Source of the DNA: Sebaldella termitidis ATCC 33386 | Lineage (GTDB): Bacteria > Fusobacteriota > Fusobacteriia > Fusobacteriales > Leptotrichiaceae | Assembly (NCBI RefSeq): GCF_000024405.1 | Contig: NC_013517.1 | Coordinates: 1,116,001-1,180,000, forward strand | Reading direction: 5' to 3' | DNA length: 64,000 nt | Shown here: positions 1 to 64,000 of the stretch, piece after piece | How positions within the stretch are numbered: position 1 is the stretch's first letter | Layout: every line of letters starts with the position of its first letter | Translations under genes and position numbers: made by a program | Notes under the pieces: model-generated | What the model was told of the DNA's origin: nothing | Databases searched by the model: none | What the model saw: only the letters and a program-made list of their open reading frames with translations

Positions 1-1406
1 AGCTGGCAAACATGCTTTGTGATCCTAATGTGCCCCGTACTAAGCTGATAGAGATAACTACTGCCATGACTCCGGGGAAAATAGTAGAAGTTTTGGGACA
101 TATGAATGTACTGGAAATGATGATGGCGCTTCAAAAAATGCGTGCCAGAAAAACACCGGCAAATCAGTGTCATGTTACCAGTGTAAAGGATAATCCCGTT
201 CAGATTGCTGCAGAAGCAGCAGAAGCAGCAGTAAGAGGATTTGCCGAGGAAGAAACTACAGTGGGAATAGCAAGATACGCTCCTTTTAATGCTCTTGGAC
301 TGCTTATAGGTTCTCAGGTGGGAAGAGGAGGAATTCTCACACAGTGTGCCCTTGAAGAAGCAACGGAACTTCTTCTGGGAATGAGAGGACTTACTTCATA
401 TGCAGAGACAATTTCTGTTTACGGAACAGAAGATGTCTTTACAGACGGTGACGACACTCCGTGGTCGAAGTCGTTTCTGGCATCTGCGTATGCGTCAAGA
501 GGATTAAAAATGAGATTTACTTCCGGGACAGGTTCAGAGGTTCAGATGGGATATGCCGAAGGAAAGTCAATGCTTTATCTTGAGGCAAGATGTATATATA
601 TAACAAAAGGTGCAGGGGTACAGGGACTGCAGAACGGTTCCATAAGCTGTATCGGGATACCCGGGGCAGTACCTTCGGGAATACGTGCCGTGCTTGCGGA
701 AAACCTTATAACAACAATGCTTGATCTGGAAGTAGCTTCCGGGAATGACCAGACTTTCTCGCATTCGGATATAAGAAGAACTGCGAGAATGCTTATGCAG
801 ATGGTTCCGGGGACAGATTTTATCTTTTCGGGATACAGTGCGACCCCTAATTATGATAATATGTTTGCCGGGTCAAATTTTGATGCTGAGGATTTTGATG
901 ATTATAATATTATACAAAGAGATCTGAAAGTAGACGGGGGTCTTCGTCCTGTAGTGGAAGACGAAATTGTGGCAATCAGAAATAAGGCTGCAAGAGTACT
1001 TCAGGCTGTATTCAGAGAACTGGGTCTTCCGGAAATTACTGATGAAGAGGTAACAGCAGCTACCTATGCACATGGAAGCAAGGATATGCCTGACAGAAAT
1101 GTGGTGGAAGATCTGAAAGCAGCAGGAGAAATGCTGACAAGAGGTATAACCGGAGTGGATGTAGTAAAAGCTCTTCATAAAAATGGATATCTGGATGTAG
1201 CACAAAATGTGCTGAATATGCTGAAACAGAGAGTTTCCGGGGATTATCTTCATACATCGGCAATTATAAACAAGGATTTTGAAGTAATAAGTGCCGTGAA
1301 TGATCTGAACGACTATTCCGGACCGGGAACCGGGTACAGAATAAGCGAAGAGCGTTGGAATGAGATAAAAGATATTCCAAATGCAATAAAACCTGATTCA
1401 ATATAG
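1..1406 (+). CDS. pduC: Propanediol (diol) dehydratase large subunit PduC, 5' partial
   Basis: This is the large subunit of adenosylcobalamin-dependent diol dehydratase, which converts 1,2-propanediol to propionaldehyde inside the Pdu microcompartment. The reading frame (codons start at base 3) is open to the window edge and no start is visible. The first residues align with about position 90 of the ~554-residue Salmonella PduC, so roughly 90 N-terminal residues lie outside. Visible family blocks are the cobalamin/substrate barrel segments QMGYAEGKSMLYLEARC, GVQGLQNGS and DFDDYNVIQRDL-like, and the C-terminal GDYLHTSAI. pduD follows after 19 bases with a clear ribosome site, so this is the first visible gene of the pduCDE operon. 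The glycerol dehydratase large subunit is homologous; the neighbouring BMC genes favour the diol role. Confidence 0.97.
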   Translation, partial: LANMLCDPNVPRTKLIEITTAMTPGKIVEVLGHMNVLEMMMALQKMRARKTPANQCHVTSVKDNPVQIAAEAAEAAVRGFAEEETTVGIARYAPFNALGLLIGSQVGRGGILTQCALEEATELLLGMRGLTSYAETISVYGTEDVFTDGDDTPWSKSFLASAYASRGLKMRFTSGTGSEVQMGYAEGKSMLYLEARCIYITKGAGVQGLQNGSISCIGIPGAVPSGIRAVLAENLITTMLDLEVASGNDQTFSHSDIRRTARMLMQMVPGTDFIFSGYSATPNYDNMFAGSNFDAEDFDDYNIIQRDLKVDGGLRPVVEDEIVAIRNKAARVLQAVFRELGLPEITDEEVTAATYAHGSKDMPDRNVVEDLKAAGEMLTRGITGVDVVKALHKNGYLDVAQNVLNMLKQRVSGDYLHTSAIINKDFEVISAVNDLNDYSGPGTGYRISEERWNEIKDIPNAIKPDSI

Positions 1407-1425
1407 TCCATGAAGGAGGAAATGT

Positions 1426-2100
1426 ATGAATATTGATGAGAAACAGTTAAAAGATATAATTGCCGGCGTAATAAAGGAAATTCAGAATGAAAAAGGAAAC
1501 TGCGGATGCACTTCTGACGGGAAAATCAGTTTCGGACAGGGAAGCAGTGATAACAGATTAAAGCTGAATGAGAACGGACAGGCAAAACAGGGAACAAGAT
1601 CAGACGAAGTAGTTATAGGAATAGCCCCTGCATTTGGGGAATCACAGACGGAAACTATTATGCATGTTCCGCTTTATAAGGTATTAAGAGAGATAATTGC
1701 AGGAATAGAAGAAGAAGGGTTAAAATTCAGAATAATAAGAGTTACACGTACATCTGATGTTTGCTTTATAGCACATGATGCTGCGAAGCTGAGCGGTTCT
1801 AAAATAGGAATAGGAATACAGTCAAAAGGGACAGCGGTAATACATCAGGCTGACCTTATGCCTTTAAGTAATCTTGAGCTTTTTCCTCAGTGTCCTCTTT
1901 TGGATCTGGAAACATACAGGGCAATAGGAAAAAATGCTGCTAAATATGCCAAAGGTGAAACGCCTAATCCGGTTCCTGTGCGGAATGACCAGATGGTAAG
2001 ACCAAAATATCAGGCCTTAGCTGCAATATTACATATAAAAGAAACAGAGCATGTTATTCCGCTTTCTAAACCTGTGGAATTAGAAGCTATATTTTCTTGA
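1426..2100 (+). CDS. pduD: Diol dehydratase medium subunit PduD
   Basis: Medium (beta) subunit of the B12-dependent diol dehydratase, 224 residues, the same length as Salmonella PduD. Residues 1-18 form a short amphipathic helix ([19 protein letters not shown]) followed by a Gly/Ser-rich linker. This is the known form of an encapsulation peptide that brings the enzyme complex into the microcompartment. The catalytic-core portion (about residues 60-224) carries the conserved [10 protein letters not shown] and [21 protein letters not shown] segments. Strong ribosome site AAGGAGG precedes the ATG. It lies 19 bases after pduC and 13 before pduE. Confidence 0.97.
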
Positions 2101-2113
2101 TGGAGGATAGTTT

Positions 2114-2614
2114 ATGGATGAAGTAATGATAAAAAATATGGTAAAGGAAATACTTAATAATATAGAAAAGCATGACAGCGGTAAAAAAGACAGCAGCGGG
2201 AAAATAGGAGTCTCATCTTATCCGCTTGGTTCCAGAAGACCGGATCTGGTAAGAACACCTACAAATAAAACACTTGATGATATAACGCTGGAAAATGTCA
2301 TGAACGGTAAAATAACTATAGAAGATCTGAATATAACAGCTGATACGCTGGAGCTTCAGGCACAGGTAGCAGAAGATGCAGGAAGATCTTCCATAGCAAG
2401 GAATTTTAGAAGAGCAGCCGAGCTGACTACGATACCGGATGACAGAATATTACAGATATATAATTCATTAAGACCGTTTAGATCTACTAAAGCCGAGCTT
2501 TTACAGATAGCAGACGAGCTTGAGAATAAATATGGGGCATTGATAAATGCAGCATTGGTAAGAGAAGCCGCAGAGGTTTATGAAAAGAGAAAAAAATTAA
2601 GAAGCGATGATTAG
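2114..2614 (+). CDS. pduE: Diol dehydratase small subunit PduE
   Basis: Small (gamma) subunit of diol dehydratase, 166 residues (about 173 in Salmonella). The N-terminus (DEVMIKNMVKEILNNIEK) is again a helix-plus-linker like an encapsulation peptide. The conserved YPLGSRRPDLVRTPTNKTLDDITLENV block at about residues 35-60, the DAGRSSIARNFRRAAEL block and the C-terminal LRPFRSTKAEL block are typical of DhaE/PduE. TGGAGGATAG gives the ribosome site. A 109-base gap without visible signals separates it from pduG. Confidence 0.97.
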   Translation: MDEVMIKNMVKEILNNIEKHDSGKKDSSGKIGVSSYPLGSRRPDLVRTPTNKTLDDITLENVMNGKITIEDLNITADTLELQAQVAEDAGRSSIARNFRRAAELTTIPDDRILQIYNSLRPFRSTKAELLQIADELENKYGALINAALVREAAEVYEKRKKLRSDD

Positions 2615-2723
2615 CAGTTATTTTGATTTATACACAGAACATATTGCTGTAGAGGCTTTTGAAAAACAGATATAAGTATTACACGGTAAAAAATTATCAA
2701 GCTAAAATTATTTAGGAGGCATT

Positions 2724-4553
2724 ATGAAGTATATAGCAGGGATAGATGTGGGAAATTCAACTACAGAAGTAGCTTTGGCAGAAATCTCGGAAGATAATGC
2801 CGTAAAGTTTTTATCAAGTGCTTTTGTATTAACCACTGGTATAAAAGGAACCCTGCAAAATAAACACGGAATATTCGGAGCTCTGCAAAAAGTACTTCAG
2901 AAATCAGGACTTACATACAAGGATCTCAGTCTGATAAGGATAAATGAAGCTGCCCCCGTAATAGGAGATGTTGCTATGGAAACTATCACGGAGACTATCA
3001 TTACAGAATCCACAATGATAGGACATAATCCCAAAACTCCAGGAGGAATAGGGCTGAGCTCGGGAATCACGGTTATGTTTGAGGATATATTGAAACAGAA
3101 TGCCAATGAAGATTTGGTAGTGATAGTGACAAAAGAAAATGATTTCGAAGAAGTAGCAAAGACTCTTAATAGAGCAGCAAAAAACGGAATAAAAATCTGT
3201 GCTGCTATTATGCAGAAAGATGATGCAGTACTTGTCAGCAACAGGCTGGATTTTAATATACCGATTATAGATGAAGTGTCTATGATAGATAAAATACCTC
3301 TGGGCATGAAATGTGCCGTGGAAGTGGCAGAACAGGGGAAGGTAATAGAAAATCTTTCGAACCCTTACGGTATAGCAACAGTTTTCGGTCTGACCCCGGA
3401 AGAAACGAAAAAAATAGTCCCTGTATCCAGAGCACTTATGGGGAACAGATCAGCTGTAGTAATAAAAACCCCGAAGGGTGATGTAAAGGAAAGAGTTATT
3501 CCGGCCGGGTCAATAGAAATAATCGGGGAAAATAAGACTGTAAAGGCAGGAATAGAAGAAGGAGCAGAGAGGATAATGACAGGGGTGGAGAGTGTTCAGT
3601 GTGTTACCGATGTAAGAGGCGAGCCCGGAACGAATGTGGGCGGAATGCTGGAAAAAGTACGGCAGACTATGGCCTCTCTTACTAAGAAACTTCCCTCTGA
3701 TATCTATATTCAGGATCTTCTGGCAGTGGACACCTTTGTTCCGGTGAATATAAAAGGAGGACTTGCCAATGAATTCTCCATGGAAAATGCTGTGGGAATA
3801 GCTTCAATGGTAAAATCAGACAGACTGCAGATGCAGATTATAGCTGAGGAGCTGGAAAAAGAGCTGGGAGTAAAAGTAGAAATAGGCGGAGTAGAAGCTA
3901 ATATGGCCATAATGGGAGCTCTTACTACTCCGGGAACAGACAGTCCCCTTGCCATTGTGGATATGGGGGCAGGTTCTACAGATGCATCTATTATCGACAG
4001 ACAGGGAAGAATTTTTTCTGTGCATCTTGCAGGAGCAGGAAATATGGTAACCATGCTTATTAATTCTGAACTGGGACTTGCAGATACCGGACTTGCAGAG
4101 GATATAAAGATTTATCCCCTTGCAAAGGCGGAAAGCCTTTTCCATATAAGACACGAAGACGGTACGGTACAGTTTTTTAAAGAAGCACTGAAGCCGGAAG
4201 TTTTTGCAAGAGTTGTGGTTCTAAAAGAAGACGAAATGCTTCCTGTGCCGGGAGAACATTCTCTTGAGAAAATAAAGGCCGTAAGAAGAAGCGCCAAAGA
4301 GAGGGTATTTGTGAAAAATGCAATCAGAGCTTTAGAATTCGTGAGTCCTACAGGAAACATAAGAGATATACCTTTTGTGATAATGGTGGGAGGTTCTGCA
4401 CTTGATTTTGAAATACCCGAGCTGGTAACTGACAGGCTGGCAAAGTATTCCATAGTAGCAGGAAGAGGGAATATAAGAGAAACCGAAGGGCCGAGAAATG
4501 CAGTAGCCACAGGTCTGATACTCGATATTGCGAATAAGGGCAGGGTGAAATAA
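2724..4553 (+). CDS. pduG: Diol dehydratase reactivase large subunit PduG (DdrA)
   Basis: ATP-dependent chaperone-like factor, 609 residues (family about 610), that removes damaged cobalamin from inactivated diol dehydratase so that fresh adenosylcobalamin can bind. It carries actin/Hsp70-type ATPase motifs: the N-terminal GIDVGNSTTEVALAE and the later VDMGAGSTDASIID, plus a C-terminal MVGGSALDFEIPELV block. TAGGAGG lies ahead of the ATG. The stop codon abuts the start of pduH with no spacing, implying translational coupling of the two reactivase subunits. Confidence 0.97.
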   Translation: MKYIAGIDVGNSTTEVALAEISEDNAVKFLSSAFVLTTGIKGTLQNKHGIFGALQKVLQKSGLTYKDLSLIRINEAAPVIGDVAMETITETIITESTMIGHNPKTPGGIGLSSGITVMFEDILKQNANEDLVVIVTKENDFEEVAKTLNRAAKNGIKICAAIMQKDDAVLVSNRLDFNIPIIDEVSMIDKIPLGMKCAVEVAEQGKVIENLSNPYGIATVFGLTPEETKKIVPVSRALMGNRSAVVIKTPKGDVKERVIPAGSIEIIGENKTVKAGIEEGAERIMTGVESVQCVTDVRGEPGTNVGGMLEKVRQTMASLTKKLPSDIYIQDLLAVDTFVPVNIKGGLANEFSMENAVGIASMVKSDRLQMQIIAEELEKELGVKVEIGGVEANMAIMGALTTPGTDSPLAIVDMGAGSTDASIIDRQGRIFSVHLAGAGNMVTMLINSELGLADTGLAEDIKIYPLAKAESLFHIRHEDGTVQFFKEALKPEVFARVVVLKEDEMLPVPGEHSLEKIKAVRRSAKERVFVKNAIRALEFVSPTGNIRDIPFVIMVGGSALDFEIPELVTDRLAKYSIVAGRGNIRETEGPRNAVATGLILDIANKGRVK

Positions 4554-4889
4554 ATGAGAGCAGATATACCGGCAATAAAAATATCTGTTTTAGACAGAAA
4601 TTCCGAATATATAAAAGAAATAACATACGGGATTGAAGAAGAAGGAATTCCGTATGAAATAACAGAGGAAAATTTTTATAATATAAAAGAAAAAGCATTT
4701 GAAATTTCACAGGCTTCCAGATTATCAGTGGGGATAGCCGTGGATAAAGAAGAGGCAGTTATCCATTTTTCAAAGCTTAGGATAGACAAACCGTTATTTA
4801 TTCTGAGTCTGGACGGGTTAGAGAAAGAGAAGCTGAGAATATACGGAAGTAATGCTGCAAGACTTATAAAAGGAATTCCTTTTAAATAA
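4554..4889 (+). CDS. pduH: Diol dehydratase reactivase small subunit PduH (DdrB)
   Basis: Small subunit of the diol dehydratase reactivating factor, 111 residues (about 116 in Salmonella). It starts on the base after the pduG stop. Family features are the KISVLDRNSEYIKEITYGIEEEGIPYEI start and the SVGIAVDKEEAVIHFSKL middle, a fold related to the medium subunit that it displaces from the dehydratase. The C-terminus AARLIKGIPFK is the family ending. Function assigned by similarity and by the fixed pduG-pduH order. Confidence 0.95.
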   Translation: MRADIPAIKISVLDRNSEYIKEITYGIEEEGIPYEITEENFYNIKEKAFEISQASRLSVGIAVDKEEAVIHFSKLRIDKPLFILSLDGLEKEKLRIYGSNAARLIKGIPFK

Positions 4890-4917
4890 AAATTCTTAAG
4901 AAGACCGGGGTGGAAAA

Positions 4918-5397
4918 ATGTATCCTGAAAAAGAATACGAGGAACTAATTAAGAAAATAAAGACAAAGGTAAAAGAAGAACTGAATAAAAACAGTAAAGC
5001 AAATGTTTCCGGACTAAATCTCGATACTGCAAAAAGACTCGCAGATGCAGCAGTAAAAAAAGCCGGAGAGATGGGTGTAAATGTAGCAGTGGCAGTTATG
5101 GACATCCATGGGAATATGATACTCTTTAACAGGATGGACGATTCCGTGCTGGCAGCTATAGAGGTAGCACCCAAAAAAGCTTATACCAGCGCAGCCTTGA
5201 GAATTCCGTCATCAGAAGTATTAAAAGGCGGTTTTGACAAGCTTGTGGAAACGATGGAGGGGAAAATAGCCGCTTTCGGAGGCGGACTTCCTGTGAGAAG
5301 CAACGGAATATTTCTGGGTGCTTTGGGTGTAAGCGGGGGTACTTCGGAAGAAGACATAAAAATAGCAGAGTATGCAGTTAATGCTGTGTTTGGATAA
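4918..5397 (+). CDS. GlcG/HbpS-family protein resembling the C-terminal domain of PduO
   Basis: A 159-residue protein whose residues ~38-159 belong to the GlcG/HbpS (DUF336) family, with the markers AVAVMDIHGNMILF, KKAYTSAALR and GGLPVRSNG. This family forms the C-terminal domain of PduO and is linked to haem or corrinoid binding. The N-terminal adenosyltransferase domain of PduO is absent, so adenosylation must come from another gene, probably eutT downstream. Residues 1-25 (YPEKEYEELIKKIKTKVKEE) are a charged amphipathic helix with a linker, resembling a cargo-targeting peptide. It sits between pduH and pduP. Precise function unknown. Confidence 0.85.
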   Translation: MYPEKEYEELIKKIKTKVKEELNKNSKANVSGLNLDTAKRLADAAVKKAGEMGVNVAVAVMDIHGNMILFNRMDDSVLAAIEVAPKKAYTSAALRIPSSEVLKGGFDKLVETMEGKIAAFGGGLPVRSNGIFLGALGVSGGTSEEDIKIAEYAVNAVFG

Positions 5398-5410
5398 AAA
5401 GGAGGCATTA

Positions 5411-6817
5411 ATGTTGGATGGTTTACAATTAGAAGATATAATAAAAAAAGTTATAAATGATGTAAAAAATGAAAAGGATATAAATATTACAAATAAGGAA
5501 AATTCCTGCGGACACGGAATTTTTACGAATATAGAAACAGCAGTAGATAAGGCTTATGAAGCACAGCAGACGTATAACAGCCGTAGTCTTGAGGAAAGAA
5601 GAAATATTATAAGCAATATAAGAAAAGAGCTTTTGAAGTATACTGAGGAAATGGCGGAAAAAACCGTAGCTGAAACAAAAATGGGAAGAATAAAGGATAA
5701 AATATTAAAAAATAAACTTGCCATTGAAAAAACACCGGGAGTAGAAGATCTTGGGACAGAAGTATTTACAGGTGATGACGGTCTTACGCTGGTGGAGCTT
5801 TCAGCTTTTGGGGTTCTCGGTTCTGTAACTCCGGTTACCAATCCTACAGAAACTATTATAAATAATACGATTGGGGCTCTTGCAGGAGGGAACAGCATAG
5901 TTTTCTGCCCGCATCCGTCAGCAAAGAATATATGTCTTTGGCTTATAAAAAAACTGAACGGAATAATAACAGAGGCAGGCGGACCTGAAAATCTCGTAAC
6001 CTCAGCCTCAGAAGCAAAAAAAGAAAATGTGGATATATTATTTTCACATGAAAAAATAAATATGCTTGTAATAACAGGCGGAACAGAAATAGTAAAGCTT
6101 GCTTTGAAAAGCGGGAAAAAAGTAATAGGAGCAGGGGCTGGAAATCCTCCGGTTATTGTAGATGAAACAGCAGATATAGAAAAGGCTGCAAAGGATATAG
6201 TAAACGGTGCGGGATTTGATAATAACCTTCCCTGCATAGCTGAAAAAGAAGTATTGGTATTGGAAAGTGTTGCTGACTATCTGATATTTAATATGGAGAA
6301 AGCAGGAGCATTTCATATTACAGATAAAGAGGACATAAAGAAGCTTGAAGACACTGTATATAAAAATGGCATGGTAAACAAAGAATTCATAGGAAAAGAC
6401 GCCGGCTTTATATTGGAAAAATCCGGTATCAAATGTAGCTTCGATCCGGCACTGATAACACTTGAAACAGATATAAACCATGTGTTTGTTCAAAAGGAGC
6501 TCATGATGCCTGTACTGGCAGTAGTAAGACAGAAAAATTTTGAAGAAGCACTGAAAAATGCAATTCTTACAGAACACGGATTGAAGCATACAGCAGTCAT
6601 GCATTCACAGAATGTAACAAGGCTGAGTATTGCCGCACGTGAAATGCAGACAACGATTTTTGTGAAAAATGCTCCGTCATACGCAGCTCTCGGATTTCAG
6701 GGAGAAGGCTACACCACTTTTACAATAGCGGGACCTACAGGAGAAGGGCTGACAAGTGCAAGAAATTTTACAAGAAAAAGAAGATGTGTACTAGGAGGAA
6801 GTTTTTCCATAAGATAA
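5411..6817 (+). CDS. pduP: CoA-acylating propionaldehyde dehydrogenase PduP
   Basis: Converts propionaldehyde, NAD+ and CoA to propionyl-CoA within the microcompartment. 468 residues from ATG 5411, which has an ideal GGAGG site at 5401; an in-frame ATG at 5372 lies inside the previous gene and lacks one. Residues 1-20 (MLDGLQLEDIIKKVINDVKN) form the known N-terminal encapsulation helix. Aldehyde-dehydrogenase features are the SVTPVTNPTETIINNTIGAL block, the glycine-rich GAGAGNPPVIVDETAD and the catalytic cysteine in FDNNLPCIAEKE. A second, different acylating dehydrogenase lies at 9785. Confidence 0.96.
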   Translation: MLDGLQLEDIIKKVINDVKNEKDINITNKENSCGHGIFTNIETAVDKAYEAQQTYNSRSLEERRNIISNIRKELLKYTEEMAEKTVAETKMGRIKDKILKNKLAIEKTPGVEDLGTEVFTGDDGLTLVELSAFGVLGSVTPVTNPTETIINNTIGALAGGNSIVFCPHPSAKNICLWLIKKLNGIITEAGGPENLVTSASEAKKENVDILFSHEKINMLVITGGTEIVKLALKSGKKVIGAGAGNPPVIVDETADIEKAAKDIVNGAGFDNNLPCIAEKEVLVLESVADYLIFNMEKAGAFHITDKEDIKKLEDTVYKNGMVNKEFIGKDAGFILEKSGIKCSFDPALITLETDINHVFVQKELMMPVLAVVRQKNFEEALKNAILTEHGLKHTAVMHSQNVTRLSIAAREMQTTIFVKNAPSYAALGFQGEGYTTFTIAGPTGEGLTSARNFTRKRRCVLGGSFSIR

Positions 6818-6836
6818 ATAATCTGGGAGGTAAAAT

Positions 6837-7112
6837 ATGGCAGAATTAAGTGCATTGGGAATGATAGAGACAAAAGGACTGGTAGCAGCAATAGAAGCAG
6901 CAGATGCAATGGTAAAAGCCGCAAATGTTACTTTGATAGGAAAAGAGCATATAGGCGGAGGACTCGTAACAGTAATGGTGAGAGGAGATGTAGGAGCAGT
7001 AAAAGCAGCTACAGATGCCGGAGCGGCAGCAGCCGAGAGAGTAGGAGAACTGGTTTCTGTACATGTAATTGCAAGACCGCATGGAGAAATAGAAATGATA
7101 CTTCCCAAATAA
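6837..7112 (+). CDS. BMC-H shell hexamer protein (PduA/PduJ/EutM type), copy 1
   Basis: A 91-residue single-BMC-domain protein forming the hexagonal tiles of the shell. [21 protein letters not shown] and [18 protein letters not shown] are family hallmarks. The pore loop reads HIGGGL, as in EutM, instead of the KIGSGL I recall for PduA/PduJ, so Gly replaces the pore-lining Ser. The C-terminal half ([16 protein letters not shown]) is also EutM-like. Copy 1 alone has Ala instead of Pro in [17 protein letters not shown] precedes the ATG. It closes the pduC-to-BMC-H group before a new promoter. Confidence 0.96.
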
Positions 7113-7175
7113 AAGATGATTTTCTCTTTTGGGTGTAACAGGACATAAAGTTTTGAATGAATTTGCCCCTTTGAA

Positions 7176-7190
7176 ATCCGGCTTCCGGAT
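7176..7190 (+). terminator. Small hairpin after the first BMC-H gene, weak terminator candidate
   Basis: ATCCGG-CTT-CCGGAT forms a 6-bp hairpin about 60 bases after the gene, followed only by AGTTTTAACTT. Without a solid T-run it may attenuate, but is unlikely to stop, readthrough from the pduC operon. Confidence 0.3.
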
Positions 7191-7220
7191 AGTTTTAACT
7201 TGAAATTAAAAATAAAAGTG

Positions 7221-7248
7221 TTGACATTTATAGAAAATGAGTTAAAAT
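7221..7248 (+). promoter_or_regulatory. Sigma-70-type promoter ahead of the BMC shell operon
   Basis: TTGACA (7221-7226), a 16-base spacer and TAAAAT (7243-7248) make a near-consensus promoter. Transcription from here would run about 150 bases before reaching the antiterminator at 7404, giving a long untranslated leader to the shell operon that starts at 7524. Confidence 0.65.
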
Positions 7249-7403
7249 TATCTTGTAGGTTAGGGATTTCTGACAATGGAGTTAGAAAAAAAATAATGTG
7301 TGGCTGTTTGAAAAATCTGCAAAATTACAGGACATAATCAAGTTATACTTATTTTTTCGGATAACCTTTTGAATTATAGAAATGAAAAATAGTTAATTTA
7401 ATA

Positions 7404-7451
7404 GAGCAAAGGGGCTCAAAAACTATATGTTTTTTGAGTTCCTTTTTATTT
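7404..7451 (+). promoter_or_regulatory. ANTAR-type antiterminator hairpin overlapping an intrinsic terminator
   Basis: GAGC-AAAGGG-GCTC (7404-7417) is a hairpin with a six-base loop having A at position 1 and G at position 4, the established recognition pattern for ANTAR proteins such as EutV. Its 3' arm is the start of a terminator: GGGGCTCAAAAAC (7411-7423) pairs with GTTTTTGAGTTCC (up to 7442), followed by TTTTTATTTTT. The two folds are mutually exclusive. I could not find a clean six-base-loop first hairpin; AATTAT/ATAGTT (7372-7394) is the nearest candidate but has an 11-base loop. Confidence 0.82.
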
Positions 7452-7523
7452 TTATGTAGTTTTCAAAAAAATTTTAAATAGGACTCAAGTAAAAAAATAA
7501 AAAATATCTTAGGAGGAAGAACT

Positions 7524-7799
7524 ATGTCTACAATGAATGCATTGGGAATGATTGAAACAAAAGGTCTGGTTGCGTCAATAGAAGCAGCAGATGCAATGGT
7601 AAAGGCAGCAAATGTTACTTTGATCGGTAAGGAGCATATAGGAGGAGGTCTTGTAACAGTAATGGTAAGAGGAGATGTAGGAGCAGTAAAAGCGGCAACT
7701 GATGCAGGAGCAGCAGCGGCTGAAAGAGTAGGAGAACTGGTTTCTGTTCACGTAATTCCAAGACCACACGGAGAAATAGAAGCTATTTTACCTAAGTAA
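7524..7799 (+). CDS. BMC-H shell hexamer protein (PduA/PduJ/EutM type), copy 2
   Basis: A 91-residue BMC-H tile protein, first gene behind the antiterminator leader, with a TTAGGAGG ribosome site. Its core from [11 protein letters not shown] to GELVS is identical in amino acids to copies 1 and 3 apart from one Ala-to-Ser change, although many synonymous codons differ. The pore loop is HIGGGL. The ending [15 protein letters not shown] matches copy 3. It probably supplies the bulk of the shell when EutV/EutW are active. Confidence 0.96.
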
Positions 7800-7850
7800 T
7801 ATTCTCTGACAGTGTAACTTTTTGGAAAAAACCAATAATGAGGTTAGGAT

Positions 7851-8198
7851 ATGGATGAAAAAAAACAAAGGATGATACAGGAATATGTGCCCGGACGACA
7901 GCTTACTCTCGCACATATAATAGCAAGCCCGCAAAAGGAACTTGCCAAAAAAATCGGTCTCGACGGAAGTAAAGTAAATGCCATAGGGATTCTTACTATT
8001 ACACCGGGAGAAGCTGCTATTATTGCCGCAGATATAGCTACTAAGAATGCTGCTGTAGAAATAGGCTTTGTGGACAGATTTACAGGCTCGGTGGTAATCA
8101 GCGGAGACGTGTCCAGTATCGAATCAGCAGTAAGCGAGGTAGTTGGTTACTTTCAAAATACTCTCAGATTTAGTATTACCGAAATAACAAGGTCGTGA
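7851..8198 (+). CDS. pduU: Circularly permuted BMC-H shell protein PduU (EutS homologue)
   Basis: 115 residues, the length of the PduU/EutS family, a permuted BMC-H fold whose N-terminal strands make a small barrel plugging the hexamer pore. The motifs RMIQEYVPG near the start, [23 protein letters not shown] and [16 protein letters not shown] follow PduU more closely than EutS. pduV follows directly, the order known in pdu operons, where PduU is reported to interact with PduV. Confidence 0.93.
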
Positions 8199-8202
8199 TA
8201 AT

Positions 8203-8637
8203 TTGAAGCGTATACTTTTAATAGGAAGAACTGAATGCGGAAAAACAACTCTTGTACAGAGATTAAACGGACAGGCATTAAAGTATGAGAAGACACAGAT
8301 GCTAGGGTATTATGACAACATGCTGGACACGCCCGGCGAATACATGGAAAACAGGGCATTGTATAAGGCACTTATTATTAGTTCCTATGACTGTGATGTA
8401 ATAGGAATGGTACACTCCCTGAATGATGAAAGAAGTGTTTTCCCTCCCAACTTTTCGTCTGCATTTACCAAGCCTGTAATAGGAATAATTTCCAAAGCAG
8501 ACCTTGGAGGAGATGTGGAGAAGGCAAAGGAGATTCTTGAGGATGCAGGTGCAGAGGAAACATTCGTGATCAGCTCATACAGTAATGAAGGAATATCAGC
8601 CCTGTATGAATATCTCGATGATGAAACAAGTTCATAG
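8203..8637 (+). CDS. pduV: Microcompartment-associated small GTPase PduV (EutP family)
   Basis: A 144-residue P-loop NTPase. The phosphate-binding loop GRTECGKTT lies at residues 7-15, DTPGEYMENR is the G3 switch region, and SKADL replaces the NKxD guanine-specificity motif. The start is TTG at 8203, four bases after the pduU stop, with only a weak AAGG upstream, so translation is probably coupled to pduU. Salmonella PduV sits on the outside of microcompartments and affects their movement. EutP homologues have been reported to have acetate kinase activity, so catalysis should not be assumed to be GTP hydrolysis only. Confidence 0.92.
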   Translation: MKRILLIGRTECGKTTLVQRLNGQALKYEKTQMLGYYDNMLDTPGEYMENRALYKALIISSYDCDVIGMVHSLNDERSVFPPNFSSAFTKPVIGIISKADLGGDVEKAKEILEDAGAEETFVISSYSNEGISALYEYLDDETSS

Positions 8638-8704
8638 GGGCAAAAATACATGTTCTTAACTAAATAATATTTATTTGGGAATGAAGACAGAGGGTGATAA
8701 TCAA

Positions 8705-9451
8705 ATGGATTCATATGGGTATATAGAAACTATGGGTCTGTTAACGGCAATTGAAGCGGCGGATGCAGCATTGAAAGCAGCTAATGTAGTATTTACTAAC
8801 TGCTACATAGTAAAAGGCGGTATAGTTACCGTGGAATTAGCCGGAGATGTGGCGGCAGTTACTGCAGCGGTAGAGGCCGGAAGTGAAAGTGCCAGAAAGC
8901 TCGGAAACTTTATAAGCAAAAATGTAATAGCAAGAGTGGATGATGAAACGAAAAAGATACTAAAAGGCGATACTTTCATTTCGGACAATAATAAAGACGG
9001 TAAAACAGAGAAAGAAATTTCTGAGGAAGAATTACTTCAGAATGAAATGGAAAAAGAGGAAGAGAGTATAGAAGAACTGGATGCACTGGAAGAGATCATA
9101 AAGGCTGATATTCCTACTGCAGAAGGAGATATACCTCTTTATGACGAGGTAATAAAAAGTCCGGAATTTTCTGAACTGGAAAATGATGAAGAAGCAAAAA
9201 TAATAACAGAAACAGTAAAAAGAAACGATTCAGACGGGGAACCATATGAAACACAGGAAAAAATTACTGTGATAGAAGAAGAAATAAATACAAAACAGAC
9301 AAATAACAATACAGATTATGAAAATATGAAAGTCACTGATTTGAGAGGAATAGTAAAGGAATTGAATTCACACCTCACATGGAATCAGGTAAAAGCAATG
9401 AATAAGAAAAAACTTGTGGAAACACTTAAGAAAAACAAGAGAGAAAAATAG
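8705..9451 (+). CDS. Extended BMC-H shell protein with acidic linker and basic C-terminal helical domain
   Basis: 248 residues from ATG 8705, chosen because GAGGGTGAT lies seven bases ahead; an ATG at 8675 lacks a site. Residues 1-90 are a BMC-H domain ([22 protein letters not shown]) with a divergent pore ([10 protein letters not shown]). Residues ~95-205 are a strongly acidic, low-complexity linker rich in Glu and Asp. Residues ~208-248 (from [13 protein letters not shown] to the C-terminal LKKNKREK) are basic and helical, resembling SAP/HeH-type nucleic-acid-binding folds. It is analogous in plan to EutK and PduK, BMC-H proteins with C-terminal extensions, but I do not recognise the extension as theirs. 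Confidence 0.85.
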
Positions 9452-9462
9452 GAGGTAGAACA

Positions 9463-9756
9463 ATGGCAGTTTTAAATGCATTGGGAATGATAGAGACTAA
9501 AGGATTAGTAGCAGCAATAGAGGCAGCAGATGCGATGGTAAAAGCAGCAAATGTTACTTTGATAGGAAAAGAGCACATAGGCGGAGGTCTTGTAACTGTA
9601 ATGGTAAGAGGCGACGTAGGAGCAGTAAAAGCTGCAACTGATGCAGGAGCAGCAGCAGCAGAAAGAGTCGGGGAATTAGTATCTATTCATGTAATCCCAA
9701 GACCGCACGGAGAAATAGAAGCTATATTGCCAAAGGCAAATGTAACAGCAGAATAA
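9463..9756 (+). CDS. BMC-H shell hexamer protein (PduA/PduJ/EutM type), copy 3
   Basis: 97 residues; the BMC core is the same as in copies 1 and 2, followed by a six-residue tail (ANVTAE) that those copies lack. One conservative change (SIHVI for SVHVI) separates it from copy 2. AGGAGG precedes the ATG, 11 bases after the extended BMC-H gene. The pore loop is HIGGGL. Confidence 0.96.
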
Positions 9757-9784
9757 TAAAAGAGGTTTCTTAGAAGGGAGAAGT

Positions 9785-11236
9785 ATGGATAAGGATTTAC
9801 TATCAATACAGGAAGTACGTGATTTGCTGAAAGAAGCTAAAAAAGCTCAAAGCATATATTCGACTTTTACTCAGGAACAGATAGATGCAATAGTAAAGGA
9901 AATGAGCATAGAAGCCACAAAGCACGAGGTAGAGCTTGCCAAAATGGCAAATCAGGAAACCGGTTTTGGTAAATGGGAAGATAAAGTATTAAAGAACCGT
10001 CTTGCTGCACAAGGTGTATATGATTATATAAAAGATATGAAAACTACGGGAATCATAAATGAAGATAAGAATGCAAAAATAATAGAAATAGGGGTTCCTA
10101 TGGGAATTATAGCGGCGCTTATTCCGTCAACTAACCCTACTTCTACAGTAATATACAAAGTTATGATATCCCTGAAAGCAGGAAATGCTGTAGTAATAAG
10201 CCCGCATCCGAATGCAAAAGAATGTATCATAAGAACAGCGGAAATATTAATAGAAGCTGCTGAAAGAATGGGAGCGCCTAAAGGTCTTATAGGTGTAATA
10301 AAAACACCTACATTACAGGCTACAAACGAGCTTATGAAACATAAGGATACATCGCTTATTCTAGCTACAGGCGGAGAAGCAATGGTAAAGGCTGCATACA
10401 GTTCAGGAACACCTGCAATAGGTGTGGGACCAGGTAACGGACCTGCATTTATAGAAAGAAGTGCGGATGTAAAGCTGGCAGTAAAAAGAATACTGGACAG
10501 TAAAACTTTTGATAACGGGGTAATATGTGCCTCTGAACAGTCAATTGTTACTGAAAGCATTATCAGAAACGATGTAATAGCCGAACTGAAAAAACAGGGT
10601 GCTTACTTTTTGAACAGAGAAGAAAGTGACAAAGTAGGAAGCATTCTTATGAGGGCAAATGGAACAATGAGTCCTAAAATCGTAGGGAAAACAGCTGTTT
10701 ATATAGCTGAAATGGCTGGAGTATCTGTTCCTTCAGATACAAGAGTACTTATTTCCGAAGAAAGAGAAGTTTCGCATGCTAATCCTTACTCAAGAGAAAA
10801 GCTTTGTCCTGTATTAGGATTTTATACAGAGGAAAACTGGGAAACTGCTTGTGAAAGATGTATAGAAATATTACAGAATGAAGGAGTCGGGCATACTATG
10901 ACAATTCATTCGGAAAATGATAATGTAATCAGGGAATTTGCACTGAAAAAACCTGTTTCAAGACTTCTTGTTAATACAGCGGCAGCTCTCGGAGGAGTAG
11001 GAGCAACTACTAATCTCGCACCGGCATTTACACTTGGATGCGGAGCAGTGGGAGGAAGTTCTACTTCGGATAATATATCACCTCTGAATCTGATGAATAT
11101 CAGAAGGGCAGCATACGGGACAAAAGAATTATGCGATTTGAGAAACAGCGGGGGAAGCAGCTGTGAATGTCAGTCAGGGGCAGAAGCAGAACTTGAACAG
11201 ATCGTAAAAAAAGTTTTAAATGAACTTTTATCTTAA
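9785..11236 (+). CDS. eutE: CoA-acylating aldehyde dehydrogenase, EutE type, with C-terminal encapsulation helix
   Basis: 483 residues. It oxidises acetaldehyde (and perhaps propionaldehyde) to acyl-CoA with NAD+. The family blocks are ALIPSTNPTSTVIYK, VISPHPNAKE, GVGPGNGPAFIERSAD and the catalytic cysteine in FDNGVICASEQS. After the catalytic domain there is a Gly/Ser linker (NSGGSSCECQSG) and a terminal amphipathic helix (AEAELEQIVKKVLNELLS), so the targeting signal is at the C-terminus, opposite to that of PduP. Clostridial and enterococcal ethanolamine loci carry this form. It is likely paired with ethanolamine ammonia-lyase at 18833. Confidence 0.93.
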   Translation: MDKDLLSIQEVRDLLKEAKKAQSIYSTFTQEQIDAIVKEMSIEATKHEVELAKMANQETGFGKWEDKVLKNRLAAQGVYDYIKDMKTTGIINEDKNAKIIEIGVPMGIIAALIPSTNPTSTVIYKVMISLKAGNAVVISPHPNAKECIIRTAEILIEAAERMGAPKGLIGVIKTPTLQATNELMKHKDTSLILATGGEAMVKAAYSSGTPAIGVGPGNGPAFIERSADVKLAVKRILDSKTFDNGVICASEQSIVTESIIRNDVIAELKKQGAYFLNREESDKVGSILMRANGTMSPKIVGKTAVYIAEMAGVSVPSDTRVLISEEREVSHANPYSREKLCPVLGFYTEENWETACERCIEILQNEGVGHTMTIHSENDNVIREFALKKPVSRLLVNTAAALGGVGATTNLAPAFTLGCGAVGGSSTSDNISPLNLMNIRRAAYGTKELCDLRNSGGSSCECQSGAEAELEQIVKKVLNELLS

Positions 11237-11254
11237 GAATAGGTTGTGGTAAAT

Positions 11255-12001
11255 ATGCCTGTTATTACTGAAGAATTTTTAAGAAAACTGGAAAAACAGG
11301 GAAAACTGAATACTCTAACAATAGATAAAAAAGATATTCTTACACCCTCAGCCAGAGAATTCTTAAGCAGTAGAAAACTAGATCCTGAAAGCAGGAGTGA
11401 AATTCCTGCGGTATCTGCAGAGTCTGAAAACACAGTCAAAGAAGCTGCGCCGGTCTATAAATATAAATGTTATACTACTGATGCACTGTTTGAAAAAAAA
11501 CCGGAATATATGACACAGATTTTCGGAAACTATCTTGTGGTAAAAAATCATAAGAGGATAGTTCTCAGAGGGAAATTTGATATTCTTCAGGCAGAAACCA
11601 TAAAATACTGGAAAAAATATCAGAAAAATAAAAAGCTGGAAAGTGATTTTTCACAGGCTTACAGATATATAAGGGATCTTTTTATATGTGAGATGACTGA
11701 TTCGGAATTTATAGAAAGAGACGTATTAGGTCACACTATAGACAGTCTTAAAGATATTACGCATAATACAGTGAAATATTTTAAAACAGGACATCTTTTT
11801 GAGATAAATGCAGATTTCGGAGAAGATGTAATAGATATAAACTGTCTGAGAGCACTCTCAAGAGAATGTGAAGTAGCAGCAGTAGATGCTTTTTACAAAG
11901 AGGGGAAAACAGAGCACAATGATATTTTGAAAGCTTTGAACAGATTAAGCAGTATTTTCTACTTAATGATGTTAAAAGCAAATAACGGGGATTATAAATA
12001 A
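11255..12001 (+). CDS. eutT: Corrinoid adenosyltransferase EutT
   Basis: Makes adenosylcobalamin for the diol dehydratase and ethanolamine ammonia-lyase. 248 residues from ATG 11255; the GTG at 11246 adds three residues, but EutT proteins begin like MPVITEEFLRKL. The N-terminal ILTPSAREFLSSRKL and the C-terminal DILKALNRLSSIFYLMM blocks match EutT. Only one cysteine is seen in the region where Salmonella EutT has its HX11CCX2C metal site, so this belongs to the metal-independent class described for Firmicutes. It is the only adenosyltransferase gene in the window. Confidence 0.88.
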   Translation: MPVITEEFLRKLEKQGKLNTLTIDKKDILTPSAREFLSSRKLDPESRSEIPAVSAESENTVKEAAPVYKYKCYTTDALFEKKPEYMTQIFGNYLVVKNHKRIVLRGKFDILQAETIKYWKKYQKNKKLESDFSQAYRYIRDLFICEMTDSEFIERDVLGHTIDSLKDITHNTVKYFKTGHLFEINADFGEDVIDINCLRALSRECEVAAVDAFYKEGKTEHNDILKALNRLSSIFYLMMLKANNGDYK

Positions 12002-12066
12002 ACTTTATCCGGTACTTTGACGGCATAAAAGATTTAGGCAGAATTCTTAAGTTATTTGAGATATTT

Positions 12067-12192
12067 TTAGACAAAATACTAGCACCTTATATTATCGAGT
12101 GTCTGAGTTTTAAAAATACGTAGGAACAGGTACAAGTATTTTGACACTATAAGGTATTAATTATTTGACAGAAACATTAGACAAAATACTAG
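12067..12192 (+). promoter_or_regulatory. Repeat-rich leader ahead of pduL with competing hairpins
   Basis: The 16-base sequence TTAGACAAAATACTAG occurs at 12067-12082 and again at 12177-12192. Between them AGTATTTTG (12135-12143) is complementary to CAAAATACT in both copies. GACACTATAAGGT (12143-12155) can also pair with ACCTTATA plus GTGTC (12084-12103). Pairing with the downstream copy ends directly at the AGGAG ribosome site of pduL, so alternative folds could open or close translation. No terminator T-run is present. Regulatory role is inference. Confidence 0.45.
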
Positions 12193-12201
12193 GAGACCAA
12201 T

Positions 12202-12837
12202 ATGGATAAAATCGAATTGGAAAAGATTGTCAGGGAAAAAATAAAAGAAATGCTCGGTGATTCCGGCGATGAATTCATGGTAGAAGCTTCAGGAAGACAC
12301 ATTCATCTGTCAGAAGAGCATATGAAACATCTGTTTGGTGAGGATTATAAACTGACTCCGGTAAAAGACCTGTCTCAGCCAGGGCAGTATGCCTGTAAGG
12401 AAAGAGTCAGAGTAATAGGGTCAAAAGGAGAATTTTCCGGAGTAGTAATACTAGGGCCATGCAGAAATGAAACACAGATAGAATTATCACTCACTGACTG
12501 TACTACTATAGGGGTAAAAGGAGTTATCAGAGAGAGCGGAAAAATAGAAGGAACGCCGGGAATATTAATCGGTGTGGGAGATAAATTTGTAAAGATAGAT
12601 AAAGGAGTAATAGTGGCACAGAGACATGTACACATGACTCCTGAGGATGCAGGCAGACTCGGCGTAAAAGACGGGGAAATAGTAAAAGTAAGAGTGAACG
12701 GAAGAAGACCTCTGATCTTTGATGATGTTTTGATAAGAGTAAAGGATTCATATAAGCTAAGCATGCACATTGATTATGACGAGGCAAATGCCTGCGGATT
12801 TGAAAGTGGGACAACGGGAAGTATCTATAGAAAGTAG
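12202..12837 (+). CDS. pduL: Phosphate propanoyltransferase PduL
   Basis: Converts propionyl-CoA (or acetyl-CoA) and phosphate to the acyl-phosphate, recycling CoA inside the compartment. 211 residues, as in the family. Residues 1-18 are an encapsulation-type helix (DKIELEKIVREKIKEML). Two PduL domains follow, with the zinc-ligand motifs ASGRHIHLS and QRHVHMTPED and the signature LGPCRNETQIEL. No eutD/pta gene is present in the eut part, so PduL probably serves both pathways. Confidence 0.96.
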   Translation: MDKIELEKIVREKIKEMLGDSGDEFMVEASGRHIHLSEEHMKHLFGEDYKLTPVKDLSQPGQYACKERVRVIGSKGEFSGVVILGPCRNETQIELSLTDCTTIGVKGVIRESGKIEGTPGILIGVGDKFVKIDKGVIVAQRHVHMTPEDAGRLGVKDGEIVKVRVNGRRPLIFDDVLIRVKDSYKLSMHIDYDEANACGFESGTTGSIYRK

Positions 12838-12846
12838 GAGGAACCA

Positions 12847-13416
12847 ATGGATACAGACAAACTCACAGAACTGATAAAAAAAGAACTGTTAAGAATACTG
12901 GAAGAAAAAAAAGCAGAAGATAAACCGGCCGAAGTAAAGTTTTGCGGTGATGACTCTCTTTTGAGAGATGAATTATCCAAGAAAATAAAAATTTCGGAAA
13001 ATGGTGAAATTCTGGTGATTTCTACTCTTGGAATTAATGATATGGTAGATATAGCTTCCGGAAAGACTCATCCTGCAATCAGCGGTCTGCTGGAAAAAAA
13101 GACTGTATATATAGTAGAAGAAGGGCTGGAATATAAAAGATATTCAGAGCCGAAGGCTTTGATGGAAACTTATGACAAGCATCTGGATACTATTATAAAA
13201 TACGGAATTCAGGTGGTAAAAAGAGTCGAGCTTATTGATAAACTCGGAGCTGTTACAGAAAAAACAGTACTAAAAGGTGTAATTACAATATCAAAATTAC
13301 GGGAAAGAAATCTAAAAAATGCAGTACTTATTTTAGATAAAAAAAGTATAATAACACCACTTGCCATGGAATATATTAAAGAAAATAATATAGAGATACT
13401 TTATGAAAGAGGTTAA
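12847..13416 (+). CDS. pduM: PduM-like microcompartment structural protein
   Basis: 189 residues. The C-terminal half (about 135-189: GVITISKLRERNLKNAVLIL then KKSIITPLAMEYIKENNIEI) resembles the end of Salmonella PduM (163 residues), which is required for proper microcompartment formation but has no known enzyme activity. Residues 1-22 (MDTDKLTELIKKELLRILEEKK) form another encapsulation-type helix. Position between pduL and pduN matches canonical pdu order. Assignment rests on context and moderate similarity. Confidence 0.7.
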   Translation: MDTDKLTELIKKELLRILEEKKAEDKPAEVKFCGDDSLLRDELSKKIKISENGEILVISTLGINDMVDIASGKTHPAISGLLEKKTVYIVEEGLEYKRYSEPKALMETYDKHLDTIIKYGIQVVKRVELIDKLGAVTEKTVLKGVITISKLRERNLKNAVLILDKKSIITPLAMEYIKENNIEILYERG

Positions 13417-13419
13417 ATT

Positions 13420-13668
13420 ATGTTAATTGGAAAAGTTATAGGAAATGTATGGGCAACTAGAAAAGACCCGAAACTTTCTGGTCTGAAGCTTATGGTGGTG
13501 GAAATAAAAGAAGGCAGCTCGGTGAAAAGCATAGTTGCTGCAGACTATATAGGGGCAGGAATCGGTGATAATGTGATAGTGGTGAGCGGAAGTTCTGCAA
13601 GACACGTTTTTGACAATGAAACACCGGTAGATGCAACTATAGTGGGAATCATAGATAGTTTAGAATAG
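13420..13668 (+). CDS. pduN: BMC-P pentameric vertex protein PduN (EutN/CcmL family)
   Basis: An 82-residue bacterial microcompartment vertex protein that caps the corners of the shell as pentamers. It starts MLIGKVIGNVWATRKDPKLSGLKL, the EutN/CcmL signature, and contains VAADYIGAGIGDNVIVVSGSSAR. It is the only BMC-P gene in the window. Its ATG comes three bases after the pduM stop, so the genes are probably coupled. Confidence 0.95.
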   Translation: MLIGKVIGNVWATRKDPKLSGLKLMVVEIKEGSSVKSIVAADYIGAGIGDNVIVVSGSSARHVFDNETPVDATIVGIIDSLE

Positions 13669-13681
13669 GACTGGTGAAAAT

Positions 13682-13927
13682 ATGAAAAAGAAATTAGTAA
13701 CCATAGGTAATTTTTCTGAATACATATCCGGTAAAAAATTTGTTGCCTCTCATGATATGATAATAACTCCGGGAGCAAGAGATAAGATAAGAGAAGCCGG
13801 AGCAGAAATAGTTTATGAAAATCAAAGTCTGGAATTAAAGATAAAAGAGATTCTTGAAAAAGATTTTAATATAACAGATGACTCTATGGTACAGAAAGTA
13901 ATAAACAAAATAAAGTCAATGAGTTAA
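13682..13927 (+). CDS. Small microcompartment protein resembling the EutQ N-terminal domain
   Basis: 81 residues, not a standard pdu gene. Residues 1-46 (MKKKLVTIGNFSEYISGKKF, then MIITPGARDKIREAGAEIVY) resemble, from memory, the N-terminal domain of Salmonella/E. coli EutQ (MKKLITANDI... IITPEAREVA...). The EutQ in this window (23115) lacks that domain. Residues ~53-81 form an amphipathic helix (MVQKVINKIKSM) of encapsulation-peptide type. So this looks like a detached EutQ-N module with its own targeting helix. Function unknown; scaffold or adaptor is possible. Confidence 0.7.
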   Translation: MKKKLVTIGNFSEYISGKKFVASHDMIITPGARDKIREAGAEIVYENQSLELKIKEILEKDFNITDDSMVQKVINKIKSMS

Positions 13928-13943
13928 TTATAAAACCCCTTAA

Positions 13944-13977
13944 TTAACTATCATGATGCACAAAGGAGGATAGTTAA
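13944..13977 (+). promoter_or_regulatory. Hairpin enclosing the pduQ ribosome-binding site
   Basis: TTAACTATC (13944-13952) and GATAGTTAA (13969-13977) are perfect 9-base inverted repeats. The ribosome site AAAGGAG (13962-13968) lies in the 16-base loop and the 3' arm touches the pduQ ATG. The fold could tune translation of pduQ. Role is inferred. Confidence 0.5.
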
Positions 13978-15099
13978 ATGGATTTATTTCAGGTAAAACC
14001 AAGGATTTATTACGGGAAAAATTCGTTAAAAAGCTTAAAAGAACTGGATATAAGCAGAGTCTTTATCGTTACCGACGAGAATATGGTAAGATTAAAAGTA
14101 GTAAATAATATAACAGACATTCTAAATAAAATGAATGTGGAAATTAAGATTTTTTCCAATATAAAGCCTGATCCAACAGATGAAGAAATAATAGAAGGGA
14201 TGATAGAGCTTAATAAATTTGACCCTGACTGTATTATAGCTATAGGAGGAGGGTCTCCTATAGATGCATGCAAGGGAATAATATATTTTACCAACAAAAT
14301 AAAGCAGGCTCTAAATGAGGAAACAAAAAAACAGATATTTATAGTAATACCAACTACAAGCGGTACGGGGTCAGAGGTTACCACTTATTCGGTAATTACT
14401 TCTGAAGGAAGGAAAATAGCTATTAGTGATGAGGAAATGCTCCCGCATATAGCGATACTGGATCCGGAATTCATTAGAACACTGCCGCCGCAGATAATAG
14501 CAGATACAGGGATGGATGTTCTCACACATGCAGTAGAAGCATATGTTTCGCTAAAGGCTAATATGTTTACCAGCAGCCTTGCATTAGGTGCAATAAAAAC
14601 TGTTTTTACAGATCTGGTAAGTAACTATGAGAATCCGGAACTGGAATCAGAAAGAATAAATATGCAGCTGGCTTCATGTATGGCCGGAATTGCTTTTAGC
14701 AATTCGTCACTGGGAATAAACCATAGTATTGCACATGCTATAGGCGCTAAATATCATATACCTCACGGAAGGGCAAATGCCGTGATAATGCCTAAAGTAA
14801 TTTTGTTTAACAGCAAAGTGGAGGGGGCACGTAAAGCTTATGATGAAATAGCAAAGGCTTTGGAATTTAGTTTGAAAAGAGAAGGCGAAGGTGCCGAAAT
14901 CTTAGCCAAAGCAATAGACCTCAGAAAAGCAAAAATGGGAATTCCAATGAATCTTGAAGATCTGAAAATATCAAAAGAGCAGTATTTTAATGATCTGGAA
15001 GATATTATCGACCTTATATACAAGGATATTGCCACTGAATATAATCCTAGAAAATTTAACAGAAATGAAATAAGAGAATTATTGGAAACTTTATATTAA
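13978..15099 (+). CDS. pduQ: Iron-dependent 1-propanol dehydrogenase PduQ
   Basis: A 373-residue group III (iron-activated) alcohol dehydrogenase that reduces propionaldehyde to propanol, regenerating NAD+ for PduP. The Rossmann-type IAIGGGSPIDACKG and IPTTSGTGSEVTTYSVIT lie in the N-terminal half. Metal ligands are the Asp and His in DTGMDVLTHAVEAY and the two His in INHSIAHAIGAKYHIPHGRANA. No eutG-type gene occurs in the eut part, so it may also reduce acetaldehyde. It is the last structural gene before eutV. Confidence 0.94.
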   Translation: MDLFQVKPRIYYGKNSLKSLKELDISRVFIVTDENMVRLKVVNNITDILNKMNVEIKIFSNIKPDPTDEEIIEGMIELNKFDPDCIIAIGGGSPIDACKGIIYFTNKIKQALNEETKKQIFIVIPTTSGTGSEVTTYSVITSEGRKIAISDEEMLPHIAILDPEFIRTLPPQIIADTGMDVLTHAVEAYVSLKANMFTSSLALGAIKTVFTDLVSNYENPELESERINMQLASCMAGIAFSNSSLGINHSIAHAIGAKYHIPHGRANAVIMPKVILFNSKVEGARKAYDEIAKALEFSLKREGEGAEILAKAIDLRKAKMGIPMNLEDLKISKEQYFNDLEDIIDLIYKDIATEYNPRKFNRNEIRELLETLY

Positions 15100-15154
15100 T
15101 TTAATATTTTAAGAGTATAATCTATTTAAAAATACATTATGATAAAGGTGAAAA

Positions 15155-15733
15155 ATGAGAAGAGTAATAGTAGTAGATGATGAGCCAATAACAAGAATGG
15201 ACATTTGTGAGATATTAAGAGAAGGCGGTTACGATGTAATAGGACAGGCAGCAGACGGCTTTGATGCCATAGAGCAGTGCAAAAATCTGAAACCGGACTT
15301 CGTTATAATGGATGTTAAAATGCCGATATTAGACGGGTTAAAGGCCTCAAAAATAATCATAAAAGATAAACTGGCAAGGGGAGCAGTGCTGCTTACCGCT
15401 TATTCCAGCCAGGAGTTTATAGAAGAAGCCAAAAACATAGGGGTCTCGGGTTATATAGTAAAGCCTATAGATGAAAAATCCTTTTTGCCGAACCTTGAGG
15501 TAATACTGAGTAAGCAGGAAGAATATGAAGCTTTGGAAAAGAAATATATCAAAACTAATCAAAAACTGGAAGACAGAAAAAGACTGGATATAGCAAAAAG
15601 TATTCTGATGGAAAGAGATAAGATGACTGAGAAAGAGGCATATACCTACATAAGAAGTCTTAGCATGGATAAAAGATGTGATATGGGGAAAATAATTGAT
15701 ATTATAATTTTATCGGGGGAAACTAATGCTTAG
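15155..15733 (+). CDS. eutV: Response regulator EutV with RNA-binding ANTAR output domain
   Basis: 192 residues. Residues 1-120 are a receiver domain with the acidic pair D8-D9, phospho-acceptor D53 (in VIMDVKMP), the LLTAYS switch threonine and VKPIDE lysine. A coiled linker follows, then an ANTAR domain at ~135-190 (AKSILMERDKMTEKEAYTYI). ANTAR dimers bind paired hairpins in nascent RNA and prevent termination. Matching hairpins lie at 7404 and 17229. It overlaps eutW by eight bases, as in Enterococcus and Listeria eut loci. Confidence 0.96.
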   Translation: MRRVIVVDDEPITRMDICEILREGGYDVIGQAADGFDAIEQCKNLKPDFVIMDVKMPILDGLKASKIIIKDKLARGAVLLTAYSSQEFIEEAKNIGVSGYIVKPIDEKSFLPNLEVILSKQEEYEALEKKYIKTNQKLEDRKRLDIAKSILMERDKMTEKEAYTYIRSLSMDKRCDMGKIIDIIILSGETNA

Positions 15734-17123
15734 AACTATATGTAAACAACACACTGCTCTGCCGGACAAAAGTATAAGAAAACTGGAAAAAATAGCCGAA
15801 GGACTGACAGTATTAAGTAAGCTGCTAAAGGCGGATATATTTATAGACTGCCCTACAGGAATTAACGATGCAGCAATAGTAGTAGCAGAAGCTAATCCTG
15901 AAACAGGTTCGAGCTATACTCAGAGTGTAGTAGGACAGTATGCATATAGAAAGAATGAGCCGGCTGTTTTAAGAACGCTGGAAACAGGACTTCCGTCGAG
16001 GGATTATAAAGCCCTGACTCAGGAAAATACTTTGGTTAGACAGAATGTGGTTCCTATAAAGAATGAAAAGGAAGAGGTAATAGGCGTCCTTATAGTGGAA
16101 GAAGGGAGTAATGATACCGGACTGAATAAGGAACTGAATTTTCTGCATGATGCTACAAACGAGCTTCTGAGAAGCTCCATGGAGATGACAAAGGAGCAGA
16201 AAATAATTGATTACATAAATGACGGGATTATTATTTTCAATGAAAAAGGAATACTTATATATGCTAATTCCAAGGCTAAAAATATTTATAAAAAAATAGG
16301 ATACAAGCATAATATTCTTGGAACCAAATTTAGTAATATAGTTTTGAATAATATAGCTTTTAAGGATGTGCTTGACGGGATAATACCGGGAAGTTCAGAC
16401 ATACACATAGCAAAGATGGATCTGAACATACATTATTATCTGATAAAGGAATCCAAAAATGTAAAAAATGTGGTTCTTTTCATAAAAGATCTTACTGAAA
16501 TAAAGGAAAAAGAGAAAGAGCTTATACTAAAATCAGTAGCAATAAAAGAAATACACCACAGAGTAAAAAATAATCTTCAGACTATAGCAAGTCTTCTCAG
16601 AATACAGGCAAGAAAAACCGAGGATGAGGCAGTAAGACAGGCTTTTAACGAAAGCATAAACCGTATACTCAGCATAGCAGTTACACATGAGATATTGGCA
16701 CAAAATGGATTAGATGATCTTAAAATAAAAGAGATGTTTTCAAAAATTTTAAAAAATTCAATAAGAGCAAGTATAGGAGAAAATTTAGATTTAAAAACAA
16801 GTATTTCCGGTGATGACTTTAAGATAAATTCTGATAAGTCTACTTCTATAGCCCTGATAGCCAATGAACTGGTACAGAATTCCATAACACACGGCTTCAA
16901 GGGGATGACAAGCGGAAAAATAGATATTACCGTAAAACAGGGGAAAATTAAATCGAAAGTGACAATAGCTGACAATGGGGTTGGTTTTAAGTCAAAAGAC
17001 TTCAAAAATGAAAGTTTGGGACTTCAGATAGTGAAAAGTCTGGTAAAGGAAAAACTTTTCGGAACTATAGATATTAAGTCCACAAAAAACGGAACGATAA
17101 TAGTTTTTGACTTTGAAAATTAA
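15726..17123 (+). CDS. eutW: Sensor histidine kinase EutW
   Basis: A 465-residue soluble kinase partner of EutV; in studied species it responds to ethanolamine. Residues ~1-145 resemble the PdtaS-type GAF-like N-terminal sensor. A PAS domain follows at ~155-265 (EQKIIDYINDGIIIFNEKGI). The HisKA_2 dimerisation region carries EIHHRVKNNLQT, with the histidine pair at 277-278, and HATPase motifs (NELVQNSITHGF, ADNGVGF, SLGLQIVKSLV) complete the C-terminus. No membrane segment is visible, so it is likely cytoplasmic. CGGGGGA is the ribosome site within the end of eutV. Confidence 0.95.
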   Translation: MLRTICKQHTALPDKSIRKLEKIAEGLTVLSKLLKADIFIDCPTGINDAAIVVAEANPETGSSYTQSVVGQYAYRKNEPAVLRTLETGLPSRDYKALTQENTLVRQNVVPIKNEKEEVIGVLIVEEGSNDTGLNKELNFLHDATNELLRSSMEMTKEQKIIDYINDGIIIFNEKGILIYANSKAKNIYKKIGYKHNILGTKFSNIVLNNIAFKDVLDGIIPGSSDIHIAKMDLNIHYYLIKESKNVKNVVLFIKDLTEIKEKEKELILKSVAIKEIHHRVKNNLQTIASLLRIQARKTEDEAVRQAFNESINRILSIAVTHEILAQNGLDDLKIKEMFSKILKNSIRASIGENLDLKTSISGDDFKINSDKSTSIALIANELVQNSITHGFKGMTSGKIDITVKQGKIKSKVTIADNGVGFKSKDFKNESLGLQIVKSLVKEKLFGTIDIKSTKNGTIIVFDFEN

Positions 17124-17201
17124 AAGCTTGTTCTGTTTTCATTCTGAAGACTGAAAATAGCAGTGAGATATAAGTGTTTTAATATTGAAAGGTATTATGA
17201 A

Positions 17202-17288
17202 GCCGGATATAGCCGGCCAAAACACTAGGAGCAAAGGAGCTCAAAGAACATAAAAGATATGGTGTTTTTTGAGTTCCTTATTTTTTTT
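17202..17288 (+). promoter_or_regulatory. Dual-hairpin ANTAR antiterminator with overlapping terminator before eutA
   Basis: First hairpin: GCCGG (17202-17206), six-base loop ATATAG, CCGGC (17213-17217). Second: GAGC (17229-17232), loop AAAGGA with A1 and G4, GCTC (17239-17242). The second overlaps a strong terminator: GGAGCTCAAAGAACA (17236-17250) pairs over 15 bases, with two G-U pairs, with TGTTTTTTGAGTTCC (17263-17277), then TTATTTTTTTT. The first loop has A1 but not G4, a deviation from the consensus. It is the expected EutV target controlling eutABCLHQ. Confidence 0.88.
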
Positions 17289-17362
17289 GACAATCACCCG
17301 TAACTTTTATTGAAAAACAGGGACTTTTCAGATAGAAGCAGTCTCTTACAAGGAGAGTTCAC

Positions 17363-18790
17363 ATGACAGAAGAAATATTAAGCGTAGGAATCGACATAGG
17401 AACATCAACTACACAACTTATATTTTCAAAGATATATATAGAAAACCGTGCTTCGGCATTTAGTGTTCCTCAGATAAAAATAACCGGGAAAGAGGTAATA
17501 TACAGAAGTGACATATATATTACACCTTTGGAAACAGAAACCAAAATAGACACTGAAAAAGTACGGAAAATCATTGAGAATGAGTATAAAAAAGCAGGGG
17601 TTGATTACGGGGATGTGTCTACAGGAGCTGTTATAATAACCGGTGAAACAGCGAGAAAGGAAAATGCTAAAGAAGTGCTTGCAGCACTTAGCGGAATGGC
17701 AGGGGACTTCGTAGTTGCCACAGCAGGACCGGATCTTGAAAGTATAATTGCCGGAAAAGGTTCAGGGGCTTTCGGTTTTGCAGAAGATAAAAATACTTCC
17801 ATAGTGAATTTCGACATAGGCGGCGGAACTACAAATATAGCCATATTTAACAGAGGTGACATAGAAGACACAACCTGTCTTGATATAGGCGGAAGGCTCA
17901 TAAAACTCGACGGCAGCGGAAAAATTTCATATATTTATAAAAAGATATATGATGTGGCTAAAGATGTGGGAGTAAGTATAAATATAGGTGACAGAGCAGA
18001 TGAAACCGCCCTTAGAAAGATATGCAGAAGAATGGGCGAGCTTATGTTTGAAAGTATGGGATTCTTCGAAAAAACTGATTTATACAGAGAAATAGTGACT
18101 TATCAGGATTTTAAAAAGAATTTTAAACCTGATTATTATTCATTTACAGGCGGGGTAGCTGATTTTGTCTACGGCGGTAAAGAAGCAGGATTATTTGAAT
18201 ATGATGATATAGGGGTAATTCTGGGGCAGGAAATAAAAAAGTTAGTAGAACAGTTAAATATAAATACAGTAAAGCTTGGCGAAACAATAGGAGCGACAGT
18301 TGTGGGGGCGGGAAGCCACACTACCGAGATAAGCGGGAGTACCATAACTTACTCAAGCGGAATCTTTCCGATAAAAAATATTCCGATACTGAAACTCAGC
18401 AGTAAAGATGAGGAAAGTTCTCTTGCAGAGCTGGAGGATATCATGGATCATAAGCTCAGCTGGTTTAACTCGCAGAATGAACAGGAAAATACAGCATTGG
18501 CACTAACCGGGAAACATAATATGGATTATCAGGAAATATCCGACTTGGGACGAGTTATTTCCAGAGTAATGAATAATAAAATAAACACAGGTTCTCCGAT
18601 TATTGTCATTGTGGAAAATGATATGGCAAAAGTTTTGGGGCAATGTATGAAATTAGATTTGCAGGACAGAAATTTGATTTGTATAGATGGAATAAAGGTA
18701 AAAAACGGAGACTATATAGATATAGGAGCTCCTTTGGGCAATGGAAACGTACTCCCTGTAGTAATAAAAACACTGGTTTTCAGTTATTAA
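17363..18790 (+). CDS. eutA: Ethanolamine ammonia-lyase reactivating factor EutA
   Basis: 475 residues (467 in Salmonella). A member of the actin-like ATPase superfamily that exchanges damaged cobalamin from ethanolamine ammonia-lyase. It shows [14 protein letters not shown] at the N-terminus, [13 protein letters not shown] at about residue 155 and [11 protein letters not shown] in the middle. CAAGGAGAG precedes the ATG. First gene behind the second ANTAR antiterminator, directly followed by eutB, as in Gram-positive-type eut operons. Confidence 0.95.
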
Positions 18791-18832
18791 TGCTTCAGAG
18801 CGGGTAAAGAAAAACTAAGAGAGGTGAAATTA

Positions 18833-20197
18833 ATGGTATTAAAGACAAAATTATTTGGTCATGTCTATGAATTTAAGGATGTAAAAGAAGTTCTTGCCAA
18901 AGCGAATGAAGAAAGATCTGGAGATACACTTGCAGGTGTATCGGCTTCTACAGCTGAAGAAAGAGTGGCAGCTAAAGCAGTGCTTGCCGAATTAAAACTT
19001 TCTGATCTTAGAAATAATCCTGTGGTAGGATATGAAGAGGATGAAGTAACAAGAATAATACAAGATGACGTTAACGAAAAAATTTATAACGAAATAAAAA
19101 ACTGGAGTGTAAGCGAACTTAGAGAATGGATACTCAGCTTAAGAACTTCGGGAGAAGAAATAAAAAGAATAAGCAGAGGACTTACAAGTGAAATGGTAGC
19201 AGGTGTGGCTAAGCTTATGACTAATATGGATCTTGTTGCTGCTGCAAGCAAGATTAGAATAACTGCACACTGTAATACTACAATCGGGGGAGAAGGAATT
19301 CTTGCAGTAAGATTACAGCCTAACCATACTACTGATGATCCGGACGGAATTATGCTTTCTACTTATGAAGGATTAAGCTATGGTATAGGAGACGCTCTTA
19401 TAGGTCTGAATCCGGTGGATGACAGTGTGGACAGCGTAATGAGAGTACTTGAAAGATTTCATGAAATAAAAACTAAATGGGAAATACCGACACAAATTTG
19501 TGTTCTTGCCCATGTAACTACACAAATGGAAGCAGTAAAAAGAGGGGCGCCTACAGATATGATATTCCAAAGTATAGCGGGATCTGAAAAAGGAAATGAG
19601 GCTTTTGGAATAACAGGTACTATGATAGAAGAAGCAAGACAGCTTGTACTAAAGCAGGGTACATCTACAGGGCCGAATGTAATGTATTTTGAAACAGGAC
19701 AGGGCTCTGAATTATCGTCTGATGCTCACCACGGTGCAGATCAGGTGACAATGGAAGCCAGATGTTATGGTTTTGCAAAAAGATATAATCCATTCCTTGT
19801 TAATACAGTAGTAGGGTTTATCGGACCGGAATATCTGTATAACAGTAAACAGGTAATAAGAGCAGGACTGGAAGATCACTTTATGGGAAAACTTACTGGA
19901 ATATCTATGGGAGTAGATGCATGCTACACTAACCATATGAAGGCAGACCAGAATGATATAGAGAATCTGGAAATGCTTCTGACTCTTGCGGGATGTAACT
20001 ATTTTATGGGAATACCTGCAGGTGACGATATCATGCTGAATTACCAGACTACTTCTTTCCATGATATTGCAACATTAAGAGATTTAGGTAAGGTAAGACC
20101 TATAAAAGAATTCGAAAGATGGCTTGAAAAAATGAATATAATGAAAAACGGAAAGCTCACAGACATAGCTGGTGACGCTTCAATTTTCTTAAAATAA
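18833..20197 (+). CDS. eutB: Ethanolamine ammonia-lyase large subunit EutB
   Basis: Large subunit of the B12-dependent lyase that turns ethanolamine into acetaldehyde and ammonia. 454 residues from ATG 18833 (453 in Salmonella), with AGAGAGGTG as ribosome site; a GTG at 18824 would overlap that site. Strongly conserved blocks are LKTKLFGHVYEFKDVKEVLA, RNNPVVGYEEDEVTR, the TIM-barrel segment CNTTIGGEGILAVRLQPNHT and GLEDHFMGKLTGISMGVDAC. Confidence 0.97.
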   Translation: MVLKTKLFGHVYEFKDVKEVLAKANEERSGDTLAGVSASTAEERVAAKAVLAELKLSDLRNNPVVGYEEDEVTRIIQDDVNEKIYNEIKNWSVSELREWILSLRTSGEEIKRISRGLTSEMVAGVAKLMTNMDLVAAASKIRITAHCNTTIGGEGILAVRLQPNHTTDDPDGIMLSTYEGLSYGIGDALIGLNPVDDSVDSVMRVLERFHEIKTKWEIPTQICVLAHVTTQMEAVKRGAPTDMIFQSIAGSEKGNEAFGITGTMIEEARQLVLKQGTSTGPNVMYFETGQGSELSSDAHHGADQVTMEARCYGFAKRYNPFLVNTVVGFIGPEYLYNSKQVIRAGLEDHFMGKLTGISMGVDACYTNHMKADQNDIENLEMLLTLAGCNYFMGIPAGDDIMLNYQTTSFHDIATLRDLGKVRPIKEFERWLEKMNIMKNGKLTDIAGDASIFLK

Positions 20198-20208
20198 GGA
20201 GGATTATA

Positions 20209-21108
20209 ATGTTATCAGAAAGAGAATTAAGAGAAATCATAGGGAAAGTAATAGATGAAATGGGTAGTAACGGAAAAACTGATATCCCGGCAGCAGTAGG
20301 AAATGACTTCAAAGCTTCTTCATCAGTAAAAGAAAATGTTTCTGATGATCAACTGGTTGATTTAGGGGAGATAAATATAAAAGATCAGCTGCTGGTAGAC
20401 AATCCTGCCAACAGAGAAGAATATATGAAATTAAAACAGAGAACTTCTGCAAGACTGGGAATAGGAAGAGCAGGAACAAGATTTAAGACAGATGTGCTCC
20501 TAAGATTCAGAGCAGACCATGCTGCTGCACAGGATGCGGTATTTAATGATGTACCTGAGTCATTCCTGGAAGAAGCAGGTTTATTTGAAGTAACGACAGA
20601 ATGTAAAGACAGAGATGAATATATAACAAGACCAGATCTTGGAAGAAAAATTTCTGCTGAAGGAATAAAATTACTTGAGGAAAAATGCAAAAAATCTCCT
20701 ACAGTACAGGTTTATGTATCTGACGGGTTAAGTTCTACAGCGGTGGAAGCAAATACTAAAAATATACTTCCGGCAGTATTAAACGGATTAAAAGGGTATG
20801 GAATAGATACAGGTACTCCGTTCTTTGTAAAATATGGAAGAGTGGCAGCTGAGGATCATATTTCCGATATTTTAAAGCCTGATGTAGTATGTGTGTTAAT
20901 AGGTGAAAGACCGGGACTTACTACTGCAGAAAGTATGAGTGCATATATAGTGTATAAAGCATATGTAGGAATACCGGAAGCAAAAAGAACAGTAGTTTCT
21001 AATATTCACAAAGACGGAACGCCTGCAGCAGAAGCAGGAGCACATGTGGCTGACTTAATCAAAAAAATACTCGACGCTAAAGCAAGCGGACAAGATTTAA
21101 AATTATAA
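20209..21108 (+). CDS. eutC: Ethanolamine ammonia-lyase small subunit EutC
   Basis: 299 residues, matching the family (298). Residues 1-20 (LSERELREIIGKVIDEMG) form the N-terminal helix known to target EutC to the compartment, followed by a variable linker to about residue 45. Conserved segments are TSARLGIGRAGTR, FRADHAAAQDAV and VQVYVSDGLSSTAVEAN, the last contributing to the cobalamin site. AAGGAGG lies ahead of the ATG, 12 bases after eutB. Confidence 0.97.
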   Translation: MLSERELREIIGKVIDEMGSNGKTDIPAAVGNDFKASSSVKENVSDDQLVDLGEINIKDQLLVDNPANREEYMKLKQRTSARLGIGRAGTRFKTDVLLRFRADHAAAQDAVFNDVPESFLEEAGLFEVTTECKDRDEYITRPDLGRKISAEGIKLLEEKCKKSPTVQVYVSDGLSSTAVEANTKNILPAVLNGLKGYGIDTGTPFFVKYGRVAAEDHISDILKPDVVCVLIGERPGLTTAESMSAYIVYKAYVGIPEAKRTVVSNIHKDGTPAAEAGAHVADLIKKILDAKASGQDLKL

Positions 21109-21127
21109 TAATTTTAGGAGGAAAAAA

Positions 21128-21781
21128 ATGAAAGATGACAGACAAAAAGCAAGCGTTCTTGCAGTAAGAATGATACCAAATGTGGATCTGGCTATGTGTA
21201 AAGAATTCAGCATGCCGGAAGGGCATAGAAGTATAGGTTTGATAACTTCTGACTGTGATGATGTTACATATACAGCATTAGACGATGCTACGAAAAAAGC
21301 AGATATAAAAGTAGTATACGCAAAATCTTTTTACGGAGGGGCTGCAAATGCTAATACAAAACTTGCCGGTGAAGTAATAGGGATAATTTCAGGACCAAAT
21401 CCTGCCGAAGTAAAAAGCGGATTAAGTGCTGTAGTTGATTTTGTGGAAAATGAAGCCGCGTTTATAAGTGCTAATGAAGATGATTCAATTGCATATTATG
21501 CACACTGTATTTCAAGAACAGGGTCATATCTTTCAGAAGTAGCGGGAATACCAGAGGGAGAATCAATCGCATACCTTATAGCACCGCCTTTAGAAGCTAT
21601 GTATGCTTTAGATGTGGCATTAAAGTCAGCTAATGTGGAATTAGTAGCATTTTACGGACCGCCATCAGAAACTAACTTTGGCGGAGGTTTATTAACTGGA
21701 AGCCAGTCAGCTTGTAAAGCAGCCTGCGATGCATTTGCAGAAGCAGTAAAAGCTGTAGCGGCAAATCCGCTGGGGTATTAA
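21128..21781 (+). CDS. eutL: BMC-T shell protein EutL
   Basis: 217 residues (219 in Salmonella) containing two fused BMC domains that form trimers with a gated central pore. Marker segments are VRMIPNVDLAMCKEF near the start, SFYGGAANANTKLAGEVIG and FYGPPSETNFGGGLLTGSQSACKAACDAF at the end. It is the only two-domain shell protein in the window; PduB would be expected upstream of base 1. A strong TTAGGAGG site precedes it. Confidence 0.97.
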   Translation: MKDDRQKASVLAVRMIPNVDLAMCKEFSMPEGHRSIGLITSDCDDVTYTALDDATKKADIKVVYAKSFYGGAANANTKLAGEVIGIISGPNPAEVKSGLSAVVDFVENEAAFISANEDDSIAYYAHCISRTGSYLSEVAGIPEGESIAYLIAPPLEAMYALDVALKSANVELVAFYGPPSETNFGGGLLTGSQSACKAACDAFAEAVKAVAANPLGY

Positions 21782-21992
21782 AAGTAACGTAAGCTTAAGG
21801 GTATTCAAACAAAGAAAAATCCTTACATTTATAGAAGATAATATTTAGCCAGATGGGAATGGCAGTATTATGAGCAATAAAGAAAGCTGTATTAATAAGG
21901 ATAAGAGTTCTCAGCCAAATGGGAATAAACTTGGGAATATTCGAAAAACAAAAGTACTTATACTAAAGTTACTTTAACAAGAAGGAGGAAAA

Positions 21993-23087
21993 ATGGGTAT
22001 TAATGATATTATTATTTATATAATGGTCATATTTATGATCATTGGCGGAATTGATAAAATTTTAGGAAATAAATTCGGTTACGGGGAAAAATTCGAGGAA
22101 GGGTTTATGGCTATGGGATCTCTGGCTCTTGCAATGGTGGGGGTTATATCACTGGCTCCTGTTCTTGCCAAGGTGTTAAGACCTGTGGTAGAGCCTTTAT
22201 ACACTGCACTTGGTGCAGATCCTGCGATGTTTGCTACTACATTATTAGCAAATGATATGGGTGGATATCCGCTTGCAATGGAACTTGCAAAGGATCCTAA
22301 TGCCGGATTATTTGCAGGGCTTATACTGGGTGCTATGATGGGGCCTACTCTTGTATTCACAATTCCTGTAGCTTTAGGAATTATTGAAAAAGAAGACAGA
22401 CCTTATCTTGCAAAAGGTGTTCTTGCAGGTATGATAACTATACCTTTAGGATGTCTTGCCGGAGGACTTGTGGCAGGATTCGGAATTAATATGATCATAA
22501 TGAATCTGATACCGATAATCATTTTCGCTGTACTAATTTGTATTGGATTATGGCTGATTCCTGAAAAAATGACAAAAGGATTTACTATTTTTGGTCAGGG
22601 TGTAGTAATAGTAATTACTATAGGATTAATGGCTGCGATAGTGGAAACACTTACAGGAATAGTAGTTATTCCGGGAATGGCACCGCTGAGTGAGGGAATC
22701 AATGTAATAGGATCAATAGCAATAGTGCTGGCAGGGGCATTTCCATTAGTGCACTTTATAACTAAGGCATTTAAAGCACCGCTTACTAAAGTAGGAAAGC
22801 AGCTGGGAATGAACGAAGTAGGTGCAGCAGGACTGGTTGCTACACTTGCCAATAATATACCGATGTTTGGTATGTTAAAAGATATGGATGAAAACGGGAA
22901 AATAATAAACGTTGCCTTTGCAGTAAGTGCGGCATTTGTATTCGGAGATCACTTAGGATTTACGGGCGGAGTAAATAAAAGTATGATTTTTCCAATGATA
23001 GTAGGAAAATTAGTTGGGGGAATTACTGCAATAGTTGTAGCAAAGATATTATTTGCAAGAAAGAAAAATAAACTGGAAGCTAAGTAA
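21993..23087 (+). CDS. eutH: Ethanolamine transporter EutH
   Basis: A 364-residue polytopic inner-membrane protein with about ten hydrophobic segments. It belongs to the EutH permease family, which helps ethanolamine uptake when the protonated form predominates. Characteristic segments are GYGEKFEEGFMAMGSLALAM, LANDMGGYPLAMELA and VFGDHLGFTGGV. It is of the shorter type typical of Firmicutes and fusobacteria rather than the ~408-residue enteric form. It follows a 211-base gap after eutL containing two AGCCA(A/G)ATGGGAAT repeats and no terminator. Confidence 0.95.
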   Translation: MGINDIIIYIMVIFMIIGGIDKILGNKFGYGEKFEEGFMAMGSLALAMVGVISLAPVLAKVLRPVVEPLYTALGADPAMFATTLLANDMGGYPLAMELAKDPNAGLFAGLILGAMMGPTLVFTIPVALGIIEKEDRPYLAKGVLAGMITIPLGCLAGGLVAGFGINMIIMNLIPIIIFAVLICIGLWLIPEKMTKGFTIFGQGVVIVITIGLMAAIVETLTGIVVIPGMAPLSEGINVIGSIAIVLAGAFPLVHFITKAFKAPLTKVGKQLGMNEVGAAGLVATLANNIPMFGMLKDMDENGKIINVAFAVSAAFVFGDHLGFTGGVNKSMIFPMIVGKLVGGITAIVVAKILFARKKNKLEAK

Positions 23088-23114
23088 TCTAAAGTTACTG
23101 GGAGGAAAGATCAG

Positions 23115-23576
23115 ATGGATTTTAAAGATTTAGATAAAAATATGCTTGAGACTATTATTAGAAAAGTAGTAGAACAAGAATTAGGGAAAAATGGAAATAC
23201 TTTTGAAAAATATATGGATAAAAGCGGTGTCGGTGTGGTAAAAGCCCGTACTGTAAAGCCTGAAAAGTTTGATACAGGGAATCCGAATGATAAAGTGTAT
23301 CTGACAGATGTTTTTTCTATTGATGAAAGTGAAAGACTGAGCTGCGGAGTTATGGAAATGGAAGAATCTACGTTTGACTGGACTCTGAACTATGACGAGG
23401 TAGACTATGTGATAGAAGGAACACTGGAAATAATAATTGACGGAAGAAAGGTCACTGGTAACAAAGGAGATATTATTTTGATTCCAAAAGGGTCAAAGAT
23501 AAAGTTCAGTGCACCTGATTATGCAAGATTTTTATATGTTATTTACCCTGCAAACTGGCAGGATACATGTAAATAA
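23115..23576 (+). CDS. eutQ: EutQ cupin protein, lacking the usual N-terminal domain
   Basis: 153 residues versus about 229-233 in enteric EutQ, which is reported to have acetate kinase activity and to be needed for compartment formation. Residues ~55-153 are the cupin domain (NYDEVDYVIEGTLEIIIDGR, GDIILIPKGSKIKF, LYVIYPANWQ). Residues 1-25 (MDFKDLDKNMLETIIRKVVEQE) are an encapsulation-type helix instead of the enteric N-terminal domain. That missing domain resembles the free-standing 81-residue protein at 13682. Last gene of the eut operon. Confidence 0.93.
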   Translation: MDFKDLDKNMLETIIRKVVEQELGKNGNTFEKYMDKSGVGVVKARTVKPEKFDTGNPNDKVYLTDVFSIDESERLSCGVMEMEESTFDWTLNYDEVDYVIEGTLEIIIDGRKVTGNKGDIILIPKGSKIKFSAPDYARFLYVIYPANWQDTCK

Positions 23577-23616
23577 TAAATTAACTGTTTTAATACCAAC
23601 CTAAATAAATTATTAA

Positions 23617-23703
23617 CTGTCTGGAATAGAGTAAAAGCACCTGTAATTTTCAATGAAAAATACATTTGAATTGCTGAAAACTCTGTTTCGGACGGTTTTT
23701 TTA
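23617..23703 (+). terminator. Terminator at the end of the eut operon
   Basis: CTGTCTGGAATAGAG (23617-23631) and CTCTGTTTCGGACGG (23681-23695) pair over 15 bases with several G-U pairs, enclosing a 49-base loop, followed immediately by TTTTTTT. Position 40 bases after eutQ supports the end of the super-locus transcript. Confidence 0.7.
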
Positions 23704-24012
23704 TAAAGGGGTTGTTTTTTATATTGGAGTATGGTAAAATTATTTGTTATAAATTGTCAGACTTTTGTAAAGGATACAATTTTGTAAGTATTAAAAAAAA
23801 TCAATGTTTTTTTTTGATATATTTTAGAATGAATGATCGATAAATAGTCGCGAAAATTAGATGCTTCTCTAGTTAAAATCACAAGAAATGTCAAAAAATA
23901 AAAAAATGTCATTTATTTTCTCAAAAAAACAGATATAATAATATACAATTTTAATATATAGTATAATTGAGAAGGAGATTTTTTTAAGAAAAAAATTATA
24001 TGGGGTGGAAAA
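23704..24012 (+). other. AT-rich intergenic region ahead of the autotransporter
   Basis: Contains possible -10 elements TATAAT at 23934 and 23962 without good -35 partners, and GAAGGAG at 23970. I see no gene or RNA here. Confidence 0.4.
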
Positions 24013-27000
24013 ATGAAAATAAAAAACACATTGAAAAATAAATTAGGTGTATTAAGTTTTTTTCTCTCCGCAGCAGCAGTTCCAGAAGCAAAAAATATAT
24101 ATGAAGTTTCGGGAACAGACTTTACACAGACAATTTGGAATAACTCGGCAGGCTCGACTCCTAAATACGGAGATGATGTAACTATTACAACGTCCGGTTC
24201 AGGAAATGGTGCCGGAATAGGTGCGAATGCCGGTGTTTATTCCAATATAGGCGGGGATATTATAGTTGGTGACAGACTTACGATAAAGACAATAGGAGCA
24301 GCAGCAGATGCTGTTCGTACGAATCCTTCCGGTACTAATGATTACAATAATTCAACAGGTGTAGTTACTATAGGGAACAATCTTACAGTAAGAGTATCCG
24401 GGGTGAGTGCCGATGGAATAAATGCAAACGGGCAGTCAAAGGTAGTAGTAGGAAATGACGCCGATCTAACAGTAGGAGGACTTGCAGGATATGCAGTAAG
24501 GGCAAATCACGGCAGTGAGGTAATTGTCGGGAATAACATGAAAGTGGAAATAAATGCCGGCAGCTCCTATGCAGTATATACAGACAGGGCAACTGCATCT
24601 ACTACGGGATATACAGGCGGTTCTTCTATAGAGATAGGAGAAAATTCAGATATAAAAACAACAGGGAGTTCAGCTCATGCTGTATACCTAAATAATATAA
24701 ACAGTTCAATATTGATGAGAGATAACGGCACAATACTTACGAACGGGAATAATTCAGACGGTTTTGTAATAAGTGCAAACGGATCAGGCGGAATAATCAC
24801 TATAGGAAACAACTTTAGTGTAGAAACATTAAAAGATAAATCAGACGGAATAGTAACGGCAAAAGACGGTGCAGTGAAGACAGGAAACGATTTCAGCATA
24901 ATAACCAATGCTAATGAGTCTACGGGAATTACTGCCAAAGATTCAAGCAGGATTGAAACAGGCAGTAATACAGTAATAAATACAAGGGGAAACAAATCAC
25001 ATGGAATATTTTTAAGCAGTAAGGATGCAGGAGTTAGTTCAAATTCAATTTCCATAGAAACTACAGGTGGATTGTCAGACGGAATTCTAGTTTCTTCGGG
25101 TGGTAATGTAACTGCAGGTATTCTTAATATAGAAACTAGTGATCCTTCTTCATATGGTCTTCATTTAATCGGAGATAGTTCGAACGTTAATTCTATTTAT
25201 GGCGGAAGGATTCATTCTGAAGGGACAGCAGTAAAATTTCAGACAAATTCTGCAGGAAGTGACGGGCAGAAAGTTACATTAAGGGGAGTAACATTAACAA
25301 ATAATGGAATTGCAGCAAGTGTAATAACAGGAAGTGCTTCTGATGTAGATAATGCAGGAAATTTGATACAGGTTGGCGGATTAACGGCAATTAACGGAAA
25401 TGCAGACCAGGTCGTAGACAGTACTCTGAGTTTATATGACAGCACGGCAGCAGCAGGAGGAAGTAAAGAGCTGCTGAATGTAAGCAACGGAAGTATATTT
25501 ACTTTTAATAATGATAATACAGTACTTACAGGAGATATAGAAACAGACAGTACCAGCTATGTAACTGTAAATCTAAAAAATAATTCATCATTTTCAGGTA
25601 CAATTAATAATGTAAACAATATTAATATTCTTGACCTGAATATAGTATCAAGTACTTGGGAAATAACAGATGATTCATGGATTAGAGATCTTAATAATTC
25701 TGGGAAGGTTGTTTTTAGCGATACAGGGAAAATATTAACGGTAAACGGGGATTATATTGGGAATAGCGGAGTTTTGAATATTAAAACAATTCTTGAAGAC
25801 GATAATTCTATCACTGACAAATTACATGTAAAAGGAAATACATCCGGCGAAACCTTGGTAAATATAGAAAAAGCAGGCGGGAATGGTGCAGCTACCGATG
25901 AAGGAATAAGGATAATAGAAGTGGAAGGCAATTCAGCAGGAAATTTTAGTCTTTCGGCACCTGTTCAGGCAGGGATATATGAGTATAATCTTTATAAAGG
26001 CGGAGTAACTACGCCTAATGACGGTGACTGGTATCTGAGATCTTATTATTATGAGGCTCCTAAGGAGCCTGAAAAACCTGTGGATCCTGAAAAACCGGAA
26101 GAATCAAAAGAACCGGAAAAAGTAATTCCGCCGCCTATAAATTCTCAGGAACCTGTAATAACTTACAGACCAGGAATATCCAATTATGTATCAGGACAAA
26201 AAGCAAACGCAGAACAGGGAATGCTCCAGCTTTCTACATATCATCAGAGAATGGGAAAGCAGGAAAAAGAATATGCAGAAGATAAGCAGATGTGGATACG
26301 TGCTTATGGAAGCCATCAGCATAATGACGGAAAAAAGAGATTTGATTATGAGCAGACAATTACAGGTATGCAGTTTGGAATGGATTTGTACAATAATGTA
26401 AATAGCAAAAGCACAACAGACCGTGCTGGTCTGATACTGGATTATTCATATGCGAATGCTCGTTTTTTCGATGATTTACGTTCTGAAAAAAATACAGGAA
26501 GAATGCATGCACAAAGTACCGCTTTTGGCGGGTATTATACAAAAATAACTAATGATTCGGCATATTTTGATATAGTGGGAATAGTCGGTCTATTAAATAA
26601 CGGTTTTAAGGATTCATACGGAGAGAAAAGTGCACAGGACGGCTGGCGAACAGGTATATCATTGGAAACAGGATATCCTTTTGTAAGTAATAGCGGCTGG
26701 GGGCTGGAGCCGCAGCTGCAGCTGGCATATCAGCATACACATTACAGCAGTTTTAGTGATTCATATTCAGATATAGAAGGATATAACGCTGATATGTTAC
26801 GTGGAAGAGGTGGCTTCAGGGTATTTAAAGATATTGGAAATAATGGGAGCCAGCTTTACGGAGTAGCAAATATAATACATGATTTTACAGATTTTAAAGA
26901 TTTGAAAATTGACGGAACATCAATTGGTGAAGAGTATGACAAGAGTTACGGGGAAGCCGGGGTAGGCTTTAACCTAAAAACAACAGAAAAAAGCAGTATA

Positions 27001-27084
27001 TACGGTGATATGCGTTATCAGAAATCCTTTGGCGGGAATATGGACAATGCGACATTTAGTATAGGATTTAAAAAAGAATTTTAA
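24013..27084 (+). CDS. Autotransporter (type Va) with beta-helical passenger
   Basis: 1023 residues. A signal-peptide-like start (KNKLGVLSFFLSAAAVPEAK) precedes a passenger of roughly 670 residues made of short Gly/Asn/Ser-rich rungs such as VVVGNDADLTVGG and IVGNNMKVEINAG, typical of a parallel beta-helix adhesin. A Pro/Glu/Lys-rich linker follows at about 682-710 (KEPEKPVDPEKPEE). The C-terminal ~270 residues are a beta-barrel, from MWIRAYGSHQH to the terminal GFKKEF, ending in Phe as Bam substrates do. GGGGTGG is the ribosome site. The ligand of the passenger cannot be inferred. Confidence 0.9.
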   Translation: MKIKNTLKNKLGVLSFFLSAAAVPEAKNIYEVSGTDFTQTIWNNSAGSTPKYGDDVTITTSGSGNGAGIGANAGVYSNIGGDIIVGDRLTIKTIGAAADAVRTNPSGTNDYNNSTGVVTIGNNLTVRVSGVSADGINANGQSKVVVGNDADLTVGGLAGYAVRANHGSEVIVGNNMKVEINAGSSYAVYTDRATASTTGYTGGSSIEIGENSDIKTTGSSAHAVYLNNINSSILMRDNGTILTNGNNSDGFVISANGSGGIITIGNNFSVETLKDKSDGIVTAKDGAVKTGNDFSIITNANESTGITAKDSSRIETGSNTVINTRGNKSHGIFLSSKDAGVSSNSISIETTGGLSDGILVSSGGNVTAGILNIETSDPSSYGLHLIGDSSNVNSIYGGRIHSEGTAVKFQTNSAGSDGQKVTLRGVTLTNNGIAASVITGSASDVDNAGNLIQVGGLTAINGNADQVVDSTLSLYDSTAAAGGSKELLNVSNGSIFTFNNDNTVLTGDIETDSTSYVTVNLKNNSSFSGTINNVNNINILDLNIVSSTWEITDDSWIRDLNNSGKVVFSDTGKILTVNGDYIGNSGVLNIKTILEDDNSITDKLHVKGNTSGETLVNIEKAGGNGAATDEGIRIIEVEGNSAGNFSLSAPVQAGIYEYNLYKGGVTTPNDGDWYLRSYYYEAPKEPEKPVDPEKPEESKEPEKVIPPPINSQEPVITYRPGISNYVSGQKANAEQGMLQLSTYHQRMGKQEKEYAEDKQMWIRAYGSHQHNDGKKRFDYEQTITGMQFGMDLYNNVNSKSTTDRAGLILDYSYANARFFDDLRSEKNTGRMHAQSTAFGGYYTKITNDSAYFDIVGIVGLLNNGFKDSYGEKSAQDGWRTGISLETGYPFVSNSGWGLEPQLQLAYQHTHYSSFSDSYSDIEGYNADMLRGRGGFRVFKDIGNNGSQLYGVANIIHDFTDFKDLKIDGTSIGEEYDKSYGEAGVGFNLKTTEKSSIYGDMRYQKSFGGNMDNATFSIGFKKEF

Positions 27085-27086
27085 AA

Positions 27087-27136
27087 ACACTAAAACACGG
27101 GCTGAGAAAATATAAAATTTTATCAGCCTTTAGTGT
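27087..27136 (+). terminator. Extended hairpin after the autotransporter
   Basis: Outer arms ACACTAAA (27087-27094) and TTTAGTGT (27129-27136) enclose GGCTGA/TCAGCC (27100-27105, 27123-27128). The structure starts three bases after the stop codon. It lacks a T-run, so it may protect the 3' end or act as a weak or factor-dependent terminator. Confidence 0.5.
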
Positions 27137-27306
27137 GAAACAGAACAAACTTAATAGCTTTAAATAATTAATTCTTTGTATACAGAAATGTATGACTGGG
27201 TTTATATTTTAAAAATATTAAAATTGTTGAGATCAAAAAAATTCTTATAAGCTTTTATTCTAATGGATAATTAAATTGAAGAAAGTTTAAAATGAAGGAG
27301 AAAAAA

Positions 27307-30300
27307 ATGTTAATAAAATATAAGATGAGAGTACTTTTACTGATAGTATTTATTTTCAGTTTTCAGTTTTTAAGAGCTGAAGTCGGAGTTATCAGTGCAA
27401 ATGAATTAGAAGTGATACTTGCCAGAGATGACGTAGATGCAATAGTACTTGAAGACAATATAATACTTACAAAAAATATTGACGTGACTCCGAGAAATGT
27501 AAAAATACGGGGAAATGGTTATGATCTAACCAGAGCCGGATATTATCTTAATGCTACTGGAACGAGCGGCTCTTATGATATTACATTTGACGGGATTTCA
27601 TCTGGCGGGAGCAGTTATTTACTGTATAATTCCACGGCATCAAGCTGGAATGTAAAAATCACAGGAATAAATGAGCTTAGTAGTACAGGCGGGACAATAT
27701 TTCGTGAAACTGCGAGCAGCAGTACTTTTACTGTAGATACAGGCGCGGTAGCTAATATGTCAGGCGGCGGAGCAGCTAACGGAATGATAAGCAATTATAA
27801 AAATAATGTAATAAAAGGTGAAGCAAATATATCTACTTCAAGCAGCGGAAGAGGAATATACACAACAGCTGCAGATGCTGTGCTTCAAGTAACAAGCAGC
27901 GGAAAATTAACAACTAATTCTTCGGCAGGTACTACATACGAAGCTGTGGGACTGTCAAATGGCGGAACAGTAGATATTAACGGTCAATGGACAGCGTCAG
28001 TTTACGGGGGAAAGGCTTTTGAAGGGGGAAAAGCAACAACTTTTAATGTAGACGGCGGAAATGTAAAATTTTCCACAGGTGTTGGTTATTCAGCAGCATC
28101 AGTGGCAGGAGCGGCTTATGAACAGGGAAGCGGGGCTGCCGGTACAATAAATATAAAAAATAACGGAACTATGGTTATAGAGGGAAAATCTGCGTATGGG
28201 ATAAACAGCAGTGCTAATTCATCTTATGATTTTAATGTAAATGTAGAAAGAGGAAGTACGCTTAATGCATTTGGAGTTACGAACGGACTTCGTACAGTTA
28301 CTATAACAGGAGCTGTTATCAAGCTAAATGTAAAAGGAACAGCGGAAATAACTTCAAATTCAGGTCCTGCTATACAGGGCGGTAATAAGACAAATATACT
28401 TGTAGACAGTGGAAAACTTACTGCTAATTCAGCAACGGACAACGCATTTTTAACAAACGGATACGGGACAGATATAAAAGCGATAAACAGCGGAACTATA
28501 GATTTCAGTTCAAGCGGGACAACAGCTGCTTCCAGAGTAATTTATATATCGGATGCGACTGCCACCAATGTAAGTAATTTTGAAATTTTAAGCGGTTCAA
28601 AATTTATTGTAACACATAAGGGAGCAGGAAACGGAATATATATGGATGATACATCCGATACTACAATTACTGTAGACGGCTCTGGGTCAGAATTCAAAGT
28701 AGAAGCTCCGAACGGCTCGTATGCTTTGTATACACAAAAGTACGGAACGGATTTTTATGTTACGAACGGTGCAAAAGCAGAATTCATATCAGGCAGAGCC
28801 GGTTCAAATACATTTTATCTTTCAGATGCAGGGTCGCCAAGTAATATTAATATACTAGGCGGAGCTTCATTTAATGTAACAAATAACGGAACAGGAGCGT
28901 CACGAGGGATATATACTGATGAGGGAACGACAATAATAAATCTTGATAATTCCGAATTAAACGTAAATGTTCCGAATGTGACAGGGACAGGATATGGTAT
29001 ATATATTTATAATCCTACGACTACAATTAAAGCAGATAATAAATCAAAAATAAATATAAATACCGGAGGAAGCGGCAGCGCAGCAGCTTTAAGAACCGGA
29101 ACGGGAAATACAAAGATTACAGTTCAGGGGGCTTCTCAAATAAAAGCAATGAATAATTCTTCCGGCGGAGCTGTACTTGAACTGAATTCCGGCGGAGAAT
29201 TTAATGTGACCGGTGCTGATTCACAAGCAAATATAGAAATAACAAATTCATCAAATTCAAGCAGTGCAGTTTCGGGAACTTCATCAGGTTTTACAATAAA
29301 TCTTACTAACCTGGCAGAAATGTATATTTCAAACAGAAGCTCGTCAAACGCTACATTAAATGCAGGCGGAGGAGTTGTATTCAATGATCCGTCAGCATAT
29401 GACGTGAAAAATCTCGGCGGAGGTCCTGCTATTTATAATGCAACAACGGCAACAGCCTTAACACTGGTAAATACAGATATAACGATGTGGGATAAAAGTA
29501 ATTCGCCCGGATTCAGCAGCAGCAGTATTTTAGATGTATGGTCGGATTTAAATGCGAATTTATTAAGAACAGGGTCCACGACAGTTGCTCCGGGAAGTAA
29601 AGGAACAACTTCGGTAACAATGAGTAATATAGGACGTATAACAGCATTTGAAAAAAGTGCAAAAAAAGCAACAATAGCCGGAGGAACCAGTACTGTTATT
29701 GATTCCAAAACCGGAACCTATTATCCGGGAAGTACTATAATATATGAAGTGACGTATAAAAATGATTCGAATTTCACAGTTGCTCAGGCAGTAGTAGTCA
29801 AGGACAAATTATCTGAAATACAGACAGCTCTGGCTGACGGGACAACAGGGCAGGCATTCAAAAGCTGGACAATAACAGCTTCAAATGCACTTGGATCATC
29901 AGGAACTTCAAATGGAACTACTTTGGGAACATATTCCGATAATGCAGATTTAGATACAATAATAGATATAGCAATAGGAGACAGTGTAACATATAAAATT
30001 ACTGCAACAGCAGCAGATACAGCAGTAGGAAATATAGTGAATACAGCTTTGATCGGAACTGCAGATGTAGAACCGAGCATAACATATACACCGCAAAGTC
30101 CTTCTCTGACTACTGCAAAAGCAGACGGGATAACAGGAACAAATACGGGAATATATTATGCAAACGGGATAATAACATATAAGCTGACGATTTCCAATGC
30201 TTCGAATACAGGCTTTGCAGATAATGTATCAGTTTCAGACCAGCTGTCGGCAATAAAAACAGCATTAAATGATTCTACGAACGGTTCGGCATTTATAAAC

Positions 30301-33300
30301 TGGACAATAAAAAAACCGGTATTAAACGGGACAGGAACATCATCAACAATAAGTACAGATATTACAGATACAACAGCAGATCTGACAGATACTGCAGATA
30401 TTGCACCCGGAGGAAGTATTGAATACACAATTACAGCTAAAGTAAATCCAAAAGCAATAGGTGAAATAACAAATATACCTGTAATAAATTCAGCATCTGT
30501 ACCTGAAGCGACTACAAAACATACATATACAAAATTAGATGCTTCAAAGATATATAAAGGCTCTGCTGAAGGTTATATACCCGGGACAGAAACAACATAT
30601 GAAATTATTGTAACAAACAACGGGGCAGGAACAGCAGGCGGAGTAACAGTAGAAGATATGCTGTCAAATGAAAAAACATATAAACTTGATGGAACAACAG
30701 AAATACCAGCCTATACAAGCTGGACAATAACATCAGCGGTATCAGGAACAGTATCAGGAAACAGCAGCGGAATAACAACAGATCTAAACGATACTCTGAC
30801 TATAGGGCCGGGATCTTCGGTTACTTATACTGTTAAGGCAATAGTAAATTCAGAGGCTGCGGGAGTAATAAGCAATACTGCAAAAGTTGGCGGTGAAGAG
30901 ATAAAAGCAGCAGATATAAATCCTGTAAATGATAAAAGCAAAGTGCAGGCAGTCAAAAAACTGGAGACAAATCTTCCCGGTAATCTTTATAATCCGGGAC
31001 AGATAGTAGAGTATACAATAGAAATAGAAAATACGGGAACTTCTCCTGTAAAAGGATATAACATACAGGATATAAAAAATGAACAGAAAACAAAAGATCT
31101 TCTGGGAAATGAAATAAATGCATTTGATTCATGGGTAGTGACAGGGACAATAATCAGCGGTGAAGCTAAAAATGTAACATTGACTTCAGAATCAACAGAT
31201 TTAAATGATACCATAGATTTAGGCCCGGGAGCTAAAGTATATTATTCTGTTGAGGTACAAATCAGTCCTAATGCAGCAGATGCGATAATAAATACAGCTA
31301 AGGCAGACGGGCAGGAAATAAAATCTCCTGTTATAAATCCTGAAAAAGGACTTAGTAATATAGTTGCAACAAAGACATATACCGGACCGGCACAGGGTTA
31401 TACACCGGGTCAGCAGGTAACTTATGAACTGAAACTGGGCAATCCGGGGACAGCCTCAGCAATCGGGGTAACAGCTGTAGATATGCTGTCGGCAGAAACA
31501 ACAACCGATATAAACGGTACATTAATTCCCGCATACACAAGCTGGACAATAACATCGCAAATACTTGGAGTAGTGTACGGCAATAGTACCGGAATAACAA
31601 CAGATTTAAATGATACTTTAAATATAGGAGTTGGAGGATTAGTTGTTTATACGATAACAGCTACAGTGAATCCTGAAGCAGCAGGGAAGATAGGGAATAC
31701 AGCAAAGGTAAACGGAAATGACATAACTGATCCAAGCGGTCCGAAAGACCCGGAAAATGGTAAGGATAATGTAACAGCAGTGAAAACGTATACTGGACCA
31801 TCACAGGGATATACACCAGGCGGACAGGTAACTTATGAATTAAAGCTGACGAATACAGGTACAGCATTAGCCACAGGAGTTACAGCAATAGATACATTAT
31901 CATCAGAAACAACAACTGACATAAATGGGGCATCAGTTCCGGCATATACAAGCTGGACAATAACATCAGCGAAAACCGGTTCGGTATCTGGAAACAGCAG
32001 CGGAATAACAGCTGACTTAAACGATACATTAAATATGGGAGCAGGAGCCACAGTAACTTATACAATAACGGCAACAGTAAATACAGATGCAGCAGGTAAA
32101 ATAGGTAATACAGCAAAAATAAATGATACAGATGTAACAGATCCAAGCGGACCAAAAGACCCGGAAGACGGGAAGAGCAATGTAACTGCAACAAAAACAT
32201 ATACCGGACCGTCACAAGGCTATACACCGGGTCAGCAGGTAACATATGAACTAAAACTGACGAACAGCGGTACAGCATTAGCTATAGGGGTAACCGCAAT
32301 AGATGCACTATCCTCAGAAACAACAACAGATATAAACGGCGCTTCAATTCCGGCATACACGAGCTGGACAATAACATCAATGAAAACTGGTTCAGTATCA
32401 GGAAACAGTACTGGAATAACAACAGATTTGAATGATACATTAAATATGGGAGCAGGAGCTACAGTAACTTATACAATAACAGCAACAGTAAATACAGATG
32501 CAGCAGGTAAAATAGGTAATACAGCAAAAATAAATGATACAGATGTAACAGATCCAAGCGGACCAAAAGATCCGGAAGATGGGAAGAGTAATGTAACTGC
32601 AGTGAAAACATACACAGGACCATCACAGGGATATACACCAGGCGGACAGGTAACATATGAACTGAAACTTACAAATACAGGAACAGCATTAGCTACAGGA
32701 GTAACAGCAGTAGACACATTATCCTCAGAAACAACAACAGACATAGACGGCGGATCAGTTCCGGCATATACAAGCTGGACAATAACATCAGTAAAAACTG
32801 GTTCAGTAACTGGGAACAGCACTGGAATAACGACTGATTTAAATGATACATTGACAATGGCTGGAGGCTCAACAGTAACCTATACAATAACAGCAACAGT
32901 AAATACAGATGCGGCAGGAAAGATAGGAAACACAGCAAAGGTAAATGGAAATGACATAACAGACCCAAGCGGGCCAAAAGACCCGGAAGATGGAAAGAGT
33001 AATGTAACTGCAACAAAAACATATACCGGACCATCACAAGGGTATACACCGGGTGGACAGGTAACATATGAGCTAAAACTGACGAACACTGGTACAGCGT
33101 TAGCTACAGGAGTAACTGCGGTAGATACACTGTCCTCAGAAACAACAACCGATATAAATGGTTCATCAGTTCCGGCATATACAAGCTGGACAATAACATC
33201 AGTAAAAACTGGATCAGTATCTGGAAACAGCAGTGGAATAACAACTGATTTAAATGATACGTTGACAATGGCTGGAGGCTCAACAGTAATCTATACAATA

Positions 33301-36300
33301 ACAGCAACAGTAAATACAGATGCGGCAGGCAAAATAGGGAATACAGCCAAAATAAACGGTACAGATGTAACAGATCCAAGCGGACCAAAAGACCCCGAAG
33401 ACGGGAAGAGTAATGTAACAGCAACAAAAGTATATACCGGACCATCACAAGGCTATACACCGGGTGGACAGGTAACTTATGAACTAAAACTGACAAACAG
33501 TGGTACAGCATTAGCATTGGGAGTAACAGCTGTAGATGCATTATCCTCAGAAACAACAACCGACATAAACGGCTCATCAGTCCCGGCATATACAAGCTGG
33601 ACGATAACATCAGTGAAAACCGGTTCGGTATCTGGAAACAGCAGCGGAATAACGACTGATCTAAATGATACATTGACGATGGCTGGAGGTTCCACAGTAA
33701 CCTATACAATAACAGCAACAGTAAATACAGATGCGGCAGGAAAAATAGGTAATACAGCAAAAATAAATGGTACAGATGTAACTGACCCAAGCGGACCAAA
33801 AGACCCGGAAGACGGAAAGAGTAATGTAACAGCAGTGAAAACATATACCGGACCATCACAGGGATATACACCAGGTGGACAGGTAACATATGAACTGAAA
33901 CTAACAAACAGCGGTACAGCGTTAGCTACAGGAGTAACAGCAGTAGATACATTATCGTCAGAAACAACAACCGACATAGACGGTGGATCAGTTCCTGCAT
34001 ACACAAGCTGGACAATAACATCAGTGAAAACTGGTTCGGTATCTGGAAACAGTACTGGAATAACGACTGATCTGAATGATACTTTGACAATGTCTGGAGG
34101 TTCCACAGTAACTTATACAATAACAGCAACAGTAAATACAAATGCGGCAGGAAAAATAGGGAATACAGCAAAAATAAATGATACAGATGTAACAGATCCA
34201 AGCGGACCAAAAGACCCGGAAGACGGGAAGAGTAATGTAACCGCAGTGAAAACATATACCGGACCATCACAGGGGTACACACCAGGCGGACAGGTAACAT
34301 ATGAACTGAAACTGACAAACAGTGGGACAGCGTTAGCCACAGGGGTAACAGCAGTAGATGCATTATCCTCAGAAACAACAACTGACATAAATGGTTCGTC
34401 AATTCCTGCATACACAAGCTGGACAATAACATCAGTGAAAACTGGTTCGGTATCCGGAAACAGCACTGGAATAACGACAGATCTAAATGATACATTGACA
34501 ATGTCTGGAGGTTCCACAGTAACTTACACAATAACAGCAACAGTAAATACAGATGCGGCAGGAAAAATAGGGAATACAGCTAAGATAAATGGTACAGATG
34601 TAACAGACCCAAGCGGGCCAAAAGATCCTGAAGATGGAAAGAGTAATGTAACGGCAACAAAAACATATACCGGACCATCACAGGGGTACACACCAGGTCA
34701 GCAGGTAACATATGAATTAAAACTGACAAACAGCGGTACAGCGTTAGCCACAGGGGTAACAGCAGTAGATATACTATCCTCAGAAACAACAACCGATATA
34801 AATGGCGCTTCAGTTCCTGCATACACAAGCTGGACAATAACATCAGTGAAAACTGGTTCGGTATCCGGAAACAGCACTGGAATAACGACAGATCTAAATG
34901 ATACATTGACAATGTCTGGAGGTTCCACAGTAACTTACACAATAACAGCAACAGTAAATACAGATGCGGCAGGAAAAATAGGGAATACAGCTAAGATAAA
35001 TGGTACAGATGTAACAGACCCAAGCGGGCCAAAAGATCCTGAAGATGGAAAGAGTAATGTAACGGCAACAAAAACATATACCGGACCATCACAGGGGTAC
35101 ACACCAGGTCAGCAGGTAACATATGAACTAAAACTGACGAACAGCGGTACAGCGTTAGCCACAGGAGTAACAGCAGTAGATACACTATCCTCAGAAACAA
35201 CAACCGACATAAACGGTTCATCAGTTCCGGCATATACAAGCTGGACGATAACATCAGTGAAAACCGGTTCAGTATCTGGAAACAGCAGCGGAATAACAAC
35301 CGACTTAAGCGATACATTAAATATGGGGGCAGGAGCTACAGTAACTTATACGATAACAGCGACAGTGAATCCAGATGCAGCAGGAAAGATAGGGAACACA
35401 GCAAAGATAAATGATACAGATATAACAGATCCAAGCGGGCCAAAAGATCCTGAAGATGGAAAGAGTGATGTAACGGCAACAAAAACATACACAGGACCAT
35501 CACAGGGTTATACACCGGGTGGACAGGTAACATATGAACTGAAACTTACAAATACAGGAACAGCATTAGCTACAGGAGTAACAGCTGTAGATGCATTATC
35601 GTCAGAAACAACAACTGACATAAATGGTTCATCAATTCCTGCATACACAAGCTGGACAATAACATCAGTAAAAACCGGTTCGGTATCTGGAAACAGTACT
35701 GGAATAACGACTGATCTGAATGATACATTGACAATGTCTGGAGGTTCCACAGTAACTTATACAATAACAGCAACAGTAAATACAGATGCGGCAGGAAAGA
35801 TAGGGAACACAGCAAAAGTAAATGGAAATGACATAACAGACCCAAGCGGACCAAAAGATCCAGAAGATGGAAAGAGTAATGTAACGGCAACAAAAACATA
35901 CACAGGACCATCACAGGGCTATACACCAGGTCAGCAGGTAACTTATGAATTAAAACTGACAAACAGCGGTACAGCATTAGCTACAGGAGTAACAGCAATA
36001 GATATACTATCCTCAGAAACAACAACCGACATAAACGGTACATCAGTTCCGGCATATACAAGCTGGACAATAACATCAGTAAAAACTGGTTTAGTGTCCG
36101 GAAACAGCAGCGGAATAACAACTGATTTAAATGATACGTTGACAATGGCTGGAGGCTCAACAGTAATCTATACAATAACAGCAACAGTAAATACAGATGC
36201 GGCAGGCAAAATAGGGAATACAGCTAAAATAAACGGTACAGATGTAACAGATCCAAGCGGTCCAAAAGACCCCGAAGACGGGAAGAGTAATGTAACAGCA

Positions 36301-39300
36301 ACAAAAGTATATACCGGACCGTCACAAGGCTATACACCGGGTCAGCAGGTAACATATGAACTAAAACTGACGAACACTGGTACAGCGTTAGCTACAGGAG
36401 TAACTGCGGTAGATACACTGTCCTCAGAAACAACAACCGATATAAATGGTTCATCAGTTCCAGCTTATACAAGCTGGACGATAACATCAGTGAAAACCGG
36501 TTCAGTATCTGGAAACAGCAGCGGAATAACAGTTGACTTAAGTGATACATTAAATATGGGGGCTGGAGCTACAGTAACTTACACAATAACAGCAACAGTA
36601 AATACAGATGCAGCAGGCAAAATAGGGAATACAGCAAAGGTAAATGGAAATGACATAACAGATCCAAGCGGACCAAAAAACCCGGAAGATGGAAAGAGCA
36701 ATGTAACGGCAACAAAAACATACACAGGACCATCACAAGGGTATACACCGGGTGGACAGGTAACATATGAACTAAAACTGACGAATACTGGCACAGCGTT
36801 AGCTACAGGAGTAACTGCGGTAGATACACTGTCAGCAGAAACAACAACTAACATAAACGGTTCATCAGTTCCTGCATATACAAGCTGGACAATAACGTCA
36901 GTGAAAACCGGTTCAGTATCTGGAAACAGCAGCGGAATAACAGCTGACTTAAGCGATACATTAAATATGGGAGCAGGAGCCACAGTAACCTATACGATAA
37001 CAGCGACAGTAAATCCAGCTGCAGCAGGTAAGATAGGGAATACAGCGAAAGTAAACGGAAATAATATAACAGATCCAAGCGGTCCTAAAGATCCTGAGAA
37101 TGGTAAAGATAATGTAACTGCAGTGAAAACATACACAGGACCATCACAGGGTTATACACCAGGTGAGCAGGTAACTTATGAACTGAAATTAACAAATAGC
37201 GGTACAGCGTTAGCTACAGGAGTAACAGCAGTAGATGTGTTGTCAGGGGAAACAACAACAAATATAAACGGCGCTTCAGTTCCTGCATACACGAGCTGGA
37301 CAATAACATCAGTGAAAACTGGTTCAGTATCTGGAAATAGCAATGGAATAACTACTGATCTAAATGATACATTAGCAATGTCTGGGGGTTCAACGGTAAC
37401 TTATACAATAACAGCAACAGTAAATCCAGATGCAGCAGGCAAAATAGGAAATACAGCGAAAGTGAACGGAAATAACATAACAGATCCAAGCGGACCAAAA
37501 GACCCGGAAGACGGAAAGAGTAATGTAACTGCAACAAAAACATACACAGGACCATCGCAGGGCTATACACCAGGCCAGCAGGTAACATATGAACTAAAAC
37601 TGACGAACACTGGTACAGCGTTAGCTACAGGAGTAACTGCGGTAGATACATTATCATCAGAAACAACAACAGACATAGACGGCGGATCAGTTCCTGCATA
37701 CACAAGCTGGACAATAGCATCCTCAAAAACTGGTTCGGTATCTGGAAACAGTAATGGTATAACAACTGATTTAAATGATACATTGACGATGGCTGGTGGC
37801 TCAACGGTAACTTATACAATAACAGCGACAGTAAATACAGATGCAGCAGGCAAAATAGGAAACACAGCGAAAGTAAACGGAAATAATATAACAGACCCAA
37901 GCGGACCAAAAGACCCGGAAGATGGAAAAAGTAATGTAACAGCAGTGAAAACATACACAGGACCATCACAAGGATATACACCGGGCGGACAGGTAACATA
38001 TGAACTAAAACTGACGAACACTGGTACAGCGTTAGCTACAGGAGTAACTGCGGTAGATACACTATCATCAGAAACAACAACCAACATAAACGGTTCATCA
38101 GTTCCTGCATATACAAGCTGGACAATAACATCCTCAAAAACTGGTTCAGTATCCGGAAACAGTAATGGTATAACAACAGACTTAAATGATACATTGATAA
38201 TGTCTGGAGGTTCCACAGTAACCTATACAATAACAGCAACAGTAAATCCAGATGCAGCAGGCAAAATAGGAAATACAGCAAAGGTAAACGGAAATAACAT
38301 AACAGATCCAAGTGGACCAAAAGACCCGGAAGATGGAAAAAGTAATGTAACAGCAGTGAAAACATACACAGGACCATCACAAGGGTATACACCGGGCGGA
38401 CAGGTAACATATGAACTGAAACTAACAAATAGCGGTACAGCGTTAGCCACAGGAGTAACAGCTGTAGACGCATTATCGTCAGAAACAACAACCAATATAA
38501 ATGGTTCATCAGTTCCTGCATACACAAGCTGGACAATAACATCAGTGAAAACCGGCTCAGTATCCGGAAACAGTAATGGTATAACAACAGACTTAAATGA
38601 TACATTGATAATGTCTGGAGGTTCTACAGTAACTTATACAATAACGGCAACAGTAAATACAGATGCTGCTGGCAAAATAGGGAATACAGCAAAGGTAAAT
38701 GGAAATAACATAACAGATCCAAGCGGACCAAAAGACCCTGAAGATGGAAAAAGTAATGTAACAGCGACAAAAACATATACCGGACCATCACAGGGCTATA
38801 CGCCAGGTCAGCAGGTATCATATGAACTGAAACTGACTAACAGCGGAACGGCATTGGCTATAGGAGTAACAGCAATAGATACATTATCATCAGAAACAAC
38901 AACCGATATAAACGGAACATCAGTTCCGGCATATACAAGCTGGACAATAACATCAGTGAAAACCGGCTCAGTATCTGGAAACAGTAGCGGAATAACAGCT
39001 GACTTGAATGATACATTAAATATGGGAGCAGGTTCCACAGTAACTTATACAATAACAGCAACAGTAAATACAAATGCAGCTGGAAAAATTGGGAATACGG
39101 CAAAAGTAAACGGAAATAACATAACAGATCCGAGCGGACCAAAAGATCCTGAAAATAATGTAAATAATATCAGGATAAATAAAGAACTGGTAACAGATTT
39201 GTCAAACGGCTATACACCTGGTCAGACAGTACAATATAAGATAACAGTTGAAAATCAAGGTACTGTCTTAGCATTGGGGTATAATGTCAAGGATATAAGA

Positions 39301-42000
39301 ACAGATCAGAAAACTACGGATATGAATGGGACAGCAATAGATACATTTACAAGCTGGCAGATAAAGGGAACTGTTATATCCGGTTCAGCAGCGGGAGTAA
39401 CTTCAAATACTACAGGGGATCTAAATGATACAATTTCACTTTCTTCGGGCGGAAAAGTAGAATATCTGATAACTGCAGTAATAAATACTAATGCAGCAGG
39501 TAAAATTACTAATAAAGGTGTAGGAAATGGAAATCCTGTAGAACCGTCGACACCTCCTGTTGATCCTGAAAATAATAAAAGTAATATTTCAGCTAAAAAA
39601 GAATTGATAACAGATTTATCAAACGGCTATACACCGGGTCAGACAGTACAGTATAAAATAGTGCTGGAAAATACAGGAACTACGCTGGTAAGCGGCTATG
39701 AGATAAAAGATATAAGAACCAATCAAAAAACTACAGATATAAGCGGAAACAGCATAGATTCATTTACAGGATGGACAATAACTGGTACTGTTACAAACGG
39801 GACAGGAACAGGAGTGACGCCAAGTACTACAGGTGATTTAAATGATACTGTATCATTATCTGCCGGCGGAAAGATAGAGTATATGATATCAGCAGTAATA
39901 AATACTGATGCGGCAGGTAAAATTACAAATGCAGGATTAGCTGACGGAAATAAAATAGAACCGTCAACACCGCCTGCAGAGCCTGTAAATGACAAAAGTA
40001 AAGTAACTGTAAAAAAAGAATTAGTTACAAGCTTATCAAATGGTTACATGCCGGGGCAGACTATAGAATACAAAATTACTTTAAAAAATACCGGAGTTTC
40101 GCCTGTAAATAACTATAGTATCAAAGATATAAGGGCAGATCAGAAAACGACTGATTTACTTGGAAACAGCATAGATTCATTTACAAGCTGGACGATAGCG
40201 GGAGCTGTTACAGCCGGAACAGGCGTAGGAGTAACACCAAATACCACTGGTGATTTAAATGATATACTGACACTGTCACCGGGAGCTGTAGTAGAATATA
40301 CAGTAAATGCAGTTATCAATACTAATGCAGCAGGAAAAATCACAAATGCAGGATTAGCTGACGGAAATAGTGTAGAACCGTCAACACCGTCTGTAGATCC
40401 TGCAACAGATAACAGTAAAGTAACAGCGGTAAAAGAAATAATCACAAACTTTGAAAACGGCTATACTGCGGGTGAAAGAGTAGAATATAAAATTACTGTT
40501 GAAAATAAAGGGAATGTAATTGCTAAAGGAAATGTAGTAAAAGATATAAGACTGGATCAAAAAACTTTTGATTTTGACGGAAATACAATAAATGCCTTTG
40601 AAGGATGGACAGTAAGCGGAAAAGTAGTAAGCGGGCAGGCTTATGGTGTAACTGGAACTACAACTTCCGATCTGAATGATACTATTAATCTGGGACCAAA
40701 TTCAAAAGTAGAATATATTGTTTCAGCAGTTATACATAGAGATGCTTATAATGATATTATAAATACAGGTTTTCTGAATGGTACTGAACTAAAAACAGCT
40801 TCCATAAAAGCAAAACCAGAAGCAGCAGATCTTACTATAAGTATTACTGCATCAAAAGATATAGTAGAGTTAGGCGAAACAATAGAGTATACTGTAAGGG
40901 TTTATAACAAAGGAAGAGTAGCAAGAACAGGATTGAATGTTAAAAATTTACTGCCTGTAGGATTTAGCTATATTGATGAAACTGTAGCATATAAAAAGGA
41001 CAGTTCAAAATCAAGAACAGCATCAGCGGCAGGCGGCAGACTATCGGCATCTAATACTGGAGATGTAATCTTCAGTACTTTCGATCTGAACCCTAAAGAA
41101 GAAATAATAATAACTTATGCTGCTAAAATAGGAACTACAATACAGCCGGGAAAATACAAAACATCTGCAATTGCAAGGGAAGATAGCCAGGAAGTCACTG
41201 GTGCTGCAAGTGCAACGGTTCAGGTAACAGGAAACAGTATTGCGAATAGTGCAAGCATAATAGGAAAAGTCTTTGAAGATGTGAACGGAGACGGAATACA
41301 AAATGATGCAGGAGCAAATAAAATAATAATTAAGGATGCAGTAAACGGATCAGATTATGTTGATAATACAGCAGAATTAATTATGCTGGATGCATCTGGA
41401 AAAGAAATATCAAGAAAGAAAGTTAATGATAATGATTTGATTTTTAACGGTATAAAGATAGAAAAAATGGAAGGAAAATCATTAAACAAGACTCTAAAAG
41501 GAGTAAATAAAGTAATTGTGAGAACAGAAATAAAAACTCCCGAAATACAGGAAACATTCATGACAATTACGACAAAAGAAGGAATGGATCTTACATATAA
41601 TAAAGGAATAATAAGTACTCTGGGCAGCAAGGGAGATGTGAAGTCGGGAATGTCATCACAGGAATTCTATATAAGTAAAGAAATAAAAAGAAGCGGTACT
41701 AAGTATATTCAGGAAGTTACAATAGAGAATGTGGGAATTCAGGAAGAGGGAATAGCAGGTGCAAAATTAAGAACTCCGACAGGAATAACTGTAACTACTG
41801 ATGAGTACGGCAGATATCATGTTCCTGATGAATATGTAGAAAAGGAAAGAGGGAAAAATTTCATAATAAAAGTAGATGAAGCATCACTGCCGAAAGGAAT
41901 GAAAGTAATTACCGAAAATCCTAGAGTAAAATTAATAACACAATACGGATTAAATGAATTCAACTTTGGAGTGCAGTCTGAGAAAAGAGGTGAGGAATAG
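27307..42000 (+). CDS. Giant secreted surface protein with tandem DUF11-like repeats
   Basis: About 4,897 residues from ATG 27307, which has AAGGAG six bases ahead (an ATG at 27292 overlaps that site). Residues 1-22 are a signal peptide (KMRVLLLIVFIFSFQFLRA). Residues ~25-770 are Gly/Ser/Thr-rich and beta-helix-like, similar in texture to the autotransporter passenger before it. About four diverged DUF11-like units (~775-1351) precede 19 units of exactly 137 residues (1352-3954), then four more diverged units to ~4490. A final DUF11 domain (ITASKDIVELGETIEYTVRV), an SdrD-B-like segment (IIGKVFEDVNGDGIQND, about 4650) and a carboxypeptidase-regulatory-like end (GIAGAKLRTPTGITVTTDEY) follow. 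It has no LPXTG signal and no barrel, so anchoring probably needs a partner, most likely the next gene. Confidence 0.93.
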   Translation: MLIKYKMRVLLLIVFIFSFQFLRAEVGVISANELEVILARDDVDAIVLEDNIILTKNIDVTPRNVKIRGNGYDLTRAGYYLNATGTSGSYDITFDGISSGGSSYLLYNSTASSWNVKITGINELSSTGGTIFRETASSSTFTVDTGAVANMSGGGAANGMISNYKNNVIKGEANISTSSSGRGIYTTAADAVLQVTSSGKLTTNSSAGTTYEAVGLSNGGTVDINGQWTASVYGGKAFEGGKATTFNVDGGNVKFSTGVGYSAASVAGAAYEQGSGAAGTINIKNNGTMVIEGKSAYGINSSANSSYDFNVNVERGSTLNAFGVTNGLRTVTITGAVIKLNVKGTAEITSNSGPAIQGGNKTNILVDSGKLTANSATDNAFLTNGYGTDIKAINSGTIDFSSSGTTAASRVIYISDATATNVSNFEILSGSKFIVTHKGAGNGIYMDDTSDTTITVDGSGSEFKVEAPNGSYALYTQKYGTDFYVTNGAKAEFISGRAGSNTFYLSDAGSPSNINILGGASFNVTNNGTGASRGIYTDEGTTIINLDNSELNVNVPNVTGTGYGIYIYNPTTTIKADNKSKININTGGSGSAAALRTGTGNTKITVQGASQIKAMNNSSGGAVLELNSGGEFNVTGADSQANIEITNSSNSSSAVSGTSSGFTINLTNLAEMYISNRSSSNATLNAGGGVVFNDPSAYDVKNLGGGPAIYNATTATALTLVNTDITMWDKSNSPGFSSSSILDVWSDLNANLLRTGSTTVAPGSKGTTSVTMSNIGRITAFEKSAKKATIAGGTSTVIDSKTGTYYPGSTIIYEVTYKNDSNFTVAQAVVVKDKLSEIQTALADGTTGQAFKSWTITASNALGSSGTSNGTTLGTYSDNADLDTIIDIAIGDSVTYKITATAADTAVGNIVNTALIGTADVEPSITYTPQSPSLTTAKADGITGTNTGIYYANGIITYKLTISNASNTGFADNVSVSDQLSAIKTALNDSTNGSAFINWTIKKPVLNGTGTSSTISTDITDTTADLTDTADIAPGGSIEYTITAKVNPKAIGEITNIPVINSASVPEATTKHTYTKLDASKIYKGSAEGYIPGTETTYEIIVTNNGAGTAGGVTVEDMLSNEKTYKLDGTTEIPAYTSWTITSAVSGTVSGNSSGITTDLNDTLTIGPGSSVTYTVKAIVNSEAAGVISNTAKVGGEEIKAADINPVNDKSKVQAVKKLETNLPGNLYNPGQIVEYTIEIENTGTSPVKGYNIQDIKNEQKTKDLLGNEINAFDSWVVTGTIISGEAKNVTLTSESTDLNDTIDLGPGAKVYYSVEVQISPNAADAIINTAKADGQEIKSPVINPEKGLSNIVATKTYTGPAQGYTPGQQVTYELKLGNPGTASAIGVTAVDMLSAETTTDINGTLIPAYTSWTITSQILGVVYGNSTGITTDLNDTLNIGVGGLVVYTITATVNPEAAGKIGNTAKVNGNDITDPSGPKDPENGKDNVTAVKTYTGPSQGYTPGGQVTYELKLTNTGTALATGVTAIDTLSSETTTDINGASVPAYTSWTITSAKTGSVSGNSSGITADLNDTLNMGAGATVTYTITATVNTDAAGKIGNTAKINDTDVTDPSGPKDPEDGKSNVTATKTYTGPSQGYTPGQQVTYELKLTNSGTALAIGVTAIDALSSETTTDINGASIPAYTSWTITSMKTGSVSGNSTGITTDLNDTLNMGAGATVTYTITATVNTDAAGKIGNTAKINDTDVTDPSGPKDPEDGKSNVTAVKTYTGPSQGYTPGGQVTYELKLTNTGTALATGVTAVDTLSSETTTDIDGGSVPAYTSWTITSVKTGSVTGNSTGITTDLNDTLTMAGGSTVTYTITATVNTDAAGKIGNTAKVNGNDITDPSGPKDPEDGKSNVTATKTYTGPSQGYTPGGQVTYELKLTNTGTALATGVTAVDTLSSETTTDINGSSVPAYTSWTITSVKTGSVSGNSSGITTDLNDTLTMAGGSTVIYTITATVNTDAAGKIGNTAKINGTDVTDPSGPKDPEDGKSNVTATKVYTGPSQGYTPGGQVTYELKLTNSGTALALGVTAVDALSSETTTDINGSSVPAYTSWTITSVKTGSVSGNSSGITTDLNDTLTMAGGSTVTYTITATVNTDAAGKIGNTAKINGTDVTDPSGPKDPEDGKSNVTAVKTYTGPSQGYTPGGQVTYELKLTNSGTALATGVTAVDTLSSETTTDIDGGSVPAYTSWTITSVKTGSVSGNSTGITTDLNDTLTMSGGSTVTYTITATVNTNAAGKIGNTAKINDTDVTDPSGPKDPEDGKSNVTAVKTYTGPSQGYTPGGQVTYELKLTNSGTALATGVTAVDALSSETTTDINGSSIPAYTSWTITSVKTGSVSGNSTGITTDLNDTLTMSGGSTVTYTITATVNTDAAGKIGNTAKINGTDVTDPSGPKDPEDGKSNVTATKTYTGPSQGYTPGQQVTYELKLTNSGTALATGVTAVDILSSETTTDINGASVPAYTSWTITSVKTGSVSGNSTGITTDLNDTLTMSGGSTVTYTITATVNTDAAGKIGNTAKINGTDVTDPSGPKDPEDGKSNVTATKTYTGPSQGYTPGQQVTYELKLTNSGTALATGVTAVDTLSSETTTDINGSSVPAYTSWTITSVKTGSVSGNSSGITTDLSDTLNMGAGATVTYTITATVNPDAAGKIGNTAKINDTDITDPSGPKDPEDGKSDVTATKTYTGPSQGYTPGGQVTYELKLTNTGTALATGVTAVDALSSETTTDINGSSIPAYTSWTITSVKTGSVSGNSTGITTDLNDTLTMSGGSTVTYTITATVNTDAAGKIGNTAKVNGNDITDPSGPKDPEDGKSNVTATKTYTGPSQGYTPGQQVTYELKLTNSGTALATGVTAIDILSSETTTDINGTSVPAYTSWTITSVKTGLVSGNSSGITTDLNDTLTMAGGSTVIYTITATVNTDAAGKIGNTAKINGTDVTDPSGPKDPEDGKSNVTATKVYTGPSQGYTPGQQVTYELKLTNTGTALATGVTAVDTLSSETTTDINGSSVPAYTSWTITSVKTGSVSGNSSGITVDLSDTLNMGAGATVTYTITATVNTDAAGKIGNTAKVNGNDITDPSGPKNPEDGKSNVTATKTYTGPSQGYTPGGQVTYELKLTNTGTALATGVTAVDTLSAETTTNINGSSVPAYTSWTITSVKTGSVSGNSSGITADLSDTLNMGAGATVTYTITATVNPAAAGKIGNTAKVNGNNITDPSGPKDPENGKDNVTAVKTYTGPSQGYTPGEQVTYELKLTNSGTALATGVTAVDVLSGETTTNINGASVPAYTSWTITSVKTGSVSGNSNGITTDLNDTLAMSGGSTVTYTITATVNPDAAGKIGNTAKVNGNNITDPSGPKDPEDGKSNVTATKTYTGPSQGYTPGQQVTYELKLTNTGTALATGVTAVDTLSSETTTDIDGGSVPAYTSWTIASSKTGSVSGNSNGITTDLNDTLTMAGGSTVTYTITATVNTDAAGKIGNTAKVNGNNITDPSGPKDPEDGKSNVTAVKTYTGPSQGYTPGGQVTYELKLTNTGTALATGVTAVDTLSSETTTNINGSSVPAYTSWTITSSKTGSVSGNSNGITTDLNDTLIMSGGSTVTYTITATVNPDAAGKIGNTAKVNGNNITDPSGPKDPEDGKSNVTAVKTYTGPSQGYTPGGQVTYELKLTNSGTALATGVTAVDALSSETTTNINGSSVPAYTSWTITSVKTGSVSGNSNGITTDLNDTLIMSGGSTVTYTITATVNTDAAGKIGNTAKVNGNNITDPSGPKDPEDGKSNVTATKTYTGPSQGYTPGQQVSYELKLTNSGTALAIGVTAIDTLSSETTTDINGTSVPAYTSWTITSVKTGSVSGNSSGITADLNDTLNMGAGSTVTYTITATVNTNAAGKIGNTAKVNGNNITDPSGPKDPENNVNNIRINKELVTDLSNGYTPGQTVQYKITVENQGTVLALGYNVKDIRTDQKTTDMNGTAIDTFTSWQIKGTVISGSAAGVTSNTTGDLNDTISLSSGGKVEYLITAVINTNAAGKITNKGVGNGNPVEPSTPPVDPENNKSNISAKKELITDLSNGYTPGQTVQYKIVLENTGTTLVSGYEIKDIRTNQKTTDISGNSIDSFTGWTITGTVTNGTGTGVTPSTTGDLNDTVSLSAGGKIEYMISAVINTDAAGKITNAGLADGNKIEPSTPPAEPVNDKSKVTVKKELVTSLSNGYMPGQTIEYKITLKNTGVSPVNNYSIKDIRADQKTTDLLGNSIDSFTSWTIAGAVTAGTGVGVTPNTTGDLNDILTLSPGAVVEYTVNAVINTNAAGKITNAGLADGNSVEPSTPSVDPATDNSKVTAVKEIITNFENGYTAGERVEYKITVENKGNVIAKGNVVKDIRLDQKTFDFDGNTINAFEGWTVSGKVVSGQAYGVTGTTTSDLNDTINLGPNSKVEYIVSAVIHRDAYNDIINTGFLNGTELKTASIKAKPEAADLTISITASKDIVELGETIEYTVRVYNKGRVARTGLNVKNLLPVGFSYIDETVAYKKDSSKSRTASAAGGRLSASNTGDVIFSTFDLNPKEEIIITYAAKIGTTIQPGKYKTSAIAREDSQEVTGAASATVQVTGNSIANSASIIGKVFEDVNGDGIQNDAGANKIIIKDAVNGSDYVDNTAELIMLDASGKEISRKKVNDNDLIFNGIKIEKMEGKSLNKTLKGVNKVIVRTEIKTPEIQETFMTITTKEGMDLTYNKGIISTLGSKGDVKSGMSSQEFYISKEIKRSGTKYIQEVTIENVGIQEEGIAGAKLRTPTGITVTTDEYGRYHVPDEYVEKERGKNFIIKVDEASLPKGMKVITENPRVKLITQYGLNEFNFGVQSEKRGEE
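31360..39168 (+). repeat. Tandem array of nineteen 411-bp coding repeats
   Basis: Unit starts at 31360, 31771, 32182, 32593, 33004, 33415, 33826 and so on, at a constant 411-base step, to 38758; 39169 begins a diverged unit. The first unit is the most diverged, the other 18 are very alike. Each encodes 137 residues with landmarks TYTGPSQGYTPG, YELKLTN.GTALA, SSETTTDI, PAYTSWTI, GNSSGITTDLNDTL, YTITATVN and TDPSGPKDPEDGKS. No unit is frameshifted. The strict period implies expansion by unequal recombination under coding constraint. Confidence 0.97.
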
Positions 42001-42001
42001 C

Positions 42002-45000
42002 ATGTTGAATCTTAAAAATAAAAAATCTCTGTTGTTTTTTTCGATATGCCTGAACTCACTTCTGTTGACGGGAAAGGGCTTAAACGGCCCTATCCCTGAT
42101 CAGTCTGAAAGATTTATAGTAAAAAACAACAGAGAAGATGAAGAAATTAAAACTGAAAATACTGACGGATCAGATGATCCTGATGAAGTAATACCGGATC
42201 CTGAGAGTTTGACAACAGATACAATAGAGATAGAGGAAGTTTTATATAAAAGTGAATCGGATAATAAATTTGATGAAACACAGTTAAACAGAGAAAATCA
42301 CAGGATAAATGTGGGGAATGGAACTATATGGACTTCTACTGAGGTTATAAAAGTAGATCCTGAAATGAATGTGGAACTGCTTACCAGCCCGGTAGTAAAC
42401 GGAAGGAAATTTACGGAAGAAGAACTTGATTTCAGGGTAAAACTTAATTACAGTGATTATATTACAGGATATGAACTAAAAATTTACAGGGGGGAAGATA
42501 AAAATACACTAAATCCTCTGGCAGTGATTAAAGGCAAAGAATTAAAAAATGAAGATACGATAAGCTGGAAACCAAAAAGCTCCGACTATTTTATTCCGGG
42601 AAATCAGCTTACATATAAATTAAAAGTATATGATAAATCAGGAGATTTTGATGAAACAAATCTGGGAATAATAGATTTGATAAGCAGAAAGTCAAAGGAA
42701 AATACATATGATTTTGGAAAAGAATATAAAGATCAAGTATACAGTAACGCTGAATTAAGAATAAGAAATATAAAAAGTACTTTTGGAAAAGTAATTATCT
42801 CAGGAAATAATCTTACCAACATCCAAACCTTGAAGATAAACGGGGATAATTACTCGATAGATAAAGAAACAGATGCTGTAAAAGTGGAAAGATTGATTCC
42901 TTCGGGAGAGAGCAGCCTTTTGATACAGGCAATAGATAAAAACGGAAATACAGAAGAGCATAATCTAAAAGTTGAAATAGACAACAGATATTTCTTTGGT
43001 GTCGGAATAGCCGACTTTACAATAGGGCAGTATTCCAATACCGATGAATATAAGGATATCGACGGCAATGAAATGAACGGAAAACTTTTCAAACAGGGAA
43101 GGATAGCTTTTGACGGAGAAGCAAAGTTTAATGATAATCTGAGGGGAAGACTGCAGTTCGACACTAAGGACAGTGATATAAAGGATTTATTTGATGATTT
43201 TTTCAAAAGAGACAGAGAAGATGTATTTTTTAGAATAAGAGAAGATAATTTTTATCCCACATACGGTGATGATTCTATAATAACAAATGCAAACAGCTAT
43301 TTACAGCAGGGGAAAATATTTGGTCAGCTGGAGTATAAGAAGTCCAGTATAATGTGGGGAACTTACGGTACAGGACTGAGCGGTCCGGAATTTTCACAGG
43401 TGAACAGAACATTATACGGAGCTAAAGGAGAGCTTATAAGCTCTAAAACCACAAGCTTCGGTGAAGATAAATATAATATTACGGCTTTTGGCTCAGAAGC
43501 TGAAACAATTCATGCAAAAAATGAATTTTTAGGAACAGGGGGAAGTCTTTATTTTCTAAAAAACGGAGAAGTCATCAGGGATACTGAAAAAATAAGTGTA
43601 GAATTAAGGAATAAAGACTCGGGGATAACAGAAAAAGTAGTTTACCTCGTAGAAGGAAAAGATTATGAAATAGATAATTATCAGGGAAGAGTTATTCTGA
43701 GAAAACCGCTTAAAGACCATGTGGCAGATTCATACAGTGATTTGATACAGGAAGACGGAAAGTCCGGAAGTGAATTATATCTTGTGGCAGAATATGATTA
43801 TGAGCCGGGAACATCAGAATCATTGAGCAATATGACTTATGGAGGAAGAGGAAGTGCATGGATAGGTGAACATCTGCAAATAGGTGGTACTTACATAAAG
43901 GAAGAAAAGGATAACAGTTCTGATTATGAAGTTTATGGCGGAGATGCCACTTTAAGATATTCGGACGGCACATATTTAAGAGGAGAATACAGTGAATCCA
44001 AATCAAGAAATATAGATAATTATTATATATCTTATAACGGTGGCCTGGAGTTTACCAATAAAAACAGCAATCCTCTTGAAAAAAGCAGCGGAAGAGCCTA
44101 TTCACTCAGGGGAGTATTAAATCTTTATGATTTGAACAAGAACTTATTTAAGCCGTATGGAAATGAAGTAAACGGCTGGTATTTAAATGTAGGAAGCGGT
44201 TTTTCCGGCGGGCAGTACAGTAATGACTATGCTCTGGAGGCTTACGGCGGGGAAATAAAGCTGAATCCTGCAGACGGATTATATTTCCGTACAAAATATG
44301 AGAGTACGGAAAAAGATTACTATTTAGACGGAAGAATAGAGACTAAGGAATCTATAACCGGACAGATAGAATATGCAGTAAGTGAAAAACTGAGATTATC
44401 AGCGGCATTGGAAAATAAGACAGAAAAAATGACGAATGAAGAGGATAAAGAAGCACTCATTCTTGCAGCAAGAGCTGATTATAAAGTAACTCCCAATCTG
44501 GATATTTACGGAGTAATTCAGGAAGCTGTAAAGCAGAAGAATTATGATAACAGATCACTTTACAGACTGGGAGTGGAAAGCAGATGGAATGACAGACTGA
44601 CAGTAAAAGCAGAAGGTAAGCTCGGGGATAATGATACATCAGGTGCAGAGATTACTGCTGATTATAAAATAACTAATAATTATAGTGTTTATATGGGATA
44701 TGATCTTTGGAACAGTATCTCGGAAAATTCTGATAAAGTTGTAATCGGTCAGAGGGCAAGAATAACAGACAAGTTTTCAGTATATGCAGAAAATCAGTTT
44801 TTAAAAGAAAGAGATGAAAAAAGTTATCTGGAATCATACGGAGCTGACTACAGTCTTACTGATAATTACAGAGCAGGAGTTTCATATCAGTATGGAAGGG
44901 TAAATCCCAACAACGGACCTTCTTATGACAGAACAGCAGTGAGTCTGTCATCAAGTTTTATAAAATCGAATTTTCAGCTTCAAAATAAATTGGAATACAG

Positions 45001-45670
45001 AATGGATAAAGGAGATGCTACAGATGAAGTCCAGTATGTATTGCTGAATTCGGCAAGCTATAAAGTAACAGAATCTTTGAGATTTCTTGCCAAAGGTGAT
45101 TATACGATTTCCAAAGATAAAAGGACAAACAGAACTATTAATGAGTATGCTGAAGCGGGAATAGGAATAGCTTACAGACCTATACACAATAACAGGCTTA
45201 ATATGCTGGGCAGATACAGCTATATATTAAATAAAGAAAATGATACTGACAGGGAAACTTCTTATCTTGAAGAATCAAAACACATATTTGAAGCAGAGGG
45301 GAATTACAAACTTACCAAAAGATTTACAACAGGTATGAAAGCAGCAGTAAAATTTGAAGATGACTATTATAAAACTTCAGACGGAAGAAATATAAAAGTA
45401 GAAAAGAACTTTGCACTGCTGGGATTCAGACAGGAATATGAAGTGATAAAGGACTGGGATCTGATGGCAGAATACCGGTTTCTTGCTGATATAGGAGAAA
45501 ATAATAATACGGAGAATTTAAAACACGGGGCGTTAGTAGGAGTATACAAGCATATAGGAGAAAATCTGAAAATAGGTGTAGGATATAATTTTTCAAATTT
45601 TCAGGATGATCTGAGGGATACAGATATAAATGCTCAGGGATGGTTTATAAATATAATAGGGAAATTTTAA
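42002..45670 (+). CDS. Large outer-membrane beta-barrel protein, predicted partner of the giant repeat protein
   Basis: 1,222 residues from ATG 42002, two bases after the upstream stop, with GAGGTGAGG as ribosome site; the longer frame from 41954 overlaps the giant gene without a site. A signal peptide (KKSLLFFSICLNSLLLTG) is followed by an acidic segment, Ig-like domains (~110-330) and a long barrel region of amphipathic strands ending GWFINIIGKF with terminal Phe. Residues ~515-560 (GTGGSLYFLKNGEVI ... GKDYEIDNYQGRVILRKPL) are a block I recall from large proteobacterial outer-membrane proteins encoded with DUF11/SdrD proteins. Repeated strands such as YGADYSLTDNYRAGVSYQYG support a big barrel. 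Probable surface anchor or exporter. Confidence 0.82.
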   Translation: MLNLKNKKSLLFFSICLNSLLLTGKGLNGPIPDQSERFIVKNNREDEEIKTENTDGSDDPDEVIPDPESLTTDTIEIEEVLYKSESDNKFDETQLNRENHRINVGNGTIWTSTEVIKVDPEMNVELLTSPVVNGRKFTEEELDFRVKLNYSDYITGYELKIYRGEDKNTLNPLAVIKGKELKNEDTISWKPKSSDYFIPGNQLTYKLKVYDKSGDFDETNLGIIDLISRKSKENTYDFGKEYKDQVYSNAELRIRNIKSTFGKVIISGNNLTNIQTLKINGDNYSIDKETDAVKVERLIPSGESSLLIQAIDKNGNTEEHNLKVEIDNRYFFGVGIADFTIGQYSNTDEYKDIDGNEMNGKLFKQGRIAFDGEAKFNDNLRGRLQFDTKDSDIKDLFDDFFKRDREDVFFRIREDNFYPTYGDDSIITNANSYLQQGKIFGQLEYKKSSIMWGTYGTGLSGPEFSQVNRTLYGAKGELISSKTTSFGEDKYNITAFGSEAETIHAKNEFLGTGGSLYFLKNGEVIRDTEKISVELRNKDSGITEKVVYLVEGKDYEIDNYQGRVILRKPLKDHVADSYSDLIQEDGKSGSELYLVAEYDYEPGTSESLSNMTYGGRGSAWIGEHLQIGGTYIKEEKDNSSDYEVYGGDATLRYSDGTYLRGEYSESKSRNIDNYYISYNGGLEFTNKNSNPLEKSSGRAYSLRGVLNLYDLNKNLFKPYGNEVNGWYLNVGSGFSGGQYSNDYALEAYGGEIKLNPADGLYFRTKYESTEKDYYLDGRIETKESITGQIEYAVSEKLRLSAALENKTEKMTNEEDKEALILAARADYKVTPNLDIYGVIQEAVKQKNYDNRSLYRLGVESRWNDRLTVKAEGKLGDNDTSGAEITADYKITNNYSVYMGYDLWNSISENSDKVVIGQRARITDKFSVYAENQFLKERDEKSYLESYGADYSLTDNYRAGVSYQYGRVNPNNGPSYDRTAVSLSSSFIKSNFQLQNKLEYRMDKGDATDEVQYVLLNSASYKVTESLRFLAKGDYTISKDKRTNRTINEYAEAGIGIAYRPIHNNRLNMLGRYSYILNKENDTDRETSYLEESKHIFEAEGNYKLTKRFTTGMKAAVKFEDDYYKTSDGRNIKVEKNFALLGFRQEYEVIKDWDLMAEYRFLADIGENNNTENLKHGALVGVYKHIGENLKIGVGYNFSNFQDDLRDTDINAQGWFINIIGKF

Positions 45671-45694
45671 AAAAGAGGCAGCTGCCTCTTTTTT
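45671..45694 (+). terminator. Bidirectional intrinsic terminator after the surface-protein pair
   Basis: The perfect palindrome AAAAGAGGCAGC/GCTGCCTCTTTT is flanked by A-run and T-run. It begins on the base after the barrel gene stop and can also end the converging minus-strand gene at 45743. Confidence 0.92.
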
Positions 45695-45742
45695 TAGTGT
45701 AGAAGTCATAGTTATATTTTCAGTTTAGTTATAATTTTATAT

Positions 45743-46369
45743 TCAAAATTCAGTATAATCATATACAGAATTTTCCAAAGTCCATATATTATCTGCTTTT
45801 TTGGCTTTTATACTGATAATCTGACTTTTGAAATCTTTTATTTTAGGGACATATTCTAGTACAGATTCAGAAATTACAATAAAAGTAAGAAAATAAAGCT
45901 CATTTACTTCCTGATCAGAAAATTTTTCAATATCTGTAGCATAAGCACTGCCAAGTCTTTCAATAAGTTTTTTATCTATAAAATCATTAAAGTCTTTATT
46001 TTGGATAAGTATATCTATATCAGGAACACTTATTTTTACTAAAACAAGAGCGTCACCGGGAGAAAGGTAATGAATTTCCTGAATTTCATATTTTGTGGTC
46101 AGAAATTTAATATTAAGAAGCAGATAGGAGAAATAAGAAACCTGCAGCATTTCTTCAGAAATATTTTCAGAATGAATATCAAGTTTTTCTATTTCTGTTT
46201 TTTGTCTGGAAACAGAATCTTTAAATGCCTGTTCTATAAGAAGATTATTTTGTGTAAGTGTGTCTTTTTTTAGTCTGAGATCGGCTTCTTTCGTAGTCTT
46301 ATATCCCGGAGCTGAAAAGCATACAATAAAAAATAAAATCAGGATAAGAATATTTGCTGATCTTCTCAT
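45743..46369 (-). CDS. Putative secreted or membrane-anchored hypothetical protein
   Basis: 208 residues, not recognised. The N-terminus (MRRSANILILILFFIVCFSAPG) is a signal peptide; the cysteine could be a lipidation site but FIVC departs from a good lipobox, so signal peptidase I cleavage is also possible. The rest is alpha/beta with charged helices (ADLRLKKDTLTQNNLLIEQ) and a C-terminal strand-rich part; no catalytic motif is seen. AGGTGAT precedes the ATG on the minus strand. It stands alone, converging with the barrel gene. Confidence 0.75.
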   Translation of the reverse strand: MRRSANILILILFFIVCFSAPGYKTTKEADLRLKKDTLTQNNLLIEQAFKDSVSRQKTEIEKLDIHSENISEEMLQVSYFSYLLLNIKFLTTKYEIQEIHYLSPGDALVLVKISVPDIDILIQNKDFNDFIDKKLIERLGSAYATDIEKFSDQEVNELYFLTFIVISESVLEYVPKIKDFKSQIISIKAKKADNIWTLENSVYDYTEF

Positions 46370-46525
46370 AACATCACCTCGTTTCTTATAATTTATTTTA
46401 ACCTTTTAAAATAAAAAACACAACAGATTTTATTGCAGATAATATCTTATTTATTTGAAGTAAACAGAATATTATACTTAAAGAGCTTATTAAAAAGATG
46501 AATGACAATTTTCAGGATTTATAAA

Positions 46526-46553
46526 ACAAAAAACTGTATCTAATTTGATACAG
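46526..46553 (-). terminator. Terminator of the minus-strand sorbitol operon
   Basis: On the minus strand CTGTATC-AAATTA-GATACAG is followed by TTTTTTGTTTT, about 30 bases beyond the srlD stop. Confidence 0.85.
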
Positions 46554-46582
46554 CTTTTTAGAAAGAATTTTTATTTAAAAAA

Positions 46583-47359
46583 TTAAAACATAACCTGTCC
46601 GCCGGTAATATTAATAGACTGACCCGTACAGTAAGAAGCTTTTTCAGAAGCATAAAACAGAAGGATATTCAGAACATCCTGATATTCACAGCCTCTTTTT
46701 AGCGGTACTTTATCTCTGTAGATTTTCTCTACCTGATCCTCGGAAACTCCGAGTTTTTTGGCATATTGCGGCAAAAGACTCTGGAACATAGGGGATTTAA
46801 GTAAATTGCCCAGCATAAGACTGTTTACCCTGATATTATGTTCTGCAAGATCCAGAGCAAGCGACTGGGTTAACCCGACACCTCCGAATTTTGAAGCAGA
46901 GTATGCTGAATTATGCTTGCTTCCTACTTTACCGGATTTTGTATTTATCTGTATAATATTCCCAAAACCTTGTTTTATCATGATTTTTGATATTTCCCTT
47001 GCACACAGAAAATATCCGGTAAGATTTACAGATACAGAGATATCCCAGTCTCTGAGATCAAAGCTGTCAATTTTCGAGCTTCTTGCTACTCCGGCATTAT
47101 ATACAAGAAGATCAACATGCTTGTAATTTTGTTCTGCAAATTTTCTCAGGTTTATAACTTCCTCTTCATTGGCTGCATTTGCCTGAAAGCTTTGAAAGTT
47201 TCCCTGATATTTGCTGCTAATTTCATCTTTTACTTTTTCGGCATTTTCTCCGTTTATATCTGCTATCAGTACATCATAGCCGGCTTCGGCCAATCCTTTG
47301 GAAAGAAACTCCCCGAGGGTTTGTCCGCCTCCTACTACTATTGCGACTTGTTTTTCCAA
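46583..47359 (-). CDS. srlD: Sorbitol-6-phosphate 2-dehydrogenase SrlD
   Basis: A 258-residue short-chain dehydrogenase that oxidises sorbitol-6-phosphate to fructose-6-phosphate with NAD+. The cofactor loop is VGGGQTLGEFL, the catalytic motif YSASK lies in KHNSAYSASKFGG, and the C-terminal MLGNLLKSPMFQSLLPQYA and SINITGGQVMF blocks match E. coli SrlD very closely. The start codon is TTG with AAAGGGATG ahead. It lies about 100 bases downstream of srlE and ends the operon. Confidence 0.95.
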   Translation of the reverse strand: MEKQVAIVVGGGQTLGEFLSKGLAEAGYDVLIADINGENAEKVKDEISSKYQGNFQSFQANAANEEEVINLRKFAEQNYKHVDLLVYNAGVARSSKIDSFDLRDWDISVSVNLTGYFLCAREISKIMIKQGFGNIIQINTKSGKVGSKHNSAYSASKFGGVGLTQSLALDLAEHNIRVNSLMLGNLLKSPMFQSLLPQYAKKLGVSEDQVEKIYRDKVPLKRGCEYQDVLNILLFYASEKASYCTGQSINITGGQVMF

Positions 47360-47458
47360 TTTAAATCATCCCTTTCGTTTGTATCAGATTTAGTGTATTG
47401 TTGTGTCTGTCTCCCGATAAATATCATAGTACACTAGTGTAGTTTGATCTGCTGTGAA

Positions 47459-48460
47459 TTATTTTGAATACATACCAAAGCTTGCAAGCCATGCTATGAA
47501 TACTGTAGGTGCTCCTGTGAGGAAACGTGCGTACAATACTGAAGGAACCCCGACTTCTACTGTTTCTACCTCTGCCTCTGCCAGTCCCAGACCAACAGGA
47601 ATAAAGTCACAAGCTGCCTGTGAATTAATGGCAAATAATGCCGGCAGTGCAAACTGTGCGGGTATATTTCCTTTTCCTATTTCCACACCTACAAGAACTC
47701 CTATTACCTGTGCTATTACAGCTCCCGGCCCTAAAAACGGCGATAAAAGAGGGAAAGAACATATCAGTGAAATTATAAGCAGTCCCGGAAGAGTACTTGC
47801 CAGAGGAGTAAGAGCCTTGGCGATAACATCTCCGATTCCTGATTTCAGTATAACACCTATAAGCATAGCAACAAATGCCATAAAAGGAAGTATTGTTTTT
47901 ATTATGGTATCTATAGTTTCTCTTCCTGCCTGATAAAGAGTACTTACCAGATTACCCATTCCCATACCGATTTTCCCCATTAATCCCGAAGACTGCTGAC
48001 TGATTTTTTTGTCAGTTGAATATTTTGGCTGCTTATTTTCCGAAGCAGCCTCTTTTACGGCAGCTGGAGCTGGTACAGCCGCACTTTCTTCTCCGGTATA
48101 TTCTGTTATATTAGATGGTTTAACAGCTGAAACATAAATATCTTCAGTTATATACTGAGCAAGAGCTCCGCTTTTACCTGTTGCCATGATATTTATAGTA
48201 GGGACTCTTTTTTTGGGATAAATTCCGCATCTGAGATTACCTCCGCAGTCTATTATTACAGCTGCAATCTGTTCATCTTCTACTTTTGTCTTAAAACCGT
48301 CAACCAGTTCACCGCCTGTTTTTTCGGCAAGAACTTTTGCTACTTCGGGAATATGTCCTCCTGTTACATAAAGAATAACGTTTTTCTTTTCATCAGGGGC
48401 AATTATCAGCGGACCTCCGAAACCTCCGTCACCGGCATGAACTATTACTTTTTTATACAT
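47459..48460 (-). CDS. srlE: PTS glucitol/sorbitol-specific EIIBC component SrlE
   Basis: 333 residues. Residues ~1-150 are the cytoplasmic IIB domain, with the block [19 protein letters not shown] that contains the probable phospho-cysteine. A Pro/Ala/Lys-rich linker leads to the IIC-type half (~170-333), with several transmembrane helices and the [17 protein letters not shown]-like segment near the end. It imports and phosphorylates sorbitol together with SrlA. AGGAGG precedes the ATG. The EIIA gene srlB, normally next in enteric operons, is missing here. Confidence 0.95.
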
Positions 48461-48472
48461 AAATATCCTCCT

Positions 48473-49018
48473 CTATAATTTTATTTCTGCAGGAAGCTTT
48501 ACACCCTGCTGTTTTTCCACATAGGAAGTAGTAAAGTCTGTTACCCATCCTCTGAAAAAATTAGTAACGACCCCTACAAGAAAATATCTGAGTGCCAGAT
48601 CCGAAATAGGAAGTCCCAGCTGTGTAATACCATTTGCTACTCCGAGAAAAACAAATAATTCGCCGGGATTAATATGAGGAAATAAACCGTTCATTGTATG
48701 GCACGCATATGTAGAAGCAGAATAATAGCTCGGCTTATATTTTTCCGGAAGAAATCTCCCCAGAGACATAGTCATAGGATTAATAAAGAAGAATGTACCT
48801 ACTGTAGGCAGTACAAGATATCTTAATAACGGGTGAATAGCAGATTTTTGTGCCAATCTTTCTATTTTGTCCTCACCGACAAATTTAATAAGCGCATTCA
48901 TTGCCACAAGCAGACATATTAAAAGGGGAAGTATTCCTGATACTAAACCTACAAAAACAGTTCCGCCTTCCTGAAACAGACCAATAAATCCTGTGGCCAG
49001 TTTTGATAAAAATTCCAT
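48473..49018 (-). CDS. srlA: PTS glucitol/sorbitol-specific EIIC component SrlA
   Basis: A 181-residue integral membrane protein with about four hydrophobic helices. [46 protein letters not shown] and [13 protein letters not shown] are family signatures. It forms the membrane channel with the C-terminal half of SrlE. It lies 12 bases upstream of srlE and is preceded by an AGGAGG site, so the two are co-expressed. Confidence 0.95.
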
Positions 49019-49053
49019 ATAGTTCCTCCTAAAATTTATTTTTAGCTGAAAGA

Positions 49054-49440
49054 TTATGCAGGGATATTTTGTGTATTTAACATTTCCAGCTCCTTGATAT
49101 AATTAGACTGTGCATTATACAATGCTTTTTTTATAACACTATCTATCTTTTCATCTTCCCAGTTTTCCATAATATTTCTGTTTTTAACGAAAGCTAAGGT
49201 TTTGAATCTTGTGAATACCGTATAACCGTTCATAACCTTGCCGTCCAGAATTTCTCCGTCTCTTGTGATAAGAAGAAGTATTACACAGCCTCTGCTGATT
49301 CTGGATCTCTGTTTTCCGATAAGTACAAATCCTTTTTTTCGCAGATTTATATATTCCCTGTTAAAATATTTCAGCTGAAATAGAGTGAAAACACATTGCA
49401 GAGCCCAAACCAGGATAATTAATATTATTAGTTGAATCAC
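49054..49440 (-). CDS. gutM: Glucitol operon activator GutM
   Basis: 128 residues if started at GTG 49440, eight bases after AGGAGG; GTG 49449 adds three residues but touches that site. The N-terminal hydrophobic helix ([21 protein letters not shown]) anchors it in the membrane, followed by a small cytoplasmic domain ([21 protein letters not shown]). GutM is an auxiliary activator of glucitol operons in E. coli and Firmicutes. It is the first gene of the srl operon here, behind repeated operator-like sequences. Confidence 0.88.
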
Positions 49441-49454
49441 TTTTGTCACCTCCT

Positions 49455-49584
49455 TTTGAAATTTTGTATACTGTTAGCACAAAATTGCAAAAAAGTCTAA
49501 AAAAATTTGTATTAACATTATTTGCGGTGCTTTGAAATTTTGTTCTTGTATTGCACAAAATCGTAAAAAAGTCTAAAAAAATTG
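49455..49584 (-). promoter_or_regulatory. Duplicated operator-like element upstream of gutM
   Basis: Two ~53-base copies, 49455-49508 and 49531-49584, repeat at a 76-base offset. Both contain TTTGAAATTTTGT, then GCACAAAAT, then AAAAAAGTCTAAAAAAATT. In copy 1 AATTTTGT and ACAAAATT form a perfect 8-base inverted repeat with 11 bases between; copy 2 has 7. Spacing and placement ahead of the sorbitol operon suggest paired regulator sites. The regulator is unknown; the DeoR protein at 53396 is a candidate. Confidence 0.6.
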
Positions 49585-49719
49585 CAATTTTGTGTTATTT
49601 GAGAAAAAAATTGCTTATAATAATATATAACCCTAATTTATGGTTTTGTCAATAGAAGAAAAATAATTTTTTTAAATTATATTTTATAAGAAATTACTGT
49701 AAAAGGGAACAAAATACCA

Positions 49720-49748
49720 AAAAAACCTGAACAAAAGTCAGGTTTTTT
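49720..49748 (-). terminator. Terminator downstream of gldA
   Basis: AACCTGA and TCAGGTT form a hairpin with A-run and T-run on either side; on the minus strand it lies about 30 bases beyond the gldA stop and before the gutM promoter region, insulating the two minus-strand units. Confidence 0.85.
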
Positions 49749-49774
49749 ACATCTAAAATTATAAATTAATAAAA

Positions 49775-50869
49775 TTAAGAACTAAAATCTTCACCAAGTG
49801 AATTTGCCGTAAGAATTGCCGAGTATACATCATCAACAGTTACTTCAAAGGGCATATTATAAATAGTTTCGCCTTCTGCACATGCAAGTTTGGCTGCTTC
49901 GTAAATTTTTTCTTTATTTATATTTTCGATTCCCATATCTTTAAAGCAAACCGGAAGGTTGATTTTTTTACAGAATGACAAGACATCTTCTATTTCATTT
50001 TTCGGTGCATTTTCCAAAACCAGCTGCACCAGCACTCCGAAAGTTACTTTTTCTCCGTGGTATAAATGATGAAGTTCTTCTACAACTGTAAGTCCGTTAT
50101 GTATAGCGTGTGCTGCCGCAAGTCCGCCGCTTTCAAAACCTACCCCGCTCAGATAAGTATTTGCTTCAATTATATTTTCGAGAGATTTAGTGACAACTTT
50201 GTTTTCAACAGATAATTTAGCAAGATATCCGTCAGACAGAAGTGTATTATAGCATAATTCAGCAAGCGCAGCAGATGCTTTGGTAGCAGTTCCGCCGGCC
50301 ATAGTCTTTTTATTGGCGGCAGTACAGGCACGTGCTTCAAAATAAGTTGCCAAAGCATCCCCCATTCCTGCGGCCAGTAATCTTACCGGAGCATTAGCTA
50401 TAATTTTTGTATCCATAATAACAAGATCAGGATTTTTGGAAAGGAACAGATACTCGCTGAAAACACCTTCATCAGTGTATATTACAGACAAAGCACTGCA
50501 CGGAGCATCGGTAGAAGCAATGGTAGGAACTATCACTACAGGGATTTTTGCGTAGTATGATACTGCTTTAGCTGTATCCAGAGTTTTTCCCCCGCCGATT
50601 CCTACAATGGAGTCTATTTTGTTCTGCTGTATTATTTCCATAAGTCTGTTGATTTCTGTTTTTGAACATTCTCCGTTGAATTTTTCGAATAAGATGTTGC
50701 TGCTGCTGTTTTGATAGCTGTTTGAAACAGGTTCTTTAATAATTTTTGTAATAAAATCATCAGCAATGATAAGTGAATTTTTTCCTAAGCTTGAGGTATA
50801 AACTTCAAGTCTTTCAATAGTGTTATATCCTTGAACGTATTTTGACGGTGATAAAATTATTTTGTCCAT
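49775..50869 (-). CDS. gldA: Glycerol dehydrogenase-type oxidoreductase GldA
   Basis: 364 residues, zinc-dependent polyol dehydrogenase of the iron/zinc ADH family. NAD-binding GIGGGKTLDTAKA and TIASTDAPCSALSVIY are typical of GldA. Metal ligands are Asp in GMGDALATYFEAR and the His residues in AHAIHNGLTV and HHLYHGEKVTFG. GldA interconverts glycerol and dihydroxyacetone, and also reduces hydroxyacetone to 1,2-propanediol. It is transcribed divergently from the aldolase gene at 51257, a pairing also seen as fsaB-gldA in E. coli, which favours a role on the aldolase's ketone product. Confidence 0.93.
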   Translation of the reverse strand: MDKIILSPSKYVQGYNTIERLEVYTSSLGKNSLIIADDFITKIIKEPVSNSYQNSSSNILFEKFNGECSKTEINRLMEIIQQNKIDSIVGIGGGKTLDTAKAVSYYAKIPVVIVPTIASTDAPCSALSVIYTDEGVFSEYLFLSKNPDLVIMDTKIIANAPVRLLAAGMGDALATYFEARACTAANKKTMAGGTATKASAALAELCYNTLLSDGYLAKLSVENKVVTKSLENIIEANTYLSGVGFESGGLAAAHAIHNGLTVVEELHHLYHGEKVTFGVLVQLVLENAPKNEIEDVLSFCKKINLPVCFKDMGIENINKEKIYEAAKLACAEGETIYNMPFEVTVDDVYSAILTANSLGEDFSS

Positions 50870-50879
50870 TTGTGTTCCC

Positions 50880-51147
50880 TCCTTGTATAATTTAAATTGT
50901 TTAATTCTAACATTTTATTTTTAAATTATCAAATTATATTTCCAAATATTTTGTTAATTAAAATATAAGCATTGAAGGACTGGAAAAATACCCGCTGTAA
51001 AGAATATTGAGGTAAAAATATCCGGTGTTAACAAGTGATTTAAAGAATTCTAAAACAGCGGATGCATGAAAAACAGCGCAGACAAAATATAAAAATGTGC
51101 TAACACAGATTTGGCAGTCATGTAAATTTATTCTGTTAAATAAAAAC
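50880..51147 (+). other. Intergenic region between divergent gldA and the aldolase gene
   Basis: AT-rich DNA that must contain the gldA promoter on the minus strand; I cannot place it with confidence. No ORF or stable RNA structure seen. Confidence 0.4.
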
Positions 51148-51176
51148 TTGACAATTTAAAAAAATAAAAGTATAAA
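51148..51176 (+). promoter_or_regulatory. Promoter of the fructose-6-phosphate aldolase-like gene
   Basis: TTGACA (51148-51153), 17-base spacer, TATAAA (51171-51176). The -35 context CTTGACAAT is shared with the promoters at 54507 and 57160. Confidence 0.8.
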
Positions 51177-51202
51177 TAGAATATAAGAATGTGTTTTTGA
51201 TA

Positions 51203-51212
51203 CACATATGTG
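51203..51212 (+). promoter_or_regulatory. Palindrome CACATATGTG, operator candidate
   Basis: A perfect 10-base palindrome located about 27 bases after the -10 element of the aldolase promoter. A near copy, CACAAATGTG, lies at 54564-54573 after the next promoter of the same type. Short, so only suggestive. Confidence 0.35.
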
Positions 51213-51256
51213 CATAAATGAAAATAAAATTTTAAAATAAAATAACAGGAGGAAAA

Positions 51257-51940
51257 ATGGAATATTTATTAGACACGGCTGATCTTAATGAGATTAGAGA
51301 AATTAACGCGTATTTCCCAATAACAGGAGTAACGACAAATCCGTCGATAATTGCAAAGGAAAAAAAGGATTACAAAGAGGCAATAAATGGAATTATCGAA
51401 ATAATAGGAACTGAAAAAATGCTTCATGTGCAGGTATTGGGAATGACTGCGGATGTAATAGTAAAGGAAGCAAAATTACTGAAGGAGACTTTTAAGGCTA
51501 ATCTCTTTATAAAGATTCCAGTATCGGCTGAAGGGCTGAAGGCTATGGGAATATTGAAAAAAGAAGGGTTTAATATTACTGCGACTGGAATACTGACATC
51601 ACAGCAGATAGTAATGGCTGTTCAGGCAGGTGCTGATTATATGGCTCCTTATGTTAACAGAGCAGATAATATAAACGGTGACGGGGTAAGAGTAGTGGAA
51701 GAAGCATATAAAATAATCAGCAGAGACAAAAATAACAAGGCAAAAATACTGGGTGCTTCGTTTAAGAATGTAAAACAAGTTCATGATGCAATACTTGCCG
51801 GTGCAGAGGCTGTTACAGTGGGAACAGATGTTTTGAAACAGCTGATTTATCACCCATACACAGACTGGAGTATAGATAAGTTTAATTCTGACTGGGGAAA
51901 AGCATACGGAAACGGAAAAACACTTCTGGACATTTTATAA
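51257..51940 (+). CDS. Fructose-6-phosphate aldolase-like protein (FSA/TalC family)
   Basis: 227 residues, small transaldolase-family Schiff-base aldolase. MEYLLDTADLNEIRE and GVTTNPSIIAKE begin the barrel; the catalytic lysine is K86 in LFIKIPVSAEG; GADYMAPYVNRADNINGDG follows. FSA enzymes cleave fructose-6-phosphate to dihydroxyacetone and glyceraldehyde-3-phosphate, and act better on 1-deoxyfructose-6-phosphate/hydroxyacetone pairs. Neighbours (GldA, glycyl-radical enzyme, PTS) fit the second reaction. CAGGAGG precedes the ATG. Confidence 0.92.
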   Translation: MEYLLDTADLNEIREINAYFPITGVTTNPSIIAKEKKDYKEAINGIIEIIGTEKMLHVQVLGMTADVIVKEAKLLKETFKANLFIKIPVSAEGLKAMGILKKEGFNITATGILTSQQIVMAVQAGADYMAPYVNRADNINGDGVRVVEEAYKIISRDKNNKAKILGASFKNVKQVHDAILAGAEAVTVGTDVLKQLIYHPYTDWSIDKFNSDWGKAYGNGKTLLDIL

Positions 51941-51959
51941 ATATAATTTTAACTTATTA

Positions 51960-52120
51960 ATAAATTCATCTGGTGCATTGGCCAACTTAATCAAGGTTGA
52001 ACAGGGTACTGCATCAGCACAATATTTTCTGAAGAATTGTTTTAAAACTAAAAAATTCTGTTTAATATTTTTTACGGACTTGTTTTGACTGCAAAATTTT
52101 TAATCAGGATACTGTTAAGT
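51960..52120 (+). other. Intergenic region after the aldolase gene
   Basis: No ORF with a ribosome site and no recognisable RNA; a terminator follows at 52127 and a promoter at 52236. Confidence 0.4.
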
Positions 52121-52126
52121 ACAGAT

Positions 52127-52156
52127 AATTGTTTTTAAACAATTCTTTTGTTTTTT
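52127..52156 (+). terminator. Probable terminator of the aldolase transcript
   Basis: AATTGTTT-TT-AAACAATT hairpin followed by CTTTTGTTTTTT. AT-only stem, so moderate strength. Confidence 0.55.
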
Positions 52157-52235
52157 ACTGAAAGTATATAAAATATATATATTTAAAATTCTTGTTCAGA
52201 TACTTATTTATAATGGTATGGAATATATAAATTAA

Positions 52236-52264
52236 TTGACAAAATATACGAAAAATTATATATT
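52236..52264 (+). promoter_or_regulatory. Promoter of the first SorC-type regulator
   Basis: TTGACA (52236-52241), 17-base spacer, TATATT (52259-52264), 48 bases before the start codon. Confidence 0.7.
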
Positions 52265-52311
52265 ATATTAATAAAAGAACCCTGCATTTATTAAATATCG
52301 GGAAGGGAAAA

Positions 52312-53262
52312 ATGATGATTGATAAAAAGCTGTTGTCAACGATTTGTAAATTATACTATTACGATGAGTTAACGCAAAATCAGATATCTGAAACATTAAA
52401 AATAGAACGTACAAAAGTAAGCAGACTTTTGAAAAAAGCAAAAGAGCTGGGTATAGTAAAAATAATAATAAATGATATGTATCTGGAACAGCTTGAGCTA
52501 GAAACAAGGCTAAAGAAAAAATACGGGCTGAAAAGCGTACAGCTGGTAGCAAGTGATGAGAATATTCTTATAAATATAGCAGGAGCTGCACATGCCTATC
52601 TGGAAACAATAGCAGAAAATAACGAAATAATAGGCATAACCTGGGGAAAGACCATAAGGGAATTTTCTCTTTATAAGCCTTTGAATGTAAATAAAAAAAT
52701 AGATTTTATACCTCTTTTGGGCGGCTATAACAACATGAAGGATTATATGTCTATAAATTCCATGATTTATAATCTTGCGTCATTATATAAGGGAACGCCG
52801 TATTTTATAGAATCACCTCTGATCGTAGACAGTCCTGAAATGAGAGAGCAGATTATGAATTCTACATTTTTTAAAAAAATTATAGAGATCTGGGAGAAGC
52901 TCCGAATAGTAGTTGTCGGAATAGGTGCTACGGAAAAATCTTCAAATGTTTTGTGGGAAATAGGGCTTTCGGAATTGAAAGAACTGAATAATCTGGGAGA
53001 GATCAGGGAAAAAGCCGGAAAACGCAAAGCTATAGGGGAAATTTGTTCGAAATTTTATGATATAGACGGAAAGACAGTAAAAACAATACTGGATGACAGA
53101 GTAATAGGAATCGGACTTGAAAAACTGACACAAATGCCTTATTCTGTGGGTATTGCCGGCGGTGTGGAAAAAACAAATGCAATTTACGGTGCTATAATGG
53201 GAAAATATATTAATGTTTTGATAACTGATATGGAAACCGGAAAAAAATTGCTGGAAAAATAG
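52312..53262 (+). CDS. SorC-family sugar-responsive transcriptional regulator, copy 1
   Basis: 316 residues. The N-terminal helix-turn-helix is at ~10-45 (YYYDELTQNQISETLKIERT then KVSRLLKKAKELGIV), and the C-terminal SorC/CggR-type sugar-phosphate-binding domain begins about residue 55, with EIIGITWGKTIREFSLYKP and IEKLTQMPYSVGIAGG-like blocks. It is a paralogue of the regulator at 54601, with the same length and many identical segments. It lies next to the aldolase gene but has its own promoter and terminator. Confidence 0.9.
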   Translation: MMIDKKLLSTICKLYYYDELTQNQISETLKIERTKVSRLLKKAKELGIVKIIINDMYLEQLELETRLKKKYGLKSVQLVASDENILINIAGAAHAYLETIAENNEIIGITWGKTIREFSLYKPLNVNKKIDFIPLLGGYNNMKDYMSINSMIYNLASLYKGTPYFIESPLIVDSPEMREQIMNSTFFKKIIEIWEKLRIVVVGIGATEKSSNVLWEIGLSELKELNNLGEIREKAGKRKAIGEICSKFYDIDGKTVKTILDDRVIGIGLEKLTQMPYSVGIAGGVEKTNAIYGAIMGKYINVLITDMETGKKLLEK

Positions 53263-53278
53263 CAGTTTATAAAGCGGG

Positions 53279-53328
53279 AATATGTCTGAAATCATAGAAG
53301 AAAAATGATTTTGGACATATTTTTTTTT
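53279..53328 (+). terminator. Terminator of the first SorC regulator
   Basis: AATATGTC...AAATCAT pairs with ATGATTT...GACATATT, followed by nine T. Starts 17 bases after the stop. Confidence 0.88.
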
Positions 53329-53337
53329 GCAGAAAAA

Positions 53338-53380
53338 AACACAAAACCTGTAATAAAATTATAAAGTTTTGTGTTTTTAT
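53338..53380. terminator. Bidirectional terminator between converging genes
   Basis: AACACAAAAC (53338-53347) and GTTTTGTGTT (53366-53375) form a 10-bp stem flanked by A- and T-runs, serving as a second stop for the plus-strand gene and as terminator of the minus-strand DeoR gene at 53396. Confidence 0.88.
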
Positions 53381-53395
53381 TTTTATAAATACTGA

Positions 53396-54166
53396 TTATA
53401 TAAACTCAATCATAAATTTTTTTATAAGTTTTTTTATATTAGGTGAAAGCTGTTCTTGTTTTTTTTCAGTGATAACAGTATCGAATTCATTCAATGATGA
53501 AAAACAAAACGTTCCTTCACATTCGAATTTTTTTGTTTCTACTATAAGAAATTTTTTCTTGGCAATGGAAAGAACGGCCTTTTTAGTGTTGCCGTCTTCG
53601 GACTGAAAATTCATAACAGCTCCTGTTTCTAAATTTATACCGCAGCTTCCGAGATATGCTTTGTCTACTTTATATTTATTAATACAGTTTATTGCTTCGC
53701 TTCCCACAATTCCGCCGATCTCCTTATTATAATTTCCGCCTGTTATAATAATTTCCGTTCCGCTGTCTTTTCTGAAAAGAGCTGATATGCTGGGCATATT
53801 TGTAATAAGAACAAGATTTTTATCTTCTTCTGCAAGCAGCTCGGCTACCATGTAGTTTATACTGGAAACATCAAGAAATATAGTTTCATTTTCAGAAATA
53901 GATGCAAAAATTTTCTTAGCAATATGACTCTTTTGTATGGTTTTATTAATGAGGCGTTCATCAAGTGTGGAAAGATGAACTATTTCTTTTCTTAGTATGG
54001 CCCCTCCGTGTGTTCTTTTCAGCTTTCCTTCTGTTTCAAGTCTCTGCAGGTCCTTCCTGATCATAACCTCGGATATACTAAAATGCTTTGCTAGATCATT
54101 TACTTTTACTTTTTTTTCTTTATTTAAAATCTCCATTATGGAGTTTAAGCGCTCATCTAAAAACAT
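53396..54166 (-). CDS. DeoR-family transcriptional regulator
   Basis: 256 residues. N-terminal winged helix (KVKVNDLAKHFSISEVMIRKDLQRLETEGKLKR-type, residues ~18-50, with the THGGAIL end of the DeoR domain) and a C-terminal phosphosugar-binding domain (VDKAYLGSCGINLETGAV). DeoR repressors respond to sugar phosphates. The sorbitol operon and the aldolase/glycyl-radical genes are both nearby, and either could be its target. Ribosome site AGAGGTG. Divergent from the regulator at 54601. Confidence 0.9.
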   Translation of the reverse strand: MFLDERLNSIMEILNKEKKVKVNDLAKHFSISEVMIRKDLQRLETEGKLKRTHGGAILRKEIVHLSTLDERLINKTIQKSHIAKKIFASISENETIFLDVSSINYMVAELLAEEDKNLVLITNMPSISALFRKDSGTEIIITGGNYNKEIGGIVGSEAINCINKYKVDKAYLGSCGINLETGAVMNFQSEDGNTKKAVLSIAKKKFLIVETKKFECEGTFCFSSLNEFDTVITEKKQEQLSPNIKKLIKKFMIEFI

Positions 54167-54174
54167 TTTTCACC

Positions 54175-54500
54175 TCTTTTGCCTTAAATATAGTTTAGTT
54201 TTGATATCTTTCATTTCATTATATAATAAAAAAATTCTTTTTACTATATAAAGTTTTTACGTGTGTAAAACAATAGAAAACACCTTATTTTGATTATTTT
54301 CATTTTTTTTGTAAAAAAAATAACAAAATAAAATAAAAACAATAAAAAGTAAATGAAATTAAAAAAATAATATAACGAAACAAAAAATAAAAAATAAATT
54401 AAAAGAAAAAAATTCTATATTGTTAAATCTAAGTTGAATATATTTTTATTTAAAAAGAAAGAAAATAATATTCAGTATAAACTTAAAGTTATTACATTTT
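54175..54500 (+). other. Very AT-rich divergent intergenic region
   Basis: Mostly A/T homopolymer-like sequence between the divergent DeoR and SorC genes, probably curved or flexible promoter DNA. No ORF or RNA seen. Confidence 0.4.
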
Positions 54501-54506
54501 GTCGGC

Positions 54507-54534
54507 TTGACAATAACTGAAAATATAGTATATA
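54507..54534 (+). promoter_or_regulatory. Promoter of the second SorC regulator and PTS gene
   Basis: TTGACA (54507-54512), 16-base spacer, TATATA (54529-54534), inside the shared context CTTGACAAT. Confidence 0.7.
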
Positions 54535-54563
54535 TAGGTGAAATAAAAAATATCAAAACAGAA

Positions 54564-54573
54564 CACAAATGTG
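54564..54573 (+). promoter_or_regulatory. Imperfect palindrome CACAAATGTG, operator candidate
   Basis: One-base variant of the palindrome at 51203, again about 30 bases after a CTTGACAAT promoter, here just before the regulator start. Confidence 0.3.
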
Positions 54574-54600
54574 AATTTAAGAAAAAATAAGGTAGGATTG

Positions 54601-55533
54601 ATGAGAATGGAGCATGAATTACTGGTAAAGGTTGCCAAACTTTATTATCTTGATGAATGTACCCAAAGTCAGATTGCTAAGAAAATCGGTGTAGAAAGAA
54701 GCACTGTAAGCAGACTGCTGAAAAAATCAAGAGCAGAAGGAATAGTAAAAATAAGTATTGATGAAGGGCATACAAAGCAGGCAGGAATTGCCGGAGAGTT
54801 AAGAAAAAAATATAGTATGAAAGATATCATAATAGTGAAATCCGGACCGGGAATGCTCGAAGAAGTACATGAAAAAGCACATCAATATCTGCAAAAAGTA
54901 ACAAATAAAAATGAAATAGTGGGTATAACCTGGGGAAAGACATTATGTGATTTTTCCAAATATAAGCTTTCCCAAAAGAATAAAAAACTGAATTTTATAG
55001 CTCTGACCGGCGGTTACGGTAATCTGAAGGAATACACCCATATAAATGCAATGATAAATAATCTTTCGGAAATGTATAACGGAAAAGGATACTTTATAGA
55101 TTTTCCTCTGATTATGAACAGTGAACCGATAAAAGACGAGATTTATAATTCAAAGTTTTTCAGAAATATACGTAATATATGGGAAAGACTTCAGACAGTG
55201 GTAGTAGGAATAGGAACCTTTGAAAAAGATATCAATGTATTGTGGGATTCAGGACTTCCGGCGCCGAAAAATATGTGGGCGCTGCTAAAATCCGAGCAGC
55301 CTGTGGGTGAAATATGTACGAGGTTTTATGATGCAGAGGGAAAAATTATAAAAACAGAAATTGATAAAAGAAAAATAGGGATAGAAATAGAGCGTTTCAG
55401 AAAAATGAGAAATGTAATAGGGATTGCTGTGGGGGACAAAAAGGTAAATGCTATAAAAACCGCGATAAATTCTAATTTTATTAATGTTTTGATAACAGAT
55501 GAAAAAACCGGGCAGAGTCTGCTCGAAGCATAA
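54601..55533 (+). CDS. SorC-family sugar-responsive transcriptional regulator, copy 2
   Basis: 310 residues from ATG 54601, set by alignment with its paralogue (MMIDKKLL versus MRMEHELL) and by AAGGTAGG upstream; a GTG at 54571 would extend it by ten residues. HTH: YYLDECTQSQIAKKIGVERS then TVSRLLKKSR. The effector domain has EIVGITWGKTLCDFSKYKL and VVVGIGTFEKDINVLWDSGL. It lies 43 bases before the PTS gene, so they probably share a transcript and it probably senses the sugar phosphate made by that PTS. Confidence 0.9.
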   Translation: MRMEHELLVKVAKLYYLDECTQSQIAKKIGVERSTVSRLLKKSRAEGIVKISIDEGHTKQAGIAGELRKKYSMKDIIIVKSGPGMLEEVHEKAHQYLQKVTNKNEIVGITWGKTLCDFSKYKLSQKNKKLNFIALTGGYGNLKEYTHINAMINNLSEMYNGKGYFIDFPLIMNSEPIKDEIYNSKFFRNIRNIWERLQTVVVGIGTFEKDINVLWDSGLPAPKNMWALLKSEQPVGEICTRFYDAEGKIIKTEIDKRKIGIEIERFRKMRNVIGIAVGDKKVNAIKTAINSNFINVLITDEKTGQSLLEA

Positions 55534-55576
55534 ATGATGAATAAATAAATTATATATAAACTAGGAGGAATTGAAT

Positions 55577-57055
55577 ATGAAATTATTCACTGAGTTACAA
55601 AAAATAGGAAAGGCACTTTTAACACCAGTGGCAGTACTTCCTGCAGCAGGACTTCTGCTGGCTCTTGGAAATAAATTAGGGATTCCGTTGATGGAACAGA
55701 CAGGAGGTATTATATTCAGTAATCTGCCGCTGTTATTCTGTGTGGGAGTAGCTGTAGGACTAACTAATGATGGTATTGCTGGTTTGGCGTCGATAGTAGC
55801 GTTTTTGGTTATGAATACAGTAATGGGGATAACAGCAGGTGTTACACCTGAAATGATAGGGAAGAACCCCGCATATGCATCGATAATGGGAATACCTACA
55901 TTGCAGACAGGAGTTTTCGGAGGCTTGGTTGCAGGAGTAATAGCGGCCATAATGTTTAAGAAATTTTATAATATTGAATTGCCGGCTTATCTCGGGTTTT
56001 TTGCAGGAAAAAGATTTGTACCGATAATAACAGCGGCAGTAGCATTTATAATAGGTCTGTGTATGCCGTTTCTATGGAAGCCTGTTCAGGCGGGGGTAGC
56101 TGCATTATCTTATTATGCAAATGAATCAAATACTAATATATCTACTTTCCTTTTCGGACTGGTGGAAAGAGCTCTTGTACCTTTCGGACTTCACCATATA
56201 TTTTATCCGCCGTTCTGGTGGCAGTTTGGAGAATATACTACTAAATCGGGACAGATAGTAACGGGAGATCAGACTATATGGTTTGCGATGCTGAAAGACG
56301 GAGTAAAATCATTTGATTCGGCTACTTATCAGGGAGCAGGGAAATTCATGGCAGGAAAGTTTCCCTTTATGATGTTTGGACTTCCGGCAGCAGCACTGGC
56401 AATGTATCACGAGGCAAAACCGGAAAGAAAAAAAATAGTGGGCGGAATACTTTTTTCTGCGGCGCTGACATCATTTCTTACAGGAATAACAGAACCGATT
56501 GAATTTGCATTTTTATTTGTGGCTCCGGTATTATTTATGGTTCACTCGGTATTTGCAGGATTATCATTTATGATAATGAATATTCTAAAAGTAAGGGTAG
56601 AATCTACTTTCTCAGGCGGGCTTATAGATTTTATAGGATTCGGGGTTCTGCCGTCTACTCAGGGCTTCCAGACAAGATGGATATTGGCAATTATAGTAGG
56701 ACTGGTATTTGCAGTGGTATATTATGCTGTATTTAGAGCTTCTATCAGATTGTTTAATCTGGCAACACCGGGAAGAGAAGCTGAAGTGGAAGTGGAAGGC
56801 GAAGAGGGTGAGATATTCGCAGGAGGACTTGCAGATTCTGTTTTGCAGGCATTAGGAGGAAAAGATAATATAGTTTCTGTGGATTCATGTATAACCAGAC
56901 TGAGAGTGGAAGTGGTGAATGTCGAAAAAGTAGATGATAATGTACTGAAAAGACTCGGGGCAGCAGGAGTATTAAAAGTAGGAAAGAACGGAGTACAGGC
57001 AGTTTTCGGCTCAAAAGCACAGTTTATATGTAATGATATAAATCAGTTAATATAA
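55577..57055 (+). CDS. PTS EIICB component, glucose/glucoside family
   Basis: 492 residues from ATG 55577 (AGGAGGA seven bases ahead). The IIC domain (~1-390) has about ten helices and the conserved GITEPIEFAFLFVAPVLF substrate-site block. The IIB domain (~410-492) carries the phospho-cysteine C438 in SVDSCITRLRVEV. No IIA domain is fused or adjacent, so an unlinked glucose-type EIIA must serve it. The family transports glucose, maltose, N-acetylglucosamine and analogues. Between a SorC regulator and the glycyl-radical enzyme, a glucose analogue such as 1,5-anhydroglucitol is a candidate substrate. Confidence 0.9.
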   Translation: MKLFTELQKIGKALLTPVAVLPAAGLLLALGNKLGIPLMEQTGGIIFSNLPLLFCVGVAVGLTNDGIAGLASIVAFLVMNTVMGITAGVTPEMIGKNPAYASIMGIPTLQTGVFGGLVAGVIAAIMFKKFYNIELPAYLGFFAGKRFVPIITAAVAFIIGLCMPFLWKPVQAGVAALSYYANESNTNISTFLFGLVERALVPFGLHHIFYPPFWWQFGEYTTKSGQIVTGDQTIWFAMLKDGVKSFDSATYQGAGKFMAGKFPFMMFGLPAAALAMYHEAKPERKKIVGGILFSAALTSFLTGITEPIEFAFLFVAPVLFMVHSVFAGLSFMIMNILKVRVESTFSGGLIDFIGFGVLPSTQGFQTRWILAIIVGLVFAVVYYAVFRASIRLFNLATPGREAEVEVEGEEGEIFAGGLADSVLQALGGKDNIVSVDSCITRLRVEVVNVEKVDDNVLKRLGAAGVLKVGKNGVQAVFGSKAQFICNDINQLI

Positions 57056-57069
57056 AAAATTCAAAAATT

Positions 57070-57107
57070 TGTCCCAAAATTATTTTATAGATTTTGGGAC
57101 ATTTCTT
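57070..57107 (+). terminator. Terminator after the EIICB gene
   Basis: TGTCCCAAAAT (57070-57080) pairs perfectly with ATTTTGGGACA (57091-57101), then TTTCTTATT. Confidence 0.82.
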
Positions 57108-57159
57108 ATTATGTTTAGTGGCTGATGTAATTAAAAAAATACATTTTTAAAAATATAGC

Positions 57160-57188
57160 TTGACAATTTTCTTTAAATGAAATAAAAT
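57160..57188 (+). promoter_or_regulatory. Promoter of the glycyl-radical enzyme operon
   Basis: TTGACA (57160-57165), 17-base spacer, TAAAAT (57183-57188), in the shared CTTGACAAT context. Confidence 0.78.
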
Positions 57189-57234
57189 AAAAATAAATGA
57201 AAGTAATTGAAATAAAAAAGGAGGAGAGGGGAAA

Positions 57235-58131
57235 ATGAAAACCTATGTTTGTGAAATAGAAAGACTGGGGATACATGACGGACCGGGCATCAGAACAGTA
57301 GTATTCTTAAAAGGCTGTCCTCTGAAATGCATATGGTGCTCTAATCCTGAAACTCAGCTGTCATTGAATCAAATTTATTATAATGAAAAAAAATGCATAA
57401 AGTGCAGAAGATGTGTGGAAGCATCAGAAAATAATTCTGTGGAATTTGACGATGAATGGAAATTTTTTCCGGAAAGATGCAGTGATGTAAATAAAATTAT
57501 ACAAAGCTGTCCGGTTGGAGCATTAAAAAATACTTCCGAAAAAATGACGGCAGATGAAGTCTTTGATGAGGTAATGAAGGATTATCCTTACTATAAGAAT
57601 TCAAACGGGGGTCTTACTGTATCAGGAGGTGAAGTGCTTATGAATTCAGATTTTGCTTATGAGCTGATAAAAAAAGTAAAAGAGGAATACATAAGTACAG
57701 CGATAGAAACCTCAGGTTTCGGAAATTATTCAGGACTGGAAAAAGTGGCAAAGGTCACGGATTATATTTTATTTGATATTAAACATATGGATGAAAAGAT
57801 ACATGAAGAAATAACAGGAGTTTCGAATAAAATAATTCTGGCTAACCTGAAAAAGCTTTCAGAATGGCATAAAAATATTATAATCAGGGTACCTCTGCTG
57901 AAAGGAGTAAACGATACAGAGGATAATATAATTAAAACTATCAAGTTTGTAAAAGAAATGAAACTAAACGAAATTCATATACTTCCCTATCATACATTAG
58001 GACTTGAAAAATACAGACAGTTAAAGATGGCTTATATGGGAAATGATTACAAAAAGCATACGCCGGAGGATTTGGAAAAAGTCAGAGAAATGGTGGAAGC
58101 AGGCGGATTGAAATGCAAGATAAACGGGTAA
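57235..58131 (+). CDS. Glycyl-radical enzyme activating enzyme (radical SAM)
   Basis: 298 residues. The radical-SAM cluster cysteines C28, C32 and C35 lie in GCPLKCIWCSNPE, after GIHDGPGIRTVVFLKG, the family signature of PFL-activase-like enzymes. A ferredoxin-like insert follows (CIKCRRC and later CSDVNKIIQSCPVGAL), typical of activases of dehydratase-type and PflC/YbiY enzymes rather than PflA. It installs the glycyl radical on the enzyme encoded 37 bases downstream. Strong GGAGGAG ribosome site. Confidence 0.95.
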   Translation: MKTYVCEIERLGIHDGPGIRTVVFLKGCPLKCIWCSNPETQLSLNQIYYNEKKCIKCRRCVEASENNSVEFDDEWKFFPERCSDVNKIIQSCPVGALKNTSEKMTADEVFDEVMKDYPYYKNSNGGLTVSGGEVLMNSDFAYELIKKVKEEYISTAIETSGFGNYSGLEKVAKVTDYILFDIKHMDEKIHEEITGVSNKIILANLKKLSEWHKNIIIRVPLLKGVNDTEDNIIKTIKFVKEMKLNEIHILPYHTLGLEKYRQLKMAYMGNDYKKHTPEDLEKVREMVEAGGLKCKING

Positions 58132-58168
58132 TAAAAAATAATAAGAAAAAATCAAAGGAGGAATAAGT

Positions 58169-60577
58169 ATGAAAACTTATGAATTGAAAAGTGAGAGAGT
58201 GGCAAGATTAAGGGAAGAAGCACTTGCTAAAGAGCCGGGAGTATGTGTAGAGAGAGCAAGATACCTTACGAAAGCATATAAAGAAAATGAAGAAAAATCA
58301 AAATATATAAAAAGAGCTTTGGCAGTGAAAGAAGTTCTGGAAAATATGAGTATTTACATAAAAGACGGGGAGCTCATAGTAGGGAACCAGTCCTCTGATG
58401 TGAGAACAGCGCCTTTATTTCCTGAATATGCTGTAGAATGGATAATTGAAGAGCTGAATGAAAAAGGAAACTTTGACCACAGAGACGGGGATAAATTTCA
58501 TCTTCCCGAGGAGCATAAAAAAGAAGTTTTGGAAATTTGCGAATACTGGCAGGGGAAAACATTAAGAGAAAAATGTTATGCACAGATGCCTGAAGAACTA
58601 CAGAAAGCTTCACAGGTAAAAGCAGTGCACGGAGAAGGGAATATGACATCAGGAGACGGACATATAGTACCGGATTTTGAAAAAGCATTAAAGGTGGGAT
58701 TAAGAGGGATAATAAATGAAGCTGTCGAGGCAAGAGACAAAGTAGATATTACAGTATTCGGAGGATATGATAAAAGAGATTTTTTGGATTCCATTGTTAT
58801 TCTTAACGAAGCAGTTATAGATTTTGCACACAGATTTTCAAGTCTTGCTTCTGAATTTGCAGAAAAAGAAACAGATGAAAAAAGAAAAAAGGAGCTTTTG
58901 ACTATAGCAGAAAACTGTAAAAATGTTCCTGAAAATTCACCGAAAACTTTTTGGGAAGCAGTACAGCTTATATGGTTTATCCATTTGGTAATACAGATAG
59001 AAAGTAACGGACATTCAGCATCTCTTGGAAGAACAGACCAGTATTTATACGAGTTTTATAAAAAGGATGTTATAACTGATAAAACTATGGACAGAGAGTT
59101 TGCAAAGGAGCTGCTGCAATGTCTGTGGGTAAAGCTCTATACAGTGATTAAGGTAAGACCTACTTCACATTCGGGTTACGGGGCAGGATATCCTACATAT
59201 CAGAACGTAACAATAGGAGGATCTAATTACGACGGAAGTGATGCGTGCAATGAGCTGACTTATCTGATTTTAGAAAGTGTGGCAGAAAATAAAATGACAC
59301 AGCCTAATCTGGCAGTCAGATTTCATTCCAATTCACCGGAAAAATTCATCAGAGAAAGTGCAAGTGTGGCAGCTACAGGTTATGGAATGCCGGCTATGCA
59401 TACAGATGAAATAATTATTCCTGCATTATTAAACAAAGGCGTAGAATTCAAGGATGCTTATAATTACACTATGGTAGGATGTGTGGAAGTAGCTGTTCCG
59501 GGAAAATGGGGTTACAGATGTACTGGAATGACTTTTCTGAATTTTATCAAAATAGTGGAGTTAGTAATAAATGACGGTCATGATCCGAGAACAGGAATGA
59601 CTTTATATCAGGGTAACGGAACATTGCTTGATTTTGAAAGCTTTGATGATTTATGGAAATCATGGGAAAAAAATATTGCATATTATACAAGATTAAGTGT
59701 TGCTCTTGATGTACTTGCCGATACGCATCTTGAAGAGCTTCCCGATATACTATGTTCAAGTCTGATAGACAGCTGTATAGAAAGAGGAAAAACAGCGAAA
59801 GAAGGCGGAGCTAAATATGATATTATCGCCGGTCTCCAGGTAGGGCTATCTAATGCTGCAAATGCAATGTATGCTTTGAAAAAAACGGTTTTTGAAGATA
59901 AGGTTCTTACTAAGGAAGAAGTTTTTGAGGCATTAAAAAATAATTTTGAGGGCATAGACGGAGAAAGAGTAAGAAATATCCTGCTGAATGTACCTAAATA
60001 CGGAAATGACATAGATGAAATAGACAGATTTACAGTAAAAACATACGAGCCTTATATCGAAGAGATTGCAAAGTATAAGAATACAAGATATGGAAGAGGG
60101 CCGATAAACGGAGGCTACGGTCTGTCTACCTCTGGAATTTCTTCTAATGTGCCTATGGGAACTGTAACAGGTGCTACACCTGACGGAAGATATGCTTATA
60201 CACCTGCTGCCGAAGGAGCCTCTCCTACACAGGGAACAGATGTAAAAGGGCCTACAGCAGTGCTGAATTCAATAGTAAAGCTTCCGACACTTCTGATAAC
60301 AGGCGGTCAGCTTCTAAATCAAAAATATTCTCCTGATTTGATAAAATCAGAGGATCAGTTTGAAAAATTTGTGGGAATTATAAAGACATTTATAAATCTG
60401 AAAGGATGGCATATACAGTTTAATATAATTTCGCGAGATACACTTCAGGCGGCAAAGGAAGATCCGGAAAAATACAGAGATATAGTAGTAAGAGTGGCAG
60501 GATACTGTGCACAGTTTGTGACACTGGATCCTATTACACAAGAGGATATAATAGCAAGAACAGAACAGGTAATGTAA
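58169..60577 (+). CDS. Glycyl-radical enzyme of the PflD/YbiW type
   Basis: 802 residues. The radical glycine is G778 in RVAGYCAQF, and the thiyl-forming cysteine is C438 in VGCVEVAVPGKWGYRC, with E440 as in dehydratase/lyase members. Pyruvate formate-lyase has two adjacent cysteines, so this is not PFL. The proline usual after GCVE in choline, isethionate and diol enzymes is Val here, resembling (from memory) E. coli YbiW/PflD, which are likewise encoded with FSA aldolases. I recall a report of such enzymes acting on 1,5-anhydroglucitol-6-phosphate. Substrate here is inference. Confidence 0.93.
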   Translation: MKTYELKSERVARLREEALAKEPGVCVERARYLTKAYKENEEKSKYIKRALAVKEVLENMSIYIKDGELIVGNQSSDVRTAPLFPEYAVEWIIEELNEKGNFDHRDGDKFHLPEEHKKEVLEICEYWQGKTLREKCYAQMPEELQKASQVKAVHGEGNMTSGDGHIVPDFEKALKVGLRGIINEAVEARDKVDITVFGGYDKRDFLDSIVILNEAVIDFAHRFSSLASEFAEKETDEKRKKELLTIAENCKNVPENSPKTFWEAVQLIWFIHLVIQIESNGHSASLGRTDQYLYEFYKKDVITDKTMDREFAKELLQCLWVKLYTVIKVRPTSHSGYGAGYPTYQNVTIGGSNYDGSDACNELTYLILESVAENKMTQPNLAVRFHSNSPEKFIRESASVAATGYGMPAMHTDEIIIPALLNKGVEFKDAYNYTMVGCVEVAVPGKWGYRCTGMTFLNFIKIVELVINDGHDPRTGMTLYQGNGTLLDFESFDDLWKSWEKNIAYYTRLSVALDVLADTHLEELPDILCSSLIDSCIERGKTAKEGGAKYDIIAGLQVGLSNAANAMYALKKTVFEDKVLTKEEVFEALKNNFEGIDGERVRNILLNVPKYGNDIDEIDRFTVKTYEPYIEEIAKYKNTRYGRGPINGGYGLSTSGISSNVPMGTVTGATPDGRYAYTPAAEGASPTQGTDVKGPTAVLNSIVKLPTLLITGGQLLNQKYSPDLIKSEDQFEKFVGIIKTFINLKGWHIQFNIISRDTLQAAKEDPEKYRDIVVRVAGYCAQFVTLDPITQEDIIARTEQVM

Positions 60578-60585
60578 ATAAAAAA

Positions 60586-60621
60586 AAGTGCCTTGATTTT
60601 AATAAAAAGGTACTTTTTTTT
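60586..60621 (+). terminator. Terminator of the glycyl-radical enzyme operon
   Basis: AAGTGCCTT (60586-60594) pairs with AAGGTACTT (60607-60615, one G-U pair), followed by a T-run. Confidence 0.88.
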
Positions 60622-60715
60622 ATCTTCTAAATTTGTTTTATTTATATTGTGAAAAAATTAAAAATAAAATAATTTAAGAGTGTATAAATATAGAAACATA
60701 AATTAAAAATATTTT

Positions 60716-60744
60716 TTGACATAAGACTATTTTTTTAGTATAAT
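60716..60744 (+). promoter_or_regulatory. Consensus sigma-70 promoter of a putative small RNA
   Basis: TTGACA (60716-60721), exactly 17 bases, TATAAT (60739-60744): the only full-consensus promoter I found in the window, with no protein start nearby. Confidence 0.85.
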
Positions 60745-60750
60745 GACTTA

Positions 60751-60897
60751 TGAAGATTGGTTATATCTTCATATCATAGAGATTAAACCGGCTCTGGCAG
60801 GCTGGGAAACATGTAATAAAAAAACAGTTTTTAATTATTGTGTTCAGACATATTAAGGAAACTCCAGAAAAAAAGGCGGAGCTATCCGTCTTTTTAT
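60751..60897 (+). ncRNA. Putative structured small RNA or leader, about 145 nt, class unknown
   Basis: Transcription from the 60716 promoter would start near 60751. The RNA begins with a GAAGAT/ATCTTC hairpin (60752-60770), contains CCGGCT-CTGGCA-GGCTGG (60788-60805) and ends in an intrinsic terminator AAAGGCGGA-GCTA-TCCGTCTTT plus T-run (to ~60896). No ORF with a ribosome site lies inside. CTCC (60862) can also pair with GGAG (60878), which would disrupt the terminator stem, so a riboswitch is possible. I do not recognise it as 6S, SRP, RNase P, tmRNA or a known riboswitch. Confidence 0.6.
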
Positions 60898-61110
60898 AGT
60901 GGCAATATTTAATGGGTCAGAATAGCAGACTTTCGAAGAACATCCTGAAATAGTATTTTGGCAGTTTTTTGTTTTAATTGCTAAAGTACCTGTATTTTAT
61001 TCGATTAGTCAGAAGAGAATGAATAATTCTGATATTATTAGGGAAGAATATGTAATGTTAGCACTTTATTTTGCTGGCATTATTTATTTATCTGAAGGGG
61101 GAGGTTCCGG

Positions 61111-61173
61111 ATGTCTGATATGATAATATTAATTTTAGCCCTAGCAGTTCTTAAGCTGTCCACACAAAAATAG
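61111..61173 (+). CDS. 20-residue hydrophobic micropeptide, type I toxin-like
   Basis: MSDMIILILALAVLKLSTQK: a short charged start, a ten-residue hydrophobic stretch and a polar tail, the layout of small membrane toxins. The ribosome site AAGGGGGAGG (61095-61104), six bases ahead, is one of the strongest in the window. TGCTGGCA (61072-61079) upstream is exactly complementary to TGCCAGCA (61206-61213) downstream, and GTTAGCA/TGCTGGC forms a local hairpin at 61057-61078. Such 5'-3' pairing is typical of type I toxin messages. No homologue recognised and no antisense RNA proven. Confidence 0.45.
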   Translation: MSDMIILILALAVLKLSTQK

Positions 61174-61245
61174 GGTTAAGAAGAACTGTTTTAAAACAGC
61201 CTTTGTGCCAGCAGAGGCTGTATATTTATACAGTGTCTTACTAAA

Positions 61246-61274
61246 TTGTTTAAAGCGGCAAATTATTGTATAAT
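61246..61274 (+). promoter_or_regulatory. Promoter of the lipoprotein gene
   Basis: TTGTTT (61246-61251), 17-base spacer, TATAAT (61269-61274), 28 bases before the start codon. Confidence 0.72.
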
Positions 61275-61302
61275 GATCATAAAGATTAAAAACGGAGGAG
61301 TT

Positions 61303-61986
61303 ATGAAAAAAATAATATCGGCATTATTGCTTTTGATAATAACTGCTGCATGCTTTACAGGAAATAAAGCAAAAAGCAGGGAAGAAGTATATAAAGAAAT
61401 GGAAAAAGAAATAGCAGAAATGAAATATTTTAAATATACCTCGCAGGATAGTGCATATCTCTCATTTTACGAGGGACAGAGCACGAATACTTTTAGTGTG
61501 GATAAAAAAGGGAACAGCTACAGCAACAGAAACGGAGAACACAGATATAAAGTAGACGGAGCAGTGTATCTGCGTTCTATTGTCCTGAAACAGGAAGGGG
61601 TAAAGGCTGCAGTAATAATGGATACTCTTTCGGAAGACGAAACGGATATAGGATATTTTGACAGAAATACAGAAAATGTGCGAAACTTTCTTCTGAGCAA
61701 TATGAAAGCATTTAGTAAGCTTCCCAGCCAAAAGATCACCACACAGGGTAAGGGCATAAAAATAGAAATAACAGATTTGAAAGATACTAATTATGATCTT
61801 CTTGATAATATAGAAATTTTTTATGAACCGGGAAAGCAAATAACTTATTTATTTAGCAGAACTGAAAATCTAAACGGAGAGCAGAAAAAATATACTGTTA
61901 CAGATAAGCTGGCACTTAATTCCGCGGAAGTAATAAAGCTTCCTGAACTAATGCAGCAGGGAGCAATACTGGAACTAAAACGATAA
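61303..61986 (+). CDS. Putative lipoprotein of unknown function
   Basis: 227 residues from ATG 61303, with GGAGGAG just ahead; the longer frame from 61246 starts within the promoter. The signal peptide KKIISALLLLIITAAC ends in a good lipobox (TAAC), so it should be lipidated in the envelope. The mature part is strand-rich with repeated aromatic/charged segments (FKYTSQDSAYLSFYEGQSTN, KYTVTDKLALNSAEVIKLPE), loosely like LolA-type or other beta-sandwich lipoproteins. No catalytic motif seen. Confidence 0.8.
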   Translation: MKKIISALLLLIITAACFTGNKAKSREEVYKEMEKEIAEMKYFKYTSQDSAYLSFYEGQSTNTFSVDKKGNSYSNRNGEHRYKVDGAVYLRSIVLKQEGVKAAVIMDTLSEDETDIGYFDRNTENVRNFLLSNMKAFSKLPSQKITTQGKGIKIEITDLKDTNYDLLDNIEIFYEPGKQITYLFSRTENLNGEQKKYTVTDKLALNSAEVIKLPELMQQGAILELKR

Positions 61987-62100
61987 ATAATATAGGAAAA
62001 TGAACAATTTACTGTATGTAAAAAATCATTTTTTAGATGCAAAAGAAATTGCAGCTGATTATTAGGCAATGAGATTTTTATGCACTAATTTGATAAATAA

Positions 62101-62130
62101 AAGTCCTGTAAGGACTCAGGGCTTTACTTT
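62101..62130 (+). terminator. Probable terminator after the lipoprotein gene
   Basis: AAGTCCTG and CAGGGCTT pair (one G-U) around TAAGGACT, followed by TACTTTTACT. An alternative hairpin AGTCCT-GTA-AGGACT uses the same bases. Confidence 0.6.
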
Positions 62131-62211
62131 TACTGCGGAAAATAAAATTTTGATATTCCCTTCTTATTATGGTAGTATGATAAATAAAGAAAAAACCCGG
62201 GAGTTGGTAAA

Positions 62212-63435
62212 ATGTACACAGAAGCAGCAGTTATAGGCGGAGGCGCGGCAGGATTCATGGCTGCGGTTACAGCTAAGGCAAATGGTTTGGATATTATTAT
62301 TATGGAAAGAAAAGACAGAGTTTTGAAAAAAGTTTTGGCAACAGGAAACGGAAGATGCAATTATACGAATATCAATGCCGGTATTTCTAATTATTACGGG
62401 GAAGACAGAGAATTCGCAAGGGATGTGCTGGAAATATTCGGTCCTGAAAATGCAGTGGATTTTTTTGAGAAACTTGGTATAGTACATAAAATAGAAGAAA
62501 ACGGAAAAGTATATCCTTACAGCGGACAGGCTTCAGCTGTGGTAGATGCACTCAGATTTGAAACACAGAGACTGGAAATACCAATTTATACTAATTTTGA
62601 TGTTTCCAGAATAAAATATGAAAATTCATTGTTTAAAATTTTTTCAAATGACGGAAACAAAATAATAACATGCAAAAAACTCATTATAGCAGCAGGAGGA
62701 TGTTCTTATCCCGAGCTTGGGTCAAATGGGAGCGGGTACAGGCTTGCTGAAATGATGGGGCATAAGTCAACAGAACTTAGGCCTGCACTTGTACAGCTGA
62801 AAACAGAAAAAGATCCTGTAAAGGGTCTGCACGGAATAAAAGTAAATGCAAAAATTACGGCGTATTATAAAGGAAAAGAGCTGAATTCCTCTGAAGGAGA
62901 ACTTTTGTTTACTGATTACGGCATATCAGGTCCGGTAGTTTTTAATCTGTCATATTTAACAGCTTTATATGACAATCTTATATTCAGGGCTGACTTAATG
63001 CCCGATTATAATATCTGTGATATAGAGAAGATGCTTACTGTAAGAAAAGAAAATCTGAGTCATCTGACAATGGAGGACTTTTTAGTGGGTATGATAAATA
63101 AAAAGTTGGGACAGCTTTTGCTGAAACGATCGGGAATAGAAAAGCTTTCTCTCTCTGTAGAAAAACTTTCTGATGAAAGAATTACCAAAATTGCATTTTT
63201 GATAAAAAATTATGATATAAAAATTCAGGAAACGACAGGTTTCAGGAATGCTCAGGTAACAGCAGGAGGAGTAAAAACAGAGGGAGTAAATCCCAAGACT
63301 ATGGAATCAAAGAAAGTGAAAAATTTATATTTTGCCGGAGAGGTGCTTGATATTTTTGGCGACTGCGGAGGATATAATCTTCAATGGGCATGGGCTTCGG
63401 GCTATCTTGCGGGAAAAAGTGCCGCCGGAAAATAA
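62212..63435 (+). CDS. FAD-dependent oxidoreductase, HI0933/YhiN/BaiN family
   Basis: 407 residues. The dinucleotide-binding motif VIGGGAAGFMAAVTAKANG starts at residue 7, followed by MERKDRVLKKVLATGNGRCNYTN, the hallmark of the family. LIIAAGGCSYPELGSNGSGY and the C-terminal FAGEVLDIFGDCGGYNLQWAWASG complete the FAD site. BaiN of Clostridium scindens is reported to reduce bile-acid intermediates, but most members have no known substrate, so that activity should not be assumed. GGGAGTTGG precedes the ATG. Confidence 0.92.
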   Translation: MYTEAAVIGGGAAGFMAAVTAKANGLDIIIMERKDRVLKKVLATGNGRCNYTNINAGISNYYGEDREFARDVLEIFGPENAVDFFEKLGIVHKIEENGKVYPYSGQASAVVDALRFETQRLEIPIYTNFDVSRIKYENSLFKIFSNDGNKIITCKKLIIAAGGCSYPELGSNGSGYRLAEMMGHKSTELRPALVQLKTEKDPVKGLHGIKVNAKITAYYKGKELNSSEGELLFTDYGISGPVVFNLSYLTALYDNLIFRADLMPDYNICDIEKMLTVRKENLSHLTMEDFLVGMINKKLGQLLLKRSGIEKLSLSVEKLSDERITKIAFLIKNYDIKIQETTGFRNAQVTAGGVKTEGVNPKTMESKKVKNLYFAGEVLDIFGDCGGYNLQWAWASGYLAGKSAAGK

Positions 63436-63464
63436 ATCTATGAAAAAAGTAAAGGACTTTGGAT

Positions 63465-64000
63465 ATGTTGAGAATAAATAATATAAAAATACCTGTAAAA
63501 CACTCTAAAGAAGATGTATTAAAGCAAGCAGCGGAAATACTGGGAGTAAGAACAGACGAAATAAAGGAATTCAAAATAACGGGACAGTCAATAGATGCAA
63601 GAAATAAGAGTAATATTATATATGTGTATTCTGTGGACATAATGATTCCTGATGAAGACAGATTTTTAGAAAATAAAAATGTAAAAAAAACAGAGACTTT
63701 CATATATAAAACTGAAAAACTATCAAATATACCTGAAAAAAGGCCTGTAGTAGCAGGAAGCGGTCCTGCGGGAATATTTGCCGCGCTTATTCTGGCAGAA
63801 GCGGGACTGAAACCGGTTATACTTGAAAGAGGAAAAAATGTAGATGAAAGAAAAAAAGATGTCTATGACTTTTTTAAAACAGGTATTTTGAATACTGAAT
63901 CAAATGTACAGTTTGGTGAAGGAGGAGCCGGAACATTTTCGGACGGGAAACTTACTACAAATACTCATAATATCAGAATAAAAAAAGTGATAAATGAATT
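63465..64000 (+). CDS. FAD-dependent dehydrogenase (COG2509-like), 3' partial
   Basis: 178 complete codons are visible before the window ends; the family has about 460-540 residues. It starts at ATG 63465 with AAAGGA upstream, 29 bases after the previous stop. Residues ~1-85 form a ferredoxin-like N-terminal domain (MLRINNIKIPVKHSKEDVL). The FAD-binding motif VVAGSGPAGIFAALILAEAG is at about 95-114, followed by ERGKNVDERKKDV and QFGEGGAGTFSDGKLTT, characteristic of this uncharacterised flavoprotein group. Likely co-transcribed with the flavoprotein before it. Confidence 0.9.
   Translation, partial: MLRINNIKIPVKHSKEDVLKQAAEILGVRTDEIKEFKITGQSIDARNKSNIIYVYSVDIMIPDEDRFLENKNVKKTETFIYKTEKLSNIPEKRPVVAGSGPAGIFAALILAEAGLKPVILERGKNVDERKKDVYDFFKTGILNTESNVQFGEGGAGTFSDGKLTTNTHNIRIKKVINE

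Follow-up and report, generated by a model that had tools for sequence, protein, structure and literature searches.

The described system nearest in function to the locus reported here is SprB-SprF-PorE of type 9 secretion, in which a giant adhesin, repetitive and with a conserved module at its C-terminus, is encoded next to a dedicated barrel and sometimes has a peptidoglycan-binding partner (PMC9143113). The PorP-like barrel of that system has 14 strands and stands beside the SprA translocon, and SprA/Sov is itself a very large single-chain outer-membrane barrel, with 36 strands in SprA (PMC10994853). On the fibre side, a crystal structure exists of the DUF11 domain, since renamed CLIPPER, and has a Lys-Asn isopeptide bond beside an Asp. 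Isopeptide-locked DUF11 stalks have their home in surface adhesins; B9T28_05395 of Acinetobacter silvestris is one such CLIPPER fibrillar adhesin, with a signal peptide, a head, a locked DUF11 stalk and an OmpA-like anchor (PMC12617251). Type Va autotransporters carry an N-terminal passenger and a C-terminal 12-strand barrel (PF03797) in one chain. In two-partner secretion (type Vb), two adjacent genes encode a large exported protein and its outer-membrane barrel; the TpsB barrel has 16 strands and POTRA domains, and its partner bears an N-terminal TPS (haemagglutination activity) domain. Among the papers searched, none was found to describe a system that combines a DUF11 fibre with a barrel of the kind reported below. 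We read the two proteins as one surface-display unit, in which the barrel would be the dedicated outer-membrane exporter and the holder of the fibre, and we put the probability of this reading at about 0.6.

The window, that is, the whole 64,000-nucleotide stretch of DNA that was analysed, comes from a Fusobacteriota genome of 4.49 Mb in 3 contigs. Its forward strand holds the DUF11 fibre ORF (27292-42000), which translates into 4902 aa and opens with the gene start and signal peptide MKEKKMLIKYKMRVLLLIVFIFSFQFLRA/EV (27292..27381; cleavage site judged by eye; ATG 27307 is an alternative start). The N-terminal head that follows (27382..29661, about 760 aa) is repetitive and rich in G, S, T and N. 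Family scans of these 759 aa gave no Pfam or NCBIfam match, and a sequence search of the own genome found no second match, so that the head is a single copy there; it is possibly an adhesive tip of beta-helix fold, the fold being a guess. Pfam, NCBIfam and repeat alignment then define a stalk of 25 tandem DUF11/CLIPPER-type domains (30529..40833), most of them with a 137-aa period. The fibre scored 469 bits with PF01345 (DUF11) and 272 bits with TIGR04226 (RrgB_K2N_iso_D2), an NCBIfam isopeptide-forming domain. The Lys/Asp/Asn triad, read from TIGR04226 and the repeat alignment (K7, D43 and N116 of the repeat), was invariant in the 8 stalk repeats that were aligned and was seen by eye in all the repeats. 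Tandem DUF11 domains and this triad are the marks of a CLIPPER/DUF11 stalk, and isopeptide bonds and a surface location are predicted for the fibre. The CLIPPER structure 9IFR was not recovered by sequence when the PDB was searched with a single repeat or with a repeat profile. Fibre frames in relatives reach 7675 and 10057 aa, and a homologous barrel on a Pseudochrobactrum plasmid lies beside a fibre of just 595 aa. A long external fibre is thus not a fixed part of the system, as some paired fibres have only about 600 aa.

The last 390 aa of the fibre form a C-terminal module (40792..41976; alignment, AF2 and Pfam) made of the last DUF11 domain and an SdrD-like domain, and this module is kept across phyla together with the barrel. 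Its terminal SdrD-like segment (VTIENVG...GRYHVPDEY...NEFNFGV, 41716..41973) is the part that is joined straight to the barrel in natural fusions. The first-pass annotation had called the fibre end SdrD-like, which fits the 23 of 48 relatives whose module matches Pfam SdrD_B; the window's own copy received no such call from Pfam. This is probably due to a nested insertion of about 145 aa in the SdrD-like domain, present in the window copy and about half of the relatives. The AF2 model of the module reached a pLDDT of 88.8, and its closest structural matches were Gram-positive pilins and SdrD. The fibre was also said to have a signal peptide and no anchor. This is true in the window, where the Pfam scan and the translation showed none of the known C-terminal anchors OmpA, CHU_C, Por_secre_tail or LPXTG, and in this the window fibre differs from the CLIPPER adhesins with OmpA-like anchors; many of its relatives carry the same kind of OmpA-type, peptidoglycan-binding domain at that end.

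The fibre stop codon TAG (41998-42000) is separated by one base from the ATG of the barrel gene at 42002; the giant DUF11 protein and the adjoining barrel noticed in the first reading are both real. A Shine-Dalgarno-like GAGGTGAGG precedes this ATG, and the start and signal peptide MLNLKNKKSLLFFSICLNSLLLTG occupy 42002..42073 on the forward strand (cleavage site by eye); the programmatic ORF start at 41954 is an in-frame ATG upstream. A frameshift link between fibre and barrel was considered for the window and rejected, as the barrel gene comes with a start codon, a ribosome-binding site and a signal peptide of its own. The barrel protein has 1222 aa. Its AF2 model, built from a 69-row alignment (mean pLDDT 82.3; like all AlphaFold models used here, a single chain), shows two N-terminal beta-sandwiches (42296..42901) followed by long strands, and these sandwiches are the Ig-like domains that had been noted on the protein; they are predicted to be periplasmic, the side of the membrane being our inference. 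The predicted outer-membrane barrel itself (42986..45664; AF2 and Foldseek) has about 40 transmembrane strands, an approximate number obtained by counting DSSP elements over construct residues 231 to 1123 of one AF2 model. This would possibly exceed the 36 strands of SprA, and with some 40 strands standard barrel geometry gives an estimated Calpha diameter near 7 nm, which would leave room for an Ig domain. Barrels of such size have few precedents, and AF2 may have mis-closed this one. The block GSLYFLKNGEVI...GKDYEIDNYQGRVIL pointed out earlier was located at 43541..43699, where it makes up a small beta-domain set into the first part of the barrel and holds many of the family-invariant residues. 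The C-terminal strand is conserved in the family, and the barrel ends in the aromatic terminus GWFINIIGKF.

No informative Pfam or NCBIfam family was found for the barrel protein, including the PorP/SprF family, and phmmer gave no match in the PDB. Hits of Pfam OmpA_membrane, DUF2490 and OMP_b-brl on single barrel members were short and inconsistent between members and were not used. The top Foldseek matches were outer-membrane barrels generally (BtuB, Cir, LptD, SlpA/SDBC, FimD and SprA), along with the very long lipoprotein ApoB100, all with low TM-scores of at most 0.22 by query length, a result to be expected if barrels of this size are absent among the solved structures. SprA/Sov was among these matches at TM 0.14-0.20 and is likewise a very large single-chain barrel; no sequence relation to it was found, and the window barrel has half its chain length and its own dedicated fibre. 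Furthermore, Pfam scans detected no POTRA or ShlB-type family on the barrel, no TPS domain on the fibre and no PF03797 on either protein, which agrees with the first-pass annotation in placing the pair outside both two-partner secretion and type V autotransport. The same scan scored PF03797 at 125 bits in the neighbouring gene at 24013-27084, a textbook autotransporter.

The own genome contains exactly one barrel and one DUF11 locus, and they adjoin. Public genomes were scanned with barrel patterns only, and the loci analysed below are the closest 80 of at least 579 confirmed, so that arrangements further away may differ. Their hosts include Vibrionaceae, Lysobacteraceae, Kangiella, Granulosicoccaceae, Campylobacterota, Myxococcota, Nitrospirota, Krumholzibacteriota and others. 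The proposed adjacency search found the SdrD-like module in the same (7) or the adjacent (69) ORF at 76 of these best 80 of at least 579 barrel loci. The other four of the same 80 are L112 and L144, which lie at contig edges, L107, from a subfamily with a DUF11 protein on the other side of the barrel, and L070, whose barrel frame is short and lacks the N-terminal domains; a few barrels stand alone or are followed by the fibre (L070, L107 and L111). Since the pair is conserved across phyla, it is not a chance neighbourhood. A search for a third conserved partner gene yielded only an OmpA gene, in Vibrionaceae, and other neighbours had no fixed place beside the barrel. Plasmid records label such pairs either 'DUF11 domain-containing protein' and 'TonB-dependent receptor' or 'OmpA family protein' and 'hypothetical protein'.

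Single-chain fusions of module and barrel were found in several proteins from Fusobacteriota, Lysobacteraceae, Myxococcota, Nitrospirota and Krumholzibacteriota, in the order fibre, SdrD-like module, barrel. They include L039 (5264 aa), L040 (5263 aa), L041 (5303 aa), L078, L058 (1916 aa) and L062, and an OmpA domain stands between module and barrel in L098, L100, L105, L128, L137 and L146; the search of 98 Fusobacteriota genomes placed the barrel within single frames of more than 5000 aa in some genomes. At the fusion junction, no more than about 20 residues separate ...NKFNFS from RIYLKEGAIW, with which the first Ig-like domain of the barrel begins. In four Lysobacteraceae genomes, module and barrel share one frame (4258, 2532, 2031 and 1758 aa), which bears out the first-pass remark that an SdrD-like domain directly precedes such barrels in some single large proteobacterial proteins. 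The suggestion that the pair is a split version of one protein is supported in the same way, by natural fusions of exactly these two pieces in Fusobacteriota and proteobacteria. On a tree of 106 barrels (FastTree, with long branches and with two 'split' rows that are broken fusions), there are at least 5 changes between fused and split.

Presence and absence of the two parts also co-varied in both groups in which co-occurrence was checked. The barrel was found in 25 of 98 Fusobacteriota genomes: 24 had DUF11 and barrel, 1 the barrel only, 2 DUF11 only and 71 neither (Fisher 1.7e-19; 0 of 100000 within-genus shuffles, the sole kinship control, was as good). The terminal SdrD-like part was present in 24 of the 25 barrel genomes and in 0 of the 73 barrel-less genomes. 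Among 99 Lysobacteraceae genomes, of unstated completeness and with the module counted at E up to 1e-15, 41 had module and barrel, 1 the barrel only, 0 the module only and 57 neither, and the sole barrel-only genome had just a barrel fragment.

One or two OmpA-family domains (PF00691 on representatives) stand behind the module in many relatives. When their placement was scored over the best 80 of at least 579 loci with a profile seeded on fibre tails, OmpA lay on the fibre tail after the module in 39 loci and, in 6 fusions, within the chain where the module passes into the barrel. At 24 loci, of the Vibrionaceae/Psychromonas type, a gene of its own immediately behind that of the barrel encodes it, and at 11, including the window's near relative, this profile showed none. 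On a plasmid of Eleftheria terrae, a barrel gene annotated 'OmpA family protein' reaches about 325 aa further upstream than the barrel match and adjoins an 'SdrD B-like' fibre. OmpA domains of this family bind peptidoglycan, and the module end should therefore face the periplasm. If so, the fibre must leave the cell with its head leading, and the barrel offers the obvious way out. As the window fibre has no OmpA domain, a periplasmic base at this locus rests on its relatives.

We propose that fibre and barrel would each cross the inner membrane by means of their own signal peptide and that the barrel would insert into the outer membrane with a very wide pore, its two Ig-like domains remaining in the periplasm. 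The DUF11 and SdrD-like module of the fibre would dock on the periplasmic side of the barrel or at the pore mouth and stay there as the base, which in the fusions would be covalently continuous with the barrel. The N-terminal head and the stalk of 25 isopeptide-locked Ig domains would then pass out through the pore, head first, and the exported fibre could be a stiff and presumably adhesive filament on the 100-nm scale. In many relatives, the OmpA domain beside the module would tie the base to the cell wall; in the own genome this part would be missing or supplied elsewhere.

The barrel could instead be an anchor only, holding the base of a fibre that reaches the surface by another route. SprF offers a precedent, as it is encoded adjacent to the giant adhesin SprB, attaches to the last 368 aa of that protein and holds it after export by SprA (PMC9143113), and the pairing of PorP-like barrels with the peptidoglycan-binding lipoprotein PorE recalls the OmpA-domain partners found here. 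We consider this reading unlikely, as fibre and barrel in one chain are hard to reconcile with a separate translocon, the only conserved companion gene is the one for OmpA in Vibrionaceae, and a holder would not need a barrel nearly as big as the predicted one. TIGR04189 (SprA/Sov) also had no match in the own genome, in a search that lacked a positive control, the control genomes giving none either. A still less probable reading keeps the fibre in the periplasm, as a spacer between the cell wall and a porin-like or receptor barrel. It would account for OmpA domains adjoining the module, the predicted periplasmic N-terminus of the barrel, partner fibres of just 600 aa or so and the annotation of some barrels as TonB-dependent receptors. 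However, stalks of 25 Ig domains, and still more the relatives' frames of 7675 and 10057 aa, far exceed the width of the periplasm, DUF11 isopeptide-locked stalks are those of surface adhesins (PMC12617251), and family scans detected no TonB plug domain on the barrel. That the two are separate surface proteins sharing an operon for regulation only is very improbable and already disfavoured: each does have its own signal peptide and ribosome-binding site, but the parts have fused and split repeatedly (5 or more changes on the tree), they pair across phyla and almost always occur together, and one specific C-terminal module is required, all of which speaks against it.

A barrel that exports and then holds its fibre, the reading we prefer, would differ from each described system. 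Compared with SprB-SprF-PorE, the locus has some 40 predicted strands in place of 14, natural fibre-barrel fusions, and hosts outside Bacteroidota. Like type Va autotransporters, the fusions have an N-terminal passenger and a C-terminal barrel; unlike them, the barrel is giant and unrelated, two genes are usual, and Ig domains and OmpA stand between passenger and barrel. The resemblance to two-partner secretion ends at the two adjacent genes, as the conserved, putative recognition part is C-terminal on the exported protein here. More broadly, though with rather less than even odds in our judgement, the family may be a widespread and undescribed export system, in which a single-chain barrel of about 40 strands would pass partly or fully folded isopeptide-locked domains and keep the C-terminal module, often tied to peptidoglycan by OmpA, as the base, in fused, two-gene or three-gene forms.

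Recent surveys list isopeptide-locked fibres with OmpA-like anchors, but the paper that studied one such fibre closely (PMC12617251) names no exporter in its main text and mentions no barrel or secretion partner there. The barrel family, currently annotated as hypothetical protein, TonB-dependent receptor or OmpA family protein, would be a candidate for both the exporter and the base of giant isopeptide-locked Gram-negative fibres in several phyla, and it has no Pfam or NCBIfam model. Should the predicted size hold, this may be the largest outer-membrane barrel of a single chain proposed so far, and the fused forms make its topology directly testable.

In the window, a classical type Va autotransporter gene (24013-27084; AC_1 and a PF03797 beta-domain) lies immediately 5' of the fibre gene and on the same strand. 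On the 3' side of the barrel gene, a convergent minus-strand gene (45743-46369) encodes a product with a weak match to DUF1758, a putative peptidase family, the score falling short of the family cut-off. Within the fibre stalk, about 20 nearly identical copies of the 137-aa repeat occupy 31354-39576; many of the minus-strand ORFs called in this interval are side effects of the repetitive DNA, as is its surplus of terminator-like hairpins.

Open frames of 10057 aa (genome G024, contig C15) and 7675 aa (genome G035, contig C6), both of which carried the fibre C-terminal module, were among the longest fibres found. On a Pseudochrobactrum plasmid (locus L151:6803-12396), the DUF11 protein was only 595 aa long and was paired with a barrel annotated as a TonB-dependent receptor. 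In genome G005, an otherwise fused fibre-barrel frame was interrupted at the junction, where seven consecutive A residues are followed by TAG (L046:13755-13795), and its close relative L039 is fused at the same junction; the break may reflect a sequencing error, a recent mutation or transcriptional slippage.

Barrels of a second subfamily were found at L052 (14669-18223), L054 and L056 in Cetobacterium-like genomes, with the DUF11 protein encoded downstream of the barrel. Upstream of these barrels lie genes that, judged by eye, resemble fimbrial chaperones and an usher.

In the barrel tree, the Vibrionaceae barrels (L071-L097 and L143) were nested within those of Fusobacteriota with high local support, a placement that suggests the barrel was transferred between phyla.
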